From positions 1-57,079 of the IMG/VR virus record IMGVR_UViG_3300046007_011426: 57,079 nucleotides of DNA, one strand, 5' to 3'. The notes under the pieces are model-generated. The model worked only from the letters and a program-made list of their open reading frames with translations. It had not been told where the DNA came from and ran no database searches. This document shows positions 1-57,079 of this stretch, in pieces. Each line of letters starts with the position of its first letter. Positions within the stretch are counted from its first letter, which is position 1. The DNA comes from a virus. A program made the position numbers and the translations under genes.

Positions 1-2
1 AC

Positions 3-155
3 GGGTGGGATCGGGACTGGAGTGAAGGCTGCGCATCTGTGGCTGAATCAGGATTTTGGCAAGATAAACTGTCTAAGTCCCATCCTAGTTGGAATGATGT
101 ACTTAAAAAAGCAAAGAAATCAGGCGGCATGAACGCAAGAATGGAAACTTTATGA
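3..155 (+). CDS. C-terminal end of an unidentified protein (5' truncated)
   Basis: An open frame enters from the window edge and ends at a TGA that overlaps the ATG of the phoH-like gene (ATGA at 152-155). The visible 50 residues are rich in Trp, Lys and Ser and end in MNARMETL. I do not recognise the family. The four-base overlap means it is translationally coupled to the PhoH-like gene and probably in the same operon. The true start lies outside the window. Confidence 0.6.
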   Translation, partial: GWDRDWSEGCASVAESGFWQDKLSKSHPSWNDVLKKAKKSGGMNARMETL

Positions 156-925
156 CAAGATCACGCGCTCACCGTAAATCCAGGCAACAAGCAAACATCC
201 CGCTAAACAAGAAAAAAGAACAATCTCCATTAATAACTCTTGATCATCTAGTCGAACTGCAACCATTGACGAAAAATCAAGAGAGACTTTTTGATTTTTA
301 TGATGAAGGTAAAAACATCGTGGCTCATGGATACCCTGGTACTGGTAAGAGTCTTTGTCTTCTTTACAAGGCCCTAGAAGAAGTCCTGGATCCATCAACT
401 CCTTATAAAAAGGTAATTGTCGTAAGATCAACTGTTGCAACCCGCGACATTGGATTTCTCCCTGGATCAATTTCTGAAAAAATTGCGGAATTTGAAGTAC
501 CTTATAAGTACATGATTAAAAATCTTTTTGATTTTAATTCTGATGAAAAGTATGAGATGCTTTATGGGAACCTAAAGGCCCAGAAGAGTTTTTACTTTAT
601 GCCGACGAGTTTTATTCGTGGGATGACAATTGACGAGGCCGTTATAATTGTTGATGAATTTCAAAATTGTAATAATCATGAATTAGACAGTATCATTACA
701 CGAGTCGGTCTGGATAGTAAGATACATTTCAGTGGAGACATTGCCCAGTCGGATCTTATAAAAAAATCAGAAAAAGACGGGGCCGCATTGTTCTTGAAGA
801 TTCTTGGTCAAATGGAATCTTTTGAGACGATTAATTTTGGTATTGATGATATTTGTAGGTCCTCTTTGGTTAAAGAGTACATTGTTGCAAAACACAACCT
901 TGGATTATTCTCAGAACCCACTTGA
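152..925 (+). CDS. phoH: PhoH-like P-loop ATPase
   Basis: A 257-residue protein of the PhoH/RNA-helicase-like ATPase family, which is common in marine T4-like phages. A Walker A motif, GYPGTGKS, lies at residues 60-67. A Walker B-like stretch, VIIVDEFQN, is followed by the family signature region with SRVG-type and SGD elements (ITRVGLDSKIHFSGD). The N-terminal 25 residues are basic. The start is the ATG overlapping the previous stop. The cellular role of phage PhoH is not settled: RNA metabolism and phosphate-stress links have been proposed for relatives. It precedes the nuclease, gp33 and gp59 genes, so it lies with replication and transcription functions. Its stop codon falls inside the -35 hexamer of the next promoter. 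Confidence 0.9.
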   Translation: MTRSRAHRKSRQQANIPLNKKKEQSPLITLDHLVELQPLTKNQERLFDFYDEGKNIVAHGYPGTGKSLCLLYKALEEVLDPSTPYKKVIVVRSTVATRDIGFLPGSISEKIAEFEVPYKYMIKNLFDFNSDEKYEMLYGNLKAQKSFYFMPTSFIRGMTIDEAVIIVDEFQNCNNHELDSIITRVGLDSKIHFSGDIAQSDLIKKSEKDGAALFLKILGQMESFETINFGIDDICRSSLVKEYIVAKHNLGLFSEPT

Positions 926-950
926 CAAATCCAGGAGACCATGCTACAAT
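922..950 (+). promoter_or_regulatory. Sigma70-type promoter upstream of the exonuclease gene
   Basis: TTGACA at 922-927 and TACAAT at 945-950 are separated by 17 bases, a near-consensus host-type promoter. It overlaps the phoH stop codon and would drive the nuclease-gp33-gp59-LRV run. It lacks the AACTGTCC element seen in front of genes in the right part of the window. Confidence 0.75.
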
Positions 951-975
951 TACACCATGATCAGAGCCAGATAAA

Positions 976-1644
976 ATGTTTATACACAAGCCGATAGAAG
1001 TTCCAAAGTTAGAGCGATTCCACATAGACGGAAAACGTTTTTATAAAAAAGTAGATTCTGATGAATTAAAGAACTACATTTCTATTACCACGGTTACTTC
1101 TCATTATACTAAAGAAAAGTTTGCTCTATGGAGGCAACGAGTTGGAGAGGAAGAGGCCAATAGGATCACCAAGGCCGCAACGACAAGAGGAACCCAGATG
1201 CACTCTCTTGTTGAACATTACCTGGCAAACGAGCCCTTACCAAAAGCGGCTCCTCTACCTAGAACCTTATTTGAAATTATCAGGCCAGAAGTAGACAAAA
1301 TCAACAACATTATTGGTGTTGAGATTCCTCTTTATTCTGATTATTTCGGTGTCGCCGGTACCGCAGACACTATCGGTGAATACAACGGCCAAATGAGTAT
1401 AATTGACTACAAAACTTCTGCAAAAGTCAAACCAAGAGAGTTTGTCGAGAATTATTTTGTACAGGCCGCTGCATATTCCGCGATGTTATTTCAGATGACG
1501 GGTATAAAGGCTAAAAAATTAGTTATTATAATGGCATGTGAAAGTGGTGAAGTCGAAACGTACATAGAGACCGACATTATGAAATACCTAAAACTCCTAC
1601 AAAAATACATTAAAAAGTTCAAGGACGACCATGAAAACCTTTAA
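976..1644 (+). CDS. PD-(D/E)XK nuclease, RecB/Cas4-like
   Basis: A 222-residue protein with the RecB-family nuclease core. It has a conserved His at about residue 76 (GTQMHSLVEH), an Asp at 131 in GTADTIGE, the DYK triad at 144-146 (IIDYKTS) and a QxxxY motif at about 163-167 (QAAAY). This arrangement is typical of single-domain phage exonucleases that process DNA ends during recombination or host DNA breakdown. It follows a host-type promoter and overlaps the start of the gp33-like gene by 14 bases, so it is probably expressed with the replication genes. No extra domains are visible. The substrate polarity cannot be deduced from sequence. Confidence 0.85.
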   Translation: MFIHKPIEVPKLERFHIDGKRFYKKVDSDELKNYISITTVTSHYTKEKFALWRQRVGEEEANRITKAATTRGTQMHSLVEHYLANEPLPKAAPLPRTLFEIIRPEVDKINNIIGVEIPLYSDYFGVAGTADTIGEYNGQMSIIDYKTSAKVKPREFVENYFVQAAAYSAMLFQMTGIKAKKLVIIMACESGEVETYIETDIMKYLKLLQKYIKKFKDDHENL

Positions 1645-1903
1645 TTATAAACAAGAACTACAAAAAGAACTAGAAAAGAAGTTCCACTCGCCAGAAAAGT
1701 TTTCACAAGAAATCGAGAACCTAATCATAAAAAACCCAGAATATAACTACATCACCGCAATTGTTGAATACTGTGATGCTAATGATATTGATGTGGAACT
1801 AGTCCCAAAATTAATCACTAAGCCACTAAAAGAAAAACTCAAGTGGAACGCGACCGAACTTAACTTTTTAAAGAAAACATCCCTAGGAAAACTCCCTATC
1901 TAA
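1631..1903 (+). CDS. 33: Late-transcription co-activator gp33-like
   Basis: A 90-residue acidic/basic mixed protein resembling T4 gp33, the co-activator that links RNA polymerase (carrying the gp55 late sigma) to the sliding clamp. The diagnostic part is the central and C-terminal region, with YITAIVEYCDANDIDVE followed by a KPLKEKLK and LNFL segment. T4 gp33 is about 112 residues, so this is a shorter version. It overlaps the nuclease gene and shares TAATG with gp59, as in a tightly coupled operon. Its presence agrees with the T4-type late boxes found in the window. Confidence 0.75.
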   Translation: MKTFNYKQELQKELEKKFHSPEKFSQEIENLIIKNPEYNYITAIVEYCDANDIDVELVPKLITKPLKEKLKWNATELNFLKKTSLGKLPI

Positions 1904-2484
1904 TGTCCCCCTTTGAAGTTTATGAAATGTATCTGGCCATAAAGATGCATTTCACCCAACCGTCTTATGATTACTTTAAGTATTCTGGTAAGGTCAAATC
2001 AAACATCGAATCATTCAACAAAAGAAAGGACAGATACTTCTTTGAAAAACTCTCAAGAAAAAAGGCCAGAAAAGACGTTTTGAATTATTTTGTTTCAAAC
2101 TTTATAGAATCCTCTGATCCGTCTAAAATGTGGGTCGGGGAAATGAAAATATCTGGTGAGGATAATTACTTAAAATGGAAAGGACGGGTTCATTCTTTTA
2201 CTTATTTGTTTGAGTCTGATTTAAACACCCTAACGGAAGATTGTCATCTTTATGAGGCGATTATTTCAAAATCGGGTCATCCAAAAATTATAAAGTCCTA
2301 TCTGGCCGGGAGAATCTGTTTAGAATCAGTTGTTGTTATGGATGACCTGACGAAGTTTATGAGTAAGTTGCCTGGGTCTTCTGATCCTGTTTTGGAGATT
2401 ATTCGTTCCAGGGTTAGTAAGTACAGACCATTTTTCGTTTATGATAAAGACTCTGTTGTTCGTGTAATTAGGAGTAAAATGTGA
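1903..2484 (+). CDS. 59: Helicase loader gp59-like
   Basis: A 193-residue protein matching T4 gp59 (217 residues), which loads the replicative helicase gp41 onto gp32-coated forked DNA. Matching features are the N-terminal FEVYEMYLAIKMHF segment, the KRKDRYFFEKLSRK segment, a WVGEMKISGED stretch and the all-helical C-terminal half. The start ATG shares TAATG with the gp33-like gene, and the stop overlaps the first LRV gene (TGATG). In T4 gene 59 lies close to gene 32. Here five repeat-protein genes have been inserted between the two. Confidence 0.85.
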   Translation: MSPFEVYEMYLAIKMHFTQPSYDYFKYSGKVKSNIESFNKRKDRYFFEKLSRKKARKDVLNYFVSNFIESSDPSKMWVGEMKISGEDNYLKWKGRVHSFTYLFESDLNTLTEDCHLYEAIISKSGHPKIIKSYLAGRICLESVVVMDDLTKFMSKLPGSSDPVLEIIRSRVSKYRPFFVYDKDSVVRVIRSKM

Positions 2485-2897
2485 TGGATTATGAGACGAA
2501 AGCGAAATTAGCGAGGAGTGAAGATACCCCTGTCGAAGTTTTAGAAGAATTGGCGACTGATGAAAATTCTGGTGTTCGCTCCTGGGTTGCAGAAAACCCA
2601 AACACACCACCAGAAACTCTAAAACTTCTGGCGACTGATGAAGATTCTTATGTTCGCTACTGCGTTGCACAAAACCCAAACACTCCAACTAAAACCCTAG
2701 AACTCCTGGCGACTGATGAAAATTCTTATGTTCGCTACTGTGTTGCAAGAAACCCAAATACACCATTAGAAACCCTAAAACTCCTGGCGACTGATGAAAA
2801 TTCTTATGTTCGCTACTGGGTTGCACAAAACCCGAACCGAACCGAACTTATCGAACGACTGGTTCTTATGACCAATTATAAACAGGAGGTGGGCTGA
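2484..2897 (+). CDS. LRV-repeat protein 1 of 5
   Basis: A 137-residue protein built from about four copies of a 26-residue repeat with core NPNTPxxTLxLLATDExSYVRYxVAQ, ending in a distinct cap (NRTELIERLV, then MTNYKQ). The pattern fits the leucine-rich-repeat-variant (LRV) family of alpha/3-10 solenoids, probably a protein-binding scaffold. The ATG at 2484 is preferred over the upstream GTG because AGGAG at 2470-2474 is correctly spaced and it shares TGATG with gp59. There is no enzymatic motif, signal peptide or membrane segment. Surface positions of the repeats differ between the five paralogs, while the cap and N-terminus (MDYETK) are nearly constant. Confidence 0.85.
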   Translation: MDYETKAKLARSEDTPVEVLEELATDENSGVRSWVAENPNTPPETLKLLATDEDSYVRYCVAQNPNTPTKTLELLATDENSYVRYCVARNPNTPLETLKLLATDENSYVRYWVAQNPNRTELIERLVLMTNYKQEVG

Positions 2898-3310
2898 TGG
2901 ATTATGAGACAAAACTAAAATTAGCGAGAAGTGATGATACCACTATTAAAATTTTAGAAGAATTGGCGACTGATGAAGATTGGGAGATTCGTGACTATGT
3001 TGCAGAAAACCCAAGCACCCCAACAAAAACTCTACAACTCCTGGCGAGCGATGAAGATTATGTTGTCCGCTACTGTGTTGCACAAAACCCAAATACACCA
3101 CAAGAAACGTTAAAACTTTTAGCGACCGATGAATATTGTAGTGTTCGCTCTAGGGTTGCCGAAAATCCAAGCACTCCATTAGAAACTCTTCAGCAACTAG
3201 CGATTGATGAAGATTCCTGGGTTCGCCATCGTGTCTCACAAAACTCGAACAGAACGGAACTTATAGAGAGGCTGGTTTTTATGACTAATTATAAACAAGA
3301 GGTGGGCTGA
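2897..3310 (+). CDS. LRV-repeat protein 2 of 5
   Basis: A 137-residue paralog of the preceding protein. It has the same MDYETKxKLARSxDT start, about four 26-residue LRV repeats (for example NPNTPQETLKLLATDE) and the same NRTELIERLV cap ending in EVG. It begins at an ATG sharing TGATG with gene 1. Its ribosome site, AGGAGG (2884-2889), lies within the codons for the last residues of gene 1. The repeat surface (DWEIRDY, DYVVRYC, YCSVRSR) differs from gene 1, as expected if the copies bind different partners or diverge under selection. Function is unknown. Confidence 0.83.
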   Translation: MDYETKLKLARSDDTTIKILEELATDEDWEIRDYVAENPSTPTKTLQLLASDEDYVVRYCVAQNPNTPQETLKLLATDEYCSVRSRVAENPSTPLETLQQLAIDEDSWVRHRVSQNSNRTELIERLVFMTNYKQEVG

Positions 3311-3645
3311 TGAATTTTCAAACAAAACTAGAATTGGCAAGAAGTGTTGACACTCCTGTTGAGGTTTTAGAAGAGTTGGCGGCTGATAAAGATTGGGAGA
3401 TTCGTGGCGGGGTTGCTCATAACCTAAATACACCAATAAAAATCCTACAACTCCTGGCGACTGATGAAGATTTTTATGTTCGCGCTCGTGTTGCACAAAA
3501 TCCAAACATACCATTAGAAATCCTACAACAATTAGCCACCGATGAAGGTCATTATGTTCGCTACTGGGTTGCAGAAAACCCAAACCGAACCGAACTTATC
3601 GAGAGACTGGTTTTTATGACTGATTATAAACAAGAAGTGGGCTGA
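3310..3645 (+). CDS. LRV-repeat protein 3 of 5
   Basis: The shortest paralog, 111 residues with about three LRV repeats plus the conserved NRTELIERLV/MTDYKQEVG cap. The N-terminus is slightly changed (MNFQTKLELARS). It is coupled to gene 2 through TGATG, with the same kind of ribosome site in the upstream cap codons. Loss or gain of one repeat relative to genes 1 and 2 shows that repeat number varies in this array. It has no recognisable catalytic residues. Confidence 0.82.
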   Translation: MNFQTKLELARSVDTPVEVLEELAADKDWEIRGGVAHNLNTPIKILQLLATDEDFYVRARVAQNPNIPLEILQQLATDEGHYVRYWVAENPNRTELIERLVFMTDYKQEVG

Positions 3646-4262
3646 TGGATTATGATTTATACGAATTACTAGAGAATATTGAAGATACTGTTTCAGATGA
3701 TCATGAATTAAAATTGGAACTAGTAGAAAGTGAGGACACGTCATCGGAAGTTTTAGAAGATTTGGCGACTGATAAATCTGATTATATTCGCAAGTGTATT
3801 GCAAAACATCCAAACACTCCAGCGAAAATACTAGAACAATTAGCGACTGGTGAAGATTATGCTGTTCTCGCTAGTGTTGCAGAAAACCCAAACACCCCAC
3901 CAGAAACTCTAAAAATTCTTGCAACTGATGAAGATTATTATGTTCGCTGCCGGGTTGCACTAAACCCAAACACCTCACAAGAAATTCTTCAACAATTTGC
4001 GACTGATGAGGATTCTAATTTTCGCGCCCGTGCCGCACACCACCCAAACACGCCACAAGAAACTCTAAAAATTCTAGCGACTGATGGATTTTGGATTGTT
4101 CGTTCTTATGTTGCAGGAAATCCAAACACAGCACTAGAAATTCTTAAACAATTAGCGACTGATGAAAATTATAGTGTTCGCCATTGGGTGGCACAAAACC
4201 CAAACAGAACCGAACTTATTGAGCGGTTGGTTTTTATGACTAATTATAAACAAGAACAATGA
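3645..4262 (+). CDS. LRV-repeat protein 4 of 5
   Basis: A 205-residue member with about six LRV repeats and the constant NRTELIERLV cap. It carries an extra acidic N-terminal leader (MDYDLYELLENIEDTVSDD) before the LKLELVESEDT segment that matches the start of the other copies. The junction with gene 3 keeps the TGATG coupling. At its 3' end the EVG codons are missing, and it instead overlaps gene 5 by ATGA. The larger size and leader suggest a partly specialised copy. It is inferred to be a solenoid scaffold; the partner is unknown. Confidence 0.82.
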   Translation: MDYDLYELLENIEDTVSDDHELKLELVESEDTSSEVLEDLATDKSDYIRKCIAKHPNTPAKILEQLATGEDYAVLASVAENPNTPPETLKILATDEDYYVRCRVALNPNTSQEILQQFATDEDSNFRARAAHHPNTPQETLKILATDGFWIVRSYVAGNPNTALEILKQLATDENYSVRHWVAQNPNRTELIERLVFMTNYKQEQ

Positions 4263-5059
4263 AATACGAACAAAAACTATCTGCTTCAAAAAATCTTACT
4301 ACCCCAAGTGAATTATTAGAACTCCTGGCGAGCGATGAGGATAATTATATTCGTTGTTGGATTGCAAGGAACACAAAAACTCCATGTAATGTCCTAGAAC
4401 AATTGGCGACTGATGAAGTTCCTGGTGTTCGCTGTGGGGTCGCACAAAACCTAGTCACCTCTCCGAAAATTTTAGAACTCTTGGCAGGTGATACGAATCA
4501 TGAGGTTCGCTCTCGTGTTGCAGAAAATCAAAATACTGAGTCAAAAACTTTAAAGCAATTGATGACTGATGAATCTCCTTATGTTCGATATCTTGTCGCG
4601 GGAAATCCAAATACATCAGCAGATTGTTTAGAAATCTTGGCAACTGATGAATATTGTGGTGTTCGTGAATGTGTTGCACAAAATTTAAATACCCCAATAG
4701 AATCTTTACGGTTCCTTGTGTCTGATGAAGACCCCATTGTTCGTCAACGACTTGCATCAAACCCAAATACACCACCTGATTCTTTAAAACTTATGGTAAC
4801 CGATAAAAATTGTGTTGTTCGTGAACGAGTCGCAGAAAACCCAAACACATCATCAGAATCTTTAGAAATTTTGGCATCTGATGAATATAATGGTGTTCGT
4901 AATTATGTTTCACAAAACTTGAATACATCACTTAAGGCTCTACAACTTCTGGCGACTGATAAGCATTTTGCTATTCGCCATTATGTTGCACAAAACCCAA
5001 ACAGAACAGAACTTATTGAGCGGCTGGTTCTTATGACCAATTATCAGTCGGCTAAATAG
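4259..5059 (+). CDS. LRV-repeat protein 5 of 5
   Basis: The largest member, 266 residues with about nine LRV repeats. The N-terminal sequence has diverged (MKYEQKLSASKNLTTPSELLE), while the NRTELIERLV cap is kept, now ending QSAK. The repeats are more divergent from one another than in genes 1-3, which suggests it is the oldest copy, or the parent of the array. It overlaps gene 4 by ATGA. Its last codons (gct aaa tag) contain a late-promoter box for the downstream gp32 gene. Function is unknown. Confidence 0.82.
   Translation: MKYEQKLSASKNLTTPSELLELLASDEDNYIRCWIARNTKTPCNVLEQLATDEVPGVRCGVAQNLVTSPKILELLAGDTNHEVRSRVAENQNTESKTLKQLMTDESPYVRYLVAGNPNTSADCLEILATDEYCGVRECVAQNLNTPIESLRFLVSDEDPIVRQRLASNPNTPPDSLKLMVTDKNCVVRERVAENPNTSSESLEILASDEYNGVRNYVSQNLNTSLKALQLLATDKHFAIRHYVAQNPNRTELIERLVLMTNYQSAK
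5052..5058 (+). promoter_or_regulatory. T4-type late box upstream of gp32
   Basis: CTAAATA overlaps the stop of the fifth LRV gene. It is followed by A rather than the usual GT. It could give late transcription of gp32, whose start lies 67 bases downstream. Moderate support only. Confidence 0.4.
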
Positions 5060-5124
5060 ACAATAATGGGTTGGTAAACCTGTCAAAAAAGCTTCCGGTT
5101 TAATGTTATCTATCGTATTAAAAA

Positions 5125-6063
5125 ATGGATTTTAAACAACTTAAAAAACAATCTTCCTTAGGTTCTCTGACTGAGAAACTTCTTAAGGAAGCAGAAAAAA
5201 TGGGATCCTCCTCTTCTGAGAAGGACAGTCGGATTTTTACGGTTGAAAGAGATTCTTCGGGTCTCGGAATTGCGATTATCCGTTTTCTCTCACAGCCAGA
5301 AGGGGAAGATTCGCCGTTCATCAAAATTTATTCTCACGGATTCAAGGAAAATAATCGTTGGCTTATAGAAAATTGTCCGACAAGTTTAGGCCATGATTGC
5401 GAAATTTGTAACCGTAATTCGGCCTTATGGAACAGTGGTATTGATGCAAATAAGAAAATTGCTAGTGCTCGTAAAAGGAAGTTAAATTTTTATAGTAACA
5501 TTCTTGTGATCAAAAACCCGGCCAATCCAGAGCTAGAAAATAAAGTTATGTTATTTAGATATGGCAAGAAAATCTTTGATAAGATTATGAGTGCCATGAA
5601 ACCGGAATTTCCGGGTGACCCAATTATTGATCCATTTTGTATGTGGAACGGTGCAGATTTTAAAATTAAGGTAAAAACTGTTAAAGAATCAGGCAATAAC
5701 AATTCTTTCCCCAACTATGATGATAGCGTGTTTATGAACACTCGCGCCATCTCAGATGATGATGAGGAACTAGAAAAAATCTGGAAACAGTGCTATTCCC
5801 TTCAGGAACTTATTTCTCCAGATAAATTCAAGTCTCCAGAAGAACTCACCAAACGTCTAGATTACGTTCTAGGAACTTCTACTCCCACACCTTCACCGGT
5901 TCAACAGCAGGAAGAAGAGATCGAGGAACAGTTTTCAACGACTCGGGAGCCTAATGTTATGGAAGACCTGGAAAGGTCCTTCAACCGCTCAAAGGATCCT
6001 CTAGAAGAGGATGGAGATGAGGATGACGATGTATTATCTCGTTTTCAAGAACTAGCCACATGA
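5125..6063 (+). CDS. 32: Single-stranded DNA-binding protein gp32
   Basis: A 312-residue gp32 homolog, the ssDNA-binding protein that coordinates phage replication, recombination and repair. An N-terminal basic cooperativity segment (LKKQSSL) is followed by the core with a zinc-binding set, His71, Cys84, Cys92 and Cys95, where the last Cys spacing is CEIC. The DNA-binding core continues with RKLNFYSNILVIKNP and LFRYGKKIFDKI. The C-terminus is an acidic tail (EEDGDEDDDV), the usual docking site for gp59 and other partners. T4 gp32 is 301 residues. No Shine-Dalgarno sequence is obvious upstream. A strong terminator follows the gene. Confidence 0.93.
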   Translation: MDFKQLKKQSSLGSLTEKLLKEAEKMGSSSSEKDSRIFTVERDSSGLGIAIIRFLSQPEGEDSPFIKIYSHGFKENNRWLIENCPTSLGHDCEICNRNSALWNSGIDANKKIASARKRKLNFYSNILVIKNPANPELENKVMLFRYGKKIFDKIMSAMKPEFPGDPIIDPFCMWNGADFKIKVKTVKESGNNNSFPNYDDSVFMNTRAISDDDEELEKIWKQCYSLQELISPDKFKSPEELTKRLDYVLGTSTPTPSPVQQQEEEIEEQFSTTREPNVMEDLERSFNRSKDPLEEDGDEDDDVLSRFQELAT

Positions 6064-6067
6064 GTGA

Positions 6068-6074
6068 CTAAATA
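6068..6074 (+). promoter_or_regulatory. T4-type late box after gp32
   Basis: CTAAATA within the sequence GACTAAATAGTA. The same 12 bases recur at 6155-6166. A transcript starting here would pass straight into the 6080-6182 inverted-repeat/terminator structure. Confidence 0.5.
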
Positions 6075-6113
6075 GTAAGTTCGTTGAAACGGCAATCTCT
6101 ACGAACAAGAACT

Positions 6114-6140
6114 GGTGCTCTTCGGGGCACCTTTTCTTTT
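6114..6140 (+). terminator. Rho-independent terminator with UUCG tetraloop
   Basis: The stem GGTGCTC (6114-6120), loop TTCG and stem GGGCACC (6125-6131) are followed by TTTTCTTTT. The seven-pair stem closes on a C(UUCG)G tetraloop, a very stable loop and a hallmark of T4-type terminators. It ends the gp59-LRV-gp32 transcription unit. Confidence 0.9.
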
Positions 6141-6156
6141 GTAAAAAATTATTTGA

Positions 6157-6163
6157 CTAAATA
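6157..6163 (+). promoter_or_regulatory. Late box upstream of the GIY-YIG-like gene
   Basis: CTAAATA followed by GTATTG. The expected start, about six bases further on, would leave a leader of about 20 nt before the ATG at 6188. Confidence 0.6.
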
Positions 6164-6187
6164 GTATTGCCGTTTCAATGAATAACA

Positions 6188-7285
6188 ATGACTAACCAAA
6201 GTCCAAGAATTTACGTATACAAAATTACCTTTGAAGAGAACTCTTATTATTACTATGGGGTTCATAAGGAAGATGTTTTTGATGAGTACTACATGGGTTC
6301 ACCTAAAACTCATAAGTGGGCTTGGGAATTTTATACCCCACAGAAAACAATCCTTCAAGTATTTCCTTACACTGATGAAGGATGGTTACAAGCAAATAAT
6401 ATTGAAGATAGATTGATTAAACCAGTTTATAATATTGATAAATGGTGTCTTAATGAGAGTTGTGGAGCATTTATTTCTTTAGATGCTTGTAAAAGAGGAG
6501 GACAAAAAACTGGAAAAAAACATAAAGAAAATAATACTGGTATTTTTAATCTTACTCCAAAAGAACGAACCCAAGCTAGTAAAAAAGGAGGCAATTCTTG
6601 TAAAGAGCGGGGAGTAGGTTTTTTTAGTCTTACAACAGAACAAAGAATTGAAAATGGAAAAGTTGGTGGTAATATAGCAAAAGAAAATAATCTAGGTGTA
6701 TGTGGACTTTCTTTTGATGAATTATCTGCTGCTGGCAAAAAGGGTGGAAAAATAGCAAAAGAAAATAAACTAGGTATACATAGGTTATCTCCTGAAGAAA
6801 AATCAAAAAATGGAAAATTGGGGGGAAACGCCGCGAAAGAAAATAAAGTTGGGGTTCACAGTCTTTCTCATGAGGAATTATCTGCTGCTGGCAAAAAGGG
6901 TGGAAAAATAGCAAGAGATATGAAATTAGGCATTCACACTCAAACTTACGAACAAAGACAAGAAAACGGCAGAAGAGCTGGAAGATATATTGTGGAAAAT
7001 AAAATAGGAGTTCACAGTCGCTCAAAGGAGCAAATGAGTGAAGATGGGAGAAAAGGGGGTATTACTCAAGGAAATAGACATAAGGAAAATAAGACGGGTG
7101 TTTGCGGTCGCTCAAAAGAAAAAATGACAGAAGATGGGAGAAAAGGGGGAAAACTAGGTTCTAAGAATACAAATTCACAAAGATACCAATGCACAAAAAC
7201 TGGATATGTTTCAACGCCTGCTGGTCTTTCCGCCTACCAAAAAGCCAGAGGCATCGACACATCAAACAGAATCCGCCTTCAATAA
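6188..7285 (+). CDS. GIY-YIG-like putative homing endonuclease with KxGG repeats
   Basis: A 365-residue protein in three parts. Residues 1-90 resemble a degenerate GIY-YIG nuclease core: IYVYKITF, then YYYYGVHK, YYMGSPKTHKWAWEFY and a final PVYN. Residues 95-325 hold about eight basic repeats of roughly 26 residues with the pattern GKKGGKIAKENKLGIHxLS, probably DNA-binding. Residues 330-365 (RYQCTKTGYVSTPAGLSAY, then ARGIDTSNRIRL) resemble a C-terminal module that I associate with cyanophage endonucleases. The YIG motif reads YYYGV, so activity is not assured. The gene stands alone between gp32 and gp53, and its end overlaps gp53 tail-to-tail by seven bases. It is probably a mobile insertion. 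Confidence 0.65.
   Translation: MTNQSPRIYVYKITFEENSYYYYGVHKEDVFDEYYMGSPKTHKWAWEFYTPQKTILQVFPYTDEGWLQANNIEDRLIKPVYNIDKWCLNESCGAFISLDACKRGGQKTGKKHKENNTGIFNLTPKERTQASKKGGNSCKERGVGFFSLTTEQRIENGKVGGNIAKENNLGVCGLSFDELSAAGKKGGKIAKENKLGIHRLSPEEKSKNGKLGGNAAKENKVGVHSLSHEELSAAGKKGGKIARDMKLGIHTQTYEQRQENGRRAGRYIVENKIGVHSRSKEQMSEDGRKGGITQGNRHKENKTGVCGRSKEKMTEDGRKGGKLGSKNTNSQRYQCTKTGYVSTPAGLSAYQKARGIDTSNRIRLQ
6719..6914 (+). repeat. 40-bp exact direct repeat inside the GIY-YIG-like gene
   Basis: Positions 6719-6758 and 6875-6914 are identical and encode the ELSAAGKKGGKIA segment. Nucleotide identity of this length points to recent internal duplication or gene conversion within the repeat region. Confidence 0.8.
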
Positions 7286-7995
7286 TCATAAATCCGACTA
7301 TTTTCCCCCCGCTTCAACTTCCTATTAATAAACTGCGACCCGCCTTCCTTATAAGTCATAATCTCCTCTAAGTTCTCAAACAGCACATTCAAATACGTAG
7401 GTTTTAATATAAAAATATCCCTCTTCTTCTCTTCCTTTCTTACCTCATATTGATAATTCGTCACCTCAACAATAAAATCCGTAGATGGAATTAAAACATC
7501 CTGCTCGATTCCATCATCATAGAACCCAAAATAATACTCGCCATTATTTTCCACATAATTACCATTAGTGCTCCAGGTCGGGCTGATTCGTTTTCCCGCC
7601 TCTAAAAGAACCCGCCCTTTAGAGTCCTTTATTTCCAGGGTCTCATAATGATGAACGCCACCATAAAGATTTTCATAAAAACCATATTTTTGTAACATTA
7701 CCTTATCGAATGTTTGTTGCGGAAGAGGCCATTCTTCTTGGACGTTTATTATATTATTAGAAAGAAAAATAACCCAGTCCAACGTAGGATCACCATAAAA
7801 TCTTGATGCAATATTATCAGCCCTTTCATTCCCGACGATACTGTATTTTGTGAAGAAGGTTAGGTCATTAAAAATTTCTTCAAATAATTTGCCTCGTCTA
7901 AAGAAGTTTTTTATCTGAGTATATTCGCCTATCTTTGCATTTGGTAGGCGATTTATGTATTCAAAATTTGGGAGGTAGTCGAAATAGTGGGCCAT
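7279..7995 (-). CDS. 53: Baseplate wedge protein gp53
   Basis: A 238-residue homolog of T4 gp53, the wedge protein that completes and clamps wedges around the baseplate hub. The signature segment is ERADNIASRFYGDPTLDWVI followed by FLSNNI and a QEEWPLP stretch, matching the gp53/LysM-like region. The N-terminal MAHYFDYLPNF is typical of marine versions. It is the last gene of the leftward gp4-x-gp48-gp53 unit, and its start is coupled to gp48 (one-base overlap at 7995). The 3' end overlaps the convergent endonuclease-like gene, so no intergenic terminator is present. Confidence 0.88.
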   Translation of the reverse strand: MAHYFDYLPNFEYINRLPNAKIGEYTQIKNFFRRGKLFEEIFNDLTFFTKYSIVGNERADNIASRFYGDPTLDWVIFLSNNIINVQEEWPLPQQTFDKVMLQKYGFYENLYGGVHHYETLEIKDSKGRVLLEAGKRISPTWSTNGNYVENNGEYYFGFYDDGIEQDVLIPSTDFIVEVTNYQYEVRKEEKKRDIFILKPTYLNVLFENLEEIMTYKEGGSQFINRKLKRGENSRIYDY

Positions 7996-9266
7996 TAGTA
8001 ACCTATCGTATGGATAGAAGTTTCATTTGCTTGTTTTCCATAATCAGAAGCGTAAACTGGAGTTAGTTCTTTGAATTGCAGAGTGAGTCTATACATGACC
8101 ATTGTTGCTTCAGTGTCAGCAAAAGTCATATAAGATCCCATCGGGGTATAATCAACAGTACAATTCTGGAGAGCACATTTTTTTATTCTACCTATAGATT
8201 GATGCTCTTTTGCCTCAACTGGGGTTGTCCTATTGCTTATCCTACCTCTCATATACCTAATTTGAAAGATATAAGGAGAATTTAAAAAGACCCCAGCAGA
8301 AAATTCACTACTTCCTAATTGCCCTAATTCCCCGATATTATCGCGGGTCGCCATATTTGATTTAAAAAAATAAATAATATCTTTTATTGCAGTAGCGTCT
8401 TTATCATCTTTTGCAAATAAGTCAAAGGCAAATGAAAATTGCCTTAATTGTGGACCATTGAATAATAATTCAATGTTGTTGTTTAGGATTGCACCAGTTG
8501 ATCTCGTTAATAGATTATTAACCTGAACAGCCTGACCAGCCAGGGCAACTTTTATTGCAGTCGTGGCGGGGCTTCCTTCAGTAAATAAGTCTTTAAAACC
8601 ATCTATTTCACCTAAATTTTTTGGATCAAATGCGTTAGTATCTGATCGAGCAAGATTTAAAGAAGCATTTGCAAAAACTCTCTGTAGTTCCGAAAGCCGG
8701 TCGTCCAACCAGTCAACACTATTTGTGTCACTAATTTTAGTAATCGGTAAAACAACAAATGGGGTAGATTCTACTCTTTTATATTTTTTATCCTCTCTAT
8801 TTCCACCGACCCCGGCAATTACAATATCTTGCCCTAGTGTTGATAGGCTTCTACTTTCCGGATTATATTCATAAACGCTGAATTGTACATGATCCTGATC
8901 ATCGCTAATATCTTGTGGATATTTCAAAAAAGTGCTTTTTGTGCCTATATTTCTATACTCAATTGTCGTATAAGCCTCTTTGGGTATTGTAATAGAAAAT
9001 GGTTGATTCTCCGTTATCCCGGCTTCTGCTAGAGATTTCTTACTTTCCTTTACTAAATCTTTATTATTCTTTTGCTCATCATCAGTCGCCTTATCAGTTG
9101 GGGTAAACTTTCCATCTTGGTCATAAGAACCAATAGTCACAAAGGTAGTTGTCGATGCCCTAGGAGATGGTCTATCTTCCCGTTGAATTAAAGTTTTCCC
9201 CTCTTCGACTAACGATTTATAGGTTTTGTTATTATATCTATAGGGTTTAGATTCTTTTTCTTCCAT
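7995..9266 (-). CDS. 48: Baseplate tail-tube cap gp48
   Basis: A 423-residue protein assigned to gp48, the protein that sits on the hub and starts the tail tube. The C-terminal half has the tube-like pattern of the family: a LLFNGPQLRQFSFAFDLFAKD segment, an AIKDIIYFFKSNM helix, then a CALQNCTVDYTPMG and RLTLQFKELTPVY finish. T4 gp48 is 364 residues. The N-terminal 60 residues are charged and low in order. A leftward late box (9281-9287) lies just upstream. Gene order with gp53 and gp4 supports the call more than the diverged N-terminus does. Confidence 0.75.
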   Translation of the reverse strand: MEEKESKPYRYNNKTYKSLVEEGKTLIQREDRPSPRASTTTFVTIGSYDQDGKFTPTDKATDDEQKNNKDLVKESKKSLAEAGITENQPFSITIPKEAYTTIEYRNIGTKSTFLKYPQDISDDQDHVQFSVYEYNPESRSLSTLGQDIVIAGVGGNREDKKYKRVESTPFVVLPITKISDTNSVDWLDDRLSELQRVFANASLNLARSDTNAFDPKNLGEIDGFKDLFTEGSPATTAIKVALAGQAVQVNNLLTRSTGAILNNNIELLFNGPQLRQFSFAFDLFAKDDKDATAIKDIIYFFKSNMATRDNIGELGQLGSSEFSAGVFLNSPYIFQIRYMRGRISNRTTPVEAKEHQSIGRIKKCALQNCTVDYTPMGSYMTFADTEATMVMYRLTLQFKELTPVYASDYGKQANETSIHTIGY

Positions 9267-9279
9267 TTAATCTTTATGA

Positions 9280-9858
9280 CTATTTATTTACTTTTATGGG
9301 ATAAAAAGTAGGAATCCTTAAAACATAATCCAATTCTGATGGCTCTATACGATATAATTTACTCTGCACTCTATCAAATCTATATTTCCTAAAAGGTGAC
9401 TGAACATAAGTAATTGCGTCCCTCCAGTGAAAATTAATCCCCTCAAAATAACTACCACTTGCATTTGTGACTAAAACAACTGGATTCATGTCATACCATT
9501 CACCAGTTTTTGCGATATATTTAAAAGTATAAATCTCATTCAATTGAAATGAATCAGCGGTTCTCCCCTCTGTTGCCAAAACACCAATCAACAACTTAAA
9601 ATAATAATTAGGATCATAACCACTAGGAATATTTTTAGATAATTCTTCTAACTTGTTTATCTTTTCTTTTTCTTTTCTAGCCGCCTTATAATCAACAAAT
9701 TCTTCTGGATCCCTTCCTTGTTTTTTGGCAAGATAAACAATTCTCTGCTCATCAGCATCTATCTTCCTTCTTTTTGCATCGGCCAAACGACCAAAAAGAC
9801 TTAAAATTTTACTAACGGCACCCCAGGCCCTGGCCGCAACATTCGATAAAATTCCCAT
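9280..9858 (-). CDS. Conserved virion-type protein of unknown function
   Basis: A 192-residue protein between gp4 and gp48. Residues 1-80 are helical and basic, with a KAARKEKEKINKLEELS coiled-coil-like stretch. Residues 100-192 are beta-rich, with the pattern IYTFKY, YDMNPVVLVTN, GINFHW and FRKYRFDRV. I have a sense of this last pattern from phage structural proteins but cannot name the family. It is co-directional with the baseplate genes and its late box and spacing fit co-expression, so a structural or assembly role is inferred. Confidence 0.6.
   Translation of the reverse strand: MGILSNVAARAWGAVSKILSLFGRLADAKRRKIDADEQRIVYLAKKQGRDPEEFVDYKAARKEKEKINKLEELSKNIPSGYDPNYYFKLLIGVLATEGRTADSFQLNEIYTFKYIAKTGEWYDMNPVVLVTNASGSYFEGINFHWRDAITYVQSPFRKYRFDRVQSKLYRIEPSELDYVLRIPTFYPIKVNK
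9281..9287 (-). promoter_or_regulatory. Leftward late box for gp48-gp53
   Basis: On the minus strand this reads ATAAATAGTC, placed about 15 bases before the gp48 ATG and inside the 3' end of the preceding gene. Confidence 0.6.
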
Positions 9859-9860
9859 AT

Positions 9861-10301
9861 CTAAATCCCCAATTCTTTTTCTGTGACTACCCTAAACATC
9901 ATATTGTTTGATTCACAAAACTGTTTTGCCTGATTCCATTTGGACTGATTCTTTTCATAAGTAGCAACCTCATTAAGATAAGTCTGGGTTTTCTTTCTGC
10001 CTTTTTTAGGAGGTCTGGTTTGTTTGTCTGGTTTTATTTCAATCAGATAAGAATCAACTCCCCCACTTCTGTTTTTTACCTTTAAAAACAAGTCAGGAAA
10101 ATATCTTCTTACCTTATTGGTCGAAGAATCAAAATACTTTATAGGAAATGGCTCAGAAGACCATTCTAAAATACTATCGGTCGTGTCCGCCCATTTAAAG
10201 GCCCTTAGTTCCCATGAGGATCTAAACACAATTTGGTTCACATCACCAATGTATTTTTGTGGATTTTGTGGTTTAAACAGTCCTTGTAAATAATTGGCCA
10301 A
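9861..10301 (-). CDS. 4: Head completion protein gp4
   Basis: A 146-residue homolog of T4 gp4 (also called gp50/gp65; about 150 residues), needed to finish filled heads before tail joining. The conserved core is IVFRSSWELRAFKWAD, then RRYFPDLFLKV and SYLIEIKPDKQTRPPKK, matching the T4 protein closely. The D...EIK arrangement is that of a TnsA/restriction-enzyme-like nuclease fold, so an endonuclease activity trimming DNA at the portal is plausible. The gene reads leftward from the palindromic late promoter at 10306-10335, with a leader of about 20 nt. Confidence 0.88.
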   Translation of the reverse strand: MANYLQGLFKPQNPQKYIGDVNQIVFRSSWELRAFKWADTTDSILEWSSEPFPIKYFDSSTNKVRRYFPDLFLKVKNRSGGVDSYLIEIKPDKQTRPPKKGRKKTQTYLNEVATYEKNQSKWNQAKQFCESNNMMFRVVTEKELGI

Positions 10302-10305
10302 GGGT

Positions 10306-10335
10306 TAATAAATAGTTATTATTACTTATTTATTA
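10306..10335. promoter_or_regulatory. Palindromic pair of facing late boxes
   Basis: TAATAAATA (10306-10314) and its exact reverse complement TATTTATTA (10327-10335) are separated by 12 bases. The rightward box would start transcription near 10320 for the tube gene (ATG 10337). The leftward box would start near 10321 for gp4 (ATG at 10301). Both follow the ATAAATA late pattern. The predicted start sites abut, so each transcript runs through the other box. Confidence 0.7.
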
Positions 10336-10336
10336 A

Positions 10337-10972
10337 ATGGCCCCGAGAATTAGACCATTATCAGAAATAAAATCTAAACTTTTAAGGCCAGCGACGACTA
10401 GTCATTTTGAATGCGATTTTATTATTCCTGGGAATAATGAAAGTGGAGTTTTGCAGTTTTTAAACCAACGGATCGGGAATGGAGCGTTTGATAAAGACAT
10501 AATAAATCTTAGTTGCTGTGATGCGTCGCTTCCAGGATCTACTCTGCAAACGGCAACTCTTACTGATTCTTATACTGGTGTTACTGAAAATTATGCCTAT
10601 AGGAGAGCCTACGATAATCGGGCGGATTTTACTTTTTATGTTGTTTATAGCCCAGAAAAAGCTCCTTATTCTGTAATTGAAGTATTTGAAAATTGGATTG
10701 CCTATGCGGCTGGTGAAGATGATAAAAGAGGGCAAGGAAATCCAAATTATTTTTATAGGGTTAATTTTCCTTCTTTATATATGACAGACTTTACTATCAA
10801 AAAATTTGAAAAAGATTTTGATAAAACAAAAAAATTTTTAAGCTATCGATTCATACGTGCCTTTCCTCAGTCTATTGCCTCAATGCCAGTTTCTTATGAG
10901 GGCTCTCAGGTATTAAAATGCACTGTATCTTTTTCATACCAAAGGTATGTATTAAATCTACCAAATCCCTAA
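10337..10972 (+). CDS. 54: Tail-tube-like protein, probable tube initiator gp54
   Basis: A 211-residue protein with the tail-tube fold pattern: LRPATTSHFECDFIIP, then SLPGS, YRRAYDNRADFTFYVV, VIEVFENWIAYAAGEDD and the closing IRAFPQSIASMPVSYEG and CTVSFSYQRYV. The family includes T4 gp19 (tube) and gp54 (the initiator on the baseplate). Adjacency to gp4, gp48, gp53 and gp26 favours gp54, although the length is nearer gp19 (163) than T4 gp54 (320). The gene follows the palindromic late promoter. The main uncertainty is which tube paralog this is. Confidence 0.65.
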   Translation: MAPRIRPLSEIKSKLLRPATTSHFECDFIIPGNNESGVLQFLNQRIGNGAFDKDIINLSCCDASLPGSTLQTATLTDSYTGVTENYAYRRAYDNRADFTFYVVYSPEKAPYSVIEVFENWIAYAAGEDDKRGQGNPNYFYRVNFPSLYMTDFTIKKFEKDFDKTKKFLSYRFIRAFPQSIASMPVSYEGSQVLKCTVSFSYQRYVLNLPNP

Positions 10973-10981
10973 ACCAATCAC

Positions 10982-10988
10982 CTAAATA
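10982..10988 (+). promoter_or_regulatory. Late box upstream of gp26
   Basis: CTAAATAGT in the short gap after the tube gene. The expected start near 10994 gives a leader of about 23 nt before the gp26 ATG at 11017. It probably drives the long hub operon. Confidence 0.65.
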
Positions 10989-11016
10989 GTACCATGGTTA
11001 TTACTTTATAAATTTT

Positions 11017-11739
11017 ATGGCTCTTCCTATTGTTAATGCTCCTGAATATTTTCTTGAACTCCCTTCAACTGGAAAGAAGGTGAAATATCGTCCTTTTGTT
11101 GTAAGAGAGGAAAAGGTTCTTCTACTTGCACTTGAATCCGAGGACGTTGCTGAAATGTCTAACGCGGTGAAAAATGTATTGACTAGTTGTGTAAAAGGCG
11201 AAAACCTTAATATTGAAACCCTCCCTACTTTTGATATTGAATACCTATTCCTCAATATCCGAGGAAAGGCGGTTGGAGAAGAGATTGAATTGCAACTTCT
11301 TTGCCCTGATGATGGTGAGACTTATGTAAAAACCAAGATCTTTATTGATGAAATCAAGGTCAAAAAAGACCCTACCCATACTAATAAAATAAAGATTAAT
11401 GATGACCTGATGATGGAAATGAGGTATCCATCACTTGAGCAGTTTATTAAATCCAACTTCAACTTTGAAGACCGCAAGAGTCAACTAGAGCAATCAATTG
11501 AACTAATCGCCTCTTGTGTTGATAAAATTTATAACCAAGAAGGGGTCTGGACTTCTTCTGATGCGACGACTAAAGAAATTATTGATTTTCTTGAAGACCT
11601 TACCTCGACCCAGTTCAGTGAGATTGAAAAGTTCTTTGAGACCATGCCAAAACTAGAACATAAAGTCAAGATTAAAAATCCAAAAACAGAAGTCGAGAGT
11701 ACCATTACACTTGCAGGGCTAACCGATTTTTTCGGTTGA
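11017..11739 (+). CDS. 26: Baseplate hub subunit gp26
   Basis: A 240-residue protein of the T4 gp26 baseplate-hub family (T4 gp26 is 208 residues). Family features are the N-terminal YFLELPSTGKKVKYRPFVVR, the EEKVLLLALESED helix and the FDIEYLFLNIRGKAVGE segment. A run of acidic helices follows (MRYPSLEQFIKSNF). It acts during hub assembly. It is the first gene of a long rightward unit starting at a late box, and its stop (TGA at 11737-11739) lies just before the small gp51-like gene. Confidence 0.8.
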   Translation: MALPIVNAPEYFLELPSTGKKVKYRPFVVREEKVLLLALESEDVAEMSNAVKNVLTSCVKGENLNIETLPTFDIEYLFLNIRGKAVGEEIELQLLCPDDGETYVKTKIFIDEIKVKKDPTHTNKIKINDDLMMEMRYPSLEQFIKSNFNFEDRKSQLEQSIELIASCVDKIYNQEGVWTSSDATTKEIIDFLEDLTSTQFSEIEKFFETMPKLEHKVKIKNPKTEVESTITLAGLTDFFG

Positions 11740-11750
11740 GCCTGAGCCAT

Positions 11751-11918
11751 ATGGATCTGATGTCTTACTATAAATTAAATTTTAGTCTGGCCCAGTTCCA
11801 TAAATGGTCAATAGCCGAAATAGAAAACTTTATTCCTTATGAACGTGAACTTTATGTGATAATGTTGAATCAACACATCGAGGAAGAAGAACAAAAGCAA
11901 AAAGCCCTGTCCCAATAA
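11751..11918 (+). CDS. Small hub-assembly protein, gp51-like
   Basis: A protein of about 55 residues with YYKLNFSLAQFHKWSIAEIE, then FIPYEREL and a charged end (HIEEEEQKQ). The pattern short beta/helix, IPYEREIY, acidic tail is typical of small baseplate or tape-measure-chaperone proteins encoded right after the gp26-type gene, as gp51 is in T4. An upstream in-frame TTG exists at 11736, but ATG 11751 (or 11760) gives a cleaner start. It ends directly against the ATG of the 884-residue protein. Confidence 0.55.
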   Translation: MDLMSYYKLNFSLAQFHKWSIAEIENFIPYERELYVIMLNQHIEEEEQKQKALSQ

Positions 11919-14573
11919 ATGTCAGTCAGAAACAAATTAGACGCACTTAAAAGAATACTTGGGGCTGAGAACTTCTTTCTGGCCGAGGCATTTATTGACA
12001 AAAATTTAAAACCACTAAAGATCAGAAAAACATCTAATCTTTATGTTGCGGCTGTTGAATATATTGGCACATTAATACAAGAAGAAAAGCAGATATTAAC
12101 GGATAAAGAAGCCGAGATCTTAGCCAAAGATAATACAAAAAAGACTGTTGGTACTGTTCATAAAAAGCTAAAGAAAGAGTTTGATAATCTTGTAAAATTA
12201 AATCAAATACTGGAAGGAGAAAAGAAAGAACCAGCAAGATCCCCATCTAAACCTCTCCCTGATCCGATTCCGGCTGCCCCGGCAAAAAAAGAACCACCCG
12301 AAGTAACTCTTGAGGCCGATCAAAAAAGAGTTCAAAAAGGCGGCTCTGCAACAGTAACCTGGGCATCTAAAAATGCGGCCAGGATATCAAGAACGGATAT
12401 TCCAGGAGTAACATCAAGATCTCCTTTGAGTGGTTCTATAGAAATCAAGGACATAAGAAGGAGAAGAGATCTTTATATTGTTGTAGAGTCTTTAGATGGC
12501 CAAAAAGCCGAGGCCAGGACTCAAATTTTTGTTGAGACCCAGGATTATCAAAGGAAAAAAGAGAAAGGATTGGTTGATGAAGAACCTCCTACTCCACAAC
12601 CAAAACCACCCTTAACTAATCTGGTTAGCCCATCTTCTAGACCTCAACCAGAGCCAAGAAGACGGTTAACACCAGATGCCGAATCTTCTAATATAAACAC
12701 CAATATTCTTGTCAGTATTGAAAAATCTCTTACAAACATCTCTAGAGTTCTTGCCTCTCAATTGAAGTTGGGTCAAAGAATTTTTGATACCGAAAGAAGA
12801 TCAGCCGAGGCCGCAAATCGGCTCAAGAAAGAAGAACAAATGGAGGGTAAAGATGAGGGTCCTTCAGGCACTTCCTTAATGAAGGCCGGGGCCGAAAAGA
12901 TGATTTCTCCTTTTAAGGCTATTATTGATAAGATCGTTAACTTCTTGGTCTTTACATTTTTGGGTCGGGCCTTTACTGAGATCATAAAGTGGATGAATGA
13001 TCCGGCAAATAAAGGAAAGGTTGATGCCCTAGGAAAATTCTTAAAGGCCGCCTGGCCAATTCTTCTTGGACTTTCCTTATTATTCTTGACTCCTTTGGGT
13101 AGTTTTATTTTAGGAACTGTTCAGTTCTTGACTGGAACTGCCAAGACCTTAAAGGGCCTGAAAGGACTAATTGATAGACTTATCTTTAAGAAAGGAGCCA
13201 AACCACCTGTAAAGGGCGGCCCAGGTGTTGCAGGAGGCACTAAGGGGAAAGTGACGGTAAGCGGGCAGACACAGGCTAGAGGGTCATTTTCAAGGCGGTC
13301 TCCAATATCTGGAGATGTTCAACCAACAAAAGGGTTTAAATTACCTAAAATCCCAGCGTCTCCTCTAAAGACTATTGGGAAGGGTGGTCTTGCTACGGCT
13401 GCTGTAACTACAATACTAGAGATTTTTAAACCACAGATCCAAGGTGCTGTAGGTCAATTTTATGCAAACGTGGGATCGGGTATGAAAAATTTATCCGATG
13501 AACAACTAATAAAAGAAATTGAAATTGAATCTAAAACAAAAGAAGATCCTTTTGGTAGACTTAGATTATTACAAGAAGAAGCCGAAAGGAGACAGAAAAA
13601 ATTCTCTACTGGTGGTCAAATATTCTCGGGACTTGTAACAGAAAAAGACGGTATAAAAGTATCTGGCGCGGGGAAAGATACCCAGGCATTCCCTGTTATG
13701 GGAGGCGGGACAGCGGTTCTCCAACCTGGAGAAGTCGTTCTTAATAAGGCCGGTGTAAAAAATGCACTTTCCATAGGAATTGACCCATTAAAATTAAACA
13801 CCGGACCAAATGCAAATAAACCAGTTAATATAACGGGTGGAATAAAAGCCATGAAATCGGGTGGTATTATTGGTGGCATGAATAAAATGCCAAAAATCTC
13901 TAGTAATAAAAAGATGCCATCGATGAACATGAATATGGCAAATAATATTACTAATAGATCAACCAATGTAAATGTCAACAATAATATGACAATGAAGAAT
14001 TCTGGAACTTCTTCATATAGGCCAATAAAACAATCAGCTCCTATGATGAGTAATTATTCGTCAATGGGTACTAGGCCAATAAGACAATCAACTCCTATGA
14101 TGAGTAATTATTCTTCAATGAGAAGTAGTCCGACAAGACAATCAACTCCTATGGCAAGTAATTATTCCTCAACTACGCCTAGGTCAATGTCTTCTGGTAT
14201 TTCTATGACCAGGCCATTTACTCCTCAGACTAGAACATACCAGCCAACAAGTCCATATATTAGAAAACCAGAACAAACTTCGTATTTTAGTTCTTATGAT
14301 AAAATAGCCAGATCAACATCTACTGTTTATCAGACTTCAAATAACTTCCAGCCCATAAGATCTACTCCAACACTTACTGCACCGGCTCCCCTTTCGAGAA
14401 GAAACAGATCCGAACCAATTATCCTACCACCTATCACTCAAAACGCCAATATGGTTGGATCATCCGCCACGGGTTCTGGCACCCAAATTCCATCCTTTGG
14501 GGCCACTTGCCCATCATCAAGTGCGGCAACGGCCAGAAAAATCCTATGTGACACCTATGGGATAATTGCCTAA
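11919..14573 (+). CDS. Large hub/tape-measure-position structural protein with Ig-like domain
   Basis: An 884-residue protein. Residues 1-90 are helical and charged. At about 125-205 is an Ig-like domain with the GGSATVTWASKNA pattern. At about 325-420 are hydrophobic segments (FLVFTFLGRAF, then PILLGLSLLFLTPLGSFILG) that could be membrane-inserting. At 560-620 is a FSTGGQIFSG/AVLQPGEVVLN region typical of tape-measure tails. From about 690 on it is Asn/Ser/Met/Pro-rich, with repeats of the form RPIKQSAPMMSNYSSM. It occupies the place of gp29 between gp26/gp51 and gp27, so a hub or tail-length role is inferred. It shares the FTFLG segment with the next protein. Confidence 0.6.
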   Translation: MSVRNKLDALKRILGAENFFLAEAFIDKNLKPLKIRKTSNLYVAAVEYIGTLIQEEKQILTDKEAEILAKDNTKKTVGTVHKKLKKEFDNLVKLNQILEGEKKEPARSPSKPLPDPIPAAPAKKEPPEVTLEADQKRVQKGGSATVTWASKNAARISRTDIPGVTSRSPLSGSIEIKDIRRRRDLYIVVESLDGQKAEARTQIFVETQDYQRKKEKGLVDEEPPTPQPKPPLTNLVSPSSRPQPEPRRRLTPDAESSNINTNILVSIEKSLTNISRVLASQLKLGQRIFDTERRSAEAANRLKKEEQMEGKDEGPSGTSLMKAGAEKMISPFKAIIDKIVNFLVFTFLGRAFTEIIKWMNDPANKGKVDALGKFLKAAWPILLGLSLLFLTPLGSFILGTVQFLTGTAKTLKGLKGLIDRLIFKKGAKPPVKGGPGVAGGTKGKVTVSGQTQARGSFSRRSPISGDVQPTKGFKLPKIPASPLKTIGKGGLATAAVTTILEIFKPQIQGAVGQFYANVGSGMKNLSDEQLIKEIEIESKTKEDPFGRLRLLQEEAERRQKKFSTGGQIFSGLVTEKDGIKVSGAGKDTQAFPVMGGGTAVLQPGEVVLNKAGVKNALSIGIDPLKLNTGPNANKPVNITGGIKAMKSGGIIGGMNKMPKISSNKKMPSMNMNMANNITNRSTNVNVNNNMTMKNSGTSSYRPIKQSAPMMSNYSSMGTRPIRQSTPMMSNYSSMRSSPTRQSTPMASNYSSTTPRSMSSGISMTRPFTPQTRTYQPTSPYIRKPEQTSYFSSYDKIARSTSTVYQTSNNFQPIRSTPTLTAPAPLSRRNRSEPIILPPITQNANMVGSSATGSGTQIPSFGATCPSSSAATARKILCDTYGIIA

Positions 14574-17500
14574 TGGATCCGTCTAAATTCTTTAATCGAA
14601 AAATAAACATAAGAAACCCAGAAACTCCTTATAATAAAGGAAAGTTTGTTGACGAGTCGCAGAATTATTCCAATAGAGTTTCTTCTAGAATAAATCAATC
14701 ACCATTAACCAAGTCTTTATTCTCTTTAAGGAATAAGGTATTTCAGATTGAGAATTTATTAAACGGTATTTTTAGTCTAGATAAAAAGAAACAAGAACAA
14801 ACCAAAAAGATAAAGGCGGCCGAAGTACCTGATAGAAAACCAAAAACAAAAGGACCCCAGATTTTTGGCAACCTTATACAAAGACCTAAAACAGGAGCCC
14901 TTGATTTAATAAAAGATTTTGTCACGTTTACATTTTTGGGCTGGCTGTTTACAAGAATTCAACCATTGCTTGGTGGTCTGACAAAACTTGGACCATTATT
15001 AGAAGGAATGTCCTGGTTTATTGGTGGAACACTTAAAAATATGGTCGATGTTTTTGCGACCTTTTTAAAGTTGGGTTTTGATGCAAAAGAGAAATTTGAT
15101 AGTATAGCCGGGGATATAAAGAAAAATACAAAAGGGATAGACAAGGCATTTGATGAAACCTTAAATTCCTTAAAGGGGGTTTTTACTGGTGTAATACAAC
15201 TGACCAATTCCTTTTTGGCCGTTTCTGTAAAGGAAGATGAATTAAACGAGGCAAAGACCCAGTTAGCCAAAGAACAATCTGCCGATAATGTTCCTCCGCT
15301 TCCACCTTTACCAAAAGCCGATGTCCCACAAACGCCACCAACATCCGATCCATTTCCTAAGACCCCGCCAGTTCAAAAATTCAATACTGGTGGTGTTATT
15401 CGTGGTTATAATGAAGGTGGAAGAATTGATCCGAGAACACCCATAACTCGCGGAGTAGAATCTCAAAGAAGAGAAGTACCCAAACCAAAGCCAATTATTC
15501 AACCACAAAAAACTACCCCAGGTAAGGACGTTGGTGGCGATAAGAAGGTTAAGCAGTTATATGATCAAACTCGCGCAGGTATTCCTGATTTTATTCCACT
15601 TCCTTCTTTCTTCAGGTCTGATAAAAAGAGTGGTTTTGCTGCCCTAATGGGTGCATCTGAAGAGTATAAAAAGCCAATGACCAATGATATTCTTGGTATT
15701 GGAAATATGATGGGTGCCTCTGTTGATTCTGCCTTGGGCCAGAAAATAGAAAAGAAATCTTATACCCAGTTTGCGGACGGTATTAAGTATTTGGTTAATT
15801 ATGGCCGAACCCAACCAGAAGAGTTTGCAAAAATTGATCTTGAAGACATGGTGAGGAAGATTGTTGAGCCAAGAGTAAATATGGCAATCAATCGTATTCA
15901 AGAAGAGATTAATAAAAAGTCAGCAGTTGAGGTTACACCTGGTCCCGGTGGAGGGATGGAAGGAGGAGGAGCTATTGGTACTATAGATATTGGTGGTTTT
16001 AGCCCCGAAGATGTTGATGCTCTAGGCAGGATGATCCAGGCCGAATCTGGAAGTGAAAGCGCATTAGGAAAAGCCGGTGTTTTGGCCGTAATTTTGAACA
16101 GGTATAGATTAATAAAATCTGGAACTCCTCCAAGTCAATTCAATATTTCAGGTAAAACAAGTGAACAAGTTACAATAAGAGATATTTTATTTGCGGGTGG
16201 AACTGGTCCTGGAAATCAATTTTCACCTTATAAAGATGGTAGTTTTGAGCGGACTAGCTCTGCTGCTGGTAAAAGTGCCCTTGCCGCTGCCATTCAAAGT
16301 GGGGGTAATGACCCACAAAAATTTAAAGATAATTTAATATCTTCAGGACTAAGTGAAGCAGATGCAGATTATGTTATTAGATCTGTATCATTTTCTAATG
16401 CTAGAACTAGGTCATCTAGGCCATTTAATACTAGAGAAGTTGCTGTTGGCAATCATGTTTTTCAACATTCACCAAACATAAGATTAACTGGACAAATTGG
16501 AGCAATTGATGCTAGTGTGACTAGTAATTACTCTGCGGTTTTGGTTGATGGTGGTGTATTACCTAGTACTAGAATTATAACAAGTTATAGGGGCTGGAGA
16601 TGGGGCCGAATGCATCGTGGAGTTGATTATGCTGGACCTGGGGTGGATGACCACCCCATTAGTGTTATTAAGCCTGGAAAAGTTGTCGCGGCTGGATGGG
16701 ATGACGGTGGTGGTGGGTTTATAGTAGTAATTGATCACACTGATGGGGCTACGACAAAATATTTTCACTTAAAAGAGGGAAGTATGAAAGTAAAAGTTGG
16801 TGAAAATATAGTTCCAGGCCAGGTTATCGGTATTGTGGGTAATACTGGAAGAAGCACAGGTACTCATCTACACTTTGAGATTTGGAAGGGTGGAAAAGAT
16901 TTGGATAATCCTCACAAATTAGCCGATGGTTATTTTAGATTTGGGGGAAACGTTAAGCCAACAGAAGTACAAAAATTAGCAAAAAAAGGTGGTAAAGAAG
17001 GATATATAAACCCTCAAGGAACATTTGTAGAAAGAAGATGGGCACCTGAGGAAAAACGTCGGTTTGAAAATGAAAATATTAAAAAAACCCAGCAACCCAT
17101 AACTCAAGCACCTAGACCACCAGAACTACAAAGAATTACTCAAACACCTAAAGGAACCGGGCATCTTGTTAATAATAAAATGTATTATTTTGATATAAAT
17201 ACTGGAGTTCTTAAGGATGATAAAAACAAGATAATACAAGAAAGTTCTAATGAGTGGAAAAATGTGATGCCAGAAATCCTTAGGAGAACCACATCAAAAG
17301 ACAGAGAAAAATTAAGAAAGAAATTAGAAGCAAAAAAGGAAAATGAGAACAATCCTCTTTTTCAAATAATAAAAGGCTGGCAAAATATATTTGGAATAAG
17401 TTCGACCAGTCCAACTTTACCAGCCGAAAAATACACTTCTTATAATCAACCAAGAGGATCTCAAGAACCAGTATTGGCCATTCAACCCGTCATAATATCC

Positions 17501-17584
17501 AATCAAATTCCAGTCCCTGTTTCATCTGGCGCTGTTGCATTTCTCCCTCCTAGAATAAGTAGTTCTAAATCAAATCTAGTATAA
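14573..17584 (+). CDS. Tail lysin: hub-type structural protein with SleB-like and M23 domains
   Basis: A 1003-residue protein. The N-terminal region has a hydrophobic block (DFVTFTFLGWLF) similar to the preceding protein, then a Pro-rich linker and an FNTGGVIRGY segment. About residues 475-625 match SleB/Hydrolase_2 cell-wall hydrolases (GRMIQAESGSESALGKAGV, then AVILNRYR). About 665-785 is an M23 (LytM) peptidase with zinc ligands visible as H681 and D685 (HRGVD) and H765-L-H767 (THLHFE). It therefore carries two predicted peptidoglycan-cleaving activities and probably opens the cell wall during injection. It overlaps the previous gene by one base (TAATG) and gp27 likewise. Confidence 0.82.
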   Translation: MDPSKFFNRKINIRNPETPYNKGKFVDESQNYSNRVSSRINQSPLTKSLFSLRNKVFQIENLLNGIFSLDKKKQEQTKKIKAAEVPDRKPKTKGPQIFGNLIQRPKTGALDLIKDFVTFTFLGWLFTRIQPLLGGLTKLGPLLEGMSWFIGGTLKNMVDVFATFLKLGFDAKEKFDSIAGDIKKNTKGIDKAFDETLNSLKGVFTGVIQLTNSFLAVSVKEDELNEAKTQLAKEQSADNVPPLPPLPKADVPQTPPTSDPFPKTPPVQKFNTGGVIRGYNEGGRIDPRTPITRGVESQRREVPKPKPIIQPQKTTPGKDVGGDKKVKQLYDQTRAGIPDFIPLPSFFRSDKKSGFAALMGASEEYKKPMTNDILGIGNMMGASVDSALGQKIEKKSYTQFADGIKYLVNYGRTQPEEFAKIDLEDMVRKIVEPRVNMAINRIQEEINKKSAVEVTPGPGGGMEGGGAIGTIDIGGFSPEDVDALGRMIQAESGSESALGKAGVLAVILNRYRLIKSGTPPSQFNISGKTSEQVTIRDILFAGGTGPGNQFSPYKDGSFERTSSAAGKSALAAAIQSGGNDPQKFKDNLISSGLSEADADYVIRSVSFSNARTRSSRPFNTREVAVGNHVFQHSPNIRLTGQIGAIDASVTSNYSAVLVDGGVLPSTRIITSYRGWRWGRMHRGVDYAGPGVDDHPISVIKPGKVVAAGWDDGGGGFIVVIDHTDGATTKYFHLKEGSMKVKVGENIVPGQVIGIVGNTGRSTGTHLHFEIWKGGKDLDNPHKLADGYFRFGGNVKPTEVQKLAKKGGKEGYINPQGTFVERRWAPEEKRRFENENIKKTQQPITQAPRPPELQRITQTPKGTGHLVNNKMYYFDINTGVLKDDKNKIIQESSNEWKNVMPEILRRTTSKDREKLRKKLEAKKENENNPLFQIIKGWQNIFGISSTSPTLPAEKYTSYNQPRGSQEPVLAIQPVIISNQIPVPVSSGAVAFLPPRISSSKSNLV

Positions 17585-18900
17585 TGTCAAATTTAGCAGC
17601 CCTCGGCGGAAAAGGACAACTAAAAGAACTCCGATTAATCTCTAACTATTCAGGAGATCTTAATCTCACTGATGGATTTATTGAAATGATTCTTTATGAA
17701 AGTGTTCTTGATTACTCAACCAGGGCAACACTTTCTTTTGTAGACACCGGTTACAGGCCAAATAAATCTGGAACCGCCGCAATGGAATCTGGCGACATTA
17801 ATCTTGTTTCCGGTGAGCAATTTGAATTTAAGGCAACTGATGGATATGATCAAGTACTAGAATGTAAAAATAATTACCGAATGATTACTGATGCAATTCA
17901 TTCAATAGATGAGCAAGTAAATAAAACAATAATTTCTCTTTCTTTTGCATCACAAGAGCACATAACAAACGACTTTGTAAAAAACAGACTAACAAAAAGA
18001 TACGAAGGAAAAATATCCGATTCGGTTTCAAGAATCTTAAAAGAGTTTACAACCAAACCAACAGATATTGATCAGACCCTAAATGAATTTGTCTTTAACG
18101 GCGACAACGAAAAACCATTTTATAGAATCCCCTGGCTCGCGAAAAAATCAGTGCCGGATGTACCAAATGCAAAAGAAAACCTGGCCGGTTATTTCTTTTA
18201 TGAGACCTTTTATGATGGGACTTTTGGTGGTTATCACTTCAAGTCTATTGATAAACTCTGGACAAATCCCCCAAAAAGAAAGTTAATTTATAATGATCTA
18301 GTAACAACGCCACCTAGATATACCGGAAAGATACTTGCTTATTCGTTTGACAATTCTTTGAGTCTAAGTAAAATGGCCAAGTCTGGTGTATTTTCTACCC
18401 AGCAATTAAAAACATTTGACTTTATAACAAACGTAAGAACAGTAAGCGATAGATCAGATGTTGATCGTTTAAGTACTAATTATACTGGCGGCCTAGAACC
18501 ACCTAAAATTGCATCGCATCTAGATTTCTGGAATACCCAAACAAGAATCAGCGAATCTATTGTTGATCGTGGGGTTCTCCCACCTGGAACGAATTTAGAA
18601 CAACAACTCAAGTCTTTAGATCGACTAAATTTTAATGAAGAAGAGATTTTAAGGCAGTCTTGTGCTAGGTATAATAACTTATTCACCGTAAAACTTTCTG
18701 TTACTATTGCAGGAGACTTTGGAATTCATGCAGGAGACATTATTGAATGCGATTTTCCTGAGGTTTCATCCAAGGCAAATAAAATTGTCAGCAACAAAAA
18801 GAGTGGTAGATATATGGTAATTGATGTTGCTCATCGAATTCATGCAAATGGTTATTATACGACCCTAAATATGGCTAGGGAAACGATTTATAAAAAATGA
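17584..18900 (+). CDS. 27: Baseplate hub protein gp27
   Basis: A 438-residue protein assigned to gp27, the trimeric hub ring to which gp5 binds (T4: 391 residues). Supporting features are an N-terminal strand-rich domain (ELRLISNYSG, MILYESVLDYS, ATLSFVDTG), a middle helical part (FVKNRLTKRYEGKISDSVSR) and a C-terminal beta domain (VKLSVTIAGDFGIHAGDII, with ECDFPE), as in tube-like hub folds. Context is strong: it sits between the lysin-type hub protein and gp5. It ends in an ATGA overlap with the small CP12-like gene. Confidence 0.75.
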   Translation: MSNLAALGGKGQLKELRLISNYSGDLNLTDGFIEMILYESVLDYSTRATLSFVDTGYRPNKSGTAAMESGDINLVSGEQFEFKATDGYDQVLECKNNYRMITDAIHSIDEQVNKTIISLSFASQEHITNDFVKNRLTKRYEGKISDSVSRILKEFTTKPTDIDQTLNEFVFNGDNEKPFYRIPWLAKKSVPDVPNAKENLAGYFFYETFYDGTFGGYHFKSIDKLWTNPPKRKLIYNDLVTTPPRYTGKILAYSFDNSLSLSKMAKSGVFSTQQLKTFDFITNVRTVSDRSDVDRLSTNYTGGLEPPKIASHLDFWNTQTRISESIVDRGVLPPGTNLEQQLKSLDRLNFNEEEILRQSCARYNNLFTVKLSVTIAGDFGIHAGDIIECDFPEVSSKANKIVSNKKSGRYMVIDVAHRIHANGYYTTLNMARETIYKK

Positions 18901-19106
18901 CATTACAAGAACACATACAAAATAATGAAAAAGAACTTGCCGATCCACTGGTTAGTTCTCAACGCAGAAGGCACCTTTCTTCTGAACTAGTTGATCTTTT
19001 GAAATACCAATCAGAGAATCCAACAGTTTCTAAAGACCCAACGGCCCTAGAACTCTTTTGTTATTTTAATCCATCAGAATTAGAATGTAAAATCTTCAAT
19101 CTATGA
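18897..19106 (+). CDS. Small protein with CP12-like C-terminal motif
   Basis: A 69-residue protein between gp27 and gp5, overlapping both by ATGA. Residues 1-45 form a charged helical region. The last 20 residues (ALELFCYFNPSELECKIF) closely match the C-terminal CP12 pattern: LExFC, three residues including NP, then ECxx(F/Y), with two Cys eight residues apart. CP12 binds GAPDH and phosphoribulokinase to shut off the Calvin cycle, and cyanophage CP12 genes are known. The N-terminal Cys pair and a clear AWDxVEEL core are not seen. It may be a CP12 protein, or a hub protein that has converged on the motif. Confidence 0.6.
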   Translation: MTLQEHIQNNEKELADPLVSSQRRRHLSSELVDLLKYQSENPTVSKDPTALELFCYFNPSELECKIFNL

Positions 19107-21376
19107 GTGACTTTTTTGATCCACAAACTGGAGGCCTAAATCAACTTTATGGATTTATTGGTCAGATTGCCGATGATTCTTCGTGGATTAATAACACCGC
19201 CAATAAAAATTTTGAACATAAACTCCATTTAACAAACGATATTGCCGGGGCCTCAAGAAGAGTCAAGGTCCAGATTATTGGAAAACATGTAGAAGTAAAA
19301 AATATTTCGGATGAACAACTCCCAATGGCCGAGGTTCTTCTTCCGACAACCGCCGGATCAGGTCATGGAGGAAGTCATCAGACCCCAAACCTTAAACAGG
19401 GAATGTACGTTTTTGGGTTCTTTAAAGATGGCAAACAGGGAACCCAACCAGTCATAATTGGTGTTCTCCCTAATGATCCGAGGGTTCCTCTTTTTGGGGG
19501 AAATCCATCCCAAAACTTTGTCGCCAGAAGTGGTTTTAAAGGAGTCGGTCGATCAATCCCGGTTTCTACATCTTACATAAGACTAGAGGGACCAGCATCT
19601 CCAACAGAAGCAGAAGGAGGTTCTGTTTCTCCAAATCAGGCAGTACTTTCTTATGATGATCAAAATAAAAAAGGCAAAAAACCATTATACGTCCCAAAGA
19701 CTGTGGGATGTGAGGGGCCATCGGGAGAATTAAAGGGCATTCAAAAACAATTACAGTCCTTTTTATTTGAGGTAAAAAGAGCCAAAAGAGCCTCTCAGCA
19801 ATTCATCGGGGCCGCATCTAACTTAAACTCTAATATAAACAACATAATAAATCAATATTCTGGTTTTATTGCCAATTTATTTAAATCTTTACTGTCAAAG
19901 GCCAGAGGATTTGTAATAAACGAATTGAATAAACAATTAACCAAATTATATGAGCAGGTTCCTCCAAATTTAAGATCTAATCTGGCCAAGGTAAATGAGG
20001 GAGTAACGAATACAATTCAATGTGTTTTTAATAAAATAATTTCTCAATTATTAAAAATCGTCAAGGACTTATTGCAACAGGCAATCGAGAGATATGTTAA
20101 TGCTCCTTTATGTGCGGCAGAAAGTTTTATCACGAGCATAATTTCTACTTTTCTTGGTGATCTTACTTCTGGTATCAGTGAGGCCTTGGGTGCTATTTCT
20201 GGGGTATTATTAAATGTTTCTCAGACTCTTTTCAGGGCATTTGATGTCTTGATTGGGGTTCTTGAATTTTTAACCTGTCAACCAGACCTTGATTGTCAAA
20301 TTTTAGACGAATGGTCTTTTTGGGATGGCTCAAATCTTTCAACCAGTAACCTAAAAACAAGATCGGGAATTACCTCTTCATTAATTGGATTTGTCAATTC
20401 CCAGAATACATCTGGTGAATTAATTCCTGGATGTAGTTCGGCCCAACTACCATGTGGTCCACCTAAACTAACAGTTCTAGGTGAAGGCCAAGAATTTGCC
20501 CAGGGAAATCTTATTATTGGATTGTCTGGGCGTATTATGGGTGTTGATCTTATAACAGGTGGAAGATATTCTGGTGAAACCCCAATACAGGTAAAAATTG
20601 TTGATGAATGTGGTCTAGGTAATGGGGCCACGGGTGTTGCAATAACCGAAAAAAATAAAAAGAAAACTGGTATTGGAACAACGGCCCTAGAAGACGATGA
20701 TACCTTAAGTGTAAAAAGCATTGTTTTTATAGATCCAGGAGCCGGATATTTGGGTTCACCCGATGGCTCAACAGGAGGAGACGGAACACTTTTCTCTAAA
20801 CCAGACGAGACAATTATAGGGACAGACGTATTCCGGCCAGGAGTTTCTGTTCCGGTTACTCCAGGCCAAGAAGTTTTTCTACCACCAAATACAATAGTAG
20901 AAATTGTAAATGAGAATCAGGAAGTGGTTGATACTTTAAACGGAGAAGGTCAAACAACTCCTATACCAATTACTACTCCTGGAACAATTATAACACCAGA
21001 ACCAAACATTCCTGATTCTGTAATTACCCCTTCTTATGATGTTTTTGTATGTATTGAGGATCTTGCAATTATTAGTGGAGGATTTAATTATTCGCCTAAT
21101 GATCAAATCATTATAACCCCGGATAATGGGGCCAAATTTGAGCCGATTTTAGACAAGTTTGGATCCATAAAAGAAGTCAGGATAATAGCCAAGGGCTGTG
21201 GTTTTACTGATGTTCCTCGCATAACCGTCAGATCAGAAACCGGAATAAATGCCAATCTTGTCCCCGTCTTCTCCTTTACCCGCATAAATAGGGCAGAAGA
21301 AGAGGATACCTCTGGACTTCAGGTTGTTAATGTTGTTGACTGTGTTGGGGCCATAAATCGTGAATTTGTCAGATAA
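19103..21376 (+). CDS. 5: Baseplate hub gp5-like protein lacking a lysozyme domain
   Basis: A 757-residue protein. Residues 20-140 form a gp5-type OB domain: RRVKVQIIGKHVE, EVLLPTTAGSGHGG, LKQGMYVFGFFKDG and QPVIIGVLPND. T4 gp5 then has a T4-type lysozyme. Here that domain is absent. Instead there is a long helical, partly hydrophobic region (about 220-390) and beta-rich segments with GAGY/GFNY/GCGF-type motifs shared with the phage fibres. The beta-helical needle part appears to be carried by the next gene. Wall degradation is probably delegated to the SleB/M23 protein upstream. It overlaps the CP12-like gene by ATGA. Confidence 0.75.
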   Translation: MSDFFDPQTGGLNQLYGFIGQIADDSSWINNTANKNFEHKLHLTNDIAGASRRVKVQIIGKHVEVKNISDEQLPMAEVLLPTTAGSGHGGSHQTPNLKQGMYVFGFFKDGKQGTQPVIIGVLPNDPRVPLFGGNPSQNFVARSGFKGVGRSIPVSTSYIRLEGPASPTEAEGGSVSPNQAVLSYDDQNKKGKKPLYVPKTVGCEGPSGELKGIQKQLQSFLFEVKRAKRASQQFIGAASNLNSNINNIINQYSGFIANLFKSLLSKARGFVINELNKQLTKLYEQVPPNLRSNLAKVNEGVTNTIQCVFNKIISQLLKIVKDLLQQAIERYVNAPLCAAESFITSIISTFLGDLTSGISEALGAISGVLLNVSQTLFRAFDVLIGVLEFLTCQPDLDCQILDEWSFWDGSNLSTSNLKTRSGITSSLIGFVNSQNTSGELIPGCSSAQLPCGPPKLTVLGEGQEFAQGNLIIGLSGRIMGVDLITGGRYSGETPIQVKIVDECGLGNGATGVAITEKNKKKTGIGTTALEDDDTLSVKSIVFIDPGAGYLGSPDGSTGGDGTLFSKPDETIIGTDVFRPGVSVPVTPGQEVFLPPNTIVEIVNENQEVVDTLNGEGQTTPIPITTPGTIITPEPNIPDSVITPSYDVFVCIEDLAIISGGFNYSPNDQIIITPDNGAKFEPILDKFGSIKEVRIIAKGCGFTDVPRITVRSETGINANLVPVFSFTRINRAEEEDTSGLQVVNVVDCVGAINREFVR

Positions 21377-21989
21377 CAATAACTCTAGGCCGACTGGACC
21401 TAAAACTAATCCAGAAACCATTTCATATGGAAATAAAGATGGTCGAATTAAATTCGGTCATCTACACATGGAAAATGATAATCTGGATTCATGTGTAACG
21501 TCCGGTGTTTATTTAAATGCCTATGATTCAAGGCATTATATGTCCTTCGATATTGATGGTCATAGAAAGGGCTGGACCTTAAATAGTTGTCCGGGCTCTT
21601 ATCAAATTCTTTGTGGCGAGGATACTAAAAAAGGCGATTTTGGATTTTTTCTTCTTGCCGAAAACGGAGACATTATAATAAGAGCCCCAAATGGAAGAGT
21701 AAGAATTTCTGGTCTTGATGTTGACATAAGAGCCGATGGCCCAGATAACACCAGAGGATCAGTTAATATTGATTCCAATCAAAGTGTAAACATCAATACC
21801 GGGACATTTGATATAAAGGCCTCAGTCGGGGCCAAAATTTTTACCTCGGCAACCCTAAGTCTTATTGGCAACACATCAATGAAAATTGTCAGTAATTTTG
21901 TCGAAGGTCTCAGTGCCGCAACAAGTACTAGACCTAGCAAGACTTCTCCAGATTCCACTTCTCAATTCAATCGATTTTCTAGTTACTAA
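21360..21989 (+). CDS. Probable spike/needle beta-helix protein
   Basis: A 209-residue protein starting at a GTG that overlaps the end of the gp5-like gene by 17 bases. The middle (residues 100-175) shows strand repeats with alternating hydrophobic residues: GDIIIRAPNGRVRISGLDVD, GSVNIDSNQSVNINTG and AKIFTSATLSLIG. This is typical of the triple-stranded beta-helix at the C-terminus of gp5/VgrG proteins. It is inferred to be the detached C-terminal needle of the split gp5. The C-terminus is Ser/Thr-rich. The GTG start is chosen because no ATG is available before the conserved region. Confidence 0.55.
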   Translation: MNLSDNNNSRPTGPKTNPETISYGNKDGRIKFGHLHMENDNLDSCVTSGVYLNAYDSRHYMSFDIDGHRKGWTLNSCPGSYQILCGEDTKKGDFGFFLLAENGDIIIRAPNGRVRISGLDVDIRADGPDNTRGSVNIDSNQSVNINTGTFDIKASVGAKIFTSATLSLIGNTSMKIVSNFVEGLSAATSTRPSKTSPDSTSQFNRFSSY

Positions 21990-22771
21990 TGGCCTTTCAA
22001 TACGATGATTTATCCATATCTCATCAATTTATAGTTGGTGAGGGATTCCCCTCTTTTCTTGGTCTCGGGGCCGGAAAGATAAGGGGCTCTGCATATATCG
22101 AGGGTCCGGTTGTTATGGGTGAATCTGCCGCATTTCCAAACGTGGCCGCAACCCTCATGGTCGGACCCAATCAAAACGTTGATTCAACATCTCCAAATAC
22201 TCCAGGAGCCCTATGTGGAGTAAATTTTTCTCCTTATTCGTTGGCGGTTTATGGTAATGCGGTTGTTTTTGATAACATTAGCATAAACAAAGACACCTAT
22301 TCTGGTGGAAATATTATTGCTCAGGGAAATGTTGTTTCTCAATGTGGTGGCCATGTTCTTTCTGCAAAGAAGAATTTCGATATTCCTCACCCATCCAAAG
22401 AAGGCTGGAGACTGAGACACACATGCACAGAGGCTCCTTATAACGATGTTTATATTAGAGGAAAATTAAAAAATTCTTCCGAGATTATTCTACCAGAATA
22501 CTGGAAGGATTTTGTTGACATTTCTTCTATAACCGTTTCAATCACCCCAATTGGAGCCCATCAGGACATTATTGTAAAGGCCATAACAGAAAATAAAGTG
22601 CTATTACAATCAAAAGGCCCTATTCCAATTAATTGTTTTTATCACATTTTTGCAGAAAGAAAAGACGGAGAAAAACTAATTCCAGAATATCAAGGAGAAA
22701 GTCCTTCTGATTATCCAGGAAATAGTAACGAATATTCAGTTGTTGGCTTTAATTATGACAGGAGAGACTAA
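21989..22771 (+). CDS. Virion structural protein, paralog A
   Basis: A 260-residue protein. The N-terminal half is beta-rich with Gly/Pro (GKIRGSAYIEGPVVMGE). The C-terminal 130 residues carry a domain with the pattern FDIPHPSKEGWRLRHTC, VYIRGKL, LPEYWKDFVD, SITVSITPIG, CFYHIFAERKDGE and a final DYPG. The next protein has the same domain, so the two are paralogs. I recognise this domain as recurrent in marine T4-like phage virions but know of no defined role. Position after gp5 suggests the baseplate or short appendages. TAATGG couplings link it to both neighbours. Confidence 0.65.
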   Translation: MAFQYDDLSISHQFIVGEGFPSFLGLGAGKIRGSAYIEGPVVMGESAAFPNVAATLMVGPNQNVDSTSPNTPGALCGVNFSPYSLAVYGNAVVFDNISINKDTYSGGNIIAQGNVVSQCGGHVLSAKKNFDIPHPSKEGWRLRHTCTEAPYNDVYIRGKLKNSSEIILPEYWKDFVDISSITVSITPIGAHQDIIVKAITENKVLLQSKGPIPINCFYHIFAERKDGEKLIPEYQGESPSDYPGNSNEYSVVGFNYDRRD

Positions 22772-23421
22772 TGGAAGAAGATCTTAGAACAAACGTAGAA
22801 AAAACTACTCTTATTAATCAACCACCAGAAGGTCCAAATTGTGACGACGAAACTCCTACTGGCCGAAAATCAAGCAGGTTTGATTATGTTGTTAAGACAA
22901 TAAACAATGGTGGGAGATTTTATGAAGAATGTGAACCCTGGTTGTATGGAAACATGCAAGTTGATAATCTCCAAATAAACGGAACCGCAACCGGGGATTT
23001 CCAAGGAACAATCAATGTTCAGTCATGGAAAGGGTTCGATATCAAACACCCAACTAGACCAAGCCACAGACTACGGCACATTTGCCTTGAAGGACCTGAG
23101 GCGGGGATCTATATAAGAGGAAGACTAACCGAAAACACGGTCATCAATCTCCCAGAATATTGGAGAAATCTTATAGATCCAGAATCAATTACTGTTCATC
23201 TAACTCCAATTGGATATTCACAAGATCTTATTGTAGAAAAGATCGAATGGGGGCAGAGAATAGTGATTAAATCAAATAGTGGTAATACTATTGATTGTTT
23301 TTATGAGGTAAAGGCCTCAAGGATTGATGGGGAACCATTAATTGTTGAATACGAAGGGGAAACCCCCAAAGATTATCCGGGTGATTTTAGTCAATTTTCA
23401 ATTTCGGGGTACGATTACTAA
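22771..23421 (+). CDS. Virion structural protein, paralog B
   Basis: A 216-residue paralog of the preceding protein. The shared C-terminal domain reads FDIKHPTRPSHRLRHIC, EGPEAGIYIRGRL, LPEYWRNLID, SITVHLTPIGYSQDLIVE, DCFYEVKASRIDGEP and DYPGDFSQF. The N-terminus differs, being acidic and Asn-rich, and probably forms the attachment part. The stop codon overlaps the ATG of the next small gene (TAATG). It is structural by context; the precise location in the virion is unknown. Confidence 0.65.
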   Translation: MEEDLRTNVEKTTLINQPPEGPNCDDETPTGRKSSRFDYVVKTINNGGRFYEECEPWLYGNMQVDNLQINGTATGDFQGTINVQSWKGFDIKHPTRPSHRLRHICLEGPEAGIYIRGRLTENTVINLPEYWRNLIDPESITVHLTPIGYSQDLIVEKIEWGQRIVIKSNSGNTIDCFYEVKASRIDGEPLIVEYEGETPKDYPGDFSQFSISGYDY

Positions 23422-23591
23422 TGTTTATGACACGAGAAACTCATGATGAGTTATTTAAATTACAAGAAGACATGGCCGAGTATTTTACTTCAGAGTATTT
23501 TCCTGTTTCTGGGGAAGCCTACTGGACAATTGTTGAAAGTATTGCCACGGCAAAACTAGCCGAGCTAAAAGGAGAACTGGCCAGTTCATAA
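23421..23591 (+). CDS. Small hypothetical protein (56 residues)
   Basis: The start ATG overlaps the previous stop. The sequence begins MFMTRETHDELFKLQEDMAE and ends in LAELKGELASS, with helical character and net negative charge. Coupled translation supports it as a real gene. No family is recognised. Confidence 0.55.
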   Translation: MFMTRETHDELFKLQEDMAEYFTSEYFPVSGEAYWTIVESIATAKLAELKGELASS

Positions 23592-23637
23592 ACTGTCCAT
23601 TCATAAGACTTTTTGATAAAAATGGGTGTATTATAAT
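23591..23637 (+). promoter_or_regulatory. AACTGTCC-type promoter, copy 1
   Basis: AACTGTCC at 23591-23598 begins at the last base of the preceding stop codon. TATTAT at 23629-23634 is 38 bases downstream of the motif start, and an overlapping TATAAT lies at 23632-23637. It precedes the small gene at 23649. Confidence 0.55.
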
Positions 23638-23648
23638 AAGGCCAATAA

Positions 23649-23846
23649 ATGGAGAACAAAATGCGCGGCTTTATTAACAAAGATCAAATTCTAGAATCTT
23701 ATCGTCAAAAAACTCATCTTGATAAGTTTGAGGCGATTACCGAAGTAATCAACGAGACTTTCCCAGAAGATACTGCGGAGATGCCTTATTCGGATTATTA
23801 TCACACGATCTATACTGTTTGGAGTATTATCGAGAATGCGTCCTGA
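23649..23846 (+). CDS. Small hypothetical protein (65 residues)
   Basis: It begins MENKMRGFINKDQILESYRQ and is helical and acidic, with DTAEMPYSDYYHTIYTVWSII near the end. An alternative start is the second ATG (23661). It follows the first AACTGTCC-type promoter and therefore is probably early or middle expressed, although it sits amid late genes. No known family. Confidence 0.55.
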   Translation: MENKMRGFINKDQILESYRQKTHLDKFEAITEVINETFPEDTAEMPYSDYYHTIYTVWSIIENAS

Positions 23847-24000
23847 AACTAGACAGGCAATGGAAGATCTCTTTTATGCCCGAAGAAATCTTCCAGATTG
23901 TGCCGAATCATGCAATCTCACGAACAAGGAAATGAAAATCATTTTCAACGAATATTGCCGGTTAAACCTGGCAAATTACACTCCAGAAATAAATAGTTAA
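23836..24000 (+). CDS. Small hypothetical protein (54 residues)
   Basis: An ATG overlapping the 3' end of the previous gene opens a frame beginning MRPETRQAMEDLFYARRNLP, with three Cys (DCAESC and EYC). It ends at a TAA embedded in the late box. The arrangement of a four-helix-scale small protein with clustered Cys is not one I recognise. Confidence 0.5.
   Translation: MRPETRQAMEDLFYARRNLPDCAESCNLTNKEMKIIFNEYCRLNLANYTPEINS
23989..23995 (+). promoter_or_regulatory. Late box ATAAATAGTT
   Basis: It lies only seven bases before the ATG of the next gene. A start about six bases downstream would make that transcript leaderless or nearly so. Alternatively it serves only the fibre gene further on, or translation starts at the second ATG (24017). 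Confidence 0.45.
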
Positions 24001-24001
24001 A

Positions 24002-24304
24002 ATGTGGACCGGTTCAATGGGATATAAATTGTCAAGTGGTTATAGATGGTATCAGGTCCCCAATGAGCCAAAAATGTTGGTCAAGGTCTATTATATTGAA
24101 GGAATTCCTTATGAATTTGATGAAGTAACTCAGATTCAAAAAGATAATCCAGAAATTATTTCCGAGGCTGACCGAAATAAGGCACTTCATGCGGATGATG
24201 TATTTAAGAAATCTGATTACCTTATTGCCGAGATGATTCATCCTCTTCTTTTTGAAGTAGAGGTAGAAAATCCTGAGGAATTACCAAACGATTACGCTGC
24301 CTAA
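24002..24304 (+). CDS. Hypothetical protein upstream of the fibre genes
   Basis: A protein of 100 residues (or 95 from ATG 24017). It has an aromatic-rich N-terminal half (YKLSSGYRWYQVPNEPKMLV, VYYIEGIPYEFDEV) and an acidic C-terminus (EVEVENPEELPNDY). There are no membrane segments. Position between a late box and the first giant fibre gene suggests a small structural or assembly protein. I cannot name a family. Confidence 0.55.
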   Translation: MWTGSMGYKLSSGYRWYQVPNEPKMLVKVYYIEGIPYEFDEVTQIQKDNPEIISEADRNKALHADDVFKKSDYLIAEMIHPLLFEVEVENPEELPNDYAA

Positions 24305-24308
24305 TTAA

Positions 24309-24332
24309 CTAAATATACTTAAGAAAGTATAT
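24309..24332 (+). promoter_or_regulatory. Late box with leader hairpin before the 2116-residue fibre
   Basis: CTAAATA lies at 24309-24315. Overlapping its end is the inverted repeat ATATACTT (24313-24320), loop AAGA, AAGTATAT (24325-24332). The fibre ATG is at 24344, with no clear ribosome site. The hairpin would form near the 5' end of the late mRNA. Confidence 0.5.
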
Positions 24333-24343
24333 TTGGTCAAATA

Positions 24344-27300
24344 ATGGCTCTTAGTCGGTTATCAAATTTCCTCAGGTCTTCACGCGGGAAGATTTTACAC
24401 GTTAATCCTGAGAATCTAGATGCATCTGATTCTATAATTAACTCAGGTGACACTCCATTTACGCCATTTAAAACACTAAACAGGGCCTTAATTGAAGCGT
24501 CCAGGTATTCTTATCAGGTAGGATTAAATAATGACCGCTTCAATTTCTGCACAATCCTTCTTTATTCTGGAACCCATTATGTAGATAATCGTCCTGGACT
24601 TGTTATCGAAGACGACGGGACTTCTTATGTAAGAAACGGAGCCCAGACGTCATTAACCCAGTTTGACCTAACAACAGTAATGGATCTATCAGATCCAGAG
24701 AATAAGCTATATCTTCTAAACTCGGTTTATGGTGGTCTTATTGTTCCTCGTGGTACATCGATTATTGCTAATGACCTAAGAAAAACAGAAGTCATCCCTC
24801 TTTATGTTCCAGATTCAAGAAACGCGAATATCGAAAGATCCGCTATTTTCAGAACCACCGGGGCATCATTTTTCTATGGCTTTACTGTAACCGATGCTGA
24901 TCCAACCGGCTTTTGTTATAAAAATTATAATAAACAAAAATTTGTTCCGAATTTCTCTCACCATAAACTAACCGCATTTGAGTATGTTGATGGCGTAAAT
25001 CCAGTAAAAATTAATGATACTTTCCTAGACGTTAATACGACCAGAACAGATCTCCAGCAATATTACGAGAAGATTTCTATTGTTTATGGAGCAAGTTCAG
25101 GCAAAGAAATTGATTCGGTAAGCTATATTGGAGGGGTATCTGTCGATATTCAGCCGGTTATTGATGAATATCGAATTGTTGGTCCTAGAGGTGAACAAGT
25201 CGGGATCAGTAGCATTCGCTCTGGTAATGGGGTAACACCAACCGAAGTCATCACAGTAACTTTAGATAGTCCGGTTAAAGGAATTTCTGTTGATACTGCG
25301 ATCCAAGTATCTGGAGTCTTTGAAGGTTTTGACGGTCAATTTGTTGTTTCTGCAATTCCTTCTGAAAATCAGATCCAATATAAAACCTCAGAGGTTCCCG
25401 TTGTTGCTCTTCCTTCTGTTTTCGGCGCAACCCTGAATATCATTTCAGATACAACCGCGTCTTCTTCTCCTTATGTAAACAAGGTTTCACTAAAATCCTC
25501 TCTTGGTCTGTGTGGTCTTCATGCAGATGGTAGTAAAGTAGAAGGATTCAAGAGCTTCGTTGTTGCAGAATTTACGGCAATCAGTCTACAGAAAGACAAT
25601 GATGCTTTTGTAATTTATGATGAAACTTCTGGTACTTACGTTGATTCAAATGTGGTTCCAGATCTTTATAAAAATACAAGAGCCAGGTATAAGCCAGATT
25701 TTGAAAATTATCATGTTAAACTTTCTAACGATGCCTTTGCCCAGCTAGTATCAGTATTTTCAATTGGTTATGCGGCCCAGATTATTGCCGAAAGTGGCGG
25801 GGACTATTCAATAACCAATTCAAACTCTAATTTTGGCGCAAAGTCCTTTATTGCATCTGGCTTTAAATCGGATGCATTTGATCAGGACGACCATGGTTTT
25901 ATTGTTGGTATTGTTCCACCAGAAAATATTTTAAACTCAACAATAAACGTCGAATTCCCCCAGATAGACGTTGGTGTGACAACAACTGCCGCAGCCGGTG
26001 CCGCAACTACAACGAGACTTTATCTTTATAATGAAAAGAGCCTAGAAAATCCACCGAAACATTTTATTAATGGTTATAAAATTGGTGCCAAAATTGATGA
26101 AAAACTGTTTATCAATTATCCATCAAACGTTTCCTCTAATGTTGTAATTCCTGGAACCACCTCATCATACGAAAAAACATCAACTGTTCAGAGACAAAAC
26201 AATAATACCCAAAATGCCATTACAAATGGAGTCATTTCCCTGACTAGTGCCCATGCTTTTTCTGCCGGAGAAAAGGTCAGGGTTTTCTCTGATAATGCCC
26301 ATTTACCCGATGGGATTGGACCAAATATTGTATATTATGTTATTGATTCAACAATCGATAATACCCTGACTTCTAGTCAAATAAAACTCGCCGCAACATT
26401 TAATAATTTTTTAAATAATGTTGCAGTTCTTCCCAATAGAAAAGGCGGGATCCTTGAGATTTCAAGTAAGGTTTACGACAAGATTCCAAATGAGCCAGGG
26501 CATCCCATCCAGTGGGATAGTAATCTAAACAACTGGTATGTCACGGTAAATTCTGTTGACAATGGAATTTATTCTACAATACGAAATACAAATCGAATTG
26601 TAACCGGAAAAACCTACATCACAAGAACCCCGGACAATAGAACCGAAGATGATAAAATCTATAAGCTGGTTTATTGTATCCCAAGAAATACAACCACTGC
26701 GGCCAGACCTCCGGTGGATGGTTTTGTTATTCAAGAAAGTGGAGATTCTTCCCTTTCTGGTTCTGAATTTTCTAGGTACTTTGGTGGGGTTGATTTAGAT
26801 TCAGATACCGAACTAAGAAATCCGAAATTTATTTCTAACGCGGCATGGGCCTCTAATGAAGTCACTTTTACAACAGAACTTGATCATAAACTAAAGGTAA
26901 ACGATCAGGTCGAAATTAATAATATTCTGCCCGTTGCATATAATGGTAGCTACACTGTAACTAGAATTCCTTCTTCAAGAAGTTTTGTCGTTACCCTGAC
27001 CTCTGATCCTGGGACCTTTGCAAATAATACAACAGTAAGAAATTCTTCACTGCCTTTTGTAAAGAGAAAGAACACTAACAATATTTTCAAAATTTATAAG
27101 TCTAAAGAACTTAAAAAATTCATTAGAAATAAACAGGATGGTCTTTATGAACTATATGTTCTGCACAGTTCAGTAAAACCAACCATTGCTCCTTTTACGG
27201 GTTATAGTTTTTCACAACCAGTTAAAAATCTATATCCAAGACTAGAAAGAGACAATTTTAATTCAGATCCACAACCCTCCCAGTGCTTTGCGGATCATAA

Positions 27301-30300
27301 TCTAATCGGAAATGTTTTTGTTGATGACAACAAAAATTCGATTACAAGAGAATCCTTTAATAAACTATCCTCTGATTTTGCGCCCGGTATTGGGATCACG
27401 GCAATTGTTTCTAATCAGGCCGGAACTGCTCATACACTTTATACGACAACTGATCATGGTCTTTCGGCCATTACATCAGTTTCTGTTGTTGGGGCCGGGG
27501 TCTCTTATATCACCGGGACTTATTATGGAGTTGGAGTAACAACTACTTCAGGCGGGAATGCAGCCTCATTCAAGGTAGTTGTTGATGTTAATGGAGAAAT
27601 TTCATCTGCTGATATAATGTCTGGTGGCAGCAATTATAAAGTAAACGACGTTTTAATTGTTTCTTCAGGTATTGCGACCACTACAGGTTTTTCTGCTGCA
27701 ACTCTTTCTGTTACTGGAATTACAACTGATACCAAAAAATCTATTTCACTTTATGGTTCTGATAATTATTCTGATACCTTCACAATACAATCAATTCCGT
27801 CTTCAAATAGAATAAATGTTACCTCCGAGGCTGCCGTTTCTGGGGCATCAACGATTATTGTAAGTGGCGATTATTTTGCAACAATTAATGGAAGAGTTCT
27901 CGATATTTCGTCTTTGACCTACAATAATGTCACCGGAATTTCTACTGTAACGACTACTGGTTCTCATGGTCTAAATGCCAATACAAAAGTAAGAATCGCC
28001 GGGTTTACCAGTAGTTTTTATAACAAAGATGTTGTTGTAACATCGGTAAACTCCTTAAACCAAATCGAGGTTTATTCTGGAATTTCCACCACGTCTCTTT
28101 CGACGGCCGGTTCTGGTAAAATTATTCCCTTGGGTGTTCAGTCTATAATAGGCAACTCAAGAGCCTCTTATTATTACTCTGGGATTACAACCACTACTGG
28201 AACCATTCTTAATCAGGGCGACCCAGACTCTACCCTTTTTGACATCACAAATGCCGCGACAACTGGTCTGGTTCAGGGTGATTATATTGAGGTGAATGGA
28301 GAAGTACTAAGAATCAAGTCACCGATTACTACTGATTTAGTAGGCGTTTATAGGGCTCAATTTGGAACGGATCGAAAGACCCATCCCGTCAATTCTGTTG
28401 TCAAAAAAATAGAAGTGATTCCTGTAGAATTAAGAAGGACTTCTATTATTCGTTCATCTGGCGGGACCTTTGAATATGTCGGATTTGGTGCGGGTAATTA
28501 CTCGACTTCTTTACCAGAAAATCAGGACAGAAATATTGAGGATGTTGAAAAACTTCTTTCCCAGGCAACTAAGTCTTCTGGTGGCGTCATTAATTATTCC
28601 GGTATGGATGAAAATGGTGATTTTTATTCTGGAAATAAAAAACTAGTTTCATCAACCGGTATTCAAAAAATTTATGATCTCCCGGCTCCTTCTGTTGCGG
28701 GTGAATCCGAATCCGAAGAACTGATTAACCTAATCGAGGCCGAACAACTTCTTGTTTCAGAATCATTAAGGGTTGATGGTGGAGAAAATAATGAAAATAT
28801 CTCAGTATTCAACAGTCCTGTTGTATTGAATAATAAACTAATTTCTTATTCAGACGAGGGCCTTGAGGCAATATCCGTATCCCTAAAAGGCGATTCTGGT
28901 CTTTCTAGAAAATACACTGTTTCTGATGTCATCCCGACTATTTCTGGTAATTATGGTGACGTTATTTTTAGGGCAACTCCTTCTGATGGTCAAAATATTG
29001 GCTGGGTATATACGACTAATGATACGTGGAGAACCTGGGGTTATGTTGGTGATCTAGGAACCCAGGTTGCATTATATTCTGGAACTGAAACTGGACCAAA
29101 TACACTTGAAGGTATCGTAGACAAGATTAAATTTGTTGGGGATCCTGATGGTTTTGGTATTGATGTTGATATTGATGTTGATGCGATTTCAGGATTTGCT
29201 ACTGTTATTCTAAGAAATCCATTAGATTCAATTAATTTCGGAACTTCTCTAGGTAGAAATACTCCTACTTTTGGTTCTAGAAGTGTTGGTTCAAGAAACG
29301 TTTATTATGAGACATTAAATTCAACAAATGTCGATTATGCTGTTGGTGTATCGACCAATACTTTATGGCATTCTGTCCCACAAAATACTAATGCGTTCTC
29401 GTTCAAATGGTTTGGCGGTGAAACTGAGATCATGTCTCTTACTGGAGACGGGCAATTATCAATTGCCGGTGGAATTATTGCGACCATAAATGGTGATGTT
29501 GAGGGTAATGCAACCACTGCAACCACGGCAACTGATCTTTCTAGATCAGTAATTGCCGGGGCTGGTCTAACTGGTGGTGGCCAATTGAATAATAATAGAA
29601 CAATAAATGTTGTTGGGGCTGCTAATGGTGGTATTCAGGTAAATGAAGATTCTATTCAGGTTGATTCTACTGTAGTAAGAACAACTGGAAATCAGACTAT
29701 TAGTGGAAGCAAAACATTTAGTAATCCTATTATAGGAAACCTCACCGGAACGGCCACAACCGCAACCACGGCAACTAATCTTTCTAGAACATTAACTGCC
29801 GGAAATGGTTTAACAGGTGGTGGTCAACTAAATGCAGATAGAACAATAAATGTTGGTGTGACCACTAATGGAGGTATTCAAGTAAATGAAGATTCTATTC
29901 AGGTTGATTCTACTGTAGTAAGAACAACTGGAAATCAGACTATTGGTGGAGTTAAAACATATACTAATGAAAATACCTTTAGTTCCAATGTAAACCTAGA
30001 AGGAACTAATAAATTAGGAGAGGGGAATTATGTAGCCAATAACAATTCCAATAATATAATTTTCAATACTACTAGATTTATTAGTAGAGAAGGTAACATT
30101 GTATTAAATAATAGCCAAATACTGAATAGAAGTTGGCTATTTGGAATTAATTCAAGTGGAAATCTAGAATTTTCTAATAACCCAACTGGATCCGAGCCAG
30201 AAAATTGGACCAGACGAGTAACTTTCGCATCAAATGGTGACTTGGTTGTTCCTGGAGTCTTTAACAATACTGGTAGTGGTTCTAATGTTGTGGTCAATGC

Positions 30301-30694
30301 AAATGGTGTTTTACAGAGACAGAGTTCTTCTATAAAATATAAAGAAGACGTAGAGGATGCTGATGTAAATATCAGTAAAAATACCGTCTATAATACAAGA
30401 CCAGTCAAATATAAATCCAAAAAGAAAGAAAATGATTTAGACTGGTCTTATTGGGGTTTTATAGCAGAAGAAGTTGCCGAAATTGATCCTAGATTAGTCA
30501 TCTGGAAAACAACCGAAACCATAAAAGATGAAGAAACTGGGGAATATATCCAACAAGATTTGGAAACAGCAGAACCAGAGAGTATCGATTATGCGAGATA
30601 CGTTGTCCACCTTGTTAACGTCATTAAAGATCATAAATGTGAAATTGATGAGCTAAAAGAGCGAATTATTAAATTAGAAAATAAAAATAACTAA
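24344..30694 (+). CDS. Giant tail-fibre protein with S74 chaperone domain
   Basis: A 2116-residue protein. The N-terminal 500 residues are beta-helix-like and probably bind the baseplate (GKILHVNPENLDASDSII, then TPFKTLNRALIEASRYSYQV). The middle is a long Gly/Thr/Ser/Asn-rich beta shaft. At about residues 1725-1870 a roughly 80-residue unit occurs twice (LSR..AGxGLTGGGQLN, then GGIQVNEDSIQVDSTVVRTT). The last about 120 residues are a peptidase S74 intramolecular chaperone: SSSIKYKEDV, WGFIAEEVAE and a C-terminal coiled coil (CEIDELKERIIKLENK). Such domains trimerise the fibre and then cut themselves off before the Ser. It is inferred to act in host adsorption. It follows a late box. Confidence 0.85.
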   Translation: MALSRLSNFLRSSRGKILHVNPENLDASDSIINSGDTPFTPFKTLNRALIEASRYSYQVGLNNDRFNFCTILLYSGTHYVDNRPGLVIEDDGTSYVRNGAQTSLTQFDLTTVMDLSDPENKLYLLNSVYGGLIVPRGTSIIANDLRKTEVIPLYVPDSRNANIERSAIFRTTGASFFYGFTVTDADPTGFCYKNYNKQKFVPNFSHHKLTAFEYVDGVNPVKINDTFLDVNTTRTDLQQYYEKISIVYGASSGKEIDSVSYIGGVSVDIQPVIDEYRIVGPRGEQVGISSIRSGNGVTPTEVITVTLDSPVKGISVDTAIQVSGVFEGFDGQFVVSAIPSENQIQYKTSEVPVVALPSVFGATLNIISDTTASSSPYVNKVSLKSSLGLCGLHADGSKVEGFKSFVVAEFTAISLQKDNDAFVIYDETSGTYVDSNVVPDLYKNTRARYKPDFENYHVKLSNDAFAQLVSVFSIGYAAQIIAESGGDYSITNSNSNFGAKSFIASGFKSDAFDQDDHGFIVGIVPPENILNSTINVEFPQIDVGVTTTAAAGAATTTRLYLYNEKSLENPPKHFINGYKIGAKIDEKLFINYPSNVSSNVVIPGTTSSYEKTSTVQRQNNNTQNAITNGVISLTSAHAFSAGEKVRVFSDNAHLPDGIGPNIVYYVIDSTIDNTLTSSQIKLAATFNNFLNNVAVLPNRKGGILEISSKVYDKIPNEPGHPIQWDSNLNNWYVTVNSVDNGIYSTIRNTNRIVTGKTYITRTPDNRTEDDKIYKLVYCIPRNTTTAARPPVDGFVIQESGDSSLSGSEFSRYFGGVDLDSDTELRNPKFISNAAWASNEVTFTTELDHKLKVNDQVEINNILPVAYNGSYTVTRIPSSRSFVVTLTSDPGTFANNTTVRNSSLPFVKRKNTNNIFKIYKSKELKKFIRNKQDGLYELYVLHSSVKPTIAPFTGYSFSQPVKNLYPRLERDNFNSDPQPSQCFADHNLIGNVFVDDNKNSITRESFNKLSSDFAPGIGITAIVSNQAGTAHTLYTTTDHGLSAITSVSVVGAGVSYITGTYYGVGVTTTSGGNAASFKVVVDVNGEISSADIMSGGSNYKVNDVLIVSSGIATTTGFSAATLSVTGITTDTKKSISLYGSDNYSDTFTIQSIPSSNRINVTSEAAVSGASTIIVSGDYFATINGRVLDISSLTYNNVTGISTVTTTGSHGLNANTKVRIAGFTSSFYNKDVVVTSVNSLNQIEVYSGISTTSLSTAGSGKIIPLGVQSIIGNSRASYYYSGITTTTGTILNQGDPDSTLFDITNAATTGLVQGDYIEVNGEVLRIKSPITTDLVGVYRAQFGTDRKTHPVNSVVKKIEVIPVELRRTSIIRSSGGTFEYVGFGAGNYSTSLPENQDRNIEDVEKLLSQATKSSGGVINYSGMDENGDFYSGNKKLVSSTGIQKIYDLPAPSVAGESESEELINLIEAEQLLVSESLRVDGGENNENISVFNSPVVLNNKLISYSDEGLEAISVSLKGDSGLSRKYTVSDVIPTISGNYGDVIFRATPSDGQNIGWVYTTNDTWRTWGYVGDLGTQVALYSGTETGPNTLEGIVDKIKFVGDPDGFGIDVDIDVDAISGFATVILRNPLDSINFGTSLGRNTPTFGSRSVGSRNVYYETLNSTNVDYAVGVSTNTLWHSVPQNTNAFSFKWFGGETEIMSLTGDGQLSIAGGIIATINGDVEGNATTATTATDLSRSVIAGAGLTGGGQLNNNRTINVVGAANGGIQVNEDSIQVDSTVVRTTGNQTISGSKTFSNPIIGNLTGTATTATTATNLSRTLTAGNGLTGGGQLNADRTINVGVTTNGGIQVNEDSIQVDSTVVRTTGNQTIGGVKTYTNENTFSSNVNLEGTNKLGEGNYVANNNSNNIIFNTTRFISREGNIVLNNSQILNRSWLFGINSSGNLEFSNNPTGSEPENWTRRVTFASNGDLVVPGVFNNTGSGSNVVVNANGVLQRQSSSIKYKEDVEDADVNISKNTVYNTRPVKYKSKKKENDLDWSYWGFIAEEVAEIDPRLVIWKTTETIKDEETGEYIQQDLETAEPESIDYARYVVHLVNVIKDHKCEIDELKERIIKLENKNN

Positions 30695-30697
30695 ATA
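30691..30697 (+). promoter_or_regulatory. Late box between the fibre genes
   Basis: CTAAATAGTAA overlaps the stop of the 2116-residue fibre gene, and the next ATG is at 30729. A purine-rich GGTGGAGAG lies between, at a usable distance for ribosome binding. Confidence 0.65.
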
Positions 30698-30728
30698 GTA
30701 AAGAAAGATCGGTGGAGAGTGAAACCGA

Positions 30729-33700
30729 ATGGGCATAAATAAAAATTTTGTCGTAAAAAATGGCCTAGAAGTTGCTGACGACTTAATTTTTGCTGATGGT
30801 ACTACTGAAAAAGTAGGTATTGGAACTACTTCACCGGAATATTCTTTAGATGTGCGGAGGGACGTTGCCTTAAGTGGCGAACTTTATGTCCCCACGGTAA
30901 ATTCTAATCTTGGAACTTTTACAGGAACTCTATCGGCGGCGTTTCCTACTTTTGTAGTAGGTATAAATACTGCTCTATACCATGTTAACGATCTACTTGA
31001 TGACGGGGCCTTTATTGGTCTACTACCAAATAACACAAGAGTAGTTAATATTGGTATTACAAGTGTTCAAATTTCTAGACCACATGGCCAATTAGTCGGA
31101 TCCGCAACGACTAGTTTTAACATAATCAGGCGAGTAACTCCTGGTGAAAATGGTCAGGTACTAGTATCCAGAGGAAAGGATCAATCTCCAATTTGGGATG
31201 ATTCTGAGCCAAAGGTAGAAGAAACCAACTCATCCCAGGTTCACTATCCAACTTTTGTAGATGGCACCGGAAGAAAGCCTCTAAAAATAACGAGTGATGA
31301 ACTATCCTTTATTCCTTCGTCCGGTAGATTTGGTTTAGGGACAACCAATCCACAGGCAAAATTAGATGTTGATGGTGATGTAAAGGTTTCAGAAGAATTA
31401 GACGTAACCGGGGCAACTACCTTAGGTTCAACATTAGATGTTGATGGATATGTAAATTTAGGTGAAGATCTTAATGTTGTTGGTGTAACCACTTTAGGAT
31501 CAACCCTGGACGTTTCTGGAGCGGTTGATTTTTCTTCTACTTTAGATGTTTCTGGAGCAGTTGACTTCAGTTCTACTTTAGACGTTGATGGTGAAACAAC
31601 TCTTGGCTCAACATTAGACGTTGATGGAGACGTAAATTTAGGTGAAGATCTTAATGTTGTTGGAATTACAACTCTAGGGTCAACCCTTGATGTAGTTGGT
31701 GCTGTTGACTTCAATTCTACATTAAATGTTGATGGGGCCGTTGATTTTAATTCGACTCTAAAAGTTGATGGAGACGTAAATTTAAATGAAGACCTTAATG
31801 TTGTTGGCATTACAACCCTAAGATCGACCCTAGACGTAATTGGAGATGTTGAATTTGATTCTAAGTTAGATGTATCCGGGGCGGTTGATTTTGATTCAAC
31901 GTTAAATGTTGATGGTAAAACAACTCTTGGCTCAACATTAGATGTTAATAGAGACGTAAATTTAGGCGAAGATCTCAATGTTGTTGGAATTACAACCCTA
32001 AGATCAACCCTAGACGTAATCGGGGTGGTTGAGTTTTCTTCGACTCTAGATGTTTCTGGTGATGTAGATTTTGGATCGGACCTAGATGTTGATGGTGATA
32101 CTACTTCTGCAAGATATTTTGGTGATGGTGTAAATCTTGTAGGCATTGTAACCAATTTAATTCCTGGAATTGGAATCGGTTTAGTACCGAATCAAACTCC
32201 TGGTAATAAAGGTCAAGTAACAATTCAGTCTTATAGACCAGTAGGGAAAACAATTTATGTTTCTCAGACTGGTAATGATAACAATACTGGACTTGCCGAA
32301 AATCATACAAAAAGAACTATTAAGGCTGCGGCTACTGCGGCCATTTTTGGTGATACAATTAAGGTATTCCCTGGGGTATATGTAGAAGAAAATCCTATTG
32401 TATTAAAAAGAACAGTTTCAGTAGAGGGTACTGAATTGAGAAACTGTGTAGTTACTCCGAAATATCCATATCTAGATCTCTTCCATGTTAATAATGGCTG
32501 TCACCTCACTGATCTAAGTTACATTGGTCCATCAATGACGGACGGGGCTGCTGTTGTGGCCCTTCAACCATTACTTGGAACCTCGGTTGATAGATTCTTT
32601 GATGCTGCAAGACTAATAAGAACGAATCTTGATTACATTGCAAATGAAACAGTCGGATTTTTAACTAGTGGCTTTAGCGGATTTGCTGGTGATCATAAAG
32701 AACAAGACGCGGCCAGATTAATAGATCTAAACCTTGATTATATTGCCGCCGAAACAGTAGGATTTTTAACCACTGCATCACCAACCGGTTATGGATTTAC
32801 TCTTTCTAGCGGGGATTATACGAATTGTAAAGAAGACGTCGTAAGTGTTTTCTCGGCAGTTTCTTATGACCTAAAGGCAAATAGTAATAAAAAATCAGTA
32901 GGAGCAGCCCTTTCTTACTTCAATAGTTCAGGTGGACTTATTCATATCACGGGTATTTCCACCCAACAGGCAACAATTGCCGCATTTGATTATGCAGTGG
33001 GAATTGCTAAATCAGTAATTAATAATGTTACCCCACCAATTTCTTATCAATCTGGTATTGGAAGTATTTCTCAGGTTATTGACCCATCCGTTATTCAGGT
33101 CGCTGGTGGATGTGTTGGTGTCGGAACAACTATTGCCCAACTAGTCGGAATTGTTACATCCGCAATTGGGGCCGGAAATACATCTGGGCTTCCTGCAATC
33201 CGATTTGGTGTGACTCTTGAAAGCCAGGATTGTGCGGATGATATTAAGGATATTTGGAAATGCATTATTCATGATATAACAAGAGGTGGTAATTCAAGAT
33301 GTGTTGATGCTGGTAAGGCCTATTATGATAAAGACTGGAATTTAATTCCACAGATTCTGAAAAACCCAGGAGAAGTTGATCAAACAGTTGCCTCGGTTGA
33401 TTATTCACTTAATGTAGCAAGAGCCGTTGTCAACAACTCAACCTGGGGTGGCTATCCAGATAGCCTGCCAATAAATGTTACTGGGGCCGTTTATGGTAAT
33501 GTAAGTGGAATTGCCACCATAACCGCAACCAATCATGGATTATCCACTAATGACGCGGTTAAAATTGTTGGTTTAGAATTTTCTTGTCCTTCAGGTCCCC
33601 AAACTATTCTGTATCCTTCCGGTGCATTTGGATATATTTTCAATGTCCTTAAAAAAGTAAATAATAATTCTTTTGAGGTTGTTGTTGGTCAATCTACTCT

Positions 33701-35939
33701 TCCTCACACATATGTTACGGGCGGGACGGTTCAGAAATATGAAAGTTTTGCCCACGATACTTATCAGGTAAAGGACCTAGCCATACAAAAAGACCCCCTA
33801 ACCGGATTTAATAATGCAATCAATGGATGCTCAAACGTTATTTCCGCGATGCATTCATGTGTTGGTGTTGTTACCAGCATTGTTGGACTAGGATCAGAAG
33901 CCTTCTCTACTGTGGGTATTAAAACAACTTACCCTGGAAATTCTGGAATCGGATTCACCTCAATTGTTGGAATTACTTCTGCAGTTTATGATGAAAAAAC
34001 CGGTCGAACTACAATACTTGCTCCTGGTGTAAACGTTCTAGAAGGCGAGCACATTGAGTTAAGGGACCTAGAATTTAGCTGCAATTCTGGTGGGGGAATA
34101 TCAACTCAAAAATTCCCATCAGGTAAGTATGGTTATGACTTCTTTATTGATAAAGTAAATATTGATGGATCATTTGATGTTTATGTTGGTCCATCGACTC
34201 TTCCTCACACTTATGAGGGTAGTGGAATCATTGTTGATAGAACTGTTGCTGTAACCACGGCCATCTATAACAATGCAACCGGCATAACAACAATCAGGGC
34301 AGAGGGTCTAGAAATTGAAACAGGCGATCTGGTTAAAATTCGTGGCCTACAATTCTCTTGTCCAAGTGGCAGCGGGACAACGACCATTTATCCAACCGGA
34401 AACAACGGATTTGAATTTAGAGTATTAGACATTGTTGTTGATAAACCATTTGGTATTACGACTGCTGTTTATAATAATACAACCGGTATAACAACAATAA
34501 CCGCTCCTGGAATAGGTGTTTCATTCAATGATCTAGTCGAACTAAGAAACCTAGAATTTTCATGTACCAGTGGTGCGGCAACTACTACTTTATATCCAAC
34601 CGGAAATAATGGCTATAAGTTTAGAGTATTAAGTTCTATTGGTTCTACCTTTACTGTAAATGTAGGCCCGTCAACTATTGCTCATACTTATGTTTCTGGT
34701 GGTGTTGCGATTGATAGAACTCTTACTTCTAACGACGAATTCACCATTAATGTTGGTGTATCAACAATACCACACAATTACGTCTCGGGTGGTATTGTTA
34801 TTCCCCCATTTTCAAGAGGTGTCGGTCCAATTACACAGGGTCCTTATGTAAGGAACTGTACTAATTTTATACCAAATTCTATTGGTATGAAAGTCGATGG
34901 TTTTGATGCCGAACCTGGCGACAAAGACGATATTGGTGTAACAGGAACCATGAGCGTCGATTCTTACACTCAATACAATCAAGGGGGTATTGGTGTCTCG
35001 ATTACAAATGGGGCCTATTCCCAGCTAGTGTCTATCTTTACTATCTGTGACGATATTGCAATATTTACGGGTTCAGGTGGTCAGTGTGACATTACCAACT
35101 CTAACTCTTCTTTTGGTAATCTTGGTCTTGTTTCTGACGGGGTTGGTGACATAAACACCAAGTCCATCTATAGATATACTGGTATCGCAAATACGGCCCT
35201 TTCCGAGCAGAATATCATTGAGGTTTCTGGTATAGGAGCCCTTAGACCTTATGATGGCCAGGCACTGTATTTTGGTGAGTTATTTTATGAGGTAAGGGGA
35301 GTAACAATAGTCAATGGTGGTTCTGGTTATACTCAGCCACCAAGAGTTACCATTGATTTCCCAGCCGGACCAAATGGTATTAGGGCCGAGGCAACATCGG
35401 CTATTGATTCTTCTGGAAGAGTTTCTTCTATTGATATTATCAGTAATGGTAGCCAGTATAAAATTTCTGACAGACCAACTATTACTATAGATCCTCCGAC
35501 CAATTCTGGAACAACCGCCACTGCAAAACTTGAATTTTATCCTCTTTATTACACCATTGAATCTGCAACATTACCAAGTGCCGGTATTTCTACTATTACA
35601 TTAAACACTAATTTAAACAATAATGTAAGTCTTGGGACGATAGTTTATTTTAATCGTATAAGTCTACAAATTGTTTCTTCTCATTCATTTGAATGGGTCG
35701 GTTCTGGTAATGATATAAATAAAGCAAAGCCCGCTCTTGGTGGTGTTGTTAAAACAGAAAATGAGGTGGTTAAGTTAAATGGTGGTGAGGTGTTTTATAC
35801 AAGCACCGACCAGGCAGGTAACTTTAAAATTGGTGATGATTTGACTATTAATCAGTTAACCGGAACAGTTACGGGCCGGGCATTTAACCAGAGTATTTTA
35901 AATAACGTAACACCACTAATCATCGCCCTAGGACGTTAA
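30729..35939 (+). CDS. Tail-fibre protein with repeat shaft and pectate-lyase-like beta-helix
   Basis: A 1736-residue protein. The N-terminus (MGINKNFVVKNGLEVADDLI and VGIGTTSPEYSLDV) is a common attachment motif of marine phage fibres. Residues about 215-460 are about twenty copies of an 11-12-residue shaft unit (STLDVxGxVxFx, LNVVGITTLG). At about 515-610 a DUF1565-type right-handed beta-helix starts (TIYVSQTGNDNNTG, then DTIKVFPGVYVEE). Residues about 915-1360 hold roughly five longer repeats (AVYNNTTGITTI, LEFSCxSG, YPTGNNGYxFRV, VGPSTLPHTYVSGG). The end has GGSGYTQPP motifs. It is an elongated trimeric fibre by inference and contains no S74 domain. Confidence 0.8.
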   Translation: MGINKNFVVKNGLEVADDLIFADGTTEKVGIGTTSPEYSLDVRRDVALSGELYVPTVNSNLGTFTGTLSAAFPTFVVGINTALYHVNDLLDDGAFIGLLPNNTRVVNIGITSVQISRPHGQLVGSATTSFNIIRRVTPGENGQVLVSRGKDQSPIWDDSEPKVEETNSSQVHYPTFVDGTGRKPLKITSDELSFIPSSGRFGLGTTNPQAKLDVDGDVKVSEELDVTGATTLGSTLDVDGYVNLGEDLNVVGVTTLGSTLDVSGAVDFSSTLDVSGAVDFSSTLDVDGETTLGSTLDVDGDVNLGEDLNVVGITTLGSTLDVVGAVDFNSTLNVDGAVDFNSTLKVDGDVNLNEDLNVVGITTLRSTLDVIGDVEFDSKLDVSGAVDFDSTLNVDGKTTLGSTLDVNRDVNLGEDLNVVGITTLRSTLDVIGVVEFSSTLDVSGDVDFGSDLDVDGDTTSARYFGDGVNLVGIVTNLIPGIGIGLVPNQTPGNKGQVTIQSYRPVGKTIYVSQTGNDNNTGLAENHTKRTIKAAATAAIFGDTIKVFPGVYVEENPIVLKRTVSVEGTELRNCVVTPKYPYLDLFHVNNGCHLTDLSYIGPSMTDGAAVVALQPLLGTSVDRFFDAARLIRTNLDYIANETVGFLTSGFSGFAGDHKEQDAARLIDLNLDYIAAETVGFLTTASPTGYGFTLSSGDYTNCKEDVVSVFSAVSYDLKANSNKKSVGAALSYFNSSGGLIHITGISTQQATIAAFDYAVGIAKSVINNVTPPISYQSGIGSISQVIDPSVIQVAGGCVGVGTTIAQLVGIVTSAIGAGNTSGLPAIRFGVTLESQDCADDIKDIWKCIIHDITRGGNSRCVDAGKAYYDKDWNLIPQILKNPGEVDQTVASVDYSLNVARAVVNNSTWGGYPDSLPINVTGAVYGNVSGIATITATNHGLSTNDAVKIVGLEFSCPSGPQTILYPSGAFGYIFNVLKKVNNNSFEVVVGQSTLPHTYVTGGTVQKYESFAHDTYQVKDLAIQKDPLTGFNNAINGCSNVISAMHSCVGVVTSIVGLGSEAFSTVGIKTTYPGNSGIGFTSIVGITSAVYDEKTGRTTILAPGVNVLEGEHIELRDLEFSCNSGGGISTQKFPSGKYGYDFFIDKVNIDGSFDVYVGPSTLPHTYEGSGIIVDRTVAVTTAIYNNATGITTIRAEGLEIETGDLVKIRGLQFSCPSGSGTTTIYPTGNNGFEFRVLDIVVDKPFGITTAVYNNTTGITTITAPGIGVSFNDLVELRNLEFSCTSGAATTTLYPTGNNGYKFRVLSSIGSTFTVNVGPSTIAHTYVSGGVAIDRTLTSNDEFTINVGVSTIPHNYVSGGIVIPPFSRGVGPITQGPYVRNCTNFIPNSIGMKVDGFDAEPGDKDDIGVTGTMSVDSYTQYNQGGIGVSITNGAYSQLVSIFTICDDIAIFTGSGGQCDITNSNSSFGNLGLVSDGVGDINTKSIYRYTGIANTALSEQNIIEVSGIGALRPYDGQALYFGELFYEVRGVTIVNGGSGYTQPPRVTIDFPAGPNGIRAEATSAIDSSGRVSSIDIISNGSQYKISDRPTITIDPPTNSGTTATAKLEFYPLYYTIESATLPSAGISTITLNTNLNNNVSLGTIVYFNRISLQIVSSHSFEWVGSGNDINKAKPALGGVVKTENEVVKLNGGEVFYTSTDQAGNFKIGDDLTINQLTGTVTGRAFNQSILNNVTPLIIALGR
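31374..32100 (+). repeat. In-frame tandem repeats encoding the fibre shaft
   Basis: Degenerate 33-36-bp units (codons for STLDVxGxVxF) are arranged in larger blocks of about 180 bp that begin TTLGSTLDVDG. The repeats create a long open frame on the other strand, which is not a gene. Copy number could change by recombination. Confidence 0.8.
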
Positions 35940-35943
35940 AATT

Positions 35944-36294
35944 ATGGCCGCAGTAGCACTTAACAAATTTAGAACAATTCGATCAAATGTCGGTATTGCC
36001 GAAACAACCATTTATACTTGTCCAGTAGGTGTTGCGGCAATTGTTATCTTGGCCCAGGTAACAAATGTGACCTCGGATACAACCTCACAAGTAACCGCAA
36101 TTCATTCAAGGCCCGGAGAAAGCCCCGCTGACTTTAAATTTTCCAATGGGTCATTTGTTCCACCTAATGATAGCATTAATTTGGTTCCTGATGGTAGGTT
36201 GGCCTTAGAAACCAATGATTTTATAAAAATTAGTGCATCTGGTGATAATCAATTAAATATTGTATTAAGCATTCTAGAAACAGCAAAACAATAA
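35944..36294 (+). CDS. Small virion protein between fibre genes
   Basis: A 116-residue beta-rich protein (MAAVALNKFRTIRSNVGIAE, TTIYTCPVGVAAIVILAQVTN, LVPDGRLALETNDFIKISAS). The pattern looks like a compact beta-sandwich of the kind used as a collar, connector or decoration protein. It is placed four bases after one fibre gene and four before the next, with a short leader and no separate promoter. It is likely made in stoichiometric relation to the fibres. Family not known to me. Confidence 0.6.
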   Translation: MAAVALNKFRTIRSNVGIAETTIYTCPVGVAAIVILAQVTNVTSDTTSQVTAIHSRPGESPADFKFSNGSFVPPNDSINLVPDGRLALETNDFIKISASGDNQLNIVLSILETAKQ

Positions 36295-36297
36295 ACT

Positions 36298-39200
36298 ATG
36301 TCTAAATTAGTCTCTGGGCGCGTAAAGAAACTTCCTCAATCTGGAATTACTTCGGATAGGTATGAATTTTTAGGATTAGATCAGGCGGAACCTGATCTGG
36401 GTGATCCTGTTGTTGGACCTTCTTCTATTGGGGTAAACCCATATACAGGTAATATTTCAGAAACTTATGTTTTAATTTCTGATAGTCAAGGTGATGGAAA
36501 TCGTTATTGGGCTCCCCAACCAAATGTTATTTCTGGGGGTATTGTAAATCCAGGTTCTATTACGGTCAGAGATTCTGGTGTTATTGTTGGTTCGGTTAAT
36601 CAAATAACCGATATAAATTTTGTAGGTAGTGGTGTAACAGTAACAAGTCCAGCCTCATGGGTAGGTTCTGGTTCAAGTTCTGTTGATATTACTGTTGCAG
36701 TTATTGATGTTGAGGTTCCTTCTGGTAAAACTGGATCAATTGGTTATAGAGACGGTAATTCTTTACTGCAAGGTGCTGATGATTTTATTTATAACCCAGT
36801 AAATAAAAATGTAGGTATAGGAAGCACAACACCAAAAGTAAAATTAGACGTATTGGGTGATGCAAACATTAGTGGCATTCTTACTGTTAATCAGCTAAAA
36901 GCCGATTCTGCCGAAATCACTAATTCATTAAAAGTCGGTAATTTTGAGATTGTTGATAACACTACTTTTATTAGAATTATTTCTGGTAGTGTGGGTGTTG
37001 GAACTACTAATCCAATTGCAACTCTAGATGTAAGGGGAACTGTTAACGTAAGTGGGGCCGCAACTTTTGCCAACATAACTGCCCAGGACGTTAATTTAGA
37101 TGATCTTACTGCAAATAGAATAACTACCGGTTATATATTCTCAACAAGCGGGTTTATTGGAATTTTAACATCAAATACTATAAACAGTGGCAATTTAATT
37201 TCCACTAGTATCAGTGCAACAAATTCAAGTATAACTAATCTCACTAGTGTTGCGGCAACTGTAACCAATTTTATAGGAACCTCGGTTACTGTAACGGGTA
37301 ATCTACAAGTAAACAATAATACATTATTTGCAAATTCTTCCACAACAAATGTTGGTTTTGGAACAACTAATCCAGTACAAAAAGTACAAGTAGGACCATC
37401 AACTAATCCAGTAGTAATTACAGATTCTAGCAGAATTGGGATCGGCACAACAAATCCAGATTACAATCTGGATGTCAGGGGTAATGTTGGATTTAGTAGT
37501 TTTATATTCATCAATGGCTCTAGTGGTCTTGCTAATCAGGTTTTAGTTTCTGGTGGAACTGGTCTACCTTTTTGGGGGGCTCCAGAAAACATAACTGTTG
37601 GTGCCGCAGTATCTGTTAGTATCGCAAGTACTCAACAGAATGATATTTTTTATCCGACTTTTACAAGACAAACAGTAAATAATGCAATAATCAGAGTAGA
37701 TAGCACTGGATTGGTATTTAATCCCGCATTAAATTATCTTGGAATCGGAACAACTGCTCCTACTTCAAATCTGGATGTTGTTGGTGATATTAAAACCAAT
37801 TCATTATCAATCGGTATTGGGACAACCGTTGTCAATGCGTCTTCTAATGTAGTCTCAACGGCAACAACCGCGACTGCAGTATTAAGTTCCTTAAACACCG
37901 GGGTTTTTAGAAGCGCCAGATACAATGTACAAATTACATGTAATGGTCAATTAGTTGCAAATAATAGTTCGGCCTCTGTTTCTAATTTACAAGGTGGTTC
38001 TAATTATCTGTTCGGGATTTATCCTAATGTCTTATTAACAACGTCTTCAGGTAGTGGTTCTGATGCCAGGGCCGATATACAAGTAACTCCCGAAAAAGTT
38101 CTTCCGATTGATTCTATTTCTTCTGGATCCTTTAATGTTCAAGATACTATTGGGGTAAATGTAAACGCCCCGGTCAGTTTTAATCGTTTAATCCCAGCAA
38201 CTCCTAGAGAAAATTCAAGAGTTACTTCCATAACTGTTGTAAATAGCGGGGCCGGTTATACTGCACTACCATCAATTCAGATAGCCGCCCCAACAAATAA
38301 CCCACCCATTTTAGGGGTAACCGGTTCTGGAACTACTGCAACTGCAGTAGTTGATTCACTTTTTGTTTCTGATGTTTCTATCACCACCCCCGGAATTCAT
38401 ACTACTATTCCTACTGTTTCATTTAAGACCCCAGTTGGTGCCGGGGCATCTGCAACTGGTCTTGTTGGAGTTGGTGTTTCTAGAGTAACTGTTACCAATT
38501 CTGGTTTTGGTTATAACATTTTTCCAACCGTCAATGCGGAAAGTCTAGAGGCTCCTTTAGAATTTGCAAGTCTCGGAATTTCTACCGTATTTCTTACAAA
38601 TTTTTATGTACAAAATACTGGTCTAGGTTATACCTCTAGTAATTTCCCAATATTAACAATAGGTTCTCCTGAAGTTGGTGTAAATACCGCAACTGCAGTC
38701 GTAAATAGTCTAGGTGTTTCTATTCATTTCACAATAACCCCTGGTCTAGGTTACACGACACCACCTACATTGACCGCAAGTTCACCAAACGTTGGTGTCA
38801 ATACGGCGACCCTAACTGCAACACTAGGCATAAGTTCAATTACTATAACTTCTCCTGGCGCTGGTTACACTTCCTCTTCTCAAATACAAATTTCTTCTTC
38901 ACCAACCGTTACTGGATTTGCCGCGACTGTTGGTTTAGGTGTAACACTAACCGATGCAATAATTTCTGGTGGTGTCAATTATGCTACTCTACCTACTGTA
39001 ACATTTAGTGCCCCGAACGTTAGTTCTGGAACTACTGCAACTGGCGGCTTCACCCAACTACAGGGTGATACTGGAGTTCTAGGCGGGTTTCAAATTACCA
39101 ATCCTGGTTCTGGTTATTTTAGTATCCCCACAGTTACTGTATCAGGCGGTGGCGGAACCGGTGCAGGGGTTACCATAACCACCATGAGAGTTGCCAATGT

Positions 39201-40410
39201 TGTAATCAATAATACTGGATTTGGTGTAACTGTTGTTCCTTCAATTTCTATAATTTCTCCGGTTGGCGGTGGGGTGGCCGGTATTGCCTCTATGGGTATA
39301 GGTAGAGTCAATGTTGTGGGTTTTGGTTCTGGATACAATTTACCACCAACGGTCACTGTAACCCTGGTTGGCTCATCGGGTGCCGGTGCATCGGTTGTGG
39401 CGGGTCTAGGAGTGACCTCATCGAATATTACGATTACTAACCCAGGATACGGCTATTCCTCAATCCCAACCGTTACTGTCTCTAGTCCAACTCCCGTTTC
39501 AATTGCTTCTTCAATCATTGCTGGGGTTGGTATAACCGGAATTGTTGTAAATAATTCTGGAATCGGATATAGCGGCTCCACTCCGACTATTAATATAACC
39601 TCTCGGGGAAATAATTTTGGTAGCGGGGCCGTTGCAATTGCGTCTAGTCTAATAGTAACCAATGTTTATATTACAAATCCTGGTTCTGGATATACCGCCT
39701 CTGATCTGGCTTCTTTGCCAATCGCCACCTTTAGTCCGACTGGTACGGCTGCTACTGTTGGTTTTGGTGTTAGTACTATTCTTTTGACAAATCTTGGTGT
39801 TGGTTATACGAGTGCTGTTGCTGCGGCAGTCTCATTCAGTGCCCCAAATATTTCTACCGGAACTACGGCAACCGCAACTGCCTCTTTAGGCTTCCCAGGT
39901 ATTCTCCCTGGACCGGGAGTCAACACAACAGGACAGACCAGAATTTATTATGTTGCTTCTGTTTCTCCAAATAGTATTGGAATATCAACCGGAGTCGGAA
40001 TTGGAACCCTTACTGCAATTGATGTTGGAGACGACGTTTTTACTTCAGAACCCCCTATTGCAAGTATTGGCGGTACAGTTACCAATGTTCTTGTGGTTTC
40101 TCCGGGTTCTGGATATACCTCAACAAGCGTCTTGACCGCATCTTCTTTTGATGGGGCCAATACTGGAACCGGATTCTCCTTTAGGTCATCAACGGTTGTA
40201 AATAATTACCAATTCTCCGATGTAATGATTCTCCAATCGGTCGGAAGTGCCTCGACTTCTTGTGACTTTATGGAATATGGAACTATTGCAAATGATGATA
40301 TTATTGGCTCATTTAATGCCGACATAAGTGGCCCTAATGCCAGATTATTATTTACTCCTACTTATAGAAATAATATCATAAAAATCTCTTCACAATCCAT
40401 AACTAATTGA
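36298..40410 (+). CDS. Tail-fibre protein with GxGY beta repeats
   Basis: A 1370-residue protein. The N-terminal part (residues 1-180) leads into VGIGSTTPKVKLDV and GIGTTNPDYNLDVRG motifs, as in the previous fibre. Residues about 640-1300 are some 16-18 repeats of 30-40 residues built on NSGAGYTALPS/NPGSGYFSIPTVTV, ending in blocks rich in Gly, Thr, Val and Ala. These would form a long regular beta shaft. The C-terminus (about 1310-1370) is a compact tip (SCDFMEYGTIANDDI, YRNNIIKISSQS). No S74 or enzyme motif is present. It shares the GxGY motif with the gp5-like protein and the preceding fibre. Confidence 0.75.
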   Translation: MSKLVSGRVKKLPQSGITSDRYEFLGLDQAEPDLGDPVVGPSSIGVNPYTGNISETYVLISDSQGDGNRYWAPQPNVISGGIVNPGSITVRDSGVIVGSVNQITDINFVGSGVTVTSPASWVGSGSSSVDITVAVIDVEVPSGKTGSIGYRDGNSLLQGADDFIYNPVNKNVGIGSTTPKVKLDVLGDANISGILTVNQLKADSAEITNSLKVGNFEIVDNTTFIRIISGSVGVGTTNPIATLDVRGTVNVSGAATFANITAQDVNLDDLTANRITTGYIFSTSGFIGILTSNTINSGNLISTSISATNSSITNLTSVAATVTNFIGTSVTVTGNLQVNNNTLFANSSTTNVGFGTTNPVQKVQVGPSTNPVVITDSSRIGIGTTNPDYNLDVRGNVGFSSFIFINGSSGLANQVLVSGGTGLPFWGAPENITVGAAVSVSIASTQQNDIFYPTFTRQTVNNAIIRVDSTGLVFNPALNYLGIGTTAPTSNLDVVGDIKTNSLSIGIGTTVVNASSNVVSTATTATAVLSSLNTGVFRSARYNVQITCNGQLVANNSSASVSNLQGGSNYLFGIYPNVLLTTSSGSGSDARADIQVTPEKVLPIDSISSGSFNVQDTIGVNVNAPVSFNRLIPATPRENSRVTSITVVNSGAGYTALPSIQIAAPTNNPPILGVTGSGTTATAVVDSLFVSDVSITTPGIHTTIPTVSFKTPVGAGASATGLVGVGVSRVTVTNSGFGYNIFPTVNAESLEAPLEFASLGISTVFLTNFYVQNTGLGYTSSNFPILTIGSPEVGVNTATAVVNSLGVSIHFTITPGLGYTTPPTLTASSPNVGVNTATLTATLGISSITITSPGAGYTSSSQIQISSSPTVTGFAATVGLGVTLTDAIISGGVNYATLPTVTFSAPNVSSGTTATGGFTQLQGDTGVLGGFQITNPGSGYFSIPTVTVSGGGGTGAGVTITTMRVANVVINNTGFGVTVVPSISIISPVGGGVAGIASMGIGRVNVVGFGSGYNLPPTVTVTLVGSSGAGASVVAGLGVTSSNITITNPGYGYSSIPTVTVSSPTPVSIASSIIAGVGITGIVVNNSGIGYSGSTPTINITSRGNNFGSGAVAIASSLIVTNVYITNPGSGYTASDLASLPIATFSPTGTAATVGFGVSTILLTNLGVGYTSAVAAAVSFSAPNISTGTTATATASLGFPGILPGPGVNTTGQTRIYYVASVSPNSIGISTGVGIGTLTAIDVGDDVFTSEPPIASIGGTVTNVLVVSPGSGYTSTSVLTASSFDGANTGTGFSFRSSTVVNNYQFSDVMILQSVGSASTSCDFMEYGTIANDDIIGSFNADISGPNARLLFTPTYRNNIIKISSQSITN

Positions 40411-40411
40411 T

Positions 40412-41785
40412 ATGTCAGTTTTTAGGGTAGGAAATAAATCAACTACATCTAGATTTCAACCAAATAGTGGTTCACCCGTAAGGGGCTCGGTTAAAAATAT
40501 TGTAAATTCTAATTTACAATTAGATTTCCCAAAGGTACTACCCTCACTAGACTTAGACTTTGTTAATTCTAATGTTCTAGATCAGAGAGTCGATTTTACA
40601 AGGGCTTCTGGTGGGTCTTATGTTGGTCCAGATGGTCTTATTAAGTATGTGGGAATCAATCAACCTCGCTTTGATTATGATCCAGAAACTGGGGAATGCT
40701 TAGGATTGTTGATGGAAGAAGCAAGAACTAATTTAATTAATCAAAGTGAAAATTTTAACACCTGGACTCTCCATAGTGATACTGATGAACCCCCAACAAT
40801 AACCAGAAAATTATCCGATGTTAAATCACCCGATGGGGCGAGTAATTATTTTTTATGTACTTATGGGCGAACGGATTTGCGTCGAAGTTTTACTGGAGGT
40901 TTTGGTAGAACATATACTGCAAGTTGTTTTTTTAAACAGCCATTTGATGGAAATGCTTCCGATCTGGCCGCATTTGAAATACACATTACTGGAGGAGGTA
41001 CTACTGTTGCTGTTGGTAAAGTAATCTACAGGTTTTCTACCAATAGAATTATTCGCTCAGACAGATTTGGTATAGGCGTTCCGCCAATAAGAACCGGCTT
41101 TAAAAAGTATGCTGATGGCTCAGTAAGGCTTTGGTTAACCATGACTGATAATGGGTCTGGGCAGGCAGTATTTTTTCTTAATTTAAGGGTCGAAGGTTTT
41201 TTTCAAAATATAGGCAAATCAATTTTAACCTGGGGAGCCCAAATAGAAGAAGGAAACTTTCCAACGTCTTATATTCCAACCAGAGGCTCTGCCAGAACCA
41301 GGGCCGCCGATAATTTTCAAATAATTGGCAAGAATTTTGATAGCTGGTTTAGGAAAGATGAGGGGACAATATTTGTTGCACATAAGGCCCTGACACAATT
41401 AAATTTTAGAGGTTCTTCGGTAAACTCTATAATATACAGCATAGATCCAGGTACTAATACTTTAGGTATTTTTTATAATACTCATTCGGATAACAATGAT
41501 ATATTCTTTTTTGGTTCATTGGGTGGTTCTATAATTAGATTTGAGCAACCCCAGCCATCAAGAAGAAAAGCAATTTTTTCTTATAATGGTCCAAAAGAAC
41601 AATATCAACCATATGTTGATGGGGTAAAAATCACCACAGTAACAGATAAAAATCCATATATAGAATTACCTTATGATAGATTAATTTTGGCCAGACCAGG
41701 AGAAAAATTCAATGGCCATTATCAAAGATTTACGTACTATCCTAAGTCCTTACCTGATTCTCAATTACAATTTTTAACACTATGA
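40412..41785 (+). CDS. Fibre-tip/LamG-like protein, paralog 1
   Basis: A 457-residue protein. After a Ser/Asn-rich leader comes a conserved block (residues about 55-110: VDFTRASGGSYVGPDGLIKY, PRFDYDPETGECLGLLMEEA, RTNLINQSENF), found in many phage tail proteins. A jelly-roll, carbohydrate-binding-like region follows (SILTWGAQIEEGNFPTSYIP) and a concanavalin/LamG-like end (FSYNGPKEQYQPYVDG, RFTYYPKSLPDSQLQFL). It is inferred to be a receptor-binding tip or side fibre. The paralog at 43839 shares these blocks, and the TnpB gene lies between them. It ends in an ATGA overlap with the next gene. Confidence 0.72.
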   Translation: MSVFRVGNKSTTSRFQPNSGSPVRGSVKNIVNSNLQLDFPKVLPSLDLDFVNSNVLDQRVDFTRASGGSYVGPDGLIKYVGINQPRFDYDPETGECLGLLMEEARTNLINQSENFNTWTLHSDTDEPPTITRKLSDVKSPDGASNYFLCTYGRTDLRRSFTGGFGRTYTASCFFKQPFDGNASDLAAFEIHITGGGTTVAVGKVIYRFSTNRIIRSDRFGIGVPPIRTGFKKYADGSVRLWLTMTDNGSGQAVFFLNLRVEGFFQNIGKSILTWGAQIEEGNFPTSYIPTRGSARTRAADNFQIIGKNFDSWFRKDEGTIFVAHKALTQLNFRGSSVNSIIYSIDPGTNTLGIFYNTHSDNNDIFFFGSLGGSIIRFEQPQPSRRKAIFSYNGPKEQYQPYVDGVKITTVTDKNPYIELPYDRLILARPGEKFNGHYQRFTYYPKSLPDSQLQFLTL

Positions 41786-42102
41786 CTTATACTGATTACT
41801 TTCTAAAATTCGCCTCTAAACAACAAGCCCTCCAAGTTTTTTCCACAATTTCAGATCATATTAGTCTAGAAAATGAAATAATCGATCAAACCGAACATTT
41901 TGCCATTGATGAAGTTGGTATTCTCTATGAAGACGATGCGGTTTATGATGATTATGGTAATCTAATTACTCCACCTACTAAAATTGATGGGTATCATTAT
42001 AATTATAGAACTCTTTATGGTAACAAACCAGAGATTCCTCTCCCGGTTGAATTAGAACCTTATTTGGTACACCCAGAACCACCACAAAGAACATTCTTTT
42101 GA
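41782..42102 (+). CDS. Hypothetical protein, possible fibre-assembly factor
   Basis: A 106-residue acidic protein (MTYTDYFLKFASKQQALQVF, EVGILYEDDAVYDDYGNL, HYNYRTLYGNKPEIPLP) with a Pro-rich end (VHPEPPQRTFF). It is coupled to the tip gene by ATGA. Small acidic proteins in this position are often tail-fibre assembly chaperones or C-terminal tip parts, but that is inference. Its TGA (42100-42102) is immediately followed by the right end of the TnpB element, so its original 3' end may have been altered by the insertion. Confidence 0.6.
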   Translation: MTYTDYFLKFASKQQALQVFSTISDHISLENEIIDQTEHFAIDEVGILYEDDAVYDDYGNLITPPTKIDGYHYNYRTLYGNKPEIPLPVELEPYLVHPEPPQRTFF

Positions 42103-42103
42103 A

Positions 42104-43312
42104 CTACTGTGAAGCTAAAGACTTCGCAGTTTCAGCATTCATAGACTCTTCTATTGAAGACGCCTCCTGCTGTTTTTGTTTAGAGTCCGATTGCGTTCCA
42201 CAACCAGACAGAATATTCAATCCTTGAATTAAAATGTTTTTTGCCGCATTAGTGTCTCTGTCGTGAACTGTTCCACAAGAAGGACAAGTCCATTCCCGAA
42301 CATTTAGAGGCATAGAATCCATTAAATGACTACAAAAACTACAAGTTTTACTGGAAGGATAGAACCTATCTATCACAACAAGTTCTCTTGAGTTCCATTT
42401 GCACTTATAAGTAAGCATAGAGACCAATGTTCCCCAAGAAACATCATTAATTGCTTGTGCCAATTTATGATTTTTAACCATTCCTTTTACATTCAGGTTC
42501 TCAATACAAATAACTTGGTTTTCGTTAATGAGTTGAGAAGTAATTTGATGTAAGTAGTCTAGTCTTTGGTTAGTTACTTTTTCATACTGAATTGCTAGTT
42601 TGTTTCTCCATTTTTCTCTTGTTTTGGTTTCCTTTTTCTTTTTAGAATGTTGTCTCTGAATGTATTTGATTCTCTTCAGTCTTCGCTTTAGAAATCTCTT
42701 GTTTGGGAAGACCTCACCATTAGAAGTAATTACTAAATCCTTAATTCCTAAATCTATTCCAATACAATCTTCAACTTGTGGTTTTGGTTGAATATCAAAT
42801 TCTCCCTGAACCGAGGCATAATATTTCCCAGAAGGAGTTTTAGAAATTGTTACAGAATTAATTTTAATCAACTCTCCTTTATAATTTCCTTTGAATTTAA
42901 ATGGTTTTTTAAATTTAGGAATAGTAACCAGATTGTTTTCCCAATCAACATCAAAATGTTGAGGCACTCTAAAGGAATACCTAGATTTTCTTTTAGACTT
43001 AAATTTAGGAAACTTTGCTAACTTTCTAAAAAATCTATCATAAGCACCATCTAAATCTTTAATAGATGCCTGAAGGGTTTGAGAATTAACTTCTTTTAAC
43101 CATTCGGTTTCAGTTTCTTGTTTTAAATTTACAAGAAGTTTAGATGCGTCAATATAAGAAAGTTTATTTTTTCCTTGATGATAATTTTCATTAAATATGT
43201 TCAAAAAGTGATTATAAACCCACCGTCTACAACCAAAATGCTTTTCAAGCAGAACAACATCTTGTTGGTTATTTGGATAGATTCTAAGTTTAACTGCTTT
43301 TTGGACCAACAT
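42104..43312 (-). CDS. tnpB: TnpB RNA-guided nuclease (IS605/IS1341 type)
   Basis: A 402-residue TnpB with all active-site parts visible. The RuvC residues are D187 (GIDLGIKD), E271 (CIENLNVKG) and D353 (DRDTNAAKN). The zinc ribbon Cys are at 324/327 (CSFC) and 343/346 (CPSC). The N-terminal recognition part begins MLVQKAVKLRIYPN and contains CRRWVYNHFL. The length equals well-studied TnpBs (about 400). No tnpA transposase is in the window, so this is a stand-alone, IS1341-like element. It is on the strand opposite to the fibre genes. The polar C-terminal tail (GCGTQSDSKQKQQEASS) probably also encodes part of the guide RNA scaffold. Confidence 0.92.
   Translation of the reverse strand: MLVQKAVKLRIYPNNQQDVVLLEKHFGCRRWVYNHFLNIFNENYHQGKNKLSYIDASKLLVNLKQETETEWLKEVNSQTLQASIKDLDGAYDRFFRKLAKFPKFKSKRKSRYSFRVPQHFDVDWENNLVTIPKFKKPFKFKGNYKGELIKINSVTISKTPSGKYYASVQGEFDIQPKPQVEDCIGIDLGIKDLVITSNGEVFPNKRFLKRRLKRIKYIQRQHSKKKKETKTREKWRNKLAIQYEKVTNQRLDYLHQITSQLINENQVICIENLNVKGMVKNHKLAQAINDVSWGTLVSMLTYKCKWNSRELVVIDRFYPSSKTCSFCSHLMDSMPLNVREWTCPSCGTVHDRDTNAAKNILIQGLNILSGCGTQSDSKQKQQEASSIEESMNAETAKSLASQ
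42106..42130. repeat. Right-end hairpin of the TnpB element
   Basis: ACTGTGAAG (42106-42114) and CTTCGCAGT (42122-42130) pair with one T-G wobble and a seven-base loop. They overlap the last tnpB codons. In related elements this region is the 3' scaffold of the guide RNA, with the guide taken from flanking DNA below 42104. Confidence 0.55.
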
Positions 43313-43319
43313 TTAATTT

Positions 43320-43345
43320 AATTGCCTAATATTATTTAGCAAATT
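43320..43345. repeat. Left-end imperfect hairpin of the TnpB element
   Basis: AATTGCCTAA (43320-43329) and TTAGCAAATT (43336-43345) form a stem with an internal two-base mismatch and a six-base loop, eight bases upstream of the tnpB ATG. The mismatch resembles the bulge found in IS605 end hairpins. Confidence 0.5.
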
Positions 43346-43377
43346 GAATACCTTGAGATAAATAAAATATCATTAAT

Positions 43378-43409
43378 CTAAATATTTTAAGATTTTATTC
43401 TTCTAAATA
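43378..43409 (+). promoter_or_regulatory. Two late boxes before the 135-residue fibre-associated gene
   Basis: CTAAATA occurs at 43378-43384 and again at 43403-43409. A related ATAAATA is at 43358-43364. The second would start transcription about 13 bases before the ATG at 43429. They restore late expression downstream of the TnpB insertion. Confidence 0.5.
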
Positions 43410-43428
43410 ACTAATAAAACATAAAAAC

Positions 43429-43836
43429 ATGGCAAGTCTAATTGGCCCAGACCCAAATCAGTTAAGCACTAACGGGATGTTAGGGGAACTTGCATTCATG
43501 AACTCTTCTGGAATTACTGTCCAGTCAGTTCAGTCTCCAGTAGGTATTGCGAGTACAGTTGGGCCAGATAATTTCCCGACTTCTGGTACTGTTAATAATT
43601 TTACAAATCTTGCATTACAACCAAATACCGGAAATGTTATTGTTGGTTCTGGGTCTTCTTTAGGGACAACCGCAACTAATGGATTTTTATGTATCCCTAC
43701 TTGTTCTGGTCCTCCTACAGGAATTCCAACCGGGATTCCACTTGGGGCAGTTCCTTTAATTTATGATACAACAAATAATAGACTTTACATGAGAACTCCA
43801 GGGGGTACTTGGAGATATTCGATAACTACTACCTGA
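43429..43836 (+). CDS. Fibre-associated structural protein
   Basis: A 135-residue Gly/Thr/Asn/Pro-rich protein (MASLIGPDPNQLSTNGMLGE, LAFMNSSGITVQSVQSP) ending in YDTTNNRLYMRTPGGTWRYS. This ending is a motif common at the end of phage fibre and tip domains. It resembles a short fibre or foldon-like piece. It is followed after two bases by the tip paralog and is preceded by late boxes. Likely a virion component; exact role unknown. Confidence 0.6.
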   Translation: MASLIGPDPNQLSTNGMLGELAFMNSSGITVQSVQSPVGIASTVGPDNFPTSGTVNNFTNLALQPNTGNVIVGSGSSLGTTATNGFLCIPTCSGPPTGIPTGIPLGAVPLIYDTTNNRLYMRTPGGTWRYSITTT

Positions 43837-43838
43837 TT

Positions 43839-45116
43839 ATGAGTGTCGATCAATTTCTTCTTTCCAGTGATACAACTGATTTAAATTATCCAGAGATTAG
43901 GCCAACTCTGGATCTAAATTTTGCAAGAACAAAAACATTAGATCCAAGAATTACTTTTACTAGAGCCAGTGGTGGATCTTATGTCGGGGCCGATGGTTTT
44001 ATTAAGTATGCTGGTGTTAATGAGCCCAGATTTGACCATGATCCAGAAACGGGTGAAAGTTTAGGGTTACTTATTGAAAATAATAGGTCTAATGCGATTT
44101 TATGGAGTAGTAACTTTGAAAATTCATATTGGCTAAAACAAGAATTAACAGTTGTTCCAAATGCAACAATTGCACCTGATGGATCTATGACTGGCCAGTT
44201 CATTGCTCCAACCAGGACATTTAGCACACATGCTTTTCGTAAACCTGGAACTACTGGGTCCTTACGTTGGGTATCAATGTATGTTAAGTATGCTGGGTGG
44301 AGATACATTACAATTCTTAGTGATAATCCAGTAGGCGTCGGAGTCTATGATTTATTAACTGGTAGAGGTAATATTAGTTCATCAATTAGTATAAGACCTG
44401 CTGGTAATGGGTGGTTTCGTATTACAAGAAGAAATAACACAACTTCAAATATAGTGATCGCATTTACTGATACATTTTCTTCTAATTACAATGACCAAAA
44501 TAGTGGGGCTACTCCTGGATGGCAGGGAAAACCAACTACTGGAGACGGTATATCTGGTATATATGCCTGGGGATTTCAAGAGGAAGAAAGTGGAAGTTTT
44601 TTTACTTCATATATTCCAACACAGGGTTCGGCCAGAACTAGAACTAATGATGTTGCAACAATAAGCGATAGTAATTTTAGTAGCTGGTACAATCAAAATG
44701 GTGGTACGATATTATGTGAGGCGAATGGCACTGGATCCGTTTTTGAAGACTATAAGTTTTATTGGGAATTAAATTCAAATTCTAATAATTTTAGAATTGG
44801 GTGTAATTATAATAACTCGGATTCCGCAAGATTAGAAATCATAAATAATGGAATTACACAAGCGACATTAAGAGCATTTGGAACAAGTCACACTGAAGAT
44901 GGGGCAAAGTTTGCTTCTATTTTTTCAAATAAGTATTTTAGGCTATCCGTAGATGGGACCTATCCACTATCCAGTAATTCTGGTGCTCTACCTGACGTTA
45001 ATAGACTACTCTTAGGGAGACCTCAATCTGGCGATTATTTAAATGGAACCATATCTCGTCTCACATATTACCCACAAATTCTTCCAGACACCCAAACCCA
45101 GGCCCTCACCCGCTAG
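43839..45116 (+). CDS. Fibre-tip/LamG-like protein, paralog 2
   Basis: A 425-residue paralog of the protein at 40412. It shares ITFTRASGGSYVGADGFIKY, PRFDHDPETGESLGLLIE, an IYAWGFQEEESGSFFTSYIP block and the end RLTYYPQILPDTQTQALT. The regions between differ strongly (residues 120-200 and 280-370), as expected for diversified receptor-binding surfaces. ATG 43839 is chosen. A frame extending upstream to a TTG at 43809 would overlap the previous gene without benefit. It is the last gene of the late tail block. Confidence 0.7.
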   Translation: MSVDQFLLSSDTTDLNYPEIRPTLDLNFARTKTLDPRITFTRASGGSYVGADGFIKYAGVNEPRFDHDPETGESLGLLIENNRSNAILWSSNFENSYWLKQELTVVPNATIAPDGSMTGQFIAPTRTFSTHAFRKPGTTGSLRWVSMYVKYAGWRYITILSDNPVGVGVYDLLTGRGNISSSISIRPAGNGWFRITRRNNTTSNIVIAFTDTFSSNYNDQNSGATPGWQGKPTTGDGISGIYAWGFQEEESGSFFTSYIPTQGSARTRTNDVATISDSNFSSWYNQNGGTILCEANGTGSVFEDYKFYWELNSNSNNFRIGCNYNNSDSARLEIINNGITQATLRAFGTSHTEDGAKFASIFSNKYFRLSVDGTYPLSSNSGALPDVNRLLLGRPQSGDYLNGTISRLTYYPQILPDTQTQALTR

Positions 45117-45330
45117 ACAATATACAACCTAAATCCAAATTTGTCAAGTGCCTTGTGACAATTTCAACATTGACATATACCCCCTTGACTTTTTTGGCAT
45201 CTGCCCTAGGATCGGTTTGATGGATATGTTCTAGTATCTATTAATTATTATATAGACACTTATAAAACTGTCTATCAATCTAATAAACACCATAAATACC
45301 AACTACATTAAAAAAGTATTCAACAACCAC
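45117..45330 (+). promoter_or_regulatory. Intergenic control region before the helicase gene
   Basis: A 214-bp AT-rich gap. It contains a host-like promoter (TTGACT, then TAGGAT after 16 bases; roughly 45184-45211) and a second TTGACA near 45172. AACTGTCT lies at 45266-45273 with TACATT at 45304-45309, exactly 38 bases apart (AACTGTCC-type promoter, copy 2). An ATAAATA (45292-45298) overlaps the latter. It marks the switch from late structural to early/middle accessory genes. Confidence 0.55.
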
Positions 45331-46563
45331 ATGACATCTATTATTCTGAGACCTCATCAAGAAGATGCCTTGATTTCCATGAATAATAATTCCATTGGAA
45401 AAATACTACTTGGAACTGGTGCTGGTAAATCAATTATTTTTATTCAGAATACAATCAAACAATTTGAGTTTGATCAACCACAAACCGTTTGTATTGTTGC
45501 ACCAAGGATTCTTCTTGCATGTCAGCTGTCTCAAGAGTATGAGAAGTTTATTAGCAATGCAAAGTTTATTCACGTACACTCAGGTAGTCGTCTAAAACAC
45601 TATAGGACTACGAATCCAGAAGATATTCAAGAGTGGCATAATATCCATAAGGATCACCATAAATTGATTTTTACTTCTTATAATTCCCTAAAAAAAGTAA
45701 TTGAATCTGGAATCAAGGTTGACACTTATCATTTTGATGAAGGACATAATTCAGTGAAGAAAAACTTTTTTCCTCATATTGAGGATGCTGTAAGGTCTGC
45801 CAATAAAAAATACTTCTTTACGGCTACTCCTAAAAATTCCCTTATTCCTGATAAAAAACCAGGAATGAATATATCAGAAGTTTATGGTGACACTCTTTGT
45901 AGTGTTCCTATGACCCAAATGGTAGACCAGGGATTTGTTATTCCTCCACTTGTTGTAAAAAAGGAAGTGGAAAATAATGAGAATATTGATGAACGTAATT
46001 GTGATCTGATCTTGAAGGCCCTTGATGAGGAGAATGTTTCTAAGGTTCTTATTGCAGCAAAATCTACTAAATCAATTATTTCTCTCATTAGTGAAACCGA
46101 TTTTTCAGAACGTCTTAAAGAGAGAGATTATAGTCTAATGCACATTACCTCACAACATGGGTGTTATATTAATGGAAAGGAAGTCAAGAGAATGGATTTC
46201 TTTAAGACCCTAAACGAATGGGGTAATGACGTGGATAAGAAATTTGTGGTACTTAATTACAGTATTCTTGGGGAAGGAATCAATGTGGTCGGACTTGATT
46301 CTGTTATTTTCCTAAGGAATATGTCTATTATTGATATGGTCCAGACTGTAGGGAGAATTATTCGTTTAGATAAAAAAGACTCTGACCGAATTGCATCAGG
46401 AGAACTGGTTGTTGGTGATTATAGGAACTATGTAAAACCTTATGGTCTTGTTGTATTGCCCATTTTTGATTCTTATTCAAAGAAGGTTTCAGAAGCAGTG
46501 GAAGAAATGATTTATAAGAGTTTTACCCTGGGTGAAACTGTTACTCAGGAGATTATAAAGTAG
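45331..46563 (+). CDS. Superfamily 2 DNA/RNA helicase
   Basis: A 410-residue helicase. Motif I is GTGAGKS (28-34), motif Ia is APRILLACQ, motif II is DEGH (136-139), motif III is TATP (about 165) and motif VI is QTVGRIIR, in the C-terminal RecA-like domain. It resembles the UvsW/DEAD-H helicases of T4-like phages but is shorter than T4 UvsW and has the unusual DEGH box. Possible roles are branch migration, R-loop removal or a defence-related function. It is preceded by several promoters, and its end is followed by an AACTGTCC-type promoter, so it is probably a separate transcript. Confidence 0.85.
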   Translation: MTSIILRPHQEDALISMNNNSIGKILLGTGAGKSIIFIQNTIKQFEFDQPQTVCIVAPRILLACQLSQEYEKFISNAKFIHVHSGSRLKHYRTTNPEDIQEWHNIHKDHHKLIFTSYNSLKKVIESGIKVDTYHFDEGHNSVKKNFFPHIEDAVRSANKKYFFTATPKNSLIPDKKPGMNISEVYGDTLCSVPMTQMVDQGFVIPPLVVKKEVENNENIDERNCDLILKALDEENVSKVLIAAKSTKSIISLISETDFSERLKERDYSLMHITSQHGCYINGKEVKRMDFFKTLNEWGNDVDKKFVVLNYSILGEGINVVGLDSVIFLRNMSIIDMVQTVGRIIRLDKKDSDRIASGELVVGDYRNYVKPYGLVVLPIFDSYSKKVSEAVEEMIYKSFTLGETVTQEIIK

Positions 46564-46575
46564 GGACGGTTTTTA

Positions 46576-46619
46576 AACTGTCCCCTATTTGCACTAGTTC
46601 TTTAAAAATCTGTTATGGT
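46576..46619 (+). promoter_or_regulatory. AACTGTCC-type promoter, copy 3
   Basis: AACTGTCC at 46576-46583 and TATGGT at 46614-46619, 38 bases between the starts. It lies between the helicase stop and the RNA ligase start (46640). Confidence 0.55.
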
Positions 46620-46639
46620 TTATTTGCCATTGAAATTTT

Positions 46640-47971
46640 ATGATGTTCAAGATCTCAGAAAAAGCCAATCCAAATTATCTTGCGGCAATCGTTCGGCTGG
46701 ATAATATTGTTCCTCATCCTAATGCGGACAGGCTTCAAATTGCCGTTGTTCAGGGAAATTCTGTTATTGTGTCCTTGGATGCAAAGGAAGGAGACGTTTA
46801 TGTTTACTTTCCTTTAGAGTGCGCCATTAATAAGGAATTCCTTTCATGGAGTAATTCTTTTTCCGATAAAACAATGAACTCTGATACAGAAATAGCTGGG
46901 TTTTTCGGAAAACAGGGAAGAGTCAAAGCGGTAAAACTTCGGGGAGCACCATCTATGGGGTATGCCGTTCCCCGCAACAAACTAGAAATGTGGCTATCAG
47001 AAAAAGAAAAGAAGGCAGTTATTATTTCTGATGATCTTATTGGAAAGGAGTTTGATTCTTATAATGATATTATTATTTGTGAAAAATATGTGAATCCTGT
47101 TGCCCTTAAGAAGCAGAATAAAGAGAAAAAGAACCAAAAGAAAGTTGTTCGGGAACCAAAAGTTGTTGATTCTCAATTTCATTTTCACATAAACACGCCA
47201 CAACTTAGGAAACTTATTCACAATATTTCGCCAAACGATTATATTGCAATTACCCGAAAACTTCATGGAACGTCATGGGTTGCGGCCAGACTTCTCTGTA
47301 ATAAAAGGCTGACCTGGCAAGAAAAAGTACTTAAGAAGTTTGGTGTAAAAATTGTTGACACTGAATATGATTTGCTCTGGGCATCAAGAAGGGTCCTGAA
47401 AAACGGCTATCTTGAAGTAGGAAATAAAGATCACTTTTATTCTTATGATCTATGGGAAGATATTGCCAAATCAGTAGAATACGCAATTCAAGATTCTATT
47501 ACTCTTTATGGCGAATCCGTGGGGTACACAAAAACTGGTAGTTTTATTCAAAATGGATATGATTATGGATGTCCTGTTGGGCAATTTAAAACCTATATTT
47601 ACCGAATCACCACAACGAATCAGTCTGGTCAAGTTTATGAATTTTCTCATAATCAGGTAAAGGAATATTGTGAAAAATTTGGTCTTACAATGGTTCCTGA
47701 ACTTTATTATGGAAAGGCCAAGGATCTTTATCCGGAGCTTTCTGTAAAAGAACATTGGCACGAAAATTTCCTCCAGCGTCTTATTGAAGATTATCTTGAG
47801 AAAGATTGTGATCTATGTAAATCTCAAAAGGTTCCTGATGAGGGAATTTGTCTTCGTAAGGATATTTTCGATATCGAAGTTTATAAACTCAAATCATTCA
47901 AATTCCTTGAATGGGAAACAAAACAACTAGATGACGAAAATTATTTAGATATGGAATCCCAAGATGCCTAA
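46640..47971 (+). CDS. RNA ligase of the DraRnl/Rnl5 type
   Basis: A 443-residue ATP-dependent RNA ligase. An N-terminal OB-like module (LAAIVRLDNIVPHPNADRLQ, then VYVYFPLECAINKEFL) precedes the nucleotidyltransferase domain, the order seen in Deinococcus DraRnl rather than in T4 Rnl1 or Rnl2. Motif I is KLHGTS with Lys207 as the predicted AMP acceptor. Motif III is near YDLLWASR, motif IV is TLYGESVG (Glu292) and motif V contains EGICLRKD and VYKLKSF. A Lys-rich linker (residues 155-172) joins the domains. It overlaps the kinase gene by eight bases, which links sealing with end preparation. It is predicted to repair broken RNAs, such as tRNAs cut by host defence. Confidence 0.88.
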   Translation: MMFKISEKANPNYLAAIVRLDNIVPHPNADRLQIAVVQGNSVIVSLDAKEGDVYVYFPLECAINKEFLSWSNSFSDKTMNSDTEIAGFFGKQGRVKAVKLRGAPSMGYAVPRNKLEMWLSEKEKKAVIISDDLIGKEFDSYNDIIICEKYVNPVALKKQNKEKKNQKKVVREPKVVDSQFHFHINTPQLRKLIHNISPNDYIAITRKLHGTSWVAARLLCNKRLTWQEKVLKKFGVKIVDTEYDLLWASRRVLKNGYLEVGNKDHFYSYDLWEDIAKSVEYAIQDSITLYGESVGYTKTGSFIQNGYDYGCPVGQFKTYIYRITTTNQSGQVYEFSHNQVKEYCEKFGLTMVPELYYGKAKDLYPELSVKEHWHENFLQRLIEDYLEKDCDLCKSQKVPDEGICLRKDIFDIEVYKLKSFKFLEWETKQLDDENYLDMESQDA

Positions 47972-48443
47972 AGCAATCCTTCTCTGCGGTGTACCAACAT
48001 CAGGAAAATCTTCCTGGGTTAAAAATCATCCAGGTTACATTGTCATTTCTTCTGATAACATAATCGAGAACTATGCGAAAAACATCGGATCAACTTATGA
48101 TGGTGTCTTTGATCACTATATACAAGAGGCAATTTCTTTGATGCTTCAACAACTTAAACACGCAGTCAAGAACAATAAAAACATTATTGTCGATCAGACT
48201 CACCTGACACCCAAAGTCAGAAAAAGAAAACTCAGAATGATCTCGGATCATTATGAGAAAATTGCTGTTTATTTTGAAATCTCTAAGGAAGAAATGCTAA
48301 AGAGAAACCACAACTCGGACAGAACAAAAACTGTCCCGGTTCATGTGCTAGAGTCGATGCATGGCTCTTATAGTAGGCCATGCGTTTCGGAGGGTTTCTC
48401 CCAAGTGGCCGATGGACGGTCCTTCAACTGTCCACTAAATTGA
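47964..48443 (+). CDS. Polynucleotide 5'-kinase
   Basis: A 159-residue P-loop kinase resembling the kinase domain of T4 Pnkp. The P-loop is GVPTSGKSS, an SSD segment holds the likely catalytic Asp31, then IIVDQTHLTPKVRKRK and the lid RNHNSDRTKTVPVHVLESM. T4 Pnkp (301 residues) also has a C-terminal 3'-phosphatase, which is missing here. The Arg that follows the catalytic Asp in T4 (R38) is not obvious. It overlaps the RNA ligase gene, so the pair is co-translated. The phosphatase step may be supplied by the metallophosphoesterase at 48934. Confidence 0.88.
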   Translation: MPKAILLCGVPTSGKSSWVKNHPGYIVISSDNIIENYAKNIGSTYDGVFDHYIQEAISLMLQQLKHAVKNNKNIIVDQTHLTPKVRKRKLRMISDHYEKIAVYFEISKEEMLKRNHNSDRTKTVPVHVLESMHGSYSRPCVSEGFSQVADGRSFNCPLN

Positions 48444-48469
48444 CCACTTACCCTTAAACGTGCTACAGT
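48426..48469 (+). promoter_or_regulatory. AACTGTCC-type promoter, copy 4
   Basis: AACTGTCC at 48426-48433, inside the end of the kinase gene, and TACAGT at 48464-48469 (38 bases). A TTGACC hexamer sits between them, 18 bases before TACAGT, so this copy also has a plausible -35. Confidence 0.65.
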
Positions 48470-48501
48470 TCACTTGTCCAAATTACTAAAGGATGCTTTT
48501 T

Positions 48502-48855
48502 ATGACTTATCAAATTTTCAATCGCACTGACTATGATTTCACGGCTCGCACTACATCCTCAAAGGTGCTGGCTTATGATGTGAATGTTGATCGATGGGTG
48601 CAAACCACAATGCAAGCAGTTAGGGATTACGCTGGCTACACTCGATTCTTCTTTGTTGATGATCTTGAGGCCGATGTTCCTGAAGAGGAAGTCGAGCCCA
48701 CCGCCGCCGACCGCGCCCGTGAGGGAGTTAATGAGATGATCAGTTGGATTTCGCAATGGTCAGTCCGCGCACCAGCCGTTGACGCAAAACTCAACGAGTT
48801 CCGCGACCAGATTTTTGAGGCCATTGACGAACTAGAAGAAGAAGTGGACGGGTGA
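48502..48855 (+). CDS. Acidic hypothetical protein with GC-rich codon use
   Basis: A protein of 117 residues from ATG 48502, chosen over the in-frame ATG 48493 because AAAGGA (48488-48493) is then eight bases upstream. It begins MTYQIFNRTDYDFTARTTSS. The second half is strongly acidic and helical (DVPEEEVEPTAADRAREGVN, IDELEEEVDG). Its codons (gcc gcc gac cgc gcc cgt) are richer in GC than those of its neighbours, suggesting a recent arrival. It interrupts the RNA-repair set. No family is recognised. The acidic surface could mimic nucleic acid, but that is speculation. Confidence 0.6.
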   Translation: MTYQIFNRTDYDFTARTTSSKVLAYDVNVDRWVQTTMQAVRDYAGYTRFFFVDDLEADVPEEEVEPTAADRAREGVNEMISWISQWSVRAPAVDAKLNEFRDQIFEAIDELEEEVDG

Positions 48856-48864
48856 CAATCTTCT

Positions 48865-48909
48865 AACTGTCACACCTTAACCCAATAAAACCATAACCTC
48901 GGCTAGACT
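48865..48909 (+). promoter_or_regulatory. AACTGTCC-type promoter, copy 5
   Basis: AACTGTCA at 48865-48872 and TAGACT at 48904-48909 (39 bases), directly before the metallophosphatase gene at 48934. Confidence 0.55.
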
Positions 48910-48933
48910 TAAAACACTAACCGGGGTTTTCTA

Positions 48934-49608
48934 ATGTCTTTCTGTTTCATTTCAGATATCCACTCTCAGTCTCAAAGACTGCAAAGGGCAATCGATTATG
49001 CCGAGTCTCAAAATCTTCAAATCATCTTTCTTGGAGACATTTTTGACAGCAAGATCGAATACAGCGACTCCATCGGGGTTCTGAATCTAGTGGAAAAGTC
49101 TGTAAAAAAAGGTCACGTTTGTATGCACTCTAATCACCAGGACAAGCTGGTTCGTTATCTAAAAGGAAACAATGTTTCTCAAAATAACGGTCTTGATGTC
49201 ACAATCAAGGAATTTGAGGAGAACAACATCGATAAAAATGCCCTGTTTGATCTTCTTTCGTCCTTTCCTTATGGGGTGATTATGAAGGACAATAAGGGCA
49301 AAGAATACCGGATTGCCCATGCATACTTCCCGAATAGCCTAAGGACCGAATCAAAGTTTGTTTATAGGAGTGACCTTAATCGTAGGTACAGGGACGTATT
49401 CATTTACGGAAAAACCGACCGGGATAATATCCGGGTCAAGTGGTGGGAGGCCCAAAATGAAAACCAGGATTATGTAAGGGTAGCCGGTCATTATCATGCG
49501 GTTTTTATTGGAGACCAATCCATCGTTCTTGATTCTGGATGCGGTAGTGATTCTCTGGCTCCGCTGTCACTTTATAATGTAGAATCTGGTGTAATCAAGG
49601 AGTTTTGA
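48934..49608 (+). CDS. Metallophosphatase of the bacterial Pnkp/PPP type
   Basis: A 224-residue binuclear metallophosphoesterase. Ligands are D8 and H10 (ISDIH), D35 (LGDIFD), N67-H68 (HSNHQD), H129 (RIAHAYF) and H186/H188 (AGHYHA). The stretch SNHQDKLVRYLKGNNV followed by GLDVT, and the end LDSGCGSDSLAPLSLYN, match what I know of the phosphatase module of bacterial Pnkp. That module removes 3'- and 2',3'-cyclic phosphates from RNA ends. The Gly of the usual GNH(D/E) is replaced by Ser. With the neighbouring ligase and kinase it would complete an RNA end-healing and sealing set. A general protein phosphatase remains possible. Confidence 0.78.
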   Translation: MSFCFISDIHSQSQRLQRAIDYAESQNLQIIFLGDIFDSKIEYSDSIGVLNLVEKSVKKGHVCMHSNHQDKLVRYLKGNNVSQNNGLDVTIKEFEENNIDKNALFDLLSSFPYGVIMKDNKGKEYRIAHAYFPNSLRTESKFVYRSDLNRRYRDVFIYGKTDRDNIRVKWWEAQNENQDYVRVAGHYHAVFIGDQSIVLDSGCGSDSLAPLSLYNVESGVIKEF

Positions 49609-49613
49609 TTTTT

Positions 49614-50090
49614 ATGAGCTATAGGGACCTAGAACCTTACCGAGACGTGTTACTTTTAAACGCTGATTACAACCCGATTTCCATCATAAAATGGCGAAGA
49701 GCCATTGTTCTTTTATTGAAGGAACGAGTCAAGTTCATTTCTAAACGAGTTATTTGCCTAAAAAATTATGTAAGGATTCCTTCTGAAAAACTCTTAAGTG
49801 TGAGGCCAACCAAAAATCTTGTTAAGAAATTTGGTAATTATCAATGCGCTTATTGTGGAATTTATGATGGCCTAACAATTGATCACGTAATTCCATTGTC
49901 TCGCGGAGGGCTTCACACTTTTGATAATCTGGTTCCAGCATGTCGAAGTTGCAATGAAGAAAAGGGTAATCGGACTCCAGAAGAATGGGGAAAGTTTCCC
50001 TACAGAACTAACTACAAACCTAAAAGTAAATTGGAGATTATTTTGAAAAAATCTAACGTTGATGAATGGAAGGATTACGTGTACTCATGA
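49614..50090 (+). CDS. HNH endonuclease
   Basis: A 158-residue HNH nuclease from ATG 49614 (AAGGAG at 49597-49602 gives better spacing than the in-frame TTG at 49605). The nuclease core lies at about residues 80-125: YQCAYCG, LTIDHVIPLSRGG, FDNLVPACRSCNEEKGNRTP, with both zinc CxxC pairs present. The N-terminal part (VLLLNADYNPISIIKWRRAI) is a conserved extension of a common bacterial/phage HNH subfamily. It may be a free-standing homing endonuclease or a host-DNA degrading enzyme. It overlaps the next tiny membrane gene by ATGA. Confidence 0.88.
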   Translation: MSYRDLEPYRDVLLLNADYNPISIIKWRRAIVLLLKERVKFISKRVICLKNYVRIPSEKLLSVRPTKNLVKKFGNYQCAYCGIYDGLTIDHVIPLSRGGLHTFDNLVPACRSCNEEKGNRTPEEWGKFPYRTNYKPKSKLEIILKKSNVDEWKDYVYS

Positions 50091-50179
50091 AATTCTTTCT
50101 TTACTTGCCAATTGTATCCATTTCAGTATTTCTTTCTGTAGCGACCATTTACAACATTATCCAAATTTTTAAACTATGA
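50087..50179 (+). CDS. 30-residue single-helix membrane peptide
   Basis: An ATG inside the HNH stop (ATGA) opens a 30-codon frame, MKFFLYLPIVSISVFLSVAT followed by IYNIIQIFKL, which is almost entirely one hydrophobic helix. It ends in ATGA with the next gene. The two four-base overlaps support it as a translated gene, although it is very short. It is the first of four small membrane proteins between here and 51511. Confidence 0.55.
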   Translation: MKFFLYLPIVSISVFLSVATIYNIIQIFKL

Positions 50180-50382
50180 AGCGCTTTTTTGAAGATCCGA
50201 ATGCTATTGCGTTCCTTTTGCTTATCGTTTTGGGTGTGGGGCTTTCTGTTTATTTTATACATCAAGAAAATAGCCTGTTTCGACAAAATTTCAATATGGT
50301 TCTTGAGTGTCGCAAGTCGGTAGAACTCACTCAGATGGACAAGATCTGTGGGCCAATTCCTCAACGTGGAGGTAGCAAATGA
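50176..50382 (+). CDS. Small membrane protein (68 residues)
   Basis: One transmembrane helix at residues 9-28 (NAIAFLLLIVLGVGLSVYFI) follows a short charged N-terminus. A soluble tail follows with two Cys (LECRKSVELTQMDKICGPIP). It is coupled on both sides by ATGA. Topology and Cys pair resemble the proteins at 50379 and 51293. Function unknown; membrane-targeted early phage proteins often act in superinfection exclusion or host takeover, which is only a suggestion here. Confidence 0.65.
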   Translation: MKRFFEDPNAIAFLLLIVLGVGLSVYFIHQENSLFRQNFNMVLECRKSVELTQMDKICGPIPQRGGSK

Positions 50383-50555
50383 CTGATGAATCAAGCAAAT
50401 CATTTAGAAATGTTGCTCTCATTATAATGTTTATGATTGCAATTTCTAATGTCACTTATACTCTTGGAGAACGACGAACTGTTGTTATGTGTGTTGACAA
50501 ACCGGCTCAATGTAAAATCATTTATGATTATTTAAAAATGGGAGAAAACAAATGA
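50379..50555 (+). CDS. Small membrane protein with KPxxCK tail (58 residues)
   Basis: MTDESSKSFRNV precedes a hydrophobic helix (ALIIMFMIAISNVTYTL), then a tail with VMCVDKPAQCKIIYDYLKMG. The tail is clearly related to SCMEKPNECKELYNYIKLSE in the protein at 51293, giving the shared pattern C-x2-KPxxCKxxYxYxK. The ATGA couplings are retained. Probably a membrane-anchored protein with a small disulfide-capable domain. No family known. Confidence 0.65.
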   Translation: MTDESSKSFRNVALIIMFMIAISNVTYTLGERRTVVMCVDKPAQCKIIYDYLKMGENK

Positions 50556-50743
50556 CTGAAGACCAACTAATGGAACTCTGGGGAGACGGAAGTGATTTCG
50601 GACTTTCTCCACATGATGAACTCTTTATGAACAGCGCATTTCGTGAGGTTGCTATTAAGTTTGCGCAAAAAATTTCTGCAATTTCTTATATGGAAGGTTA
50701 TACAAACGGAAGTACTGGGGCTTGGGGTGAACCATTACAATGA
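50552..50743 (+). CDS. Small hypothetical protein (63 residues)
   Basis: MTEDQLMELWGDGSDFGLSP followed by a helix (ELFMNSAFREVAIKFAQKIS) and a Gly-rich end. It is soluble and acidic, coupled by ATGA to both neighbours. Not recognised. Confidence 0.55.
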   Translation: MTEDQLMELWGDGSDFGLSPHDELFMNSAFREVAIKFAQKISAISYMEGYTNGSTGAWGEPLQ

Positions 50744-50937
50744 CCTATCAAGTTTATGCATTAATTCAAGGATACACAGACAACTGCACTTATAGTGGGG
50801 AGGATTTTGATACATTAGAACTTTTTTTCAACAAAGAAGATGCCGAACTTCGCCAAACAGAATTAGAACTAAAAATTCTTGAATCTGGGCGAGAAGATTA
50901 TGAGTATGTTTATGTAAATTTAGTGGATATTAACTAA
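50740..50937 (+). CDS. Small hypothetical protein (65 residues)
   Basis: MTYQVYALIQGYTDNCTYSG, then DTLELFFNKEDAELRQTELE and YEYVYVNLVDIN. The beta-alpha-beta pattern with a final strand resembles many small phage and bacterial proteins that handle display-type loops, but no family can be assigned. Overlaps the previous gene by ATGA. Confidence 0.6.
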   Translation: MTYQVYALIQGYTDNCTYSGEDFDTLELFFNKEDAELRQTELELKILESGREDYEYVYVNLVDIN

Positions 50938-50942
50938 AATAA

Positions 50943-51296
50943 ATGACTATCAAACGCATTCAAGTAAAAGAAACTAAACGGTATTATGGGGACTTTGAAG
51001 GTTCTCTTGAGAGTATCATTTATTCACTTCAGGCAGATTTAGACGCTGGTTGGGAGGGCCTTGGGAGTGATTATGAATATAATGGATATGGTGGCGAGAG
51101 ATATACAGTATATTATCTCTACAAGCACCGCGAGGAAAATGATAAAGAATATAAAAAACGAATGAAACTACTAGAAACAGAAAAACAGCAAAAAGAAAAG
51201 GCCAAGGCCCAAAAACTTGAAAAACTCAAGAAAGAACTTTCTTCTTTGAGTAAGGAAGAAAAAGAGCAGTTAGGACTTATTGGAGACAACAAATGA
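50943..51296 (+). CDS. Hypothetical protein with C-terminal coiled coil
   Basis: A 117-residue protein. The N-terminal 60 residues form a compact Tyr/Gly-rich domain (VKETKRYYGDFEGSLESIIY, GWEGLGSDYEYNGYGGERYT). The rest is a long Lys/Glu helix (LLETEKQQKEKAKAQKLEKL) that should form a coiled coil. Five bases separate it from the previous gene, and it overlaps the next by ATGA. Function unknown. Confidence 0.6.
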   Translation: MTIKRIQVKETKRYYGDFEGSLESIIYSLQADLDAGWEGLGSDYEYNGYGGERYTVYYLYKHREENDKEYKKRMKLLETEKQQKEKAKAQKLEKLKKELSSLSKEEKEQLGLIGDNK

Positions 51297-51511
51297 TCAA
51301 TAAAGAAGATTTTATTAAAATAGCACTTGAATGTCTTAGTCTTTTTCTTGTTTTAATTGGGTTTCCTGTGATGTTTTATAATATGGGCCATTTTCATGGA
51401 AAAAAAGAAGCAAAAAACAAGACAACTATTTCTTGTATGGAAAAGCCTAATGAGTGTAAAGAACTTTATAATTACATAAAACTCTCTGAAAAACTTGGGA
51501 AGGCACCATAA
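51293..51511 (+). CDS. Small membrane protein, paralog of 50379
   Basis: A 72-residue protein with MINKEDFIKIALE, one hydrophobic helix (CLSLFLVLIGFPVMFYNMGH) and a tail containing SCMEKPNECKELYNYIKLSE. The tail pattern C-x2-KPxxCKxxYxYxK is shared with the protein at 50379, showing duplication within this cluster. It ends the tightly coupled run that began at the HNH gene. Confidence 0.65.
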   Translation: MINKEDFIKIALECLSLFLVLIGFPVMFYNMGHFHGKKEAKNKTTISCMEKPNECKELYNYIKLSEKLGKAP

Positions 51512-51531
51512 ACTCTTTGAGCCACTCCCCA

Positions 51532-51576
51532 AACTGGCACACTCATAAAAAATCCTGATCACCCATCATATATAAT
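51532..51576 (+). promoter_or_regulatory. AACTGTCC-type promoter, copy 6 (variant)
   Basis: AACTGGCA at 51532-51539 (one change from the motif core) and TATAAT at 51571-51576, 39 bases apart. It precedes the small genes from 51609. Confidence 0.5.
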
Positions 51577-51608
51577 ACAAACATCCACATTGGAGGACCT
51601 AAACAAAC

Positions 51609-51764
51609 TTGGATTTACAGCACAAATTTCTTCTTGACATCACCTCTCAAATTGAGGACATTATGATGGACGCCGATTTTGACCTCGGAACCGATTCAGT
51701 CATTTATAAAAAACTAAAAGACCTTATCGGATCAGTAGAAGATTATCAAGAATCGCTTCCATGA
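51609..51764 (+). CDS. Small hypothetical protein (51 residues, TTG start)
   Basis: A TTG at 51609 lies 11 bases after GGAGGA (51592-51597). The product runs LDLQHKFLLDITSQIEDIMM and ends VEDYQESLP, acidic and helical. If only ATG starts are allowed, the frame begins at 51664 with 33 residues. The first option keeps the good ribosome site. It overlaps the next gene by ATGA. Confidence 0.5.
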   Translation: MDLQHKFLLDITSQIEDIMMDADFDLGTDSVIYKKLKDLIGSVEDYQESLP

Positions 51765-51904
51765 GATTCACCGTTACTTACAAAATCCCAAAACACAAAA
51801 AGAAACAAAAGGCAACTTTTTTTGAAATTGAAGATTCAATTAAATGGGAAGAACACGTCAAACAAAATCTAAAAGCATTCGATGTTAAAATCATTCCATC
51901 CTAG
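51761..51904 (+). CDS. Small basic hypothetical protein (47 residues)
   Basis: MRFTVTYKIPKHKKKQKATF, then FEIEDSIKWEEHVKQNLKAF and a final strand VKIIPS. A compact beta-alpha-beta layout with a basic loop. Coupled by ATGA to the gene before; its stop overlaps the AGGAGG of the gene after. Not recognised. Confidence 0.55.
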   Translation: MRFTVTYKIPKHKKKQKATFFEIEDSIKWEEHVKQNLKAFDVKIIPS

Positions 51905-51913
51905 GAGGAACTT

Positions 51914-52069
51914 ATGCCAACAGTTATCGACCAAAAAATCAGGATCACCGATGTTGAAATTATCTGCGAGGAAGATGGATTTTATGCGATAGTCACTTAC
52001 TCTGATAAGAAATTTGACGAGTTCGGGCCTTATGCCACTTATCGAGAGGCCGAGTCGGCTGTTTACTAA
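51914..52069 (+). CDS. Small hypothetical protein (51 residues)
   Basis: MPTVIDQKIRITDVEIICEE, then DGFYAIVTYSDKKFDEFGPY and ATYREAESAVY. AGGAGG at 51903-51908 gives a strong ribosome site. Mixed beta/alpha; no family known. Confidence 0.6.
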   Translation: MPTVIDQKIRITDVEIICEEDGFYAIVTYSDKKFDEFGPYATYREAESAVY

Positions 52070-52101
52070 TTTAAATAAAAACAAAAGTTGGAGGGACTGC
52101 T

Positions 52102-52224
52102 ATGGACACTCAGGTAATTGAAAAAATTGAAGAAAAAGATTCCCTTGAATACTTTTTAGACAAACTAGAAGAATATGACACTCAAGATGAGGAGTATCCA
52201 GAGTTCGATGATTATGCCAATTGA
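52102..52224 (+). CDS. Small acidic hypothetical protein (40 residues)
   Basis: MDTQVIEKIEEKDSLEYFLD, then KLEEYDTQDEEYPEFDDYAN; about half the residues are Asp, Glu or Tyr. GGAGGG lies about eight bases upstream. The extreme acidity suggests a binding or mimic peptide, but there is no direct evidence. Confidence 0.55.
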   Translation: MDTQVIEKIEEKDSLEYFLDKLEEYDTQDEEYPEFDDYAN

Positions 52225-52226
52225 AA

Positions 52227-52270
52227 AACTGTCCACGAATGCAACCAAAAAAGGAAAACTATACTAGACT
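52227..52270 (+). promoter_or_regulatory. AACTGTCC-type promoter, copy 7
   Basis: AACTGTCC at 52227-52234 and TAGACT at 52265-52270 (38 bases), just after the stop of the 40-residue gene. An AAGGAGGT follows at 52271-52278. Confidence 0.55.
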
Positions 52271-52289
52271 AAGGAGGTCTAATGAGAAG

Positions 52290-52394
52290 TTGTCACAGAC
52301 TCTCATTGACGATCTTCTAGAAACCGGGGTTTTTAATTCTCCGGTCGAAGAGGAACTATCCCCAGAAGTCCAACGACTTCTAAAAAACATGTAA
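52290..52394 (+). CDS. Possible 34-residue protein (TTG start)
   Basis: After a strong AAGGAGGT the nearest ATG (52282) gives only 12 codons. The frame starting at TTG 52290 encodes LSQTLIDDLLETGVFNSPVE followed by EELSPEVQRLLKNM, a well-formed acidic helical peptide. Start uncertain; low confidence. Confidence 0.4.
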   Translation: MSQTLIDDLLETGVFNSPVEEELSPEVQRLLKNM

Positions 52395-52418
52395 ACCAAA
52401 TTATAATGGAGTTAAATT

Positions 52419-52553
52419 ATGTCCCGTGAAGAAGCCCTGATTATTATTCGATCCGGTAAAAACGGCAACCAAATCCTTGACCTTCTGGATAAGGTTTCGT
52501 CTCTCTGCACTGATGCAGACGAAGAAGTTTCTGATCTAGAGTTTGCTGAGTGA
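52419..52553 (+). CDS. Small hypothetical protein (44 residues)
   Basis: MSREEALIIIRSGKNGNQIL, then DLLDKVSSLCTDADEEVSDL and EFAE. Helical and acidic. A TATAAT lies at 52402-52407 but too close to the ATG to serve it; GGAG (52408-52411) is a plausible ribosome site. Confidence 0.55.
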   Translation: MSREEALIIIRSGKNGNQILDLLDKVSSLCTDADEEVSDLEFAE

Positions 52554-52562
52554 CGGTCTAAA

Positions 52563-52610
52563 AACTGTCCACTCCGGCCCATCTCAGCAACTGAGGTGGG
52601 CTATTATTAT
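52563..52610 (+). promoter_or_regulatory. AACTGTCC-type promoter, copy 8, with hairpin in the spacer
   Basis: AACTGTCC at 52563-52570 and TATTAT at 52602-52607 (39 bases). Between them is an 11-pair hairpin: 52577-52587 pairs with 52591-52601 around a CAA loop, with one G-U. The hairpin may terminate upstream transcripts, followed immediately by a new start. Confidence 0.55.
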
Positions 52611-52630
52611 GTCTGTTACCAATCCAACTA

Positions 52631-52780
52631 ATGAAACGATACTCTGCGCATTCTCATACGGAATTTGAAGAATCTGATACCCTAGAAGAGGCTATTGAAA
52701 TTGCCAAATCAATGTCGGCTCATTTTGGAAATTCTTACGTGATCGATAACGAAACCAACCAAGTTGTGGAGGAATTTTGA
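52631..52780 (+). CDS. Small hypothetical protein (49 residues)
   Basis: MKRYSAHSHTEFEESDTLEE, then AIEIAKSMSAHFGNSYVIDN and ETNQVVEEF. The helix followed by SYVIDNETNQVVEEF resembles small beta-alpha proteins that are repeated in cyanophage early regions. It ends in TGATG overlap with the PcfJ-like gene. Confidence 0.55.
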   Translation: MKRYSAHSHTEFEESDTLEEAIEIAKSMSAHFGNSYVIDNETNQVVEEF

Positions 52781-54342
52781 TGTTGAATTTTACTATCCCC
52801 AAGCCTCTTTATGTGAAAGTAGAAGATTATAATGTAAAGAAACCAGTGGCCCTTAAAATAGCTGCAAATACCAAACCAGTTTTCCCAAAGGCCGGAATCC
52901 CAGAAAATCTGGTCCCAGAAAATATCCTTCCTAAGCAACGGCTTACAAATATTATTACAGAACTGAATAGGGATACTGATTCTTATTATAATAATAATGC
53001 TACTTTTGCAACCAACTGGCAAGAGAACACCATTATTGTAACAAAAATTGGTAATCGTTTTTGGTATGCTATTTGGTTTGATATTAGTGAAGAAGTTGTA
53101 TTCAATTATTCTCTTTGTATAAGAAATCTTAAGTCCCTTAAAAGCTATAAAGACTGGATTTATTTTAAGATGTTTGGTGTACTAGAAGACGACTTTACTT
53201 CTCAGACCCATAGTAAAAAAGAATATCTTTATCTTTCCCGGAGTGTAACTCCACTTGATCTAGAGAACCATTCTTATCAAATGGTGGATTCTTTTGCTAG
53301 GAATTATAATCAACCAGAATCGGTTACTAATGCTAGATCTACTTTTGTAGAAAAACTTCAGAGATTTATTAAGGTAGATAACAAGTATTCCAATATTTTT
53401 TATTATTATAATAGGTCTTTGGCCATTGTTCTGGGTAATTGGGATCAACAATATAATTTCCATTGGGTTCCTGATATCGATTATTATTTGTCTGAAAGAC
53501 AGTTTCATCCTAAACTCAAAGAAGCCGTTAATACGCCCTTCTTTAAAAAGTCAATCAACCAGGACATTTCCTTTATTGTTGAGACATTTAGAGAAGCCGA
53601 TACCAGGGAAAAAGAGGCTCTTTTTCTTAAAAGAAGCGCCTCTATTAAAAACAGACTGAATGCTATTAACTACTTGCTTCATCTTTATGAAGATGAGATG
53701 ACTCTTGATTATCTCCAACAGGTCTGGTCGGGGCTTGGTCCTGATCACAATGTTTCTTATTATAGTTATCACTTTAGCCAAGAAACGCTTATTTGGTTCA
53801 GGGATAATGTCCCGGTCAAGTCCTTTGTGAACATGTTTATTAATTCGGAAGACCAGATTAAGGACACTGTTAGTATGGTCTACGATATCTTGCGCCAGAA
53901 GCCCGATATTGATCTGAAATACACCGGACGTTGGAGGCCCACCGAATTTCATGATTTCATTATGTCGGAACAATGGAAGTGCAAACATAAAAATGTGCCT
54001 CTTCCCCAGGACCTATTTCCAAAACCAGTAAAGGTTGATGAAATGACGTTCCTCCAGCCCCTAGATTTACATTTTCTTACAAAATGGGGACGGGCCGCTA
54101 GGAATTGCGTAGGTAGTTCTACCTATTCGGATGGTATCTTGAAGAAGAATCATTTTATTATCCTGGCCCTTAAGGAAAATGTCCCATACTTGACTATTCA
54201 GGCCAAGGTAGAGGCCGAAAATTTTAAGGTGGTTCAAATTAAGAAACAATGTAATTCTTCTCTTAATTCACTAGAACAAGAAGATTTCTCAAAAGCGTTC
54301 AAAAAAGCCCTGGAAATTAGAACGAATGAACTGGCCGCTTAA
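52780..54342 (+). CDS. PcfJ-like protein
   Basis: A 520-residue protein. The C-terminal 100 residues match the PcfJ domain pattern: a Trp/Arg-rich lead (FLTKWGRAARNCVGSSTY), a hydrophobic strand (HFIILALKENVPYLTIQAKV) and a KQCNSSLN end, equivalent to the NCVGSxxY...QxxGxxN signature. The first 400 residues are helical and rich in aromatic residues, with no known domain. PcfJ proteins occur on plasmids and phages with unknown biochemical function. ATG 52780 shares TGATG with the preceding gene. The next gene overlaps its end by 17 bases. Confidence 0.7.
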   Translation: MLNFTIPKPLYVKVEDYNVKKPVALKIAANTKPVFPKAGIPENLVPENILPKQRLTNIITELNRDTDSYYNNNATFATNWQENTIIVTKIGNRFWYAIWFDISEEVVFNYSLCIRNLKSLKSYKDWIYFKMFGVLEDDFTSQTHSKKEYLYLSRSVTPLDLENHSYQMVDSFARNYNQPESVTNARSTFVEKLQRFIKVDNKYSNIFYYYNRSLAIVLGNWDQQYNFHWVPDIDYYLSERQFHPKLKEAVNTPFFKKSINQDISFIVETFREADTREKEALFLKRSASIKNRLNAINYLLHLYEDEMTLDYLQQVWSGLGPDHNVSYYSYHFSQETLIWFRDNVPVKSFVNMFINSEDQIKDTVSMVYDILRQKPDIDLKYTGRWRPTEFHDFIMSEQWKCKHKNVPLPQDLFPKPVKVDEMTFLQPLDLHFLTKWGRAARNCVGSSTYSDGILKKNHFIILALKENVPYLTIQAKVEAENFKVVQIKKQCNSSLNSLEQEDFSKAFKKALEIRTNELAA

Positions 54343-54568
54343 TTACAAGTACACCGAAAAATATGGCGGGAAAATGGTTATTTTTACTGTATTTCCTATT
54401 AAAAGCAAATTCGCCCTGGCCGAGATTAGTTTCTCTTTAGACGGATTTACTGGCTGGCCGTGGATCCGAATTGATTGCGGCCTCAATCAGATTTTTTCTC
54501 TTATTGTTAGTGTTTTTAAATTTACTTTTGAATTTAATTTCTTGACCAAAATTTATGAGCATGATTGA
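54326..54568 (+). CDS. Hypothetical protein, hydrophobic (80 residues)
   Basis: MNWPLNYKYTEKYGGKMVIF, then TVFPIKSKFALAEISFSLDG and a hydrophobic stretch (IFSLIVSVFKFTFEFNFLTK). It overlaps the PcfJ-like gene by 17 bases and the next gene by 14. It may be membrane-associated. Not recognised. Confidence 0.5.
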   Translation: MNWPLNYKYTEKYGGKMVIFTVFPIKSKFALAEISFSLDGFTGWPWIRIDCGLNQIFSLIVSVFKFTFEFNFLTKIYEHD

Positions 54569-54851
54569 GGATCTTATTAAAAAAGTAGTAGAAGACCCTT
54601 CTGAAGAGAATAAACAAGAATATTTCTCGTTTATAAATCGAATGGAATATTCTCTTTTACTAGAATCCGAAACCTTTCCTTTTAGATCATGGGAGTATTT
54701 TGACAAACGCAAACAGGCCTTTGCATACAGGCGTGAGTGTGCTATTATGTTTTTGAATTCCTGGATTGCCGCCCACAAGACCACAGAGAATTCACCAGTC
54801 ACTTATGCTGACACCCTTATTATTCCCTTTACCCAAATCAAAAGACCATGA
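54555..54851 (+). CDS. Hypothetical helical protein (98 residues)
   Basis: MSMIEDLIKKVVEDPSEENK, then QEYFSFINRMEYSLLLESET and FAYRRECAIMFLNSWIAAHK. Mostly amphipathic helices, no membrane segment. Overlaps its neighbours at both ends (14 bases and ATGA). Family unknown. Confidence 0.58.
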   Translation: MSMIEDLIKKVVEDPSEENKQEYFSFINRMEYSLLLESETFPFRSWEYFDKRKQAFAYRRECAIMFLNSWIAAHKTTENSPVTYADTLIIPFTQIKRP

Positions 54852-55105
54852 AACCAGAACTAGTCCAAAGACTTTTTGAAATGCAGAAAAAAATTGACAA
54901 AATTATTTGTCCTCTTTATGAAGATATAGACCAAGGAATGTTTGTACCACAAGACGAAGAACCGTATTGGCGGGATACCACATGTTTTAATGATCCTGAA
55001 AAAGTCTATTCTTTTTCATTTTCTAGTGATGGAGATTATGAGGGCGATCTGCCGCCTGATTGTGCTCTTGAAATTTTGACCATTTTTGAGTCTTATAGAC
55101 GATGA
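54848..55105 (+). CDS. Hypothetical acidic protein (85 residues)
   Basis: MKPELVQRLFEMQKKIDKII, then CPLYEDIDQGMFVPQDEEPY and DGDYEGDLPPDCALEILTIF. Helix, acidic loop and a final helix. Coupled by ATGA to both neighbours, including the phosphoesterase that follows. Unknown function. Confidence 0.58.
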   Translation: MKPELVQRLFEMQKKIDKIICPLYEDIDQGMFVPQDEEPYWRDTTCFNDPEKVYSFSFSSDGDYEGDLPPDCALEILTIFESYRR

Positions 55106-55905
55106 GAATTCGCGTAAGTTCCGACGTTCATCTTGAATTTAATGAATCTGGTCATGGGATCCCTGATTTAGGGTCCGCTGACGCATTAATATTAGGTGGT
55201 GACATCTTATGTGCCCGCCATTTCAAGACAGATGGCCCACTTAAAAAAGTTTATAAGGATTTTCTTCAAAAGTGTTCTGATAATTTTGAGCATGTTATTT
55301 ATATAAAAGGAAACCATGAGCCGTGGGGTCATACTTATCAGGGCACTCATGATCTAATAAAAGAAAACCTCCCGGATAATATCCATCTACTTGAAAACGA
55401 GTACATAAAAATCAAAAGTTGGACCTTCCTTTGTTGCACGCTCTGGACGGACTTCTTTAATGAGAACCCATTAGAAATGATGGAGGCCCAGAGGTATATG
55501 CGAGATTATACAAGCATAAGAATCGGAAGTAATTATAGAAAACTAAGACCAGAAGATACTCTTGGGTTTCATAAACAATCTAAACAATTTCTTATTGAGA
55601 AGTTAGAAGAGTTTAAAAACGAAAAAATCTGGGTCTGTACTCATCATGCTCCGTCTTATCAGTCAATCCATCCAAAATACAGGGCCGAGACCATGAACGG
55701 GGCATTTGCGAGTAATTTAGATGATTTGATTTTGAATAATCCACAGATTAAATACTTTTCACATGGTCATACGCACGATAGTTTTGATTACATGATTAAA
55801 GGTTGTCGGGTTATTTGTAATCCGAGGGGTTATTATACAGGTGTAAATTCTAACGATCTAAATCCAGATTTCGATCCAAACTTTGAGATCGAGGTGGACG
55901 ATTGA
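55102..55905 (+). CDS. Calcineurin-like metallophosphoesterase
   Basis: A 267-residue phosphoesterase with all metal motifs: D8-x-H10 (SSDVHLEF), D34 (LGGDIL), N71-H72-E73 (KGNHEPWGH), the THHAPS motif and GHTHDS. Related enzymes are frequent in marine myophages and hydrolyse phosphodiesters or nucleotides; the substrate here is unknown. It differs clearly from the Pnkp-type enzyme at 48934, which lacks GNHE and HHAPS. It overlaps the previous gene by ATGA and is followed by an AACTGTCA element. Confidence 0.85.
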   Translation: MRIRVSSDVHLEFNESGHGIPDLGSADALILGGDILCARHFKTDGPLKKVYKDFLQKCSDNFEHVIYIKGNHEPWGHTYQGTHDLIKENLPDNIHLLENEYIKIKSWTFLCCTLWTDFFNENPLEMMEAQRYMRDYTSIRIGSNYRKLRPEDTLGFHKQSKQFLIEKLEEFKNEKIWVCTHHAPSYQSIHPKYRAETMNGAFASNLDDLILNNPQIKYFSHGHTHDSFDYMIKGCRVICNPRGYYTGVNSNDLNPDFDPNFEIEVDD

Positions 55906-55907
55906 TA

Positions 55908-55952
55908 AACTGTCATAAGACCATAAAACCAGAACCAAAAATCAGTTATTGT
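55908..55952 (+). promoter_or_regulatory. AACTGTCC-type promoter, copy 9
   Basis: AACTGTCA at 55908-55915, three bases after the phosphoesterase stop, and TATTGT at 55947-55952 (39 bases). AAAGGAGA precedes the next ATG (55981). Confidence 0.55.
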
Positions 55953-55980
55953 TCATCTGTTCAAACAAAGGAGATTTTTT

Positions 55981-56460
55981 ATGAGCGAAATTAACTTCAA
56001 AAAACATAAGGTCTTCCGAGAAACCGATTCGGTTATCTTCTATGACATTTCAGTAGAAGATTCTAATGCCCAGGATCTTGTTGTTCATAATGGTGCCGCA
56101 ATTTCTCCACCGGATGATAAAGTAGGGGCCAAGCAATTCTACATCCATTATCATCAGATTGACAACAATAGGGTTCTTTCAGGAAAGAGAACTTTTGAAC
56201 TGGTTAACCTGTCCTGGCGATACCCTTATCACATTGTCCATCTCAACCGGTCTTCAGGAGCCCTTGTGATTCCAAAAGAAACCTTCCATAGGTCCTGGTC
56301 TTATGATGAAGGTTCCATTGTGATCAATCAGGCAATCCGGGACGAATATTTTAATCCTGAAACAGAATTTGTTCCGGTTTCTGCATCACAAAATAAGGAT
56401 CTTTATAAGGTCCTGACTCAAGAAACACCCGTTATCCACACCCTAGGAGAAGATTTTTAA
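55981..56460 (+). CDS. Hypothetical protein (159 residues), possibly beta-barrel
   Basis: It begins MSEINFKKHKVFRETDSVIF. Strand-rich segments (KQFYIHYHQIDNNRVLSGKR, TFELVNLSWRYPYHIVHLNR, GALVIPKETFHRSWSYDEGS, IVINQAIRDEYFNPETEF) resemble a cupin-like barrel with a TFH motif, but the family call is weak. It has a strong ribosome site after the ninth AACTGTCC-type promoter. Its stop overlaps the next ATG (TAATG), so the pair is co-expressed. Confidence 0.6.
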   Translation: MSEINFKKHKVFRETDSVIFYDISVEDSNAQDLVVHNGAAISPPDDKVGAKQFYIHYHQIDNNRVLSGKRTFELVNLSWRYPYHIVHLNRSSGALVIPKETFHRSWSYDEGSIVINQAIRDEYFNPETEFVPVSASQNKDLYKVLTQETPVIHTLGEDF

Positions 56461-56957
56461 TGGATTATGAACAGGCCTGGGAGGCCATGAACAATCTAGA
56501 AATGTGTATTTCTAAAGTTTGTTCGGCCAGGGAAATCCTAGATTGTGCTATTGATAAATCAGTTGATGGAGAAAAAGCAAAGGCCGAAACTCTGATGTTG
56601 GCTGCTGATGAGTTTCTTCAGATGTTTATTAAAGAATTTGACGAAAAATTCAAGGTCGCCTGGAAAGAGGTGATTGTTAAACAGAAAGATGACATCGATT
56701 ATTTGGCGAATGATTTTCTAACAAGCAATTTCCCGAATGAAAATAAGCCAAAAACCTGGGTTCTTCCGGTAGAGGTCGATGGCCCATCCGGGGAATATGT
56801 CGTTAGTTTCCCTGATGATCTTTTAGAAGCCACAGGCCTAACCGAAGGAGACGAAATCGAATGGGTTGATAATGGCGATAGTTATTTTGTTTTTAAAAAA
56901 ACCACCACTTCGGAAACTGGCACACCCACTACACCAGAATCCTCGATTACCCCTTAA
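56460..56957 (+). CDS. Protein with AbrB/MazE-like C-terminal domain
   Basis: A 165-residue protein. Residues 1-95 form helices (QAWEAMNNLEMCISKVCSAR, ADEFLQMFIKEFDEKFKVAW). Residues about 100-150 have the swapped-hairpin AbrB pattern: WVLPVEVDGPSGEYVVSFPD, LLEATGLTEGDEIEWVDNGD and SYFVFKK. Such domains usually bind DNA as dimers, so a regulatory role is plausible but unproven. A Thr/Pro-rich tail follows. It is coupled to the previous gene by TAATG. Confidence 0.65.
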   Translation: MDYEQAWEAMNNLEMCISKVCSAREILDCAIDKSVDGEKAKAETLMLAADEFLQMFIKEFDEKFKVAWKEVIVKQKDDIDYLANDFLTSNFPNENKPKTWVLPVEVDGPSGEYVVSFPDDLLEATGLTEGDEIEWVDNGDSYFVFKKTTTSETGTPTTPESSITP

Positions 56958-56981
56958 ACTGTTGTTAGTTACCAGATTATT

Positions 56982-57079
56982 ATGCAACCACATCTCACAC
57001 TTCAAACTGCCGCCGCGTTTGAGCGCATCTACGATTCCCTTATGGGCAGGACCTCTGATGACTTTGAGGCCCTGACTCT
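56982..57079 (+). CDS. N-terminal start of an unidentified protein (3' truncated)
   Basis: ATG at 56982 opens a frame to the window edge: MQPHLTLQTAAAFERIYDSL then MGRTSDDFEALT. No ribosome site is evident, but the frame is open and the amino-acid usage is normal. A TATTAT lies immediately upstream. Too little is visible to assign a family. Confidence 0.45.
   Translation, partial: MQPHLTLQTAAAFERIYDSLMGRTSDDFEALT

Follow-up and report, generated by a model that had tools for sequence, protein, structure and literature searches.

A candidate RNA end-healing and sealing gene set with a calcineurin-type phosphatase in a cyanophage-like genome

RNA repair by phages is one route by which host suicide defences that cut tRNA can be undone. 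The virus examined here is cyanophage-like, and the whole stretch of its DNA that was analysed (57,079 nucleotides, hereafter the window) carries neighbouring genes for an RNA ligase, a polynucleotide-kinase-like protein and a metallophosphatase. This arrangement raises the question of whether the three proteins mend RNA together, and of what kind the phosphatase is. Judging from sequence comparisons, we consider it probable (roughly 0.75) that they form an RNA end-healing and sealing set in which the phosphatase has been swapped. This reading was reached from the linkage of the phosphatase to ligases, its separation from HAD phosphatases, an exchange of phosphatases between two related loci, and natural fusions of the three domains. 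In such a set, the metallophosphatase would strip off the 3' or 2',3'-cyclic phosphate that ribonuclease cleavage leaves behind, the kinase would phosphorylate the 5'-OH end, and the ligase would adenylate the 5' phosphate and join the ends. The metallophosphatase would thereby take over the job of the HAD phosphatase in T4-type Pnkp.

All three open reading frames (ORFs) are present on the plus strand, where they are embedded in a conserved gene neighbourhood. Upstream of the ligase is an SF2 helicase (45,331-46,563; PF04851/PF00270; phrog_16, 1.3e-53), a conserved neighbor that is not counted in the repair set. A conserved ORF (48,493-48,855), for which family profile searches gave no match, lies between the kinase and the phosphatase. 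An HNH endonuclease (49,605-50,090; PF01844, 2.2e-14) overlaps the phosphatase stop by 4 nt. The order helicase, ligase, kinase, ORF, phosphatase and HNH is kept in four further loci (L001, L004, L019 and L036), and the HNH and phosphatase genes appear to have been exchanged as a single block between L001 and L036. In Synechococcus phage B23 this order recurs, including the helicase and the intervening ORF, but without the kinase, whose homologue is located elsewhere in the B23 genome and is broken across two frames. B23 is also the nearest relative found in a protein search with another, large ORF of the window (14,573-17,584), for which a nucleotide search against named phages gave no match.

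The ligase (46,640-47,971; 443 aa, with a probable start at 46,643 as in its relatives) has a PF21189 OB fold at residues 14-111 followed by a PF09414 RNA_ligase domain at residues 201-408. It matches the phrog_968 'RNA ligase' family over its full length (residues 8-431 to profile positions 4-397 of 398, 1.9e-60). The nucleotidyl lysine is K207, within KLHG, and an alignment of 26 sequences reveals that K207, H209, G210, E292, E401, G402 and K416 are invariant and K418 nearly so. Thus, the motif I lysine and motifs III, IV and V of covalent nucleotidyltransferase RNA ligases are all present. The top 13 PDB matches found by Foldseek with the predicted structure (pLDDT 88) are all Naegleria gruberi RNA ligase (NgrRnl), with E-values to 1.8e-15. 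The initial annotation had described this protein as a DraRnl-type ligase. The shared order of an N-terminal OB domain before the nucleotidyltransferase and the NgrRnl fold agree with that description, but the score against TIGR02306 (RNA_lig_DRB0094) is only 37.4 bits, below the equivalog cut-off of 151 bits. By sequence, the protein is therefore only a distant relative of DraRnl, and differs from it in belonging to phrog_968, which is mostly a phage family.

The kinase (47,964-48,443; 159 aa; AAA_33, 5.9e-21) overlaps the ligase stop by 8 nt and carries no phosphatase domain, as a search with the HAD phosphatase family PF25109 gave no match in this ORF. It has a P-loop (GVPTSGKS, of the form GxxxSGKS) as well as D31 and D77, the equivalents of T4 Asp35 and Asp85. 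With a family profile, the best match in the PDB is T4 polynucleotide kinase (5.9e-27), followed by Pnkp1 (7e-26) and PSTK (3e-24), and the T4 enzyme is again the best match for the single sequence. These results support the proposal that this ORF encodes a stand-alone protein of the polynucleotide-kinase type.

The phosphatase (48,934-49,608; 224 aa) is a calcineurin-type metallophosphatase (PF00149, 6.7e-8) in which D8, H10, D35, D38, N67, H68, H129, H186, H188 and D200 are conserved. Among these are the residues of the Pnkp metal site (D-x-H, GD, NH, H, GH, D), namely D8, H10, D35, N67, H68, H129, H186 and D200. The protein matches both bacterial Pnkp (TIGR04075; 1e-13, 50.4 bits) and the asymmetrical Ap4A hydrolase PrpE (NF010148; 1.8e-9, 37.5 bits), and it falls below the cut-offs of 750 and 340 bits, respectively. 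Pnkp phosphatase is the nearest solved structure, both by profile (3.1e-15) and by fold (4j6o; 3.0e-12, TM 0.78; model pLDDT 94.9). In an unrooted tree, however, the phage phosphatases form their own clade apart from Pnkp (support 98/92), in which DRG is changed to DS[RK] and GHT to GHYH. Placement inside either Pnkp or PrpE was therefore rejected, and the term 'Pnkp-type' holds for the nearest solved relative but not for membership. Two segments that had been offered as marks of a Pnkp module, NHQDKLVRYLKG (residues 67-78) and LDSGCG (residues 199-204), are indeed present, but they are not specific to Pnkp because PrpE carries the same motifs; NHQDKL together with LDSGCG thus fails as a diagnostic pair. 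A scan of bacterial genomes for this phosphatase family yielded one close relative (L043), on a 9.6-kb contig in an uncultured Microbacteriaceae bin that is suspected to be phage DNA.

Strong evidence for a functional linkage of ligase, kinase and phosphatase comes from gene neighborhoods. The same phosphatase is found near three kinds of ligase: phrog_968 in the window, L086 and L059; DRB0094 proper in L022 (202 bits against TIGR02306); and Rnl1 in L024, L040, L021 and L034. Among 16 IMG/VR records with the phosphatase, an RNA ligase is present in 15 and a kinase in 14. Rnl1 occurs in 11 of these 16 records versus 2 of 16 records chosen by an unrelated metallophosphatase (p 0.003). The phosphatase was found at none of 26 loci with HAD_PNKP. 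Furthermore, the ligases of L024 and L190 are homologous (53%), as are their kinases (41%), but the phosphatase is of the present metallophosphatase family in one locus and a HAD_PNKP in the other. Finally, AAA_33, Metallophos and RNA_lig_T4_1 domains are fused in a single protein in Fusobacterium phage Fnu1 and Lactobacillus phage 3-521. The separate ORFs of the window, their recurrent linkage and these fusions uphold the earlier view of the locus as a version of Pnkp and ligase split into three proteins. We infer that the enzymes are active, that RNA is their substrate, and that they act in concert to counter ribonucleases of the host, with tRNA-cutting enzymes the most plausible; reversal of anticodon-nuclease damage is a plausible candidate role.

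Several observations count against such a set. The Arg of the GDxxDRG motif, which is essential in the phosphatases that have been studied, is missing from the phosphatase family (GDIFDSK in the window protein and DSR in most relatives). Likewise, I34 of the kinase occupies the position of T4 Arg38, which is essential in the polynucleotide kinases studied; kinase-only relatives in L022, L040 and other records retain the Arg. Phages S-CBWM1, S-TIM5 and PA5oct each have a phosphatase homologue without a ligase and without a kinase above the family cut-off, and the flanks of ten kinase-only loci contain neither a metallophosphatase nor a HAD phosphatase. Also, the contrast between kinase-only and kinase-plus-HAD loci is significant by record (p 0.003) but weak once near relatives are collapsed (p 0.12), and therefore it is not relied on alone.

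A rival explanation is that the phosphatase merely adjoins a ligase-kinase pair and acts as a nucleotide hydrolase (on Ap4A, alarmones or another small molecule, as PrpE- or ApaH-like enzymes) or as a protein phosphatase. PrpE is matched by 18 of 19 family members, with a best match stronger than that to Pnkp; by sequence, the family is as close to this Ap4A hydrolase as to Pnkp, which again counts against the repair set. Phosphatase relatives without a detected ligase adjoin NMN adenylyltransferase, nrdB or thymidylate synthase, and the S-TIM5 and S-CBWM1 proteins are annotated as PhoS or protein phosphatase. Nevertheless, we regard this explanation as improbable given the repeated linkage to three ligase kinds, the absence of HAD_PNKP alongside, the L024/L190 swap and the three-domain fusions. 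Protein phosphatases are also more distant in fold than Pnkp phosphatase, and the clustering with them that would have spoken against the initial annotation was not seen. A different P-loop activity for the 159-aa protein, such as that of a tRNA-linked small-substrate kinase, would be consistent with the D-x-x-I-E that its branch has in place of D-x-x-R and with PSTK ranking first, ahead of Pnkp (26.9 bits against TIGR04075), among its NCBIfam matches. This seems very improbable when set against its PDB matches and against the kinases of the same branch in RpAliso and L190, which have Rnl1 ligases and standalone HAD_PNKP as neighbors.

The target of repair can also be questioned. Because NgrRnl, the nearest fold, is titled a nick-sealing RNA ligase in the PDB, single-stranded anticodon breaks of the kind used by T4 Rnl1 may not be the main target of the window ligase. 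The substrate might instead be duplex RNA with a nick, transcripts of the phage or nicks in which one of the ends is DNA, as could also fit the helicase directly upstream and the finding of no tRNA genes in the window. However, Rnl1, the type of ligase that repairs tRNA in T4, is paired elsewhere with these types of phosphatase and kinase, a ligase relative in L012 adjoins a CCA-adding-like ORF, and B23 has 14 tRNAs (PMC7171214). We consider a target other than toxin-cut tRNA less likely than not.

If the reading as an RNA end-healing and sealing set is correct, the usual HAD phosphatase can be replaced by members of a metallophosphatase family that carry no annotation beyond hypothetical, protein phosphatase, PhoS or PrpE. 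Repair sets in large phages could then be recognized by the sequence motifs of this family, the biochemical test would be a simple one, and L024 and L190 offer a natural experiment in which homologous ligases and kinases are combined with two unrelated phosphatases. More tentatively, and at somewhat less than even odds, the phosphatase might represent a separate phage RNA-end phosphatase family (DS[RK], SNHQ, GHYH) that differs from Pnkp in its metal site and serves as a portable part, joined to at least three RNA ligase kinds and exchanged for HAD phosphatases. The altered motifs may confer different chemistry, for example the opening of 2',3'-cyclic ends or the clearing of 2'-phosphates.

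The mending of RNA by three genes is already a known idea, and calcineurin-like phosphatases have already been proposed to act in phage RNA repair. Phage RNA ligases are described as accompanied by kinases and phosphoesterases, and the RNA-repair phosphatase of a few jumbo phages appears to be calcineurin-like (PMC7824862); the jumbo-phage passage concerned names no gene family or motifs and does not describe a HAD swap. No description of the present phosphatase family as a group was found in the accessible literature. T4 Pnkp and Rnl1 are expected to share the same three activities with the window set, whose kinase is nearest to T4 PNK and whose phosphatase has relatives that adjoin Rnl1-type ligases. 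However, T4 has a HAD (DxDxT) phosphatase fused to its kinase and an Rnl1 ligase, whereas the window has a metallophosphatase and a kinase encoded by separate genes and a ligase that is not Rnl1. Bacterial Pnkp (TIGR04075), as in Clostridium thermocellum, similarly combines a kinase with a calcineurin-type phosphatase, but its kinase, metallophosphatase and ligase modules reside in one polypeptide rather than separate ORFs, and its ligase belongs to another family. The phrog_8238 fusion (Fnu1 gp169 and 3-521 gp53) contains the same three domain types as the window set, and its middle domain is matched by the window phosphatase family profile. This fusion differs from the window set in being one polypeptide of 738-781 aa that has an Rnl1-type ligase and keeps DRG in its phosphatase.

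Three plus-strand genes of the window are best read, with a probability of about 0.75, as a phage RNA-repair set: an RNA ligase (46640-47971, 443 aa), a kinase (47964-48443, 159 aa) and a phosphatase (48934-49608, 224 aa), all found where the initial annotation had placed them. The first 8 nt of the kinase gene lie within the ligase gene, the gap that separates the kinase from the phosphatase holds one conserved ORF without a family match (48493-48855), and the phosphatase 3' end is overlapped by an HNH gene (49605-50090). This order, headed by a helicase gene (45331-46563), recurs in four related loci (L001, L004, L019 and L036). End repeats were looked for in this 57-kb IMG/VR virus fragment and none is present. 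Judged on these genes, its closest named relative is Synechococcus phage B23, a myovirus of 243,633 bp from a subarctic lake. There, an 84-aa ORF occupies the kinase slot, and a kinase homologue is found at a distance of 38 kb, split over two frames (L011:4989-5700, phage B23, 71.2 kb); the frame changes after about residue 113, and so this copy is either broken or mis-sequenced.

The calcineurin-type phosphatase had been called Pnkp-type, a label that is right for its nearest structure and wrong as membership. The predicted model (pLDDT 94.9) has the Clostridium thermocellum Pnkp phosphatase 4j6o as its top PDB match (3.0e-12, TM 0.78), followed by lambda phosphatase and ApaH, and a profile search also ranks 4j6o first (3.1e-15; runner-up 1e-6). 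Among NCBIfam models, bacterial Pnkp (1e-13) precedes PrpE (1.8e-9), but 18 of 19 family members match both, and a tree of 47 sequences separates the phage family from Pnkp as well as from PrpE, as a distinct clade (98/92). The full set of metal-site residues is retained, with GDxxDRG changed to GDxFDS[RK] and GHT to GHYH. In Clostridium Pnkp, activity depends on the DRG arginine; a second histidine, as in GHxH, typifies the Mre11-type metallophosphoesterases. A separate metallophosphoesterase family (phrog_1649, GHTH motif) is encoded at 55102-55905 and kept in related records.

The ligase ORF combines an OB fold with an RNA ligase domain, is spanned entirely by phrog_968, and keeps the nucleotidyl lysine and remaining motifs invariant or nearly so among 26 aligned sequences. 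The 13 best PDB matches of its model (pLDDT 88) are all Naegleria gruberi RNA ligase, an enzyme of the N-terminal-OB type, and the family profile also retrieves T4 Rnl2 and NgrRnl at the sequence level. The proposed DraRnl type holds for the N-terminal-OB domain order; the ligase is no DraRnl member by the curated cut-off (37 vs 151 bits), which the L022 ligase clears with 202 bits. The kinase matches AAA_33. For a profile of 17 kinase-only homologues, the top match is T4 polynucleotide kinase (5.9e-27), followed in order by Pnkp1, L-seryl-tRNA(Sec) kinase and the kinase of Clostridium Pnkp. The P-loop, D31 and D77 are retained. Because Arg38, required in T4 polynucleotide kinase, is Ile in the window's branch, activity is predicted and should not be assumed.

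Among 16 IMG/VR records with the phosphatase, an RNA ligase occurs in 15 (the exception is a 20-kb fragment) and an AAA_33 kinase in 14. Three ligase kinds accompany it: phrog_968 (window, L086, L059), true DRB0094 (L022) and Rnl1 (L024, L040, L021, L034). Of 10 clade representatives, 8 have ligase and phosphatase 0.3-4.2 kb apart (combined p ~3e-7, an approximation that assumes uniform placement and ignores phage gene clustering), and Rnl1 occurs in 11/16 phosphatase records versus 2/16 picked by an unrelated metallophosphatase (p 0.003); shared ancestry inflates both values. Single chains joining AAA_33 kinase, Metallophos and RNA_lig_T4_1 (phrog_8238 in PHROGs) are found in Fusobacterium phage Fnu1 (gp169) and Lactobacillus phage 3-521 (gp53), and the window phosphatase profile matches their middle domain. 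Several loci carry additional genes. A further PPP-type phosphatase lies directly upstream of the kinase and family phosphatase in L021, L043 and L025-L028; in addition, L021 encodes a PF00149 protein as its third metallophosphoesterase, and a similar ORF occurs in L043. Near the L022 ligase and kinase, ORFs 5438-5938 and 9524-10144 resemble by eye a Macro domain and a nucleotide adenylyltransferase, with no Pfam match at 0.001. At L012:7356-8120, a PolyA_pol/CCA-adding-like ORF follows a phrog_968 ligase at a distance of about 1 kb and precedes a kinase-HAD Pnkp, which hints at a tRNA target.

A HAD_PNKP-type domain, the T4-type phosphatase, is present in all 24 long kinases of the set and stands alone in two further loci, as judged with a profile made from these same sequences (8 of the 24 were checked directly against Pfam); the metallophosphatase of the window's family is found in none of these 26 loci. 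The ligases of L024 and L190 are 53% identical and the kinases 41%, whereas the phosphatase is the family metallophosphatase in L024 and a HAD_PNKP overlapping the kinase in L190. Such exclusion and contrast would be expected if both phosphatases share one job. This replacement picture is incomplete, since the flanks of ten kinase-only loci hold neither phosphatase. Some family members may also do something else, because S-CBWM1, S-TIM5 and PA5oct encode a phosphatase homologue with no ligase detected and no kinase over the family cut-off; two of these are long, distant branches, and S-CBWM1 falls within the family.

The phosphatase-HNH block appears to have been exchanged between close relatives. 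L001 and L036 share 99.65% identity from the helicase to the kinase gene, switch abruptly to divergent blocks (L001:5726-9061 vs L036:5727-7157; protein identities of 64 and 73%), and return to 97.9% beyond. Despite this exchange, perhaps driven by the HNH endonuclease, a same-family phosphatase still occupies the position. Elsewhere in the window, a minus-strand IS605 OrfB/TnpB-type gene (42104-43312; PF07282, PF01385) sits within the structural region, and a 521-aa PcfJ-like protein (52777-54342; PF14284) is fast-evolving, with 47-68% identity among close relatives versus 94-96% for the phosphatase.

A putative use of the RNA-repair set against tRNA-cutting host defences is plausible, if tentative. 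T4 Pnkp and Rnl1 repair PrrC-cut tRNA (PMC3400036). The phosphatase domain of bacterial Pnkp comes from another superfamily than that of T4-like Pnkp1 (PMC4411300). In mycobacteriophage LeBron, the predicted RNA ligase and polynucleotide kinase are each toxic on overexpression (PMC13148394). According to Iyer and colleagues, kinases and phosphoesterases accompany phage RNA ligases; the phosphoesterases are usually HAD enzymes, with calcineurin-like ones in a small number of jumbo phages (PMC7824862). The principle is therefore already known, and what is added here is a phosphatase family that is defined by a signature, is exchanged with HAD and pairs with three kinds of ligase.
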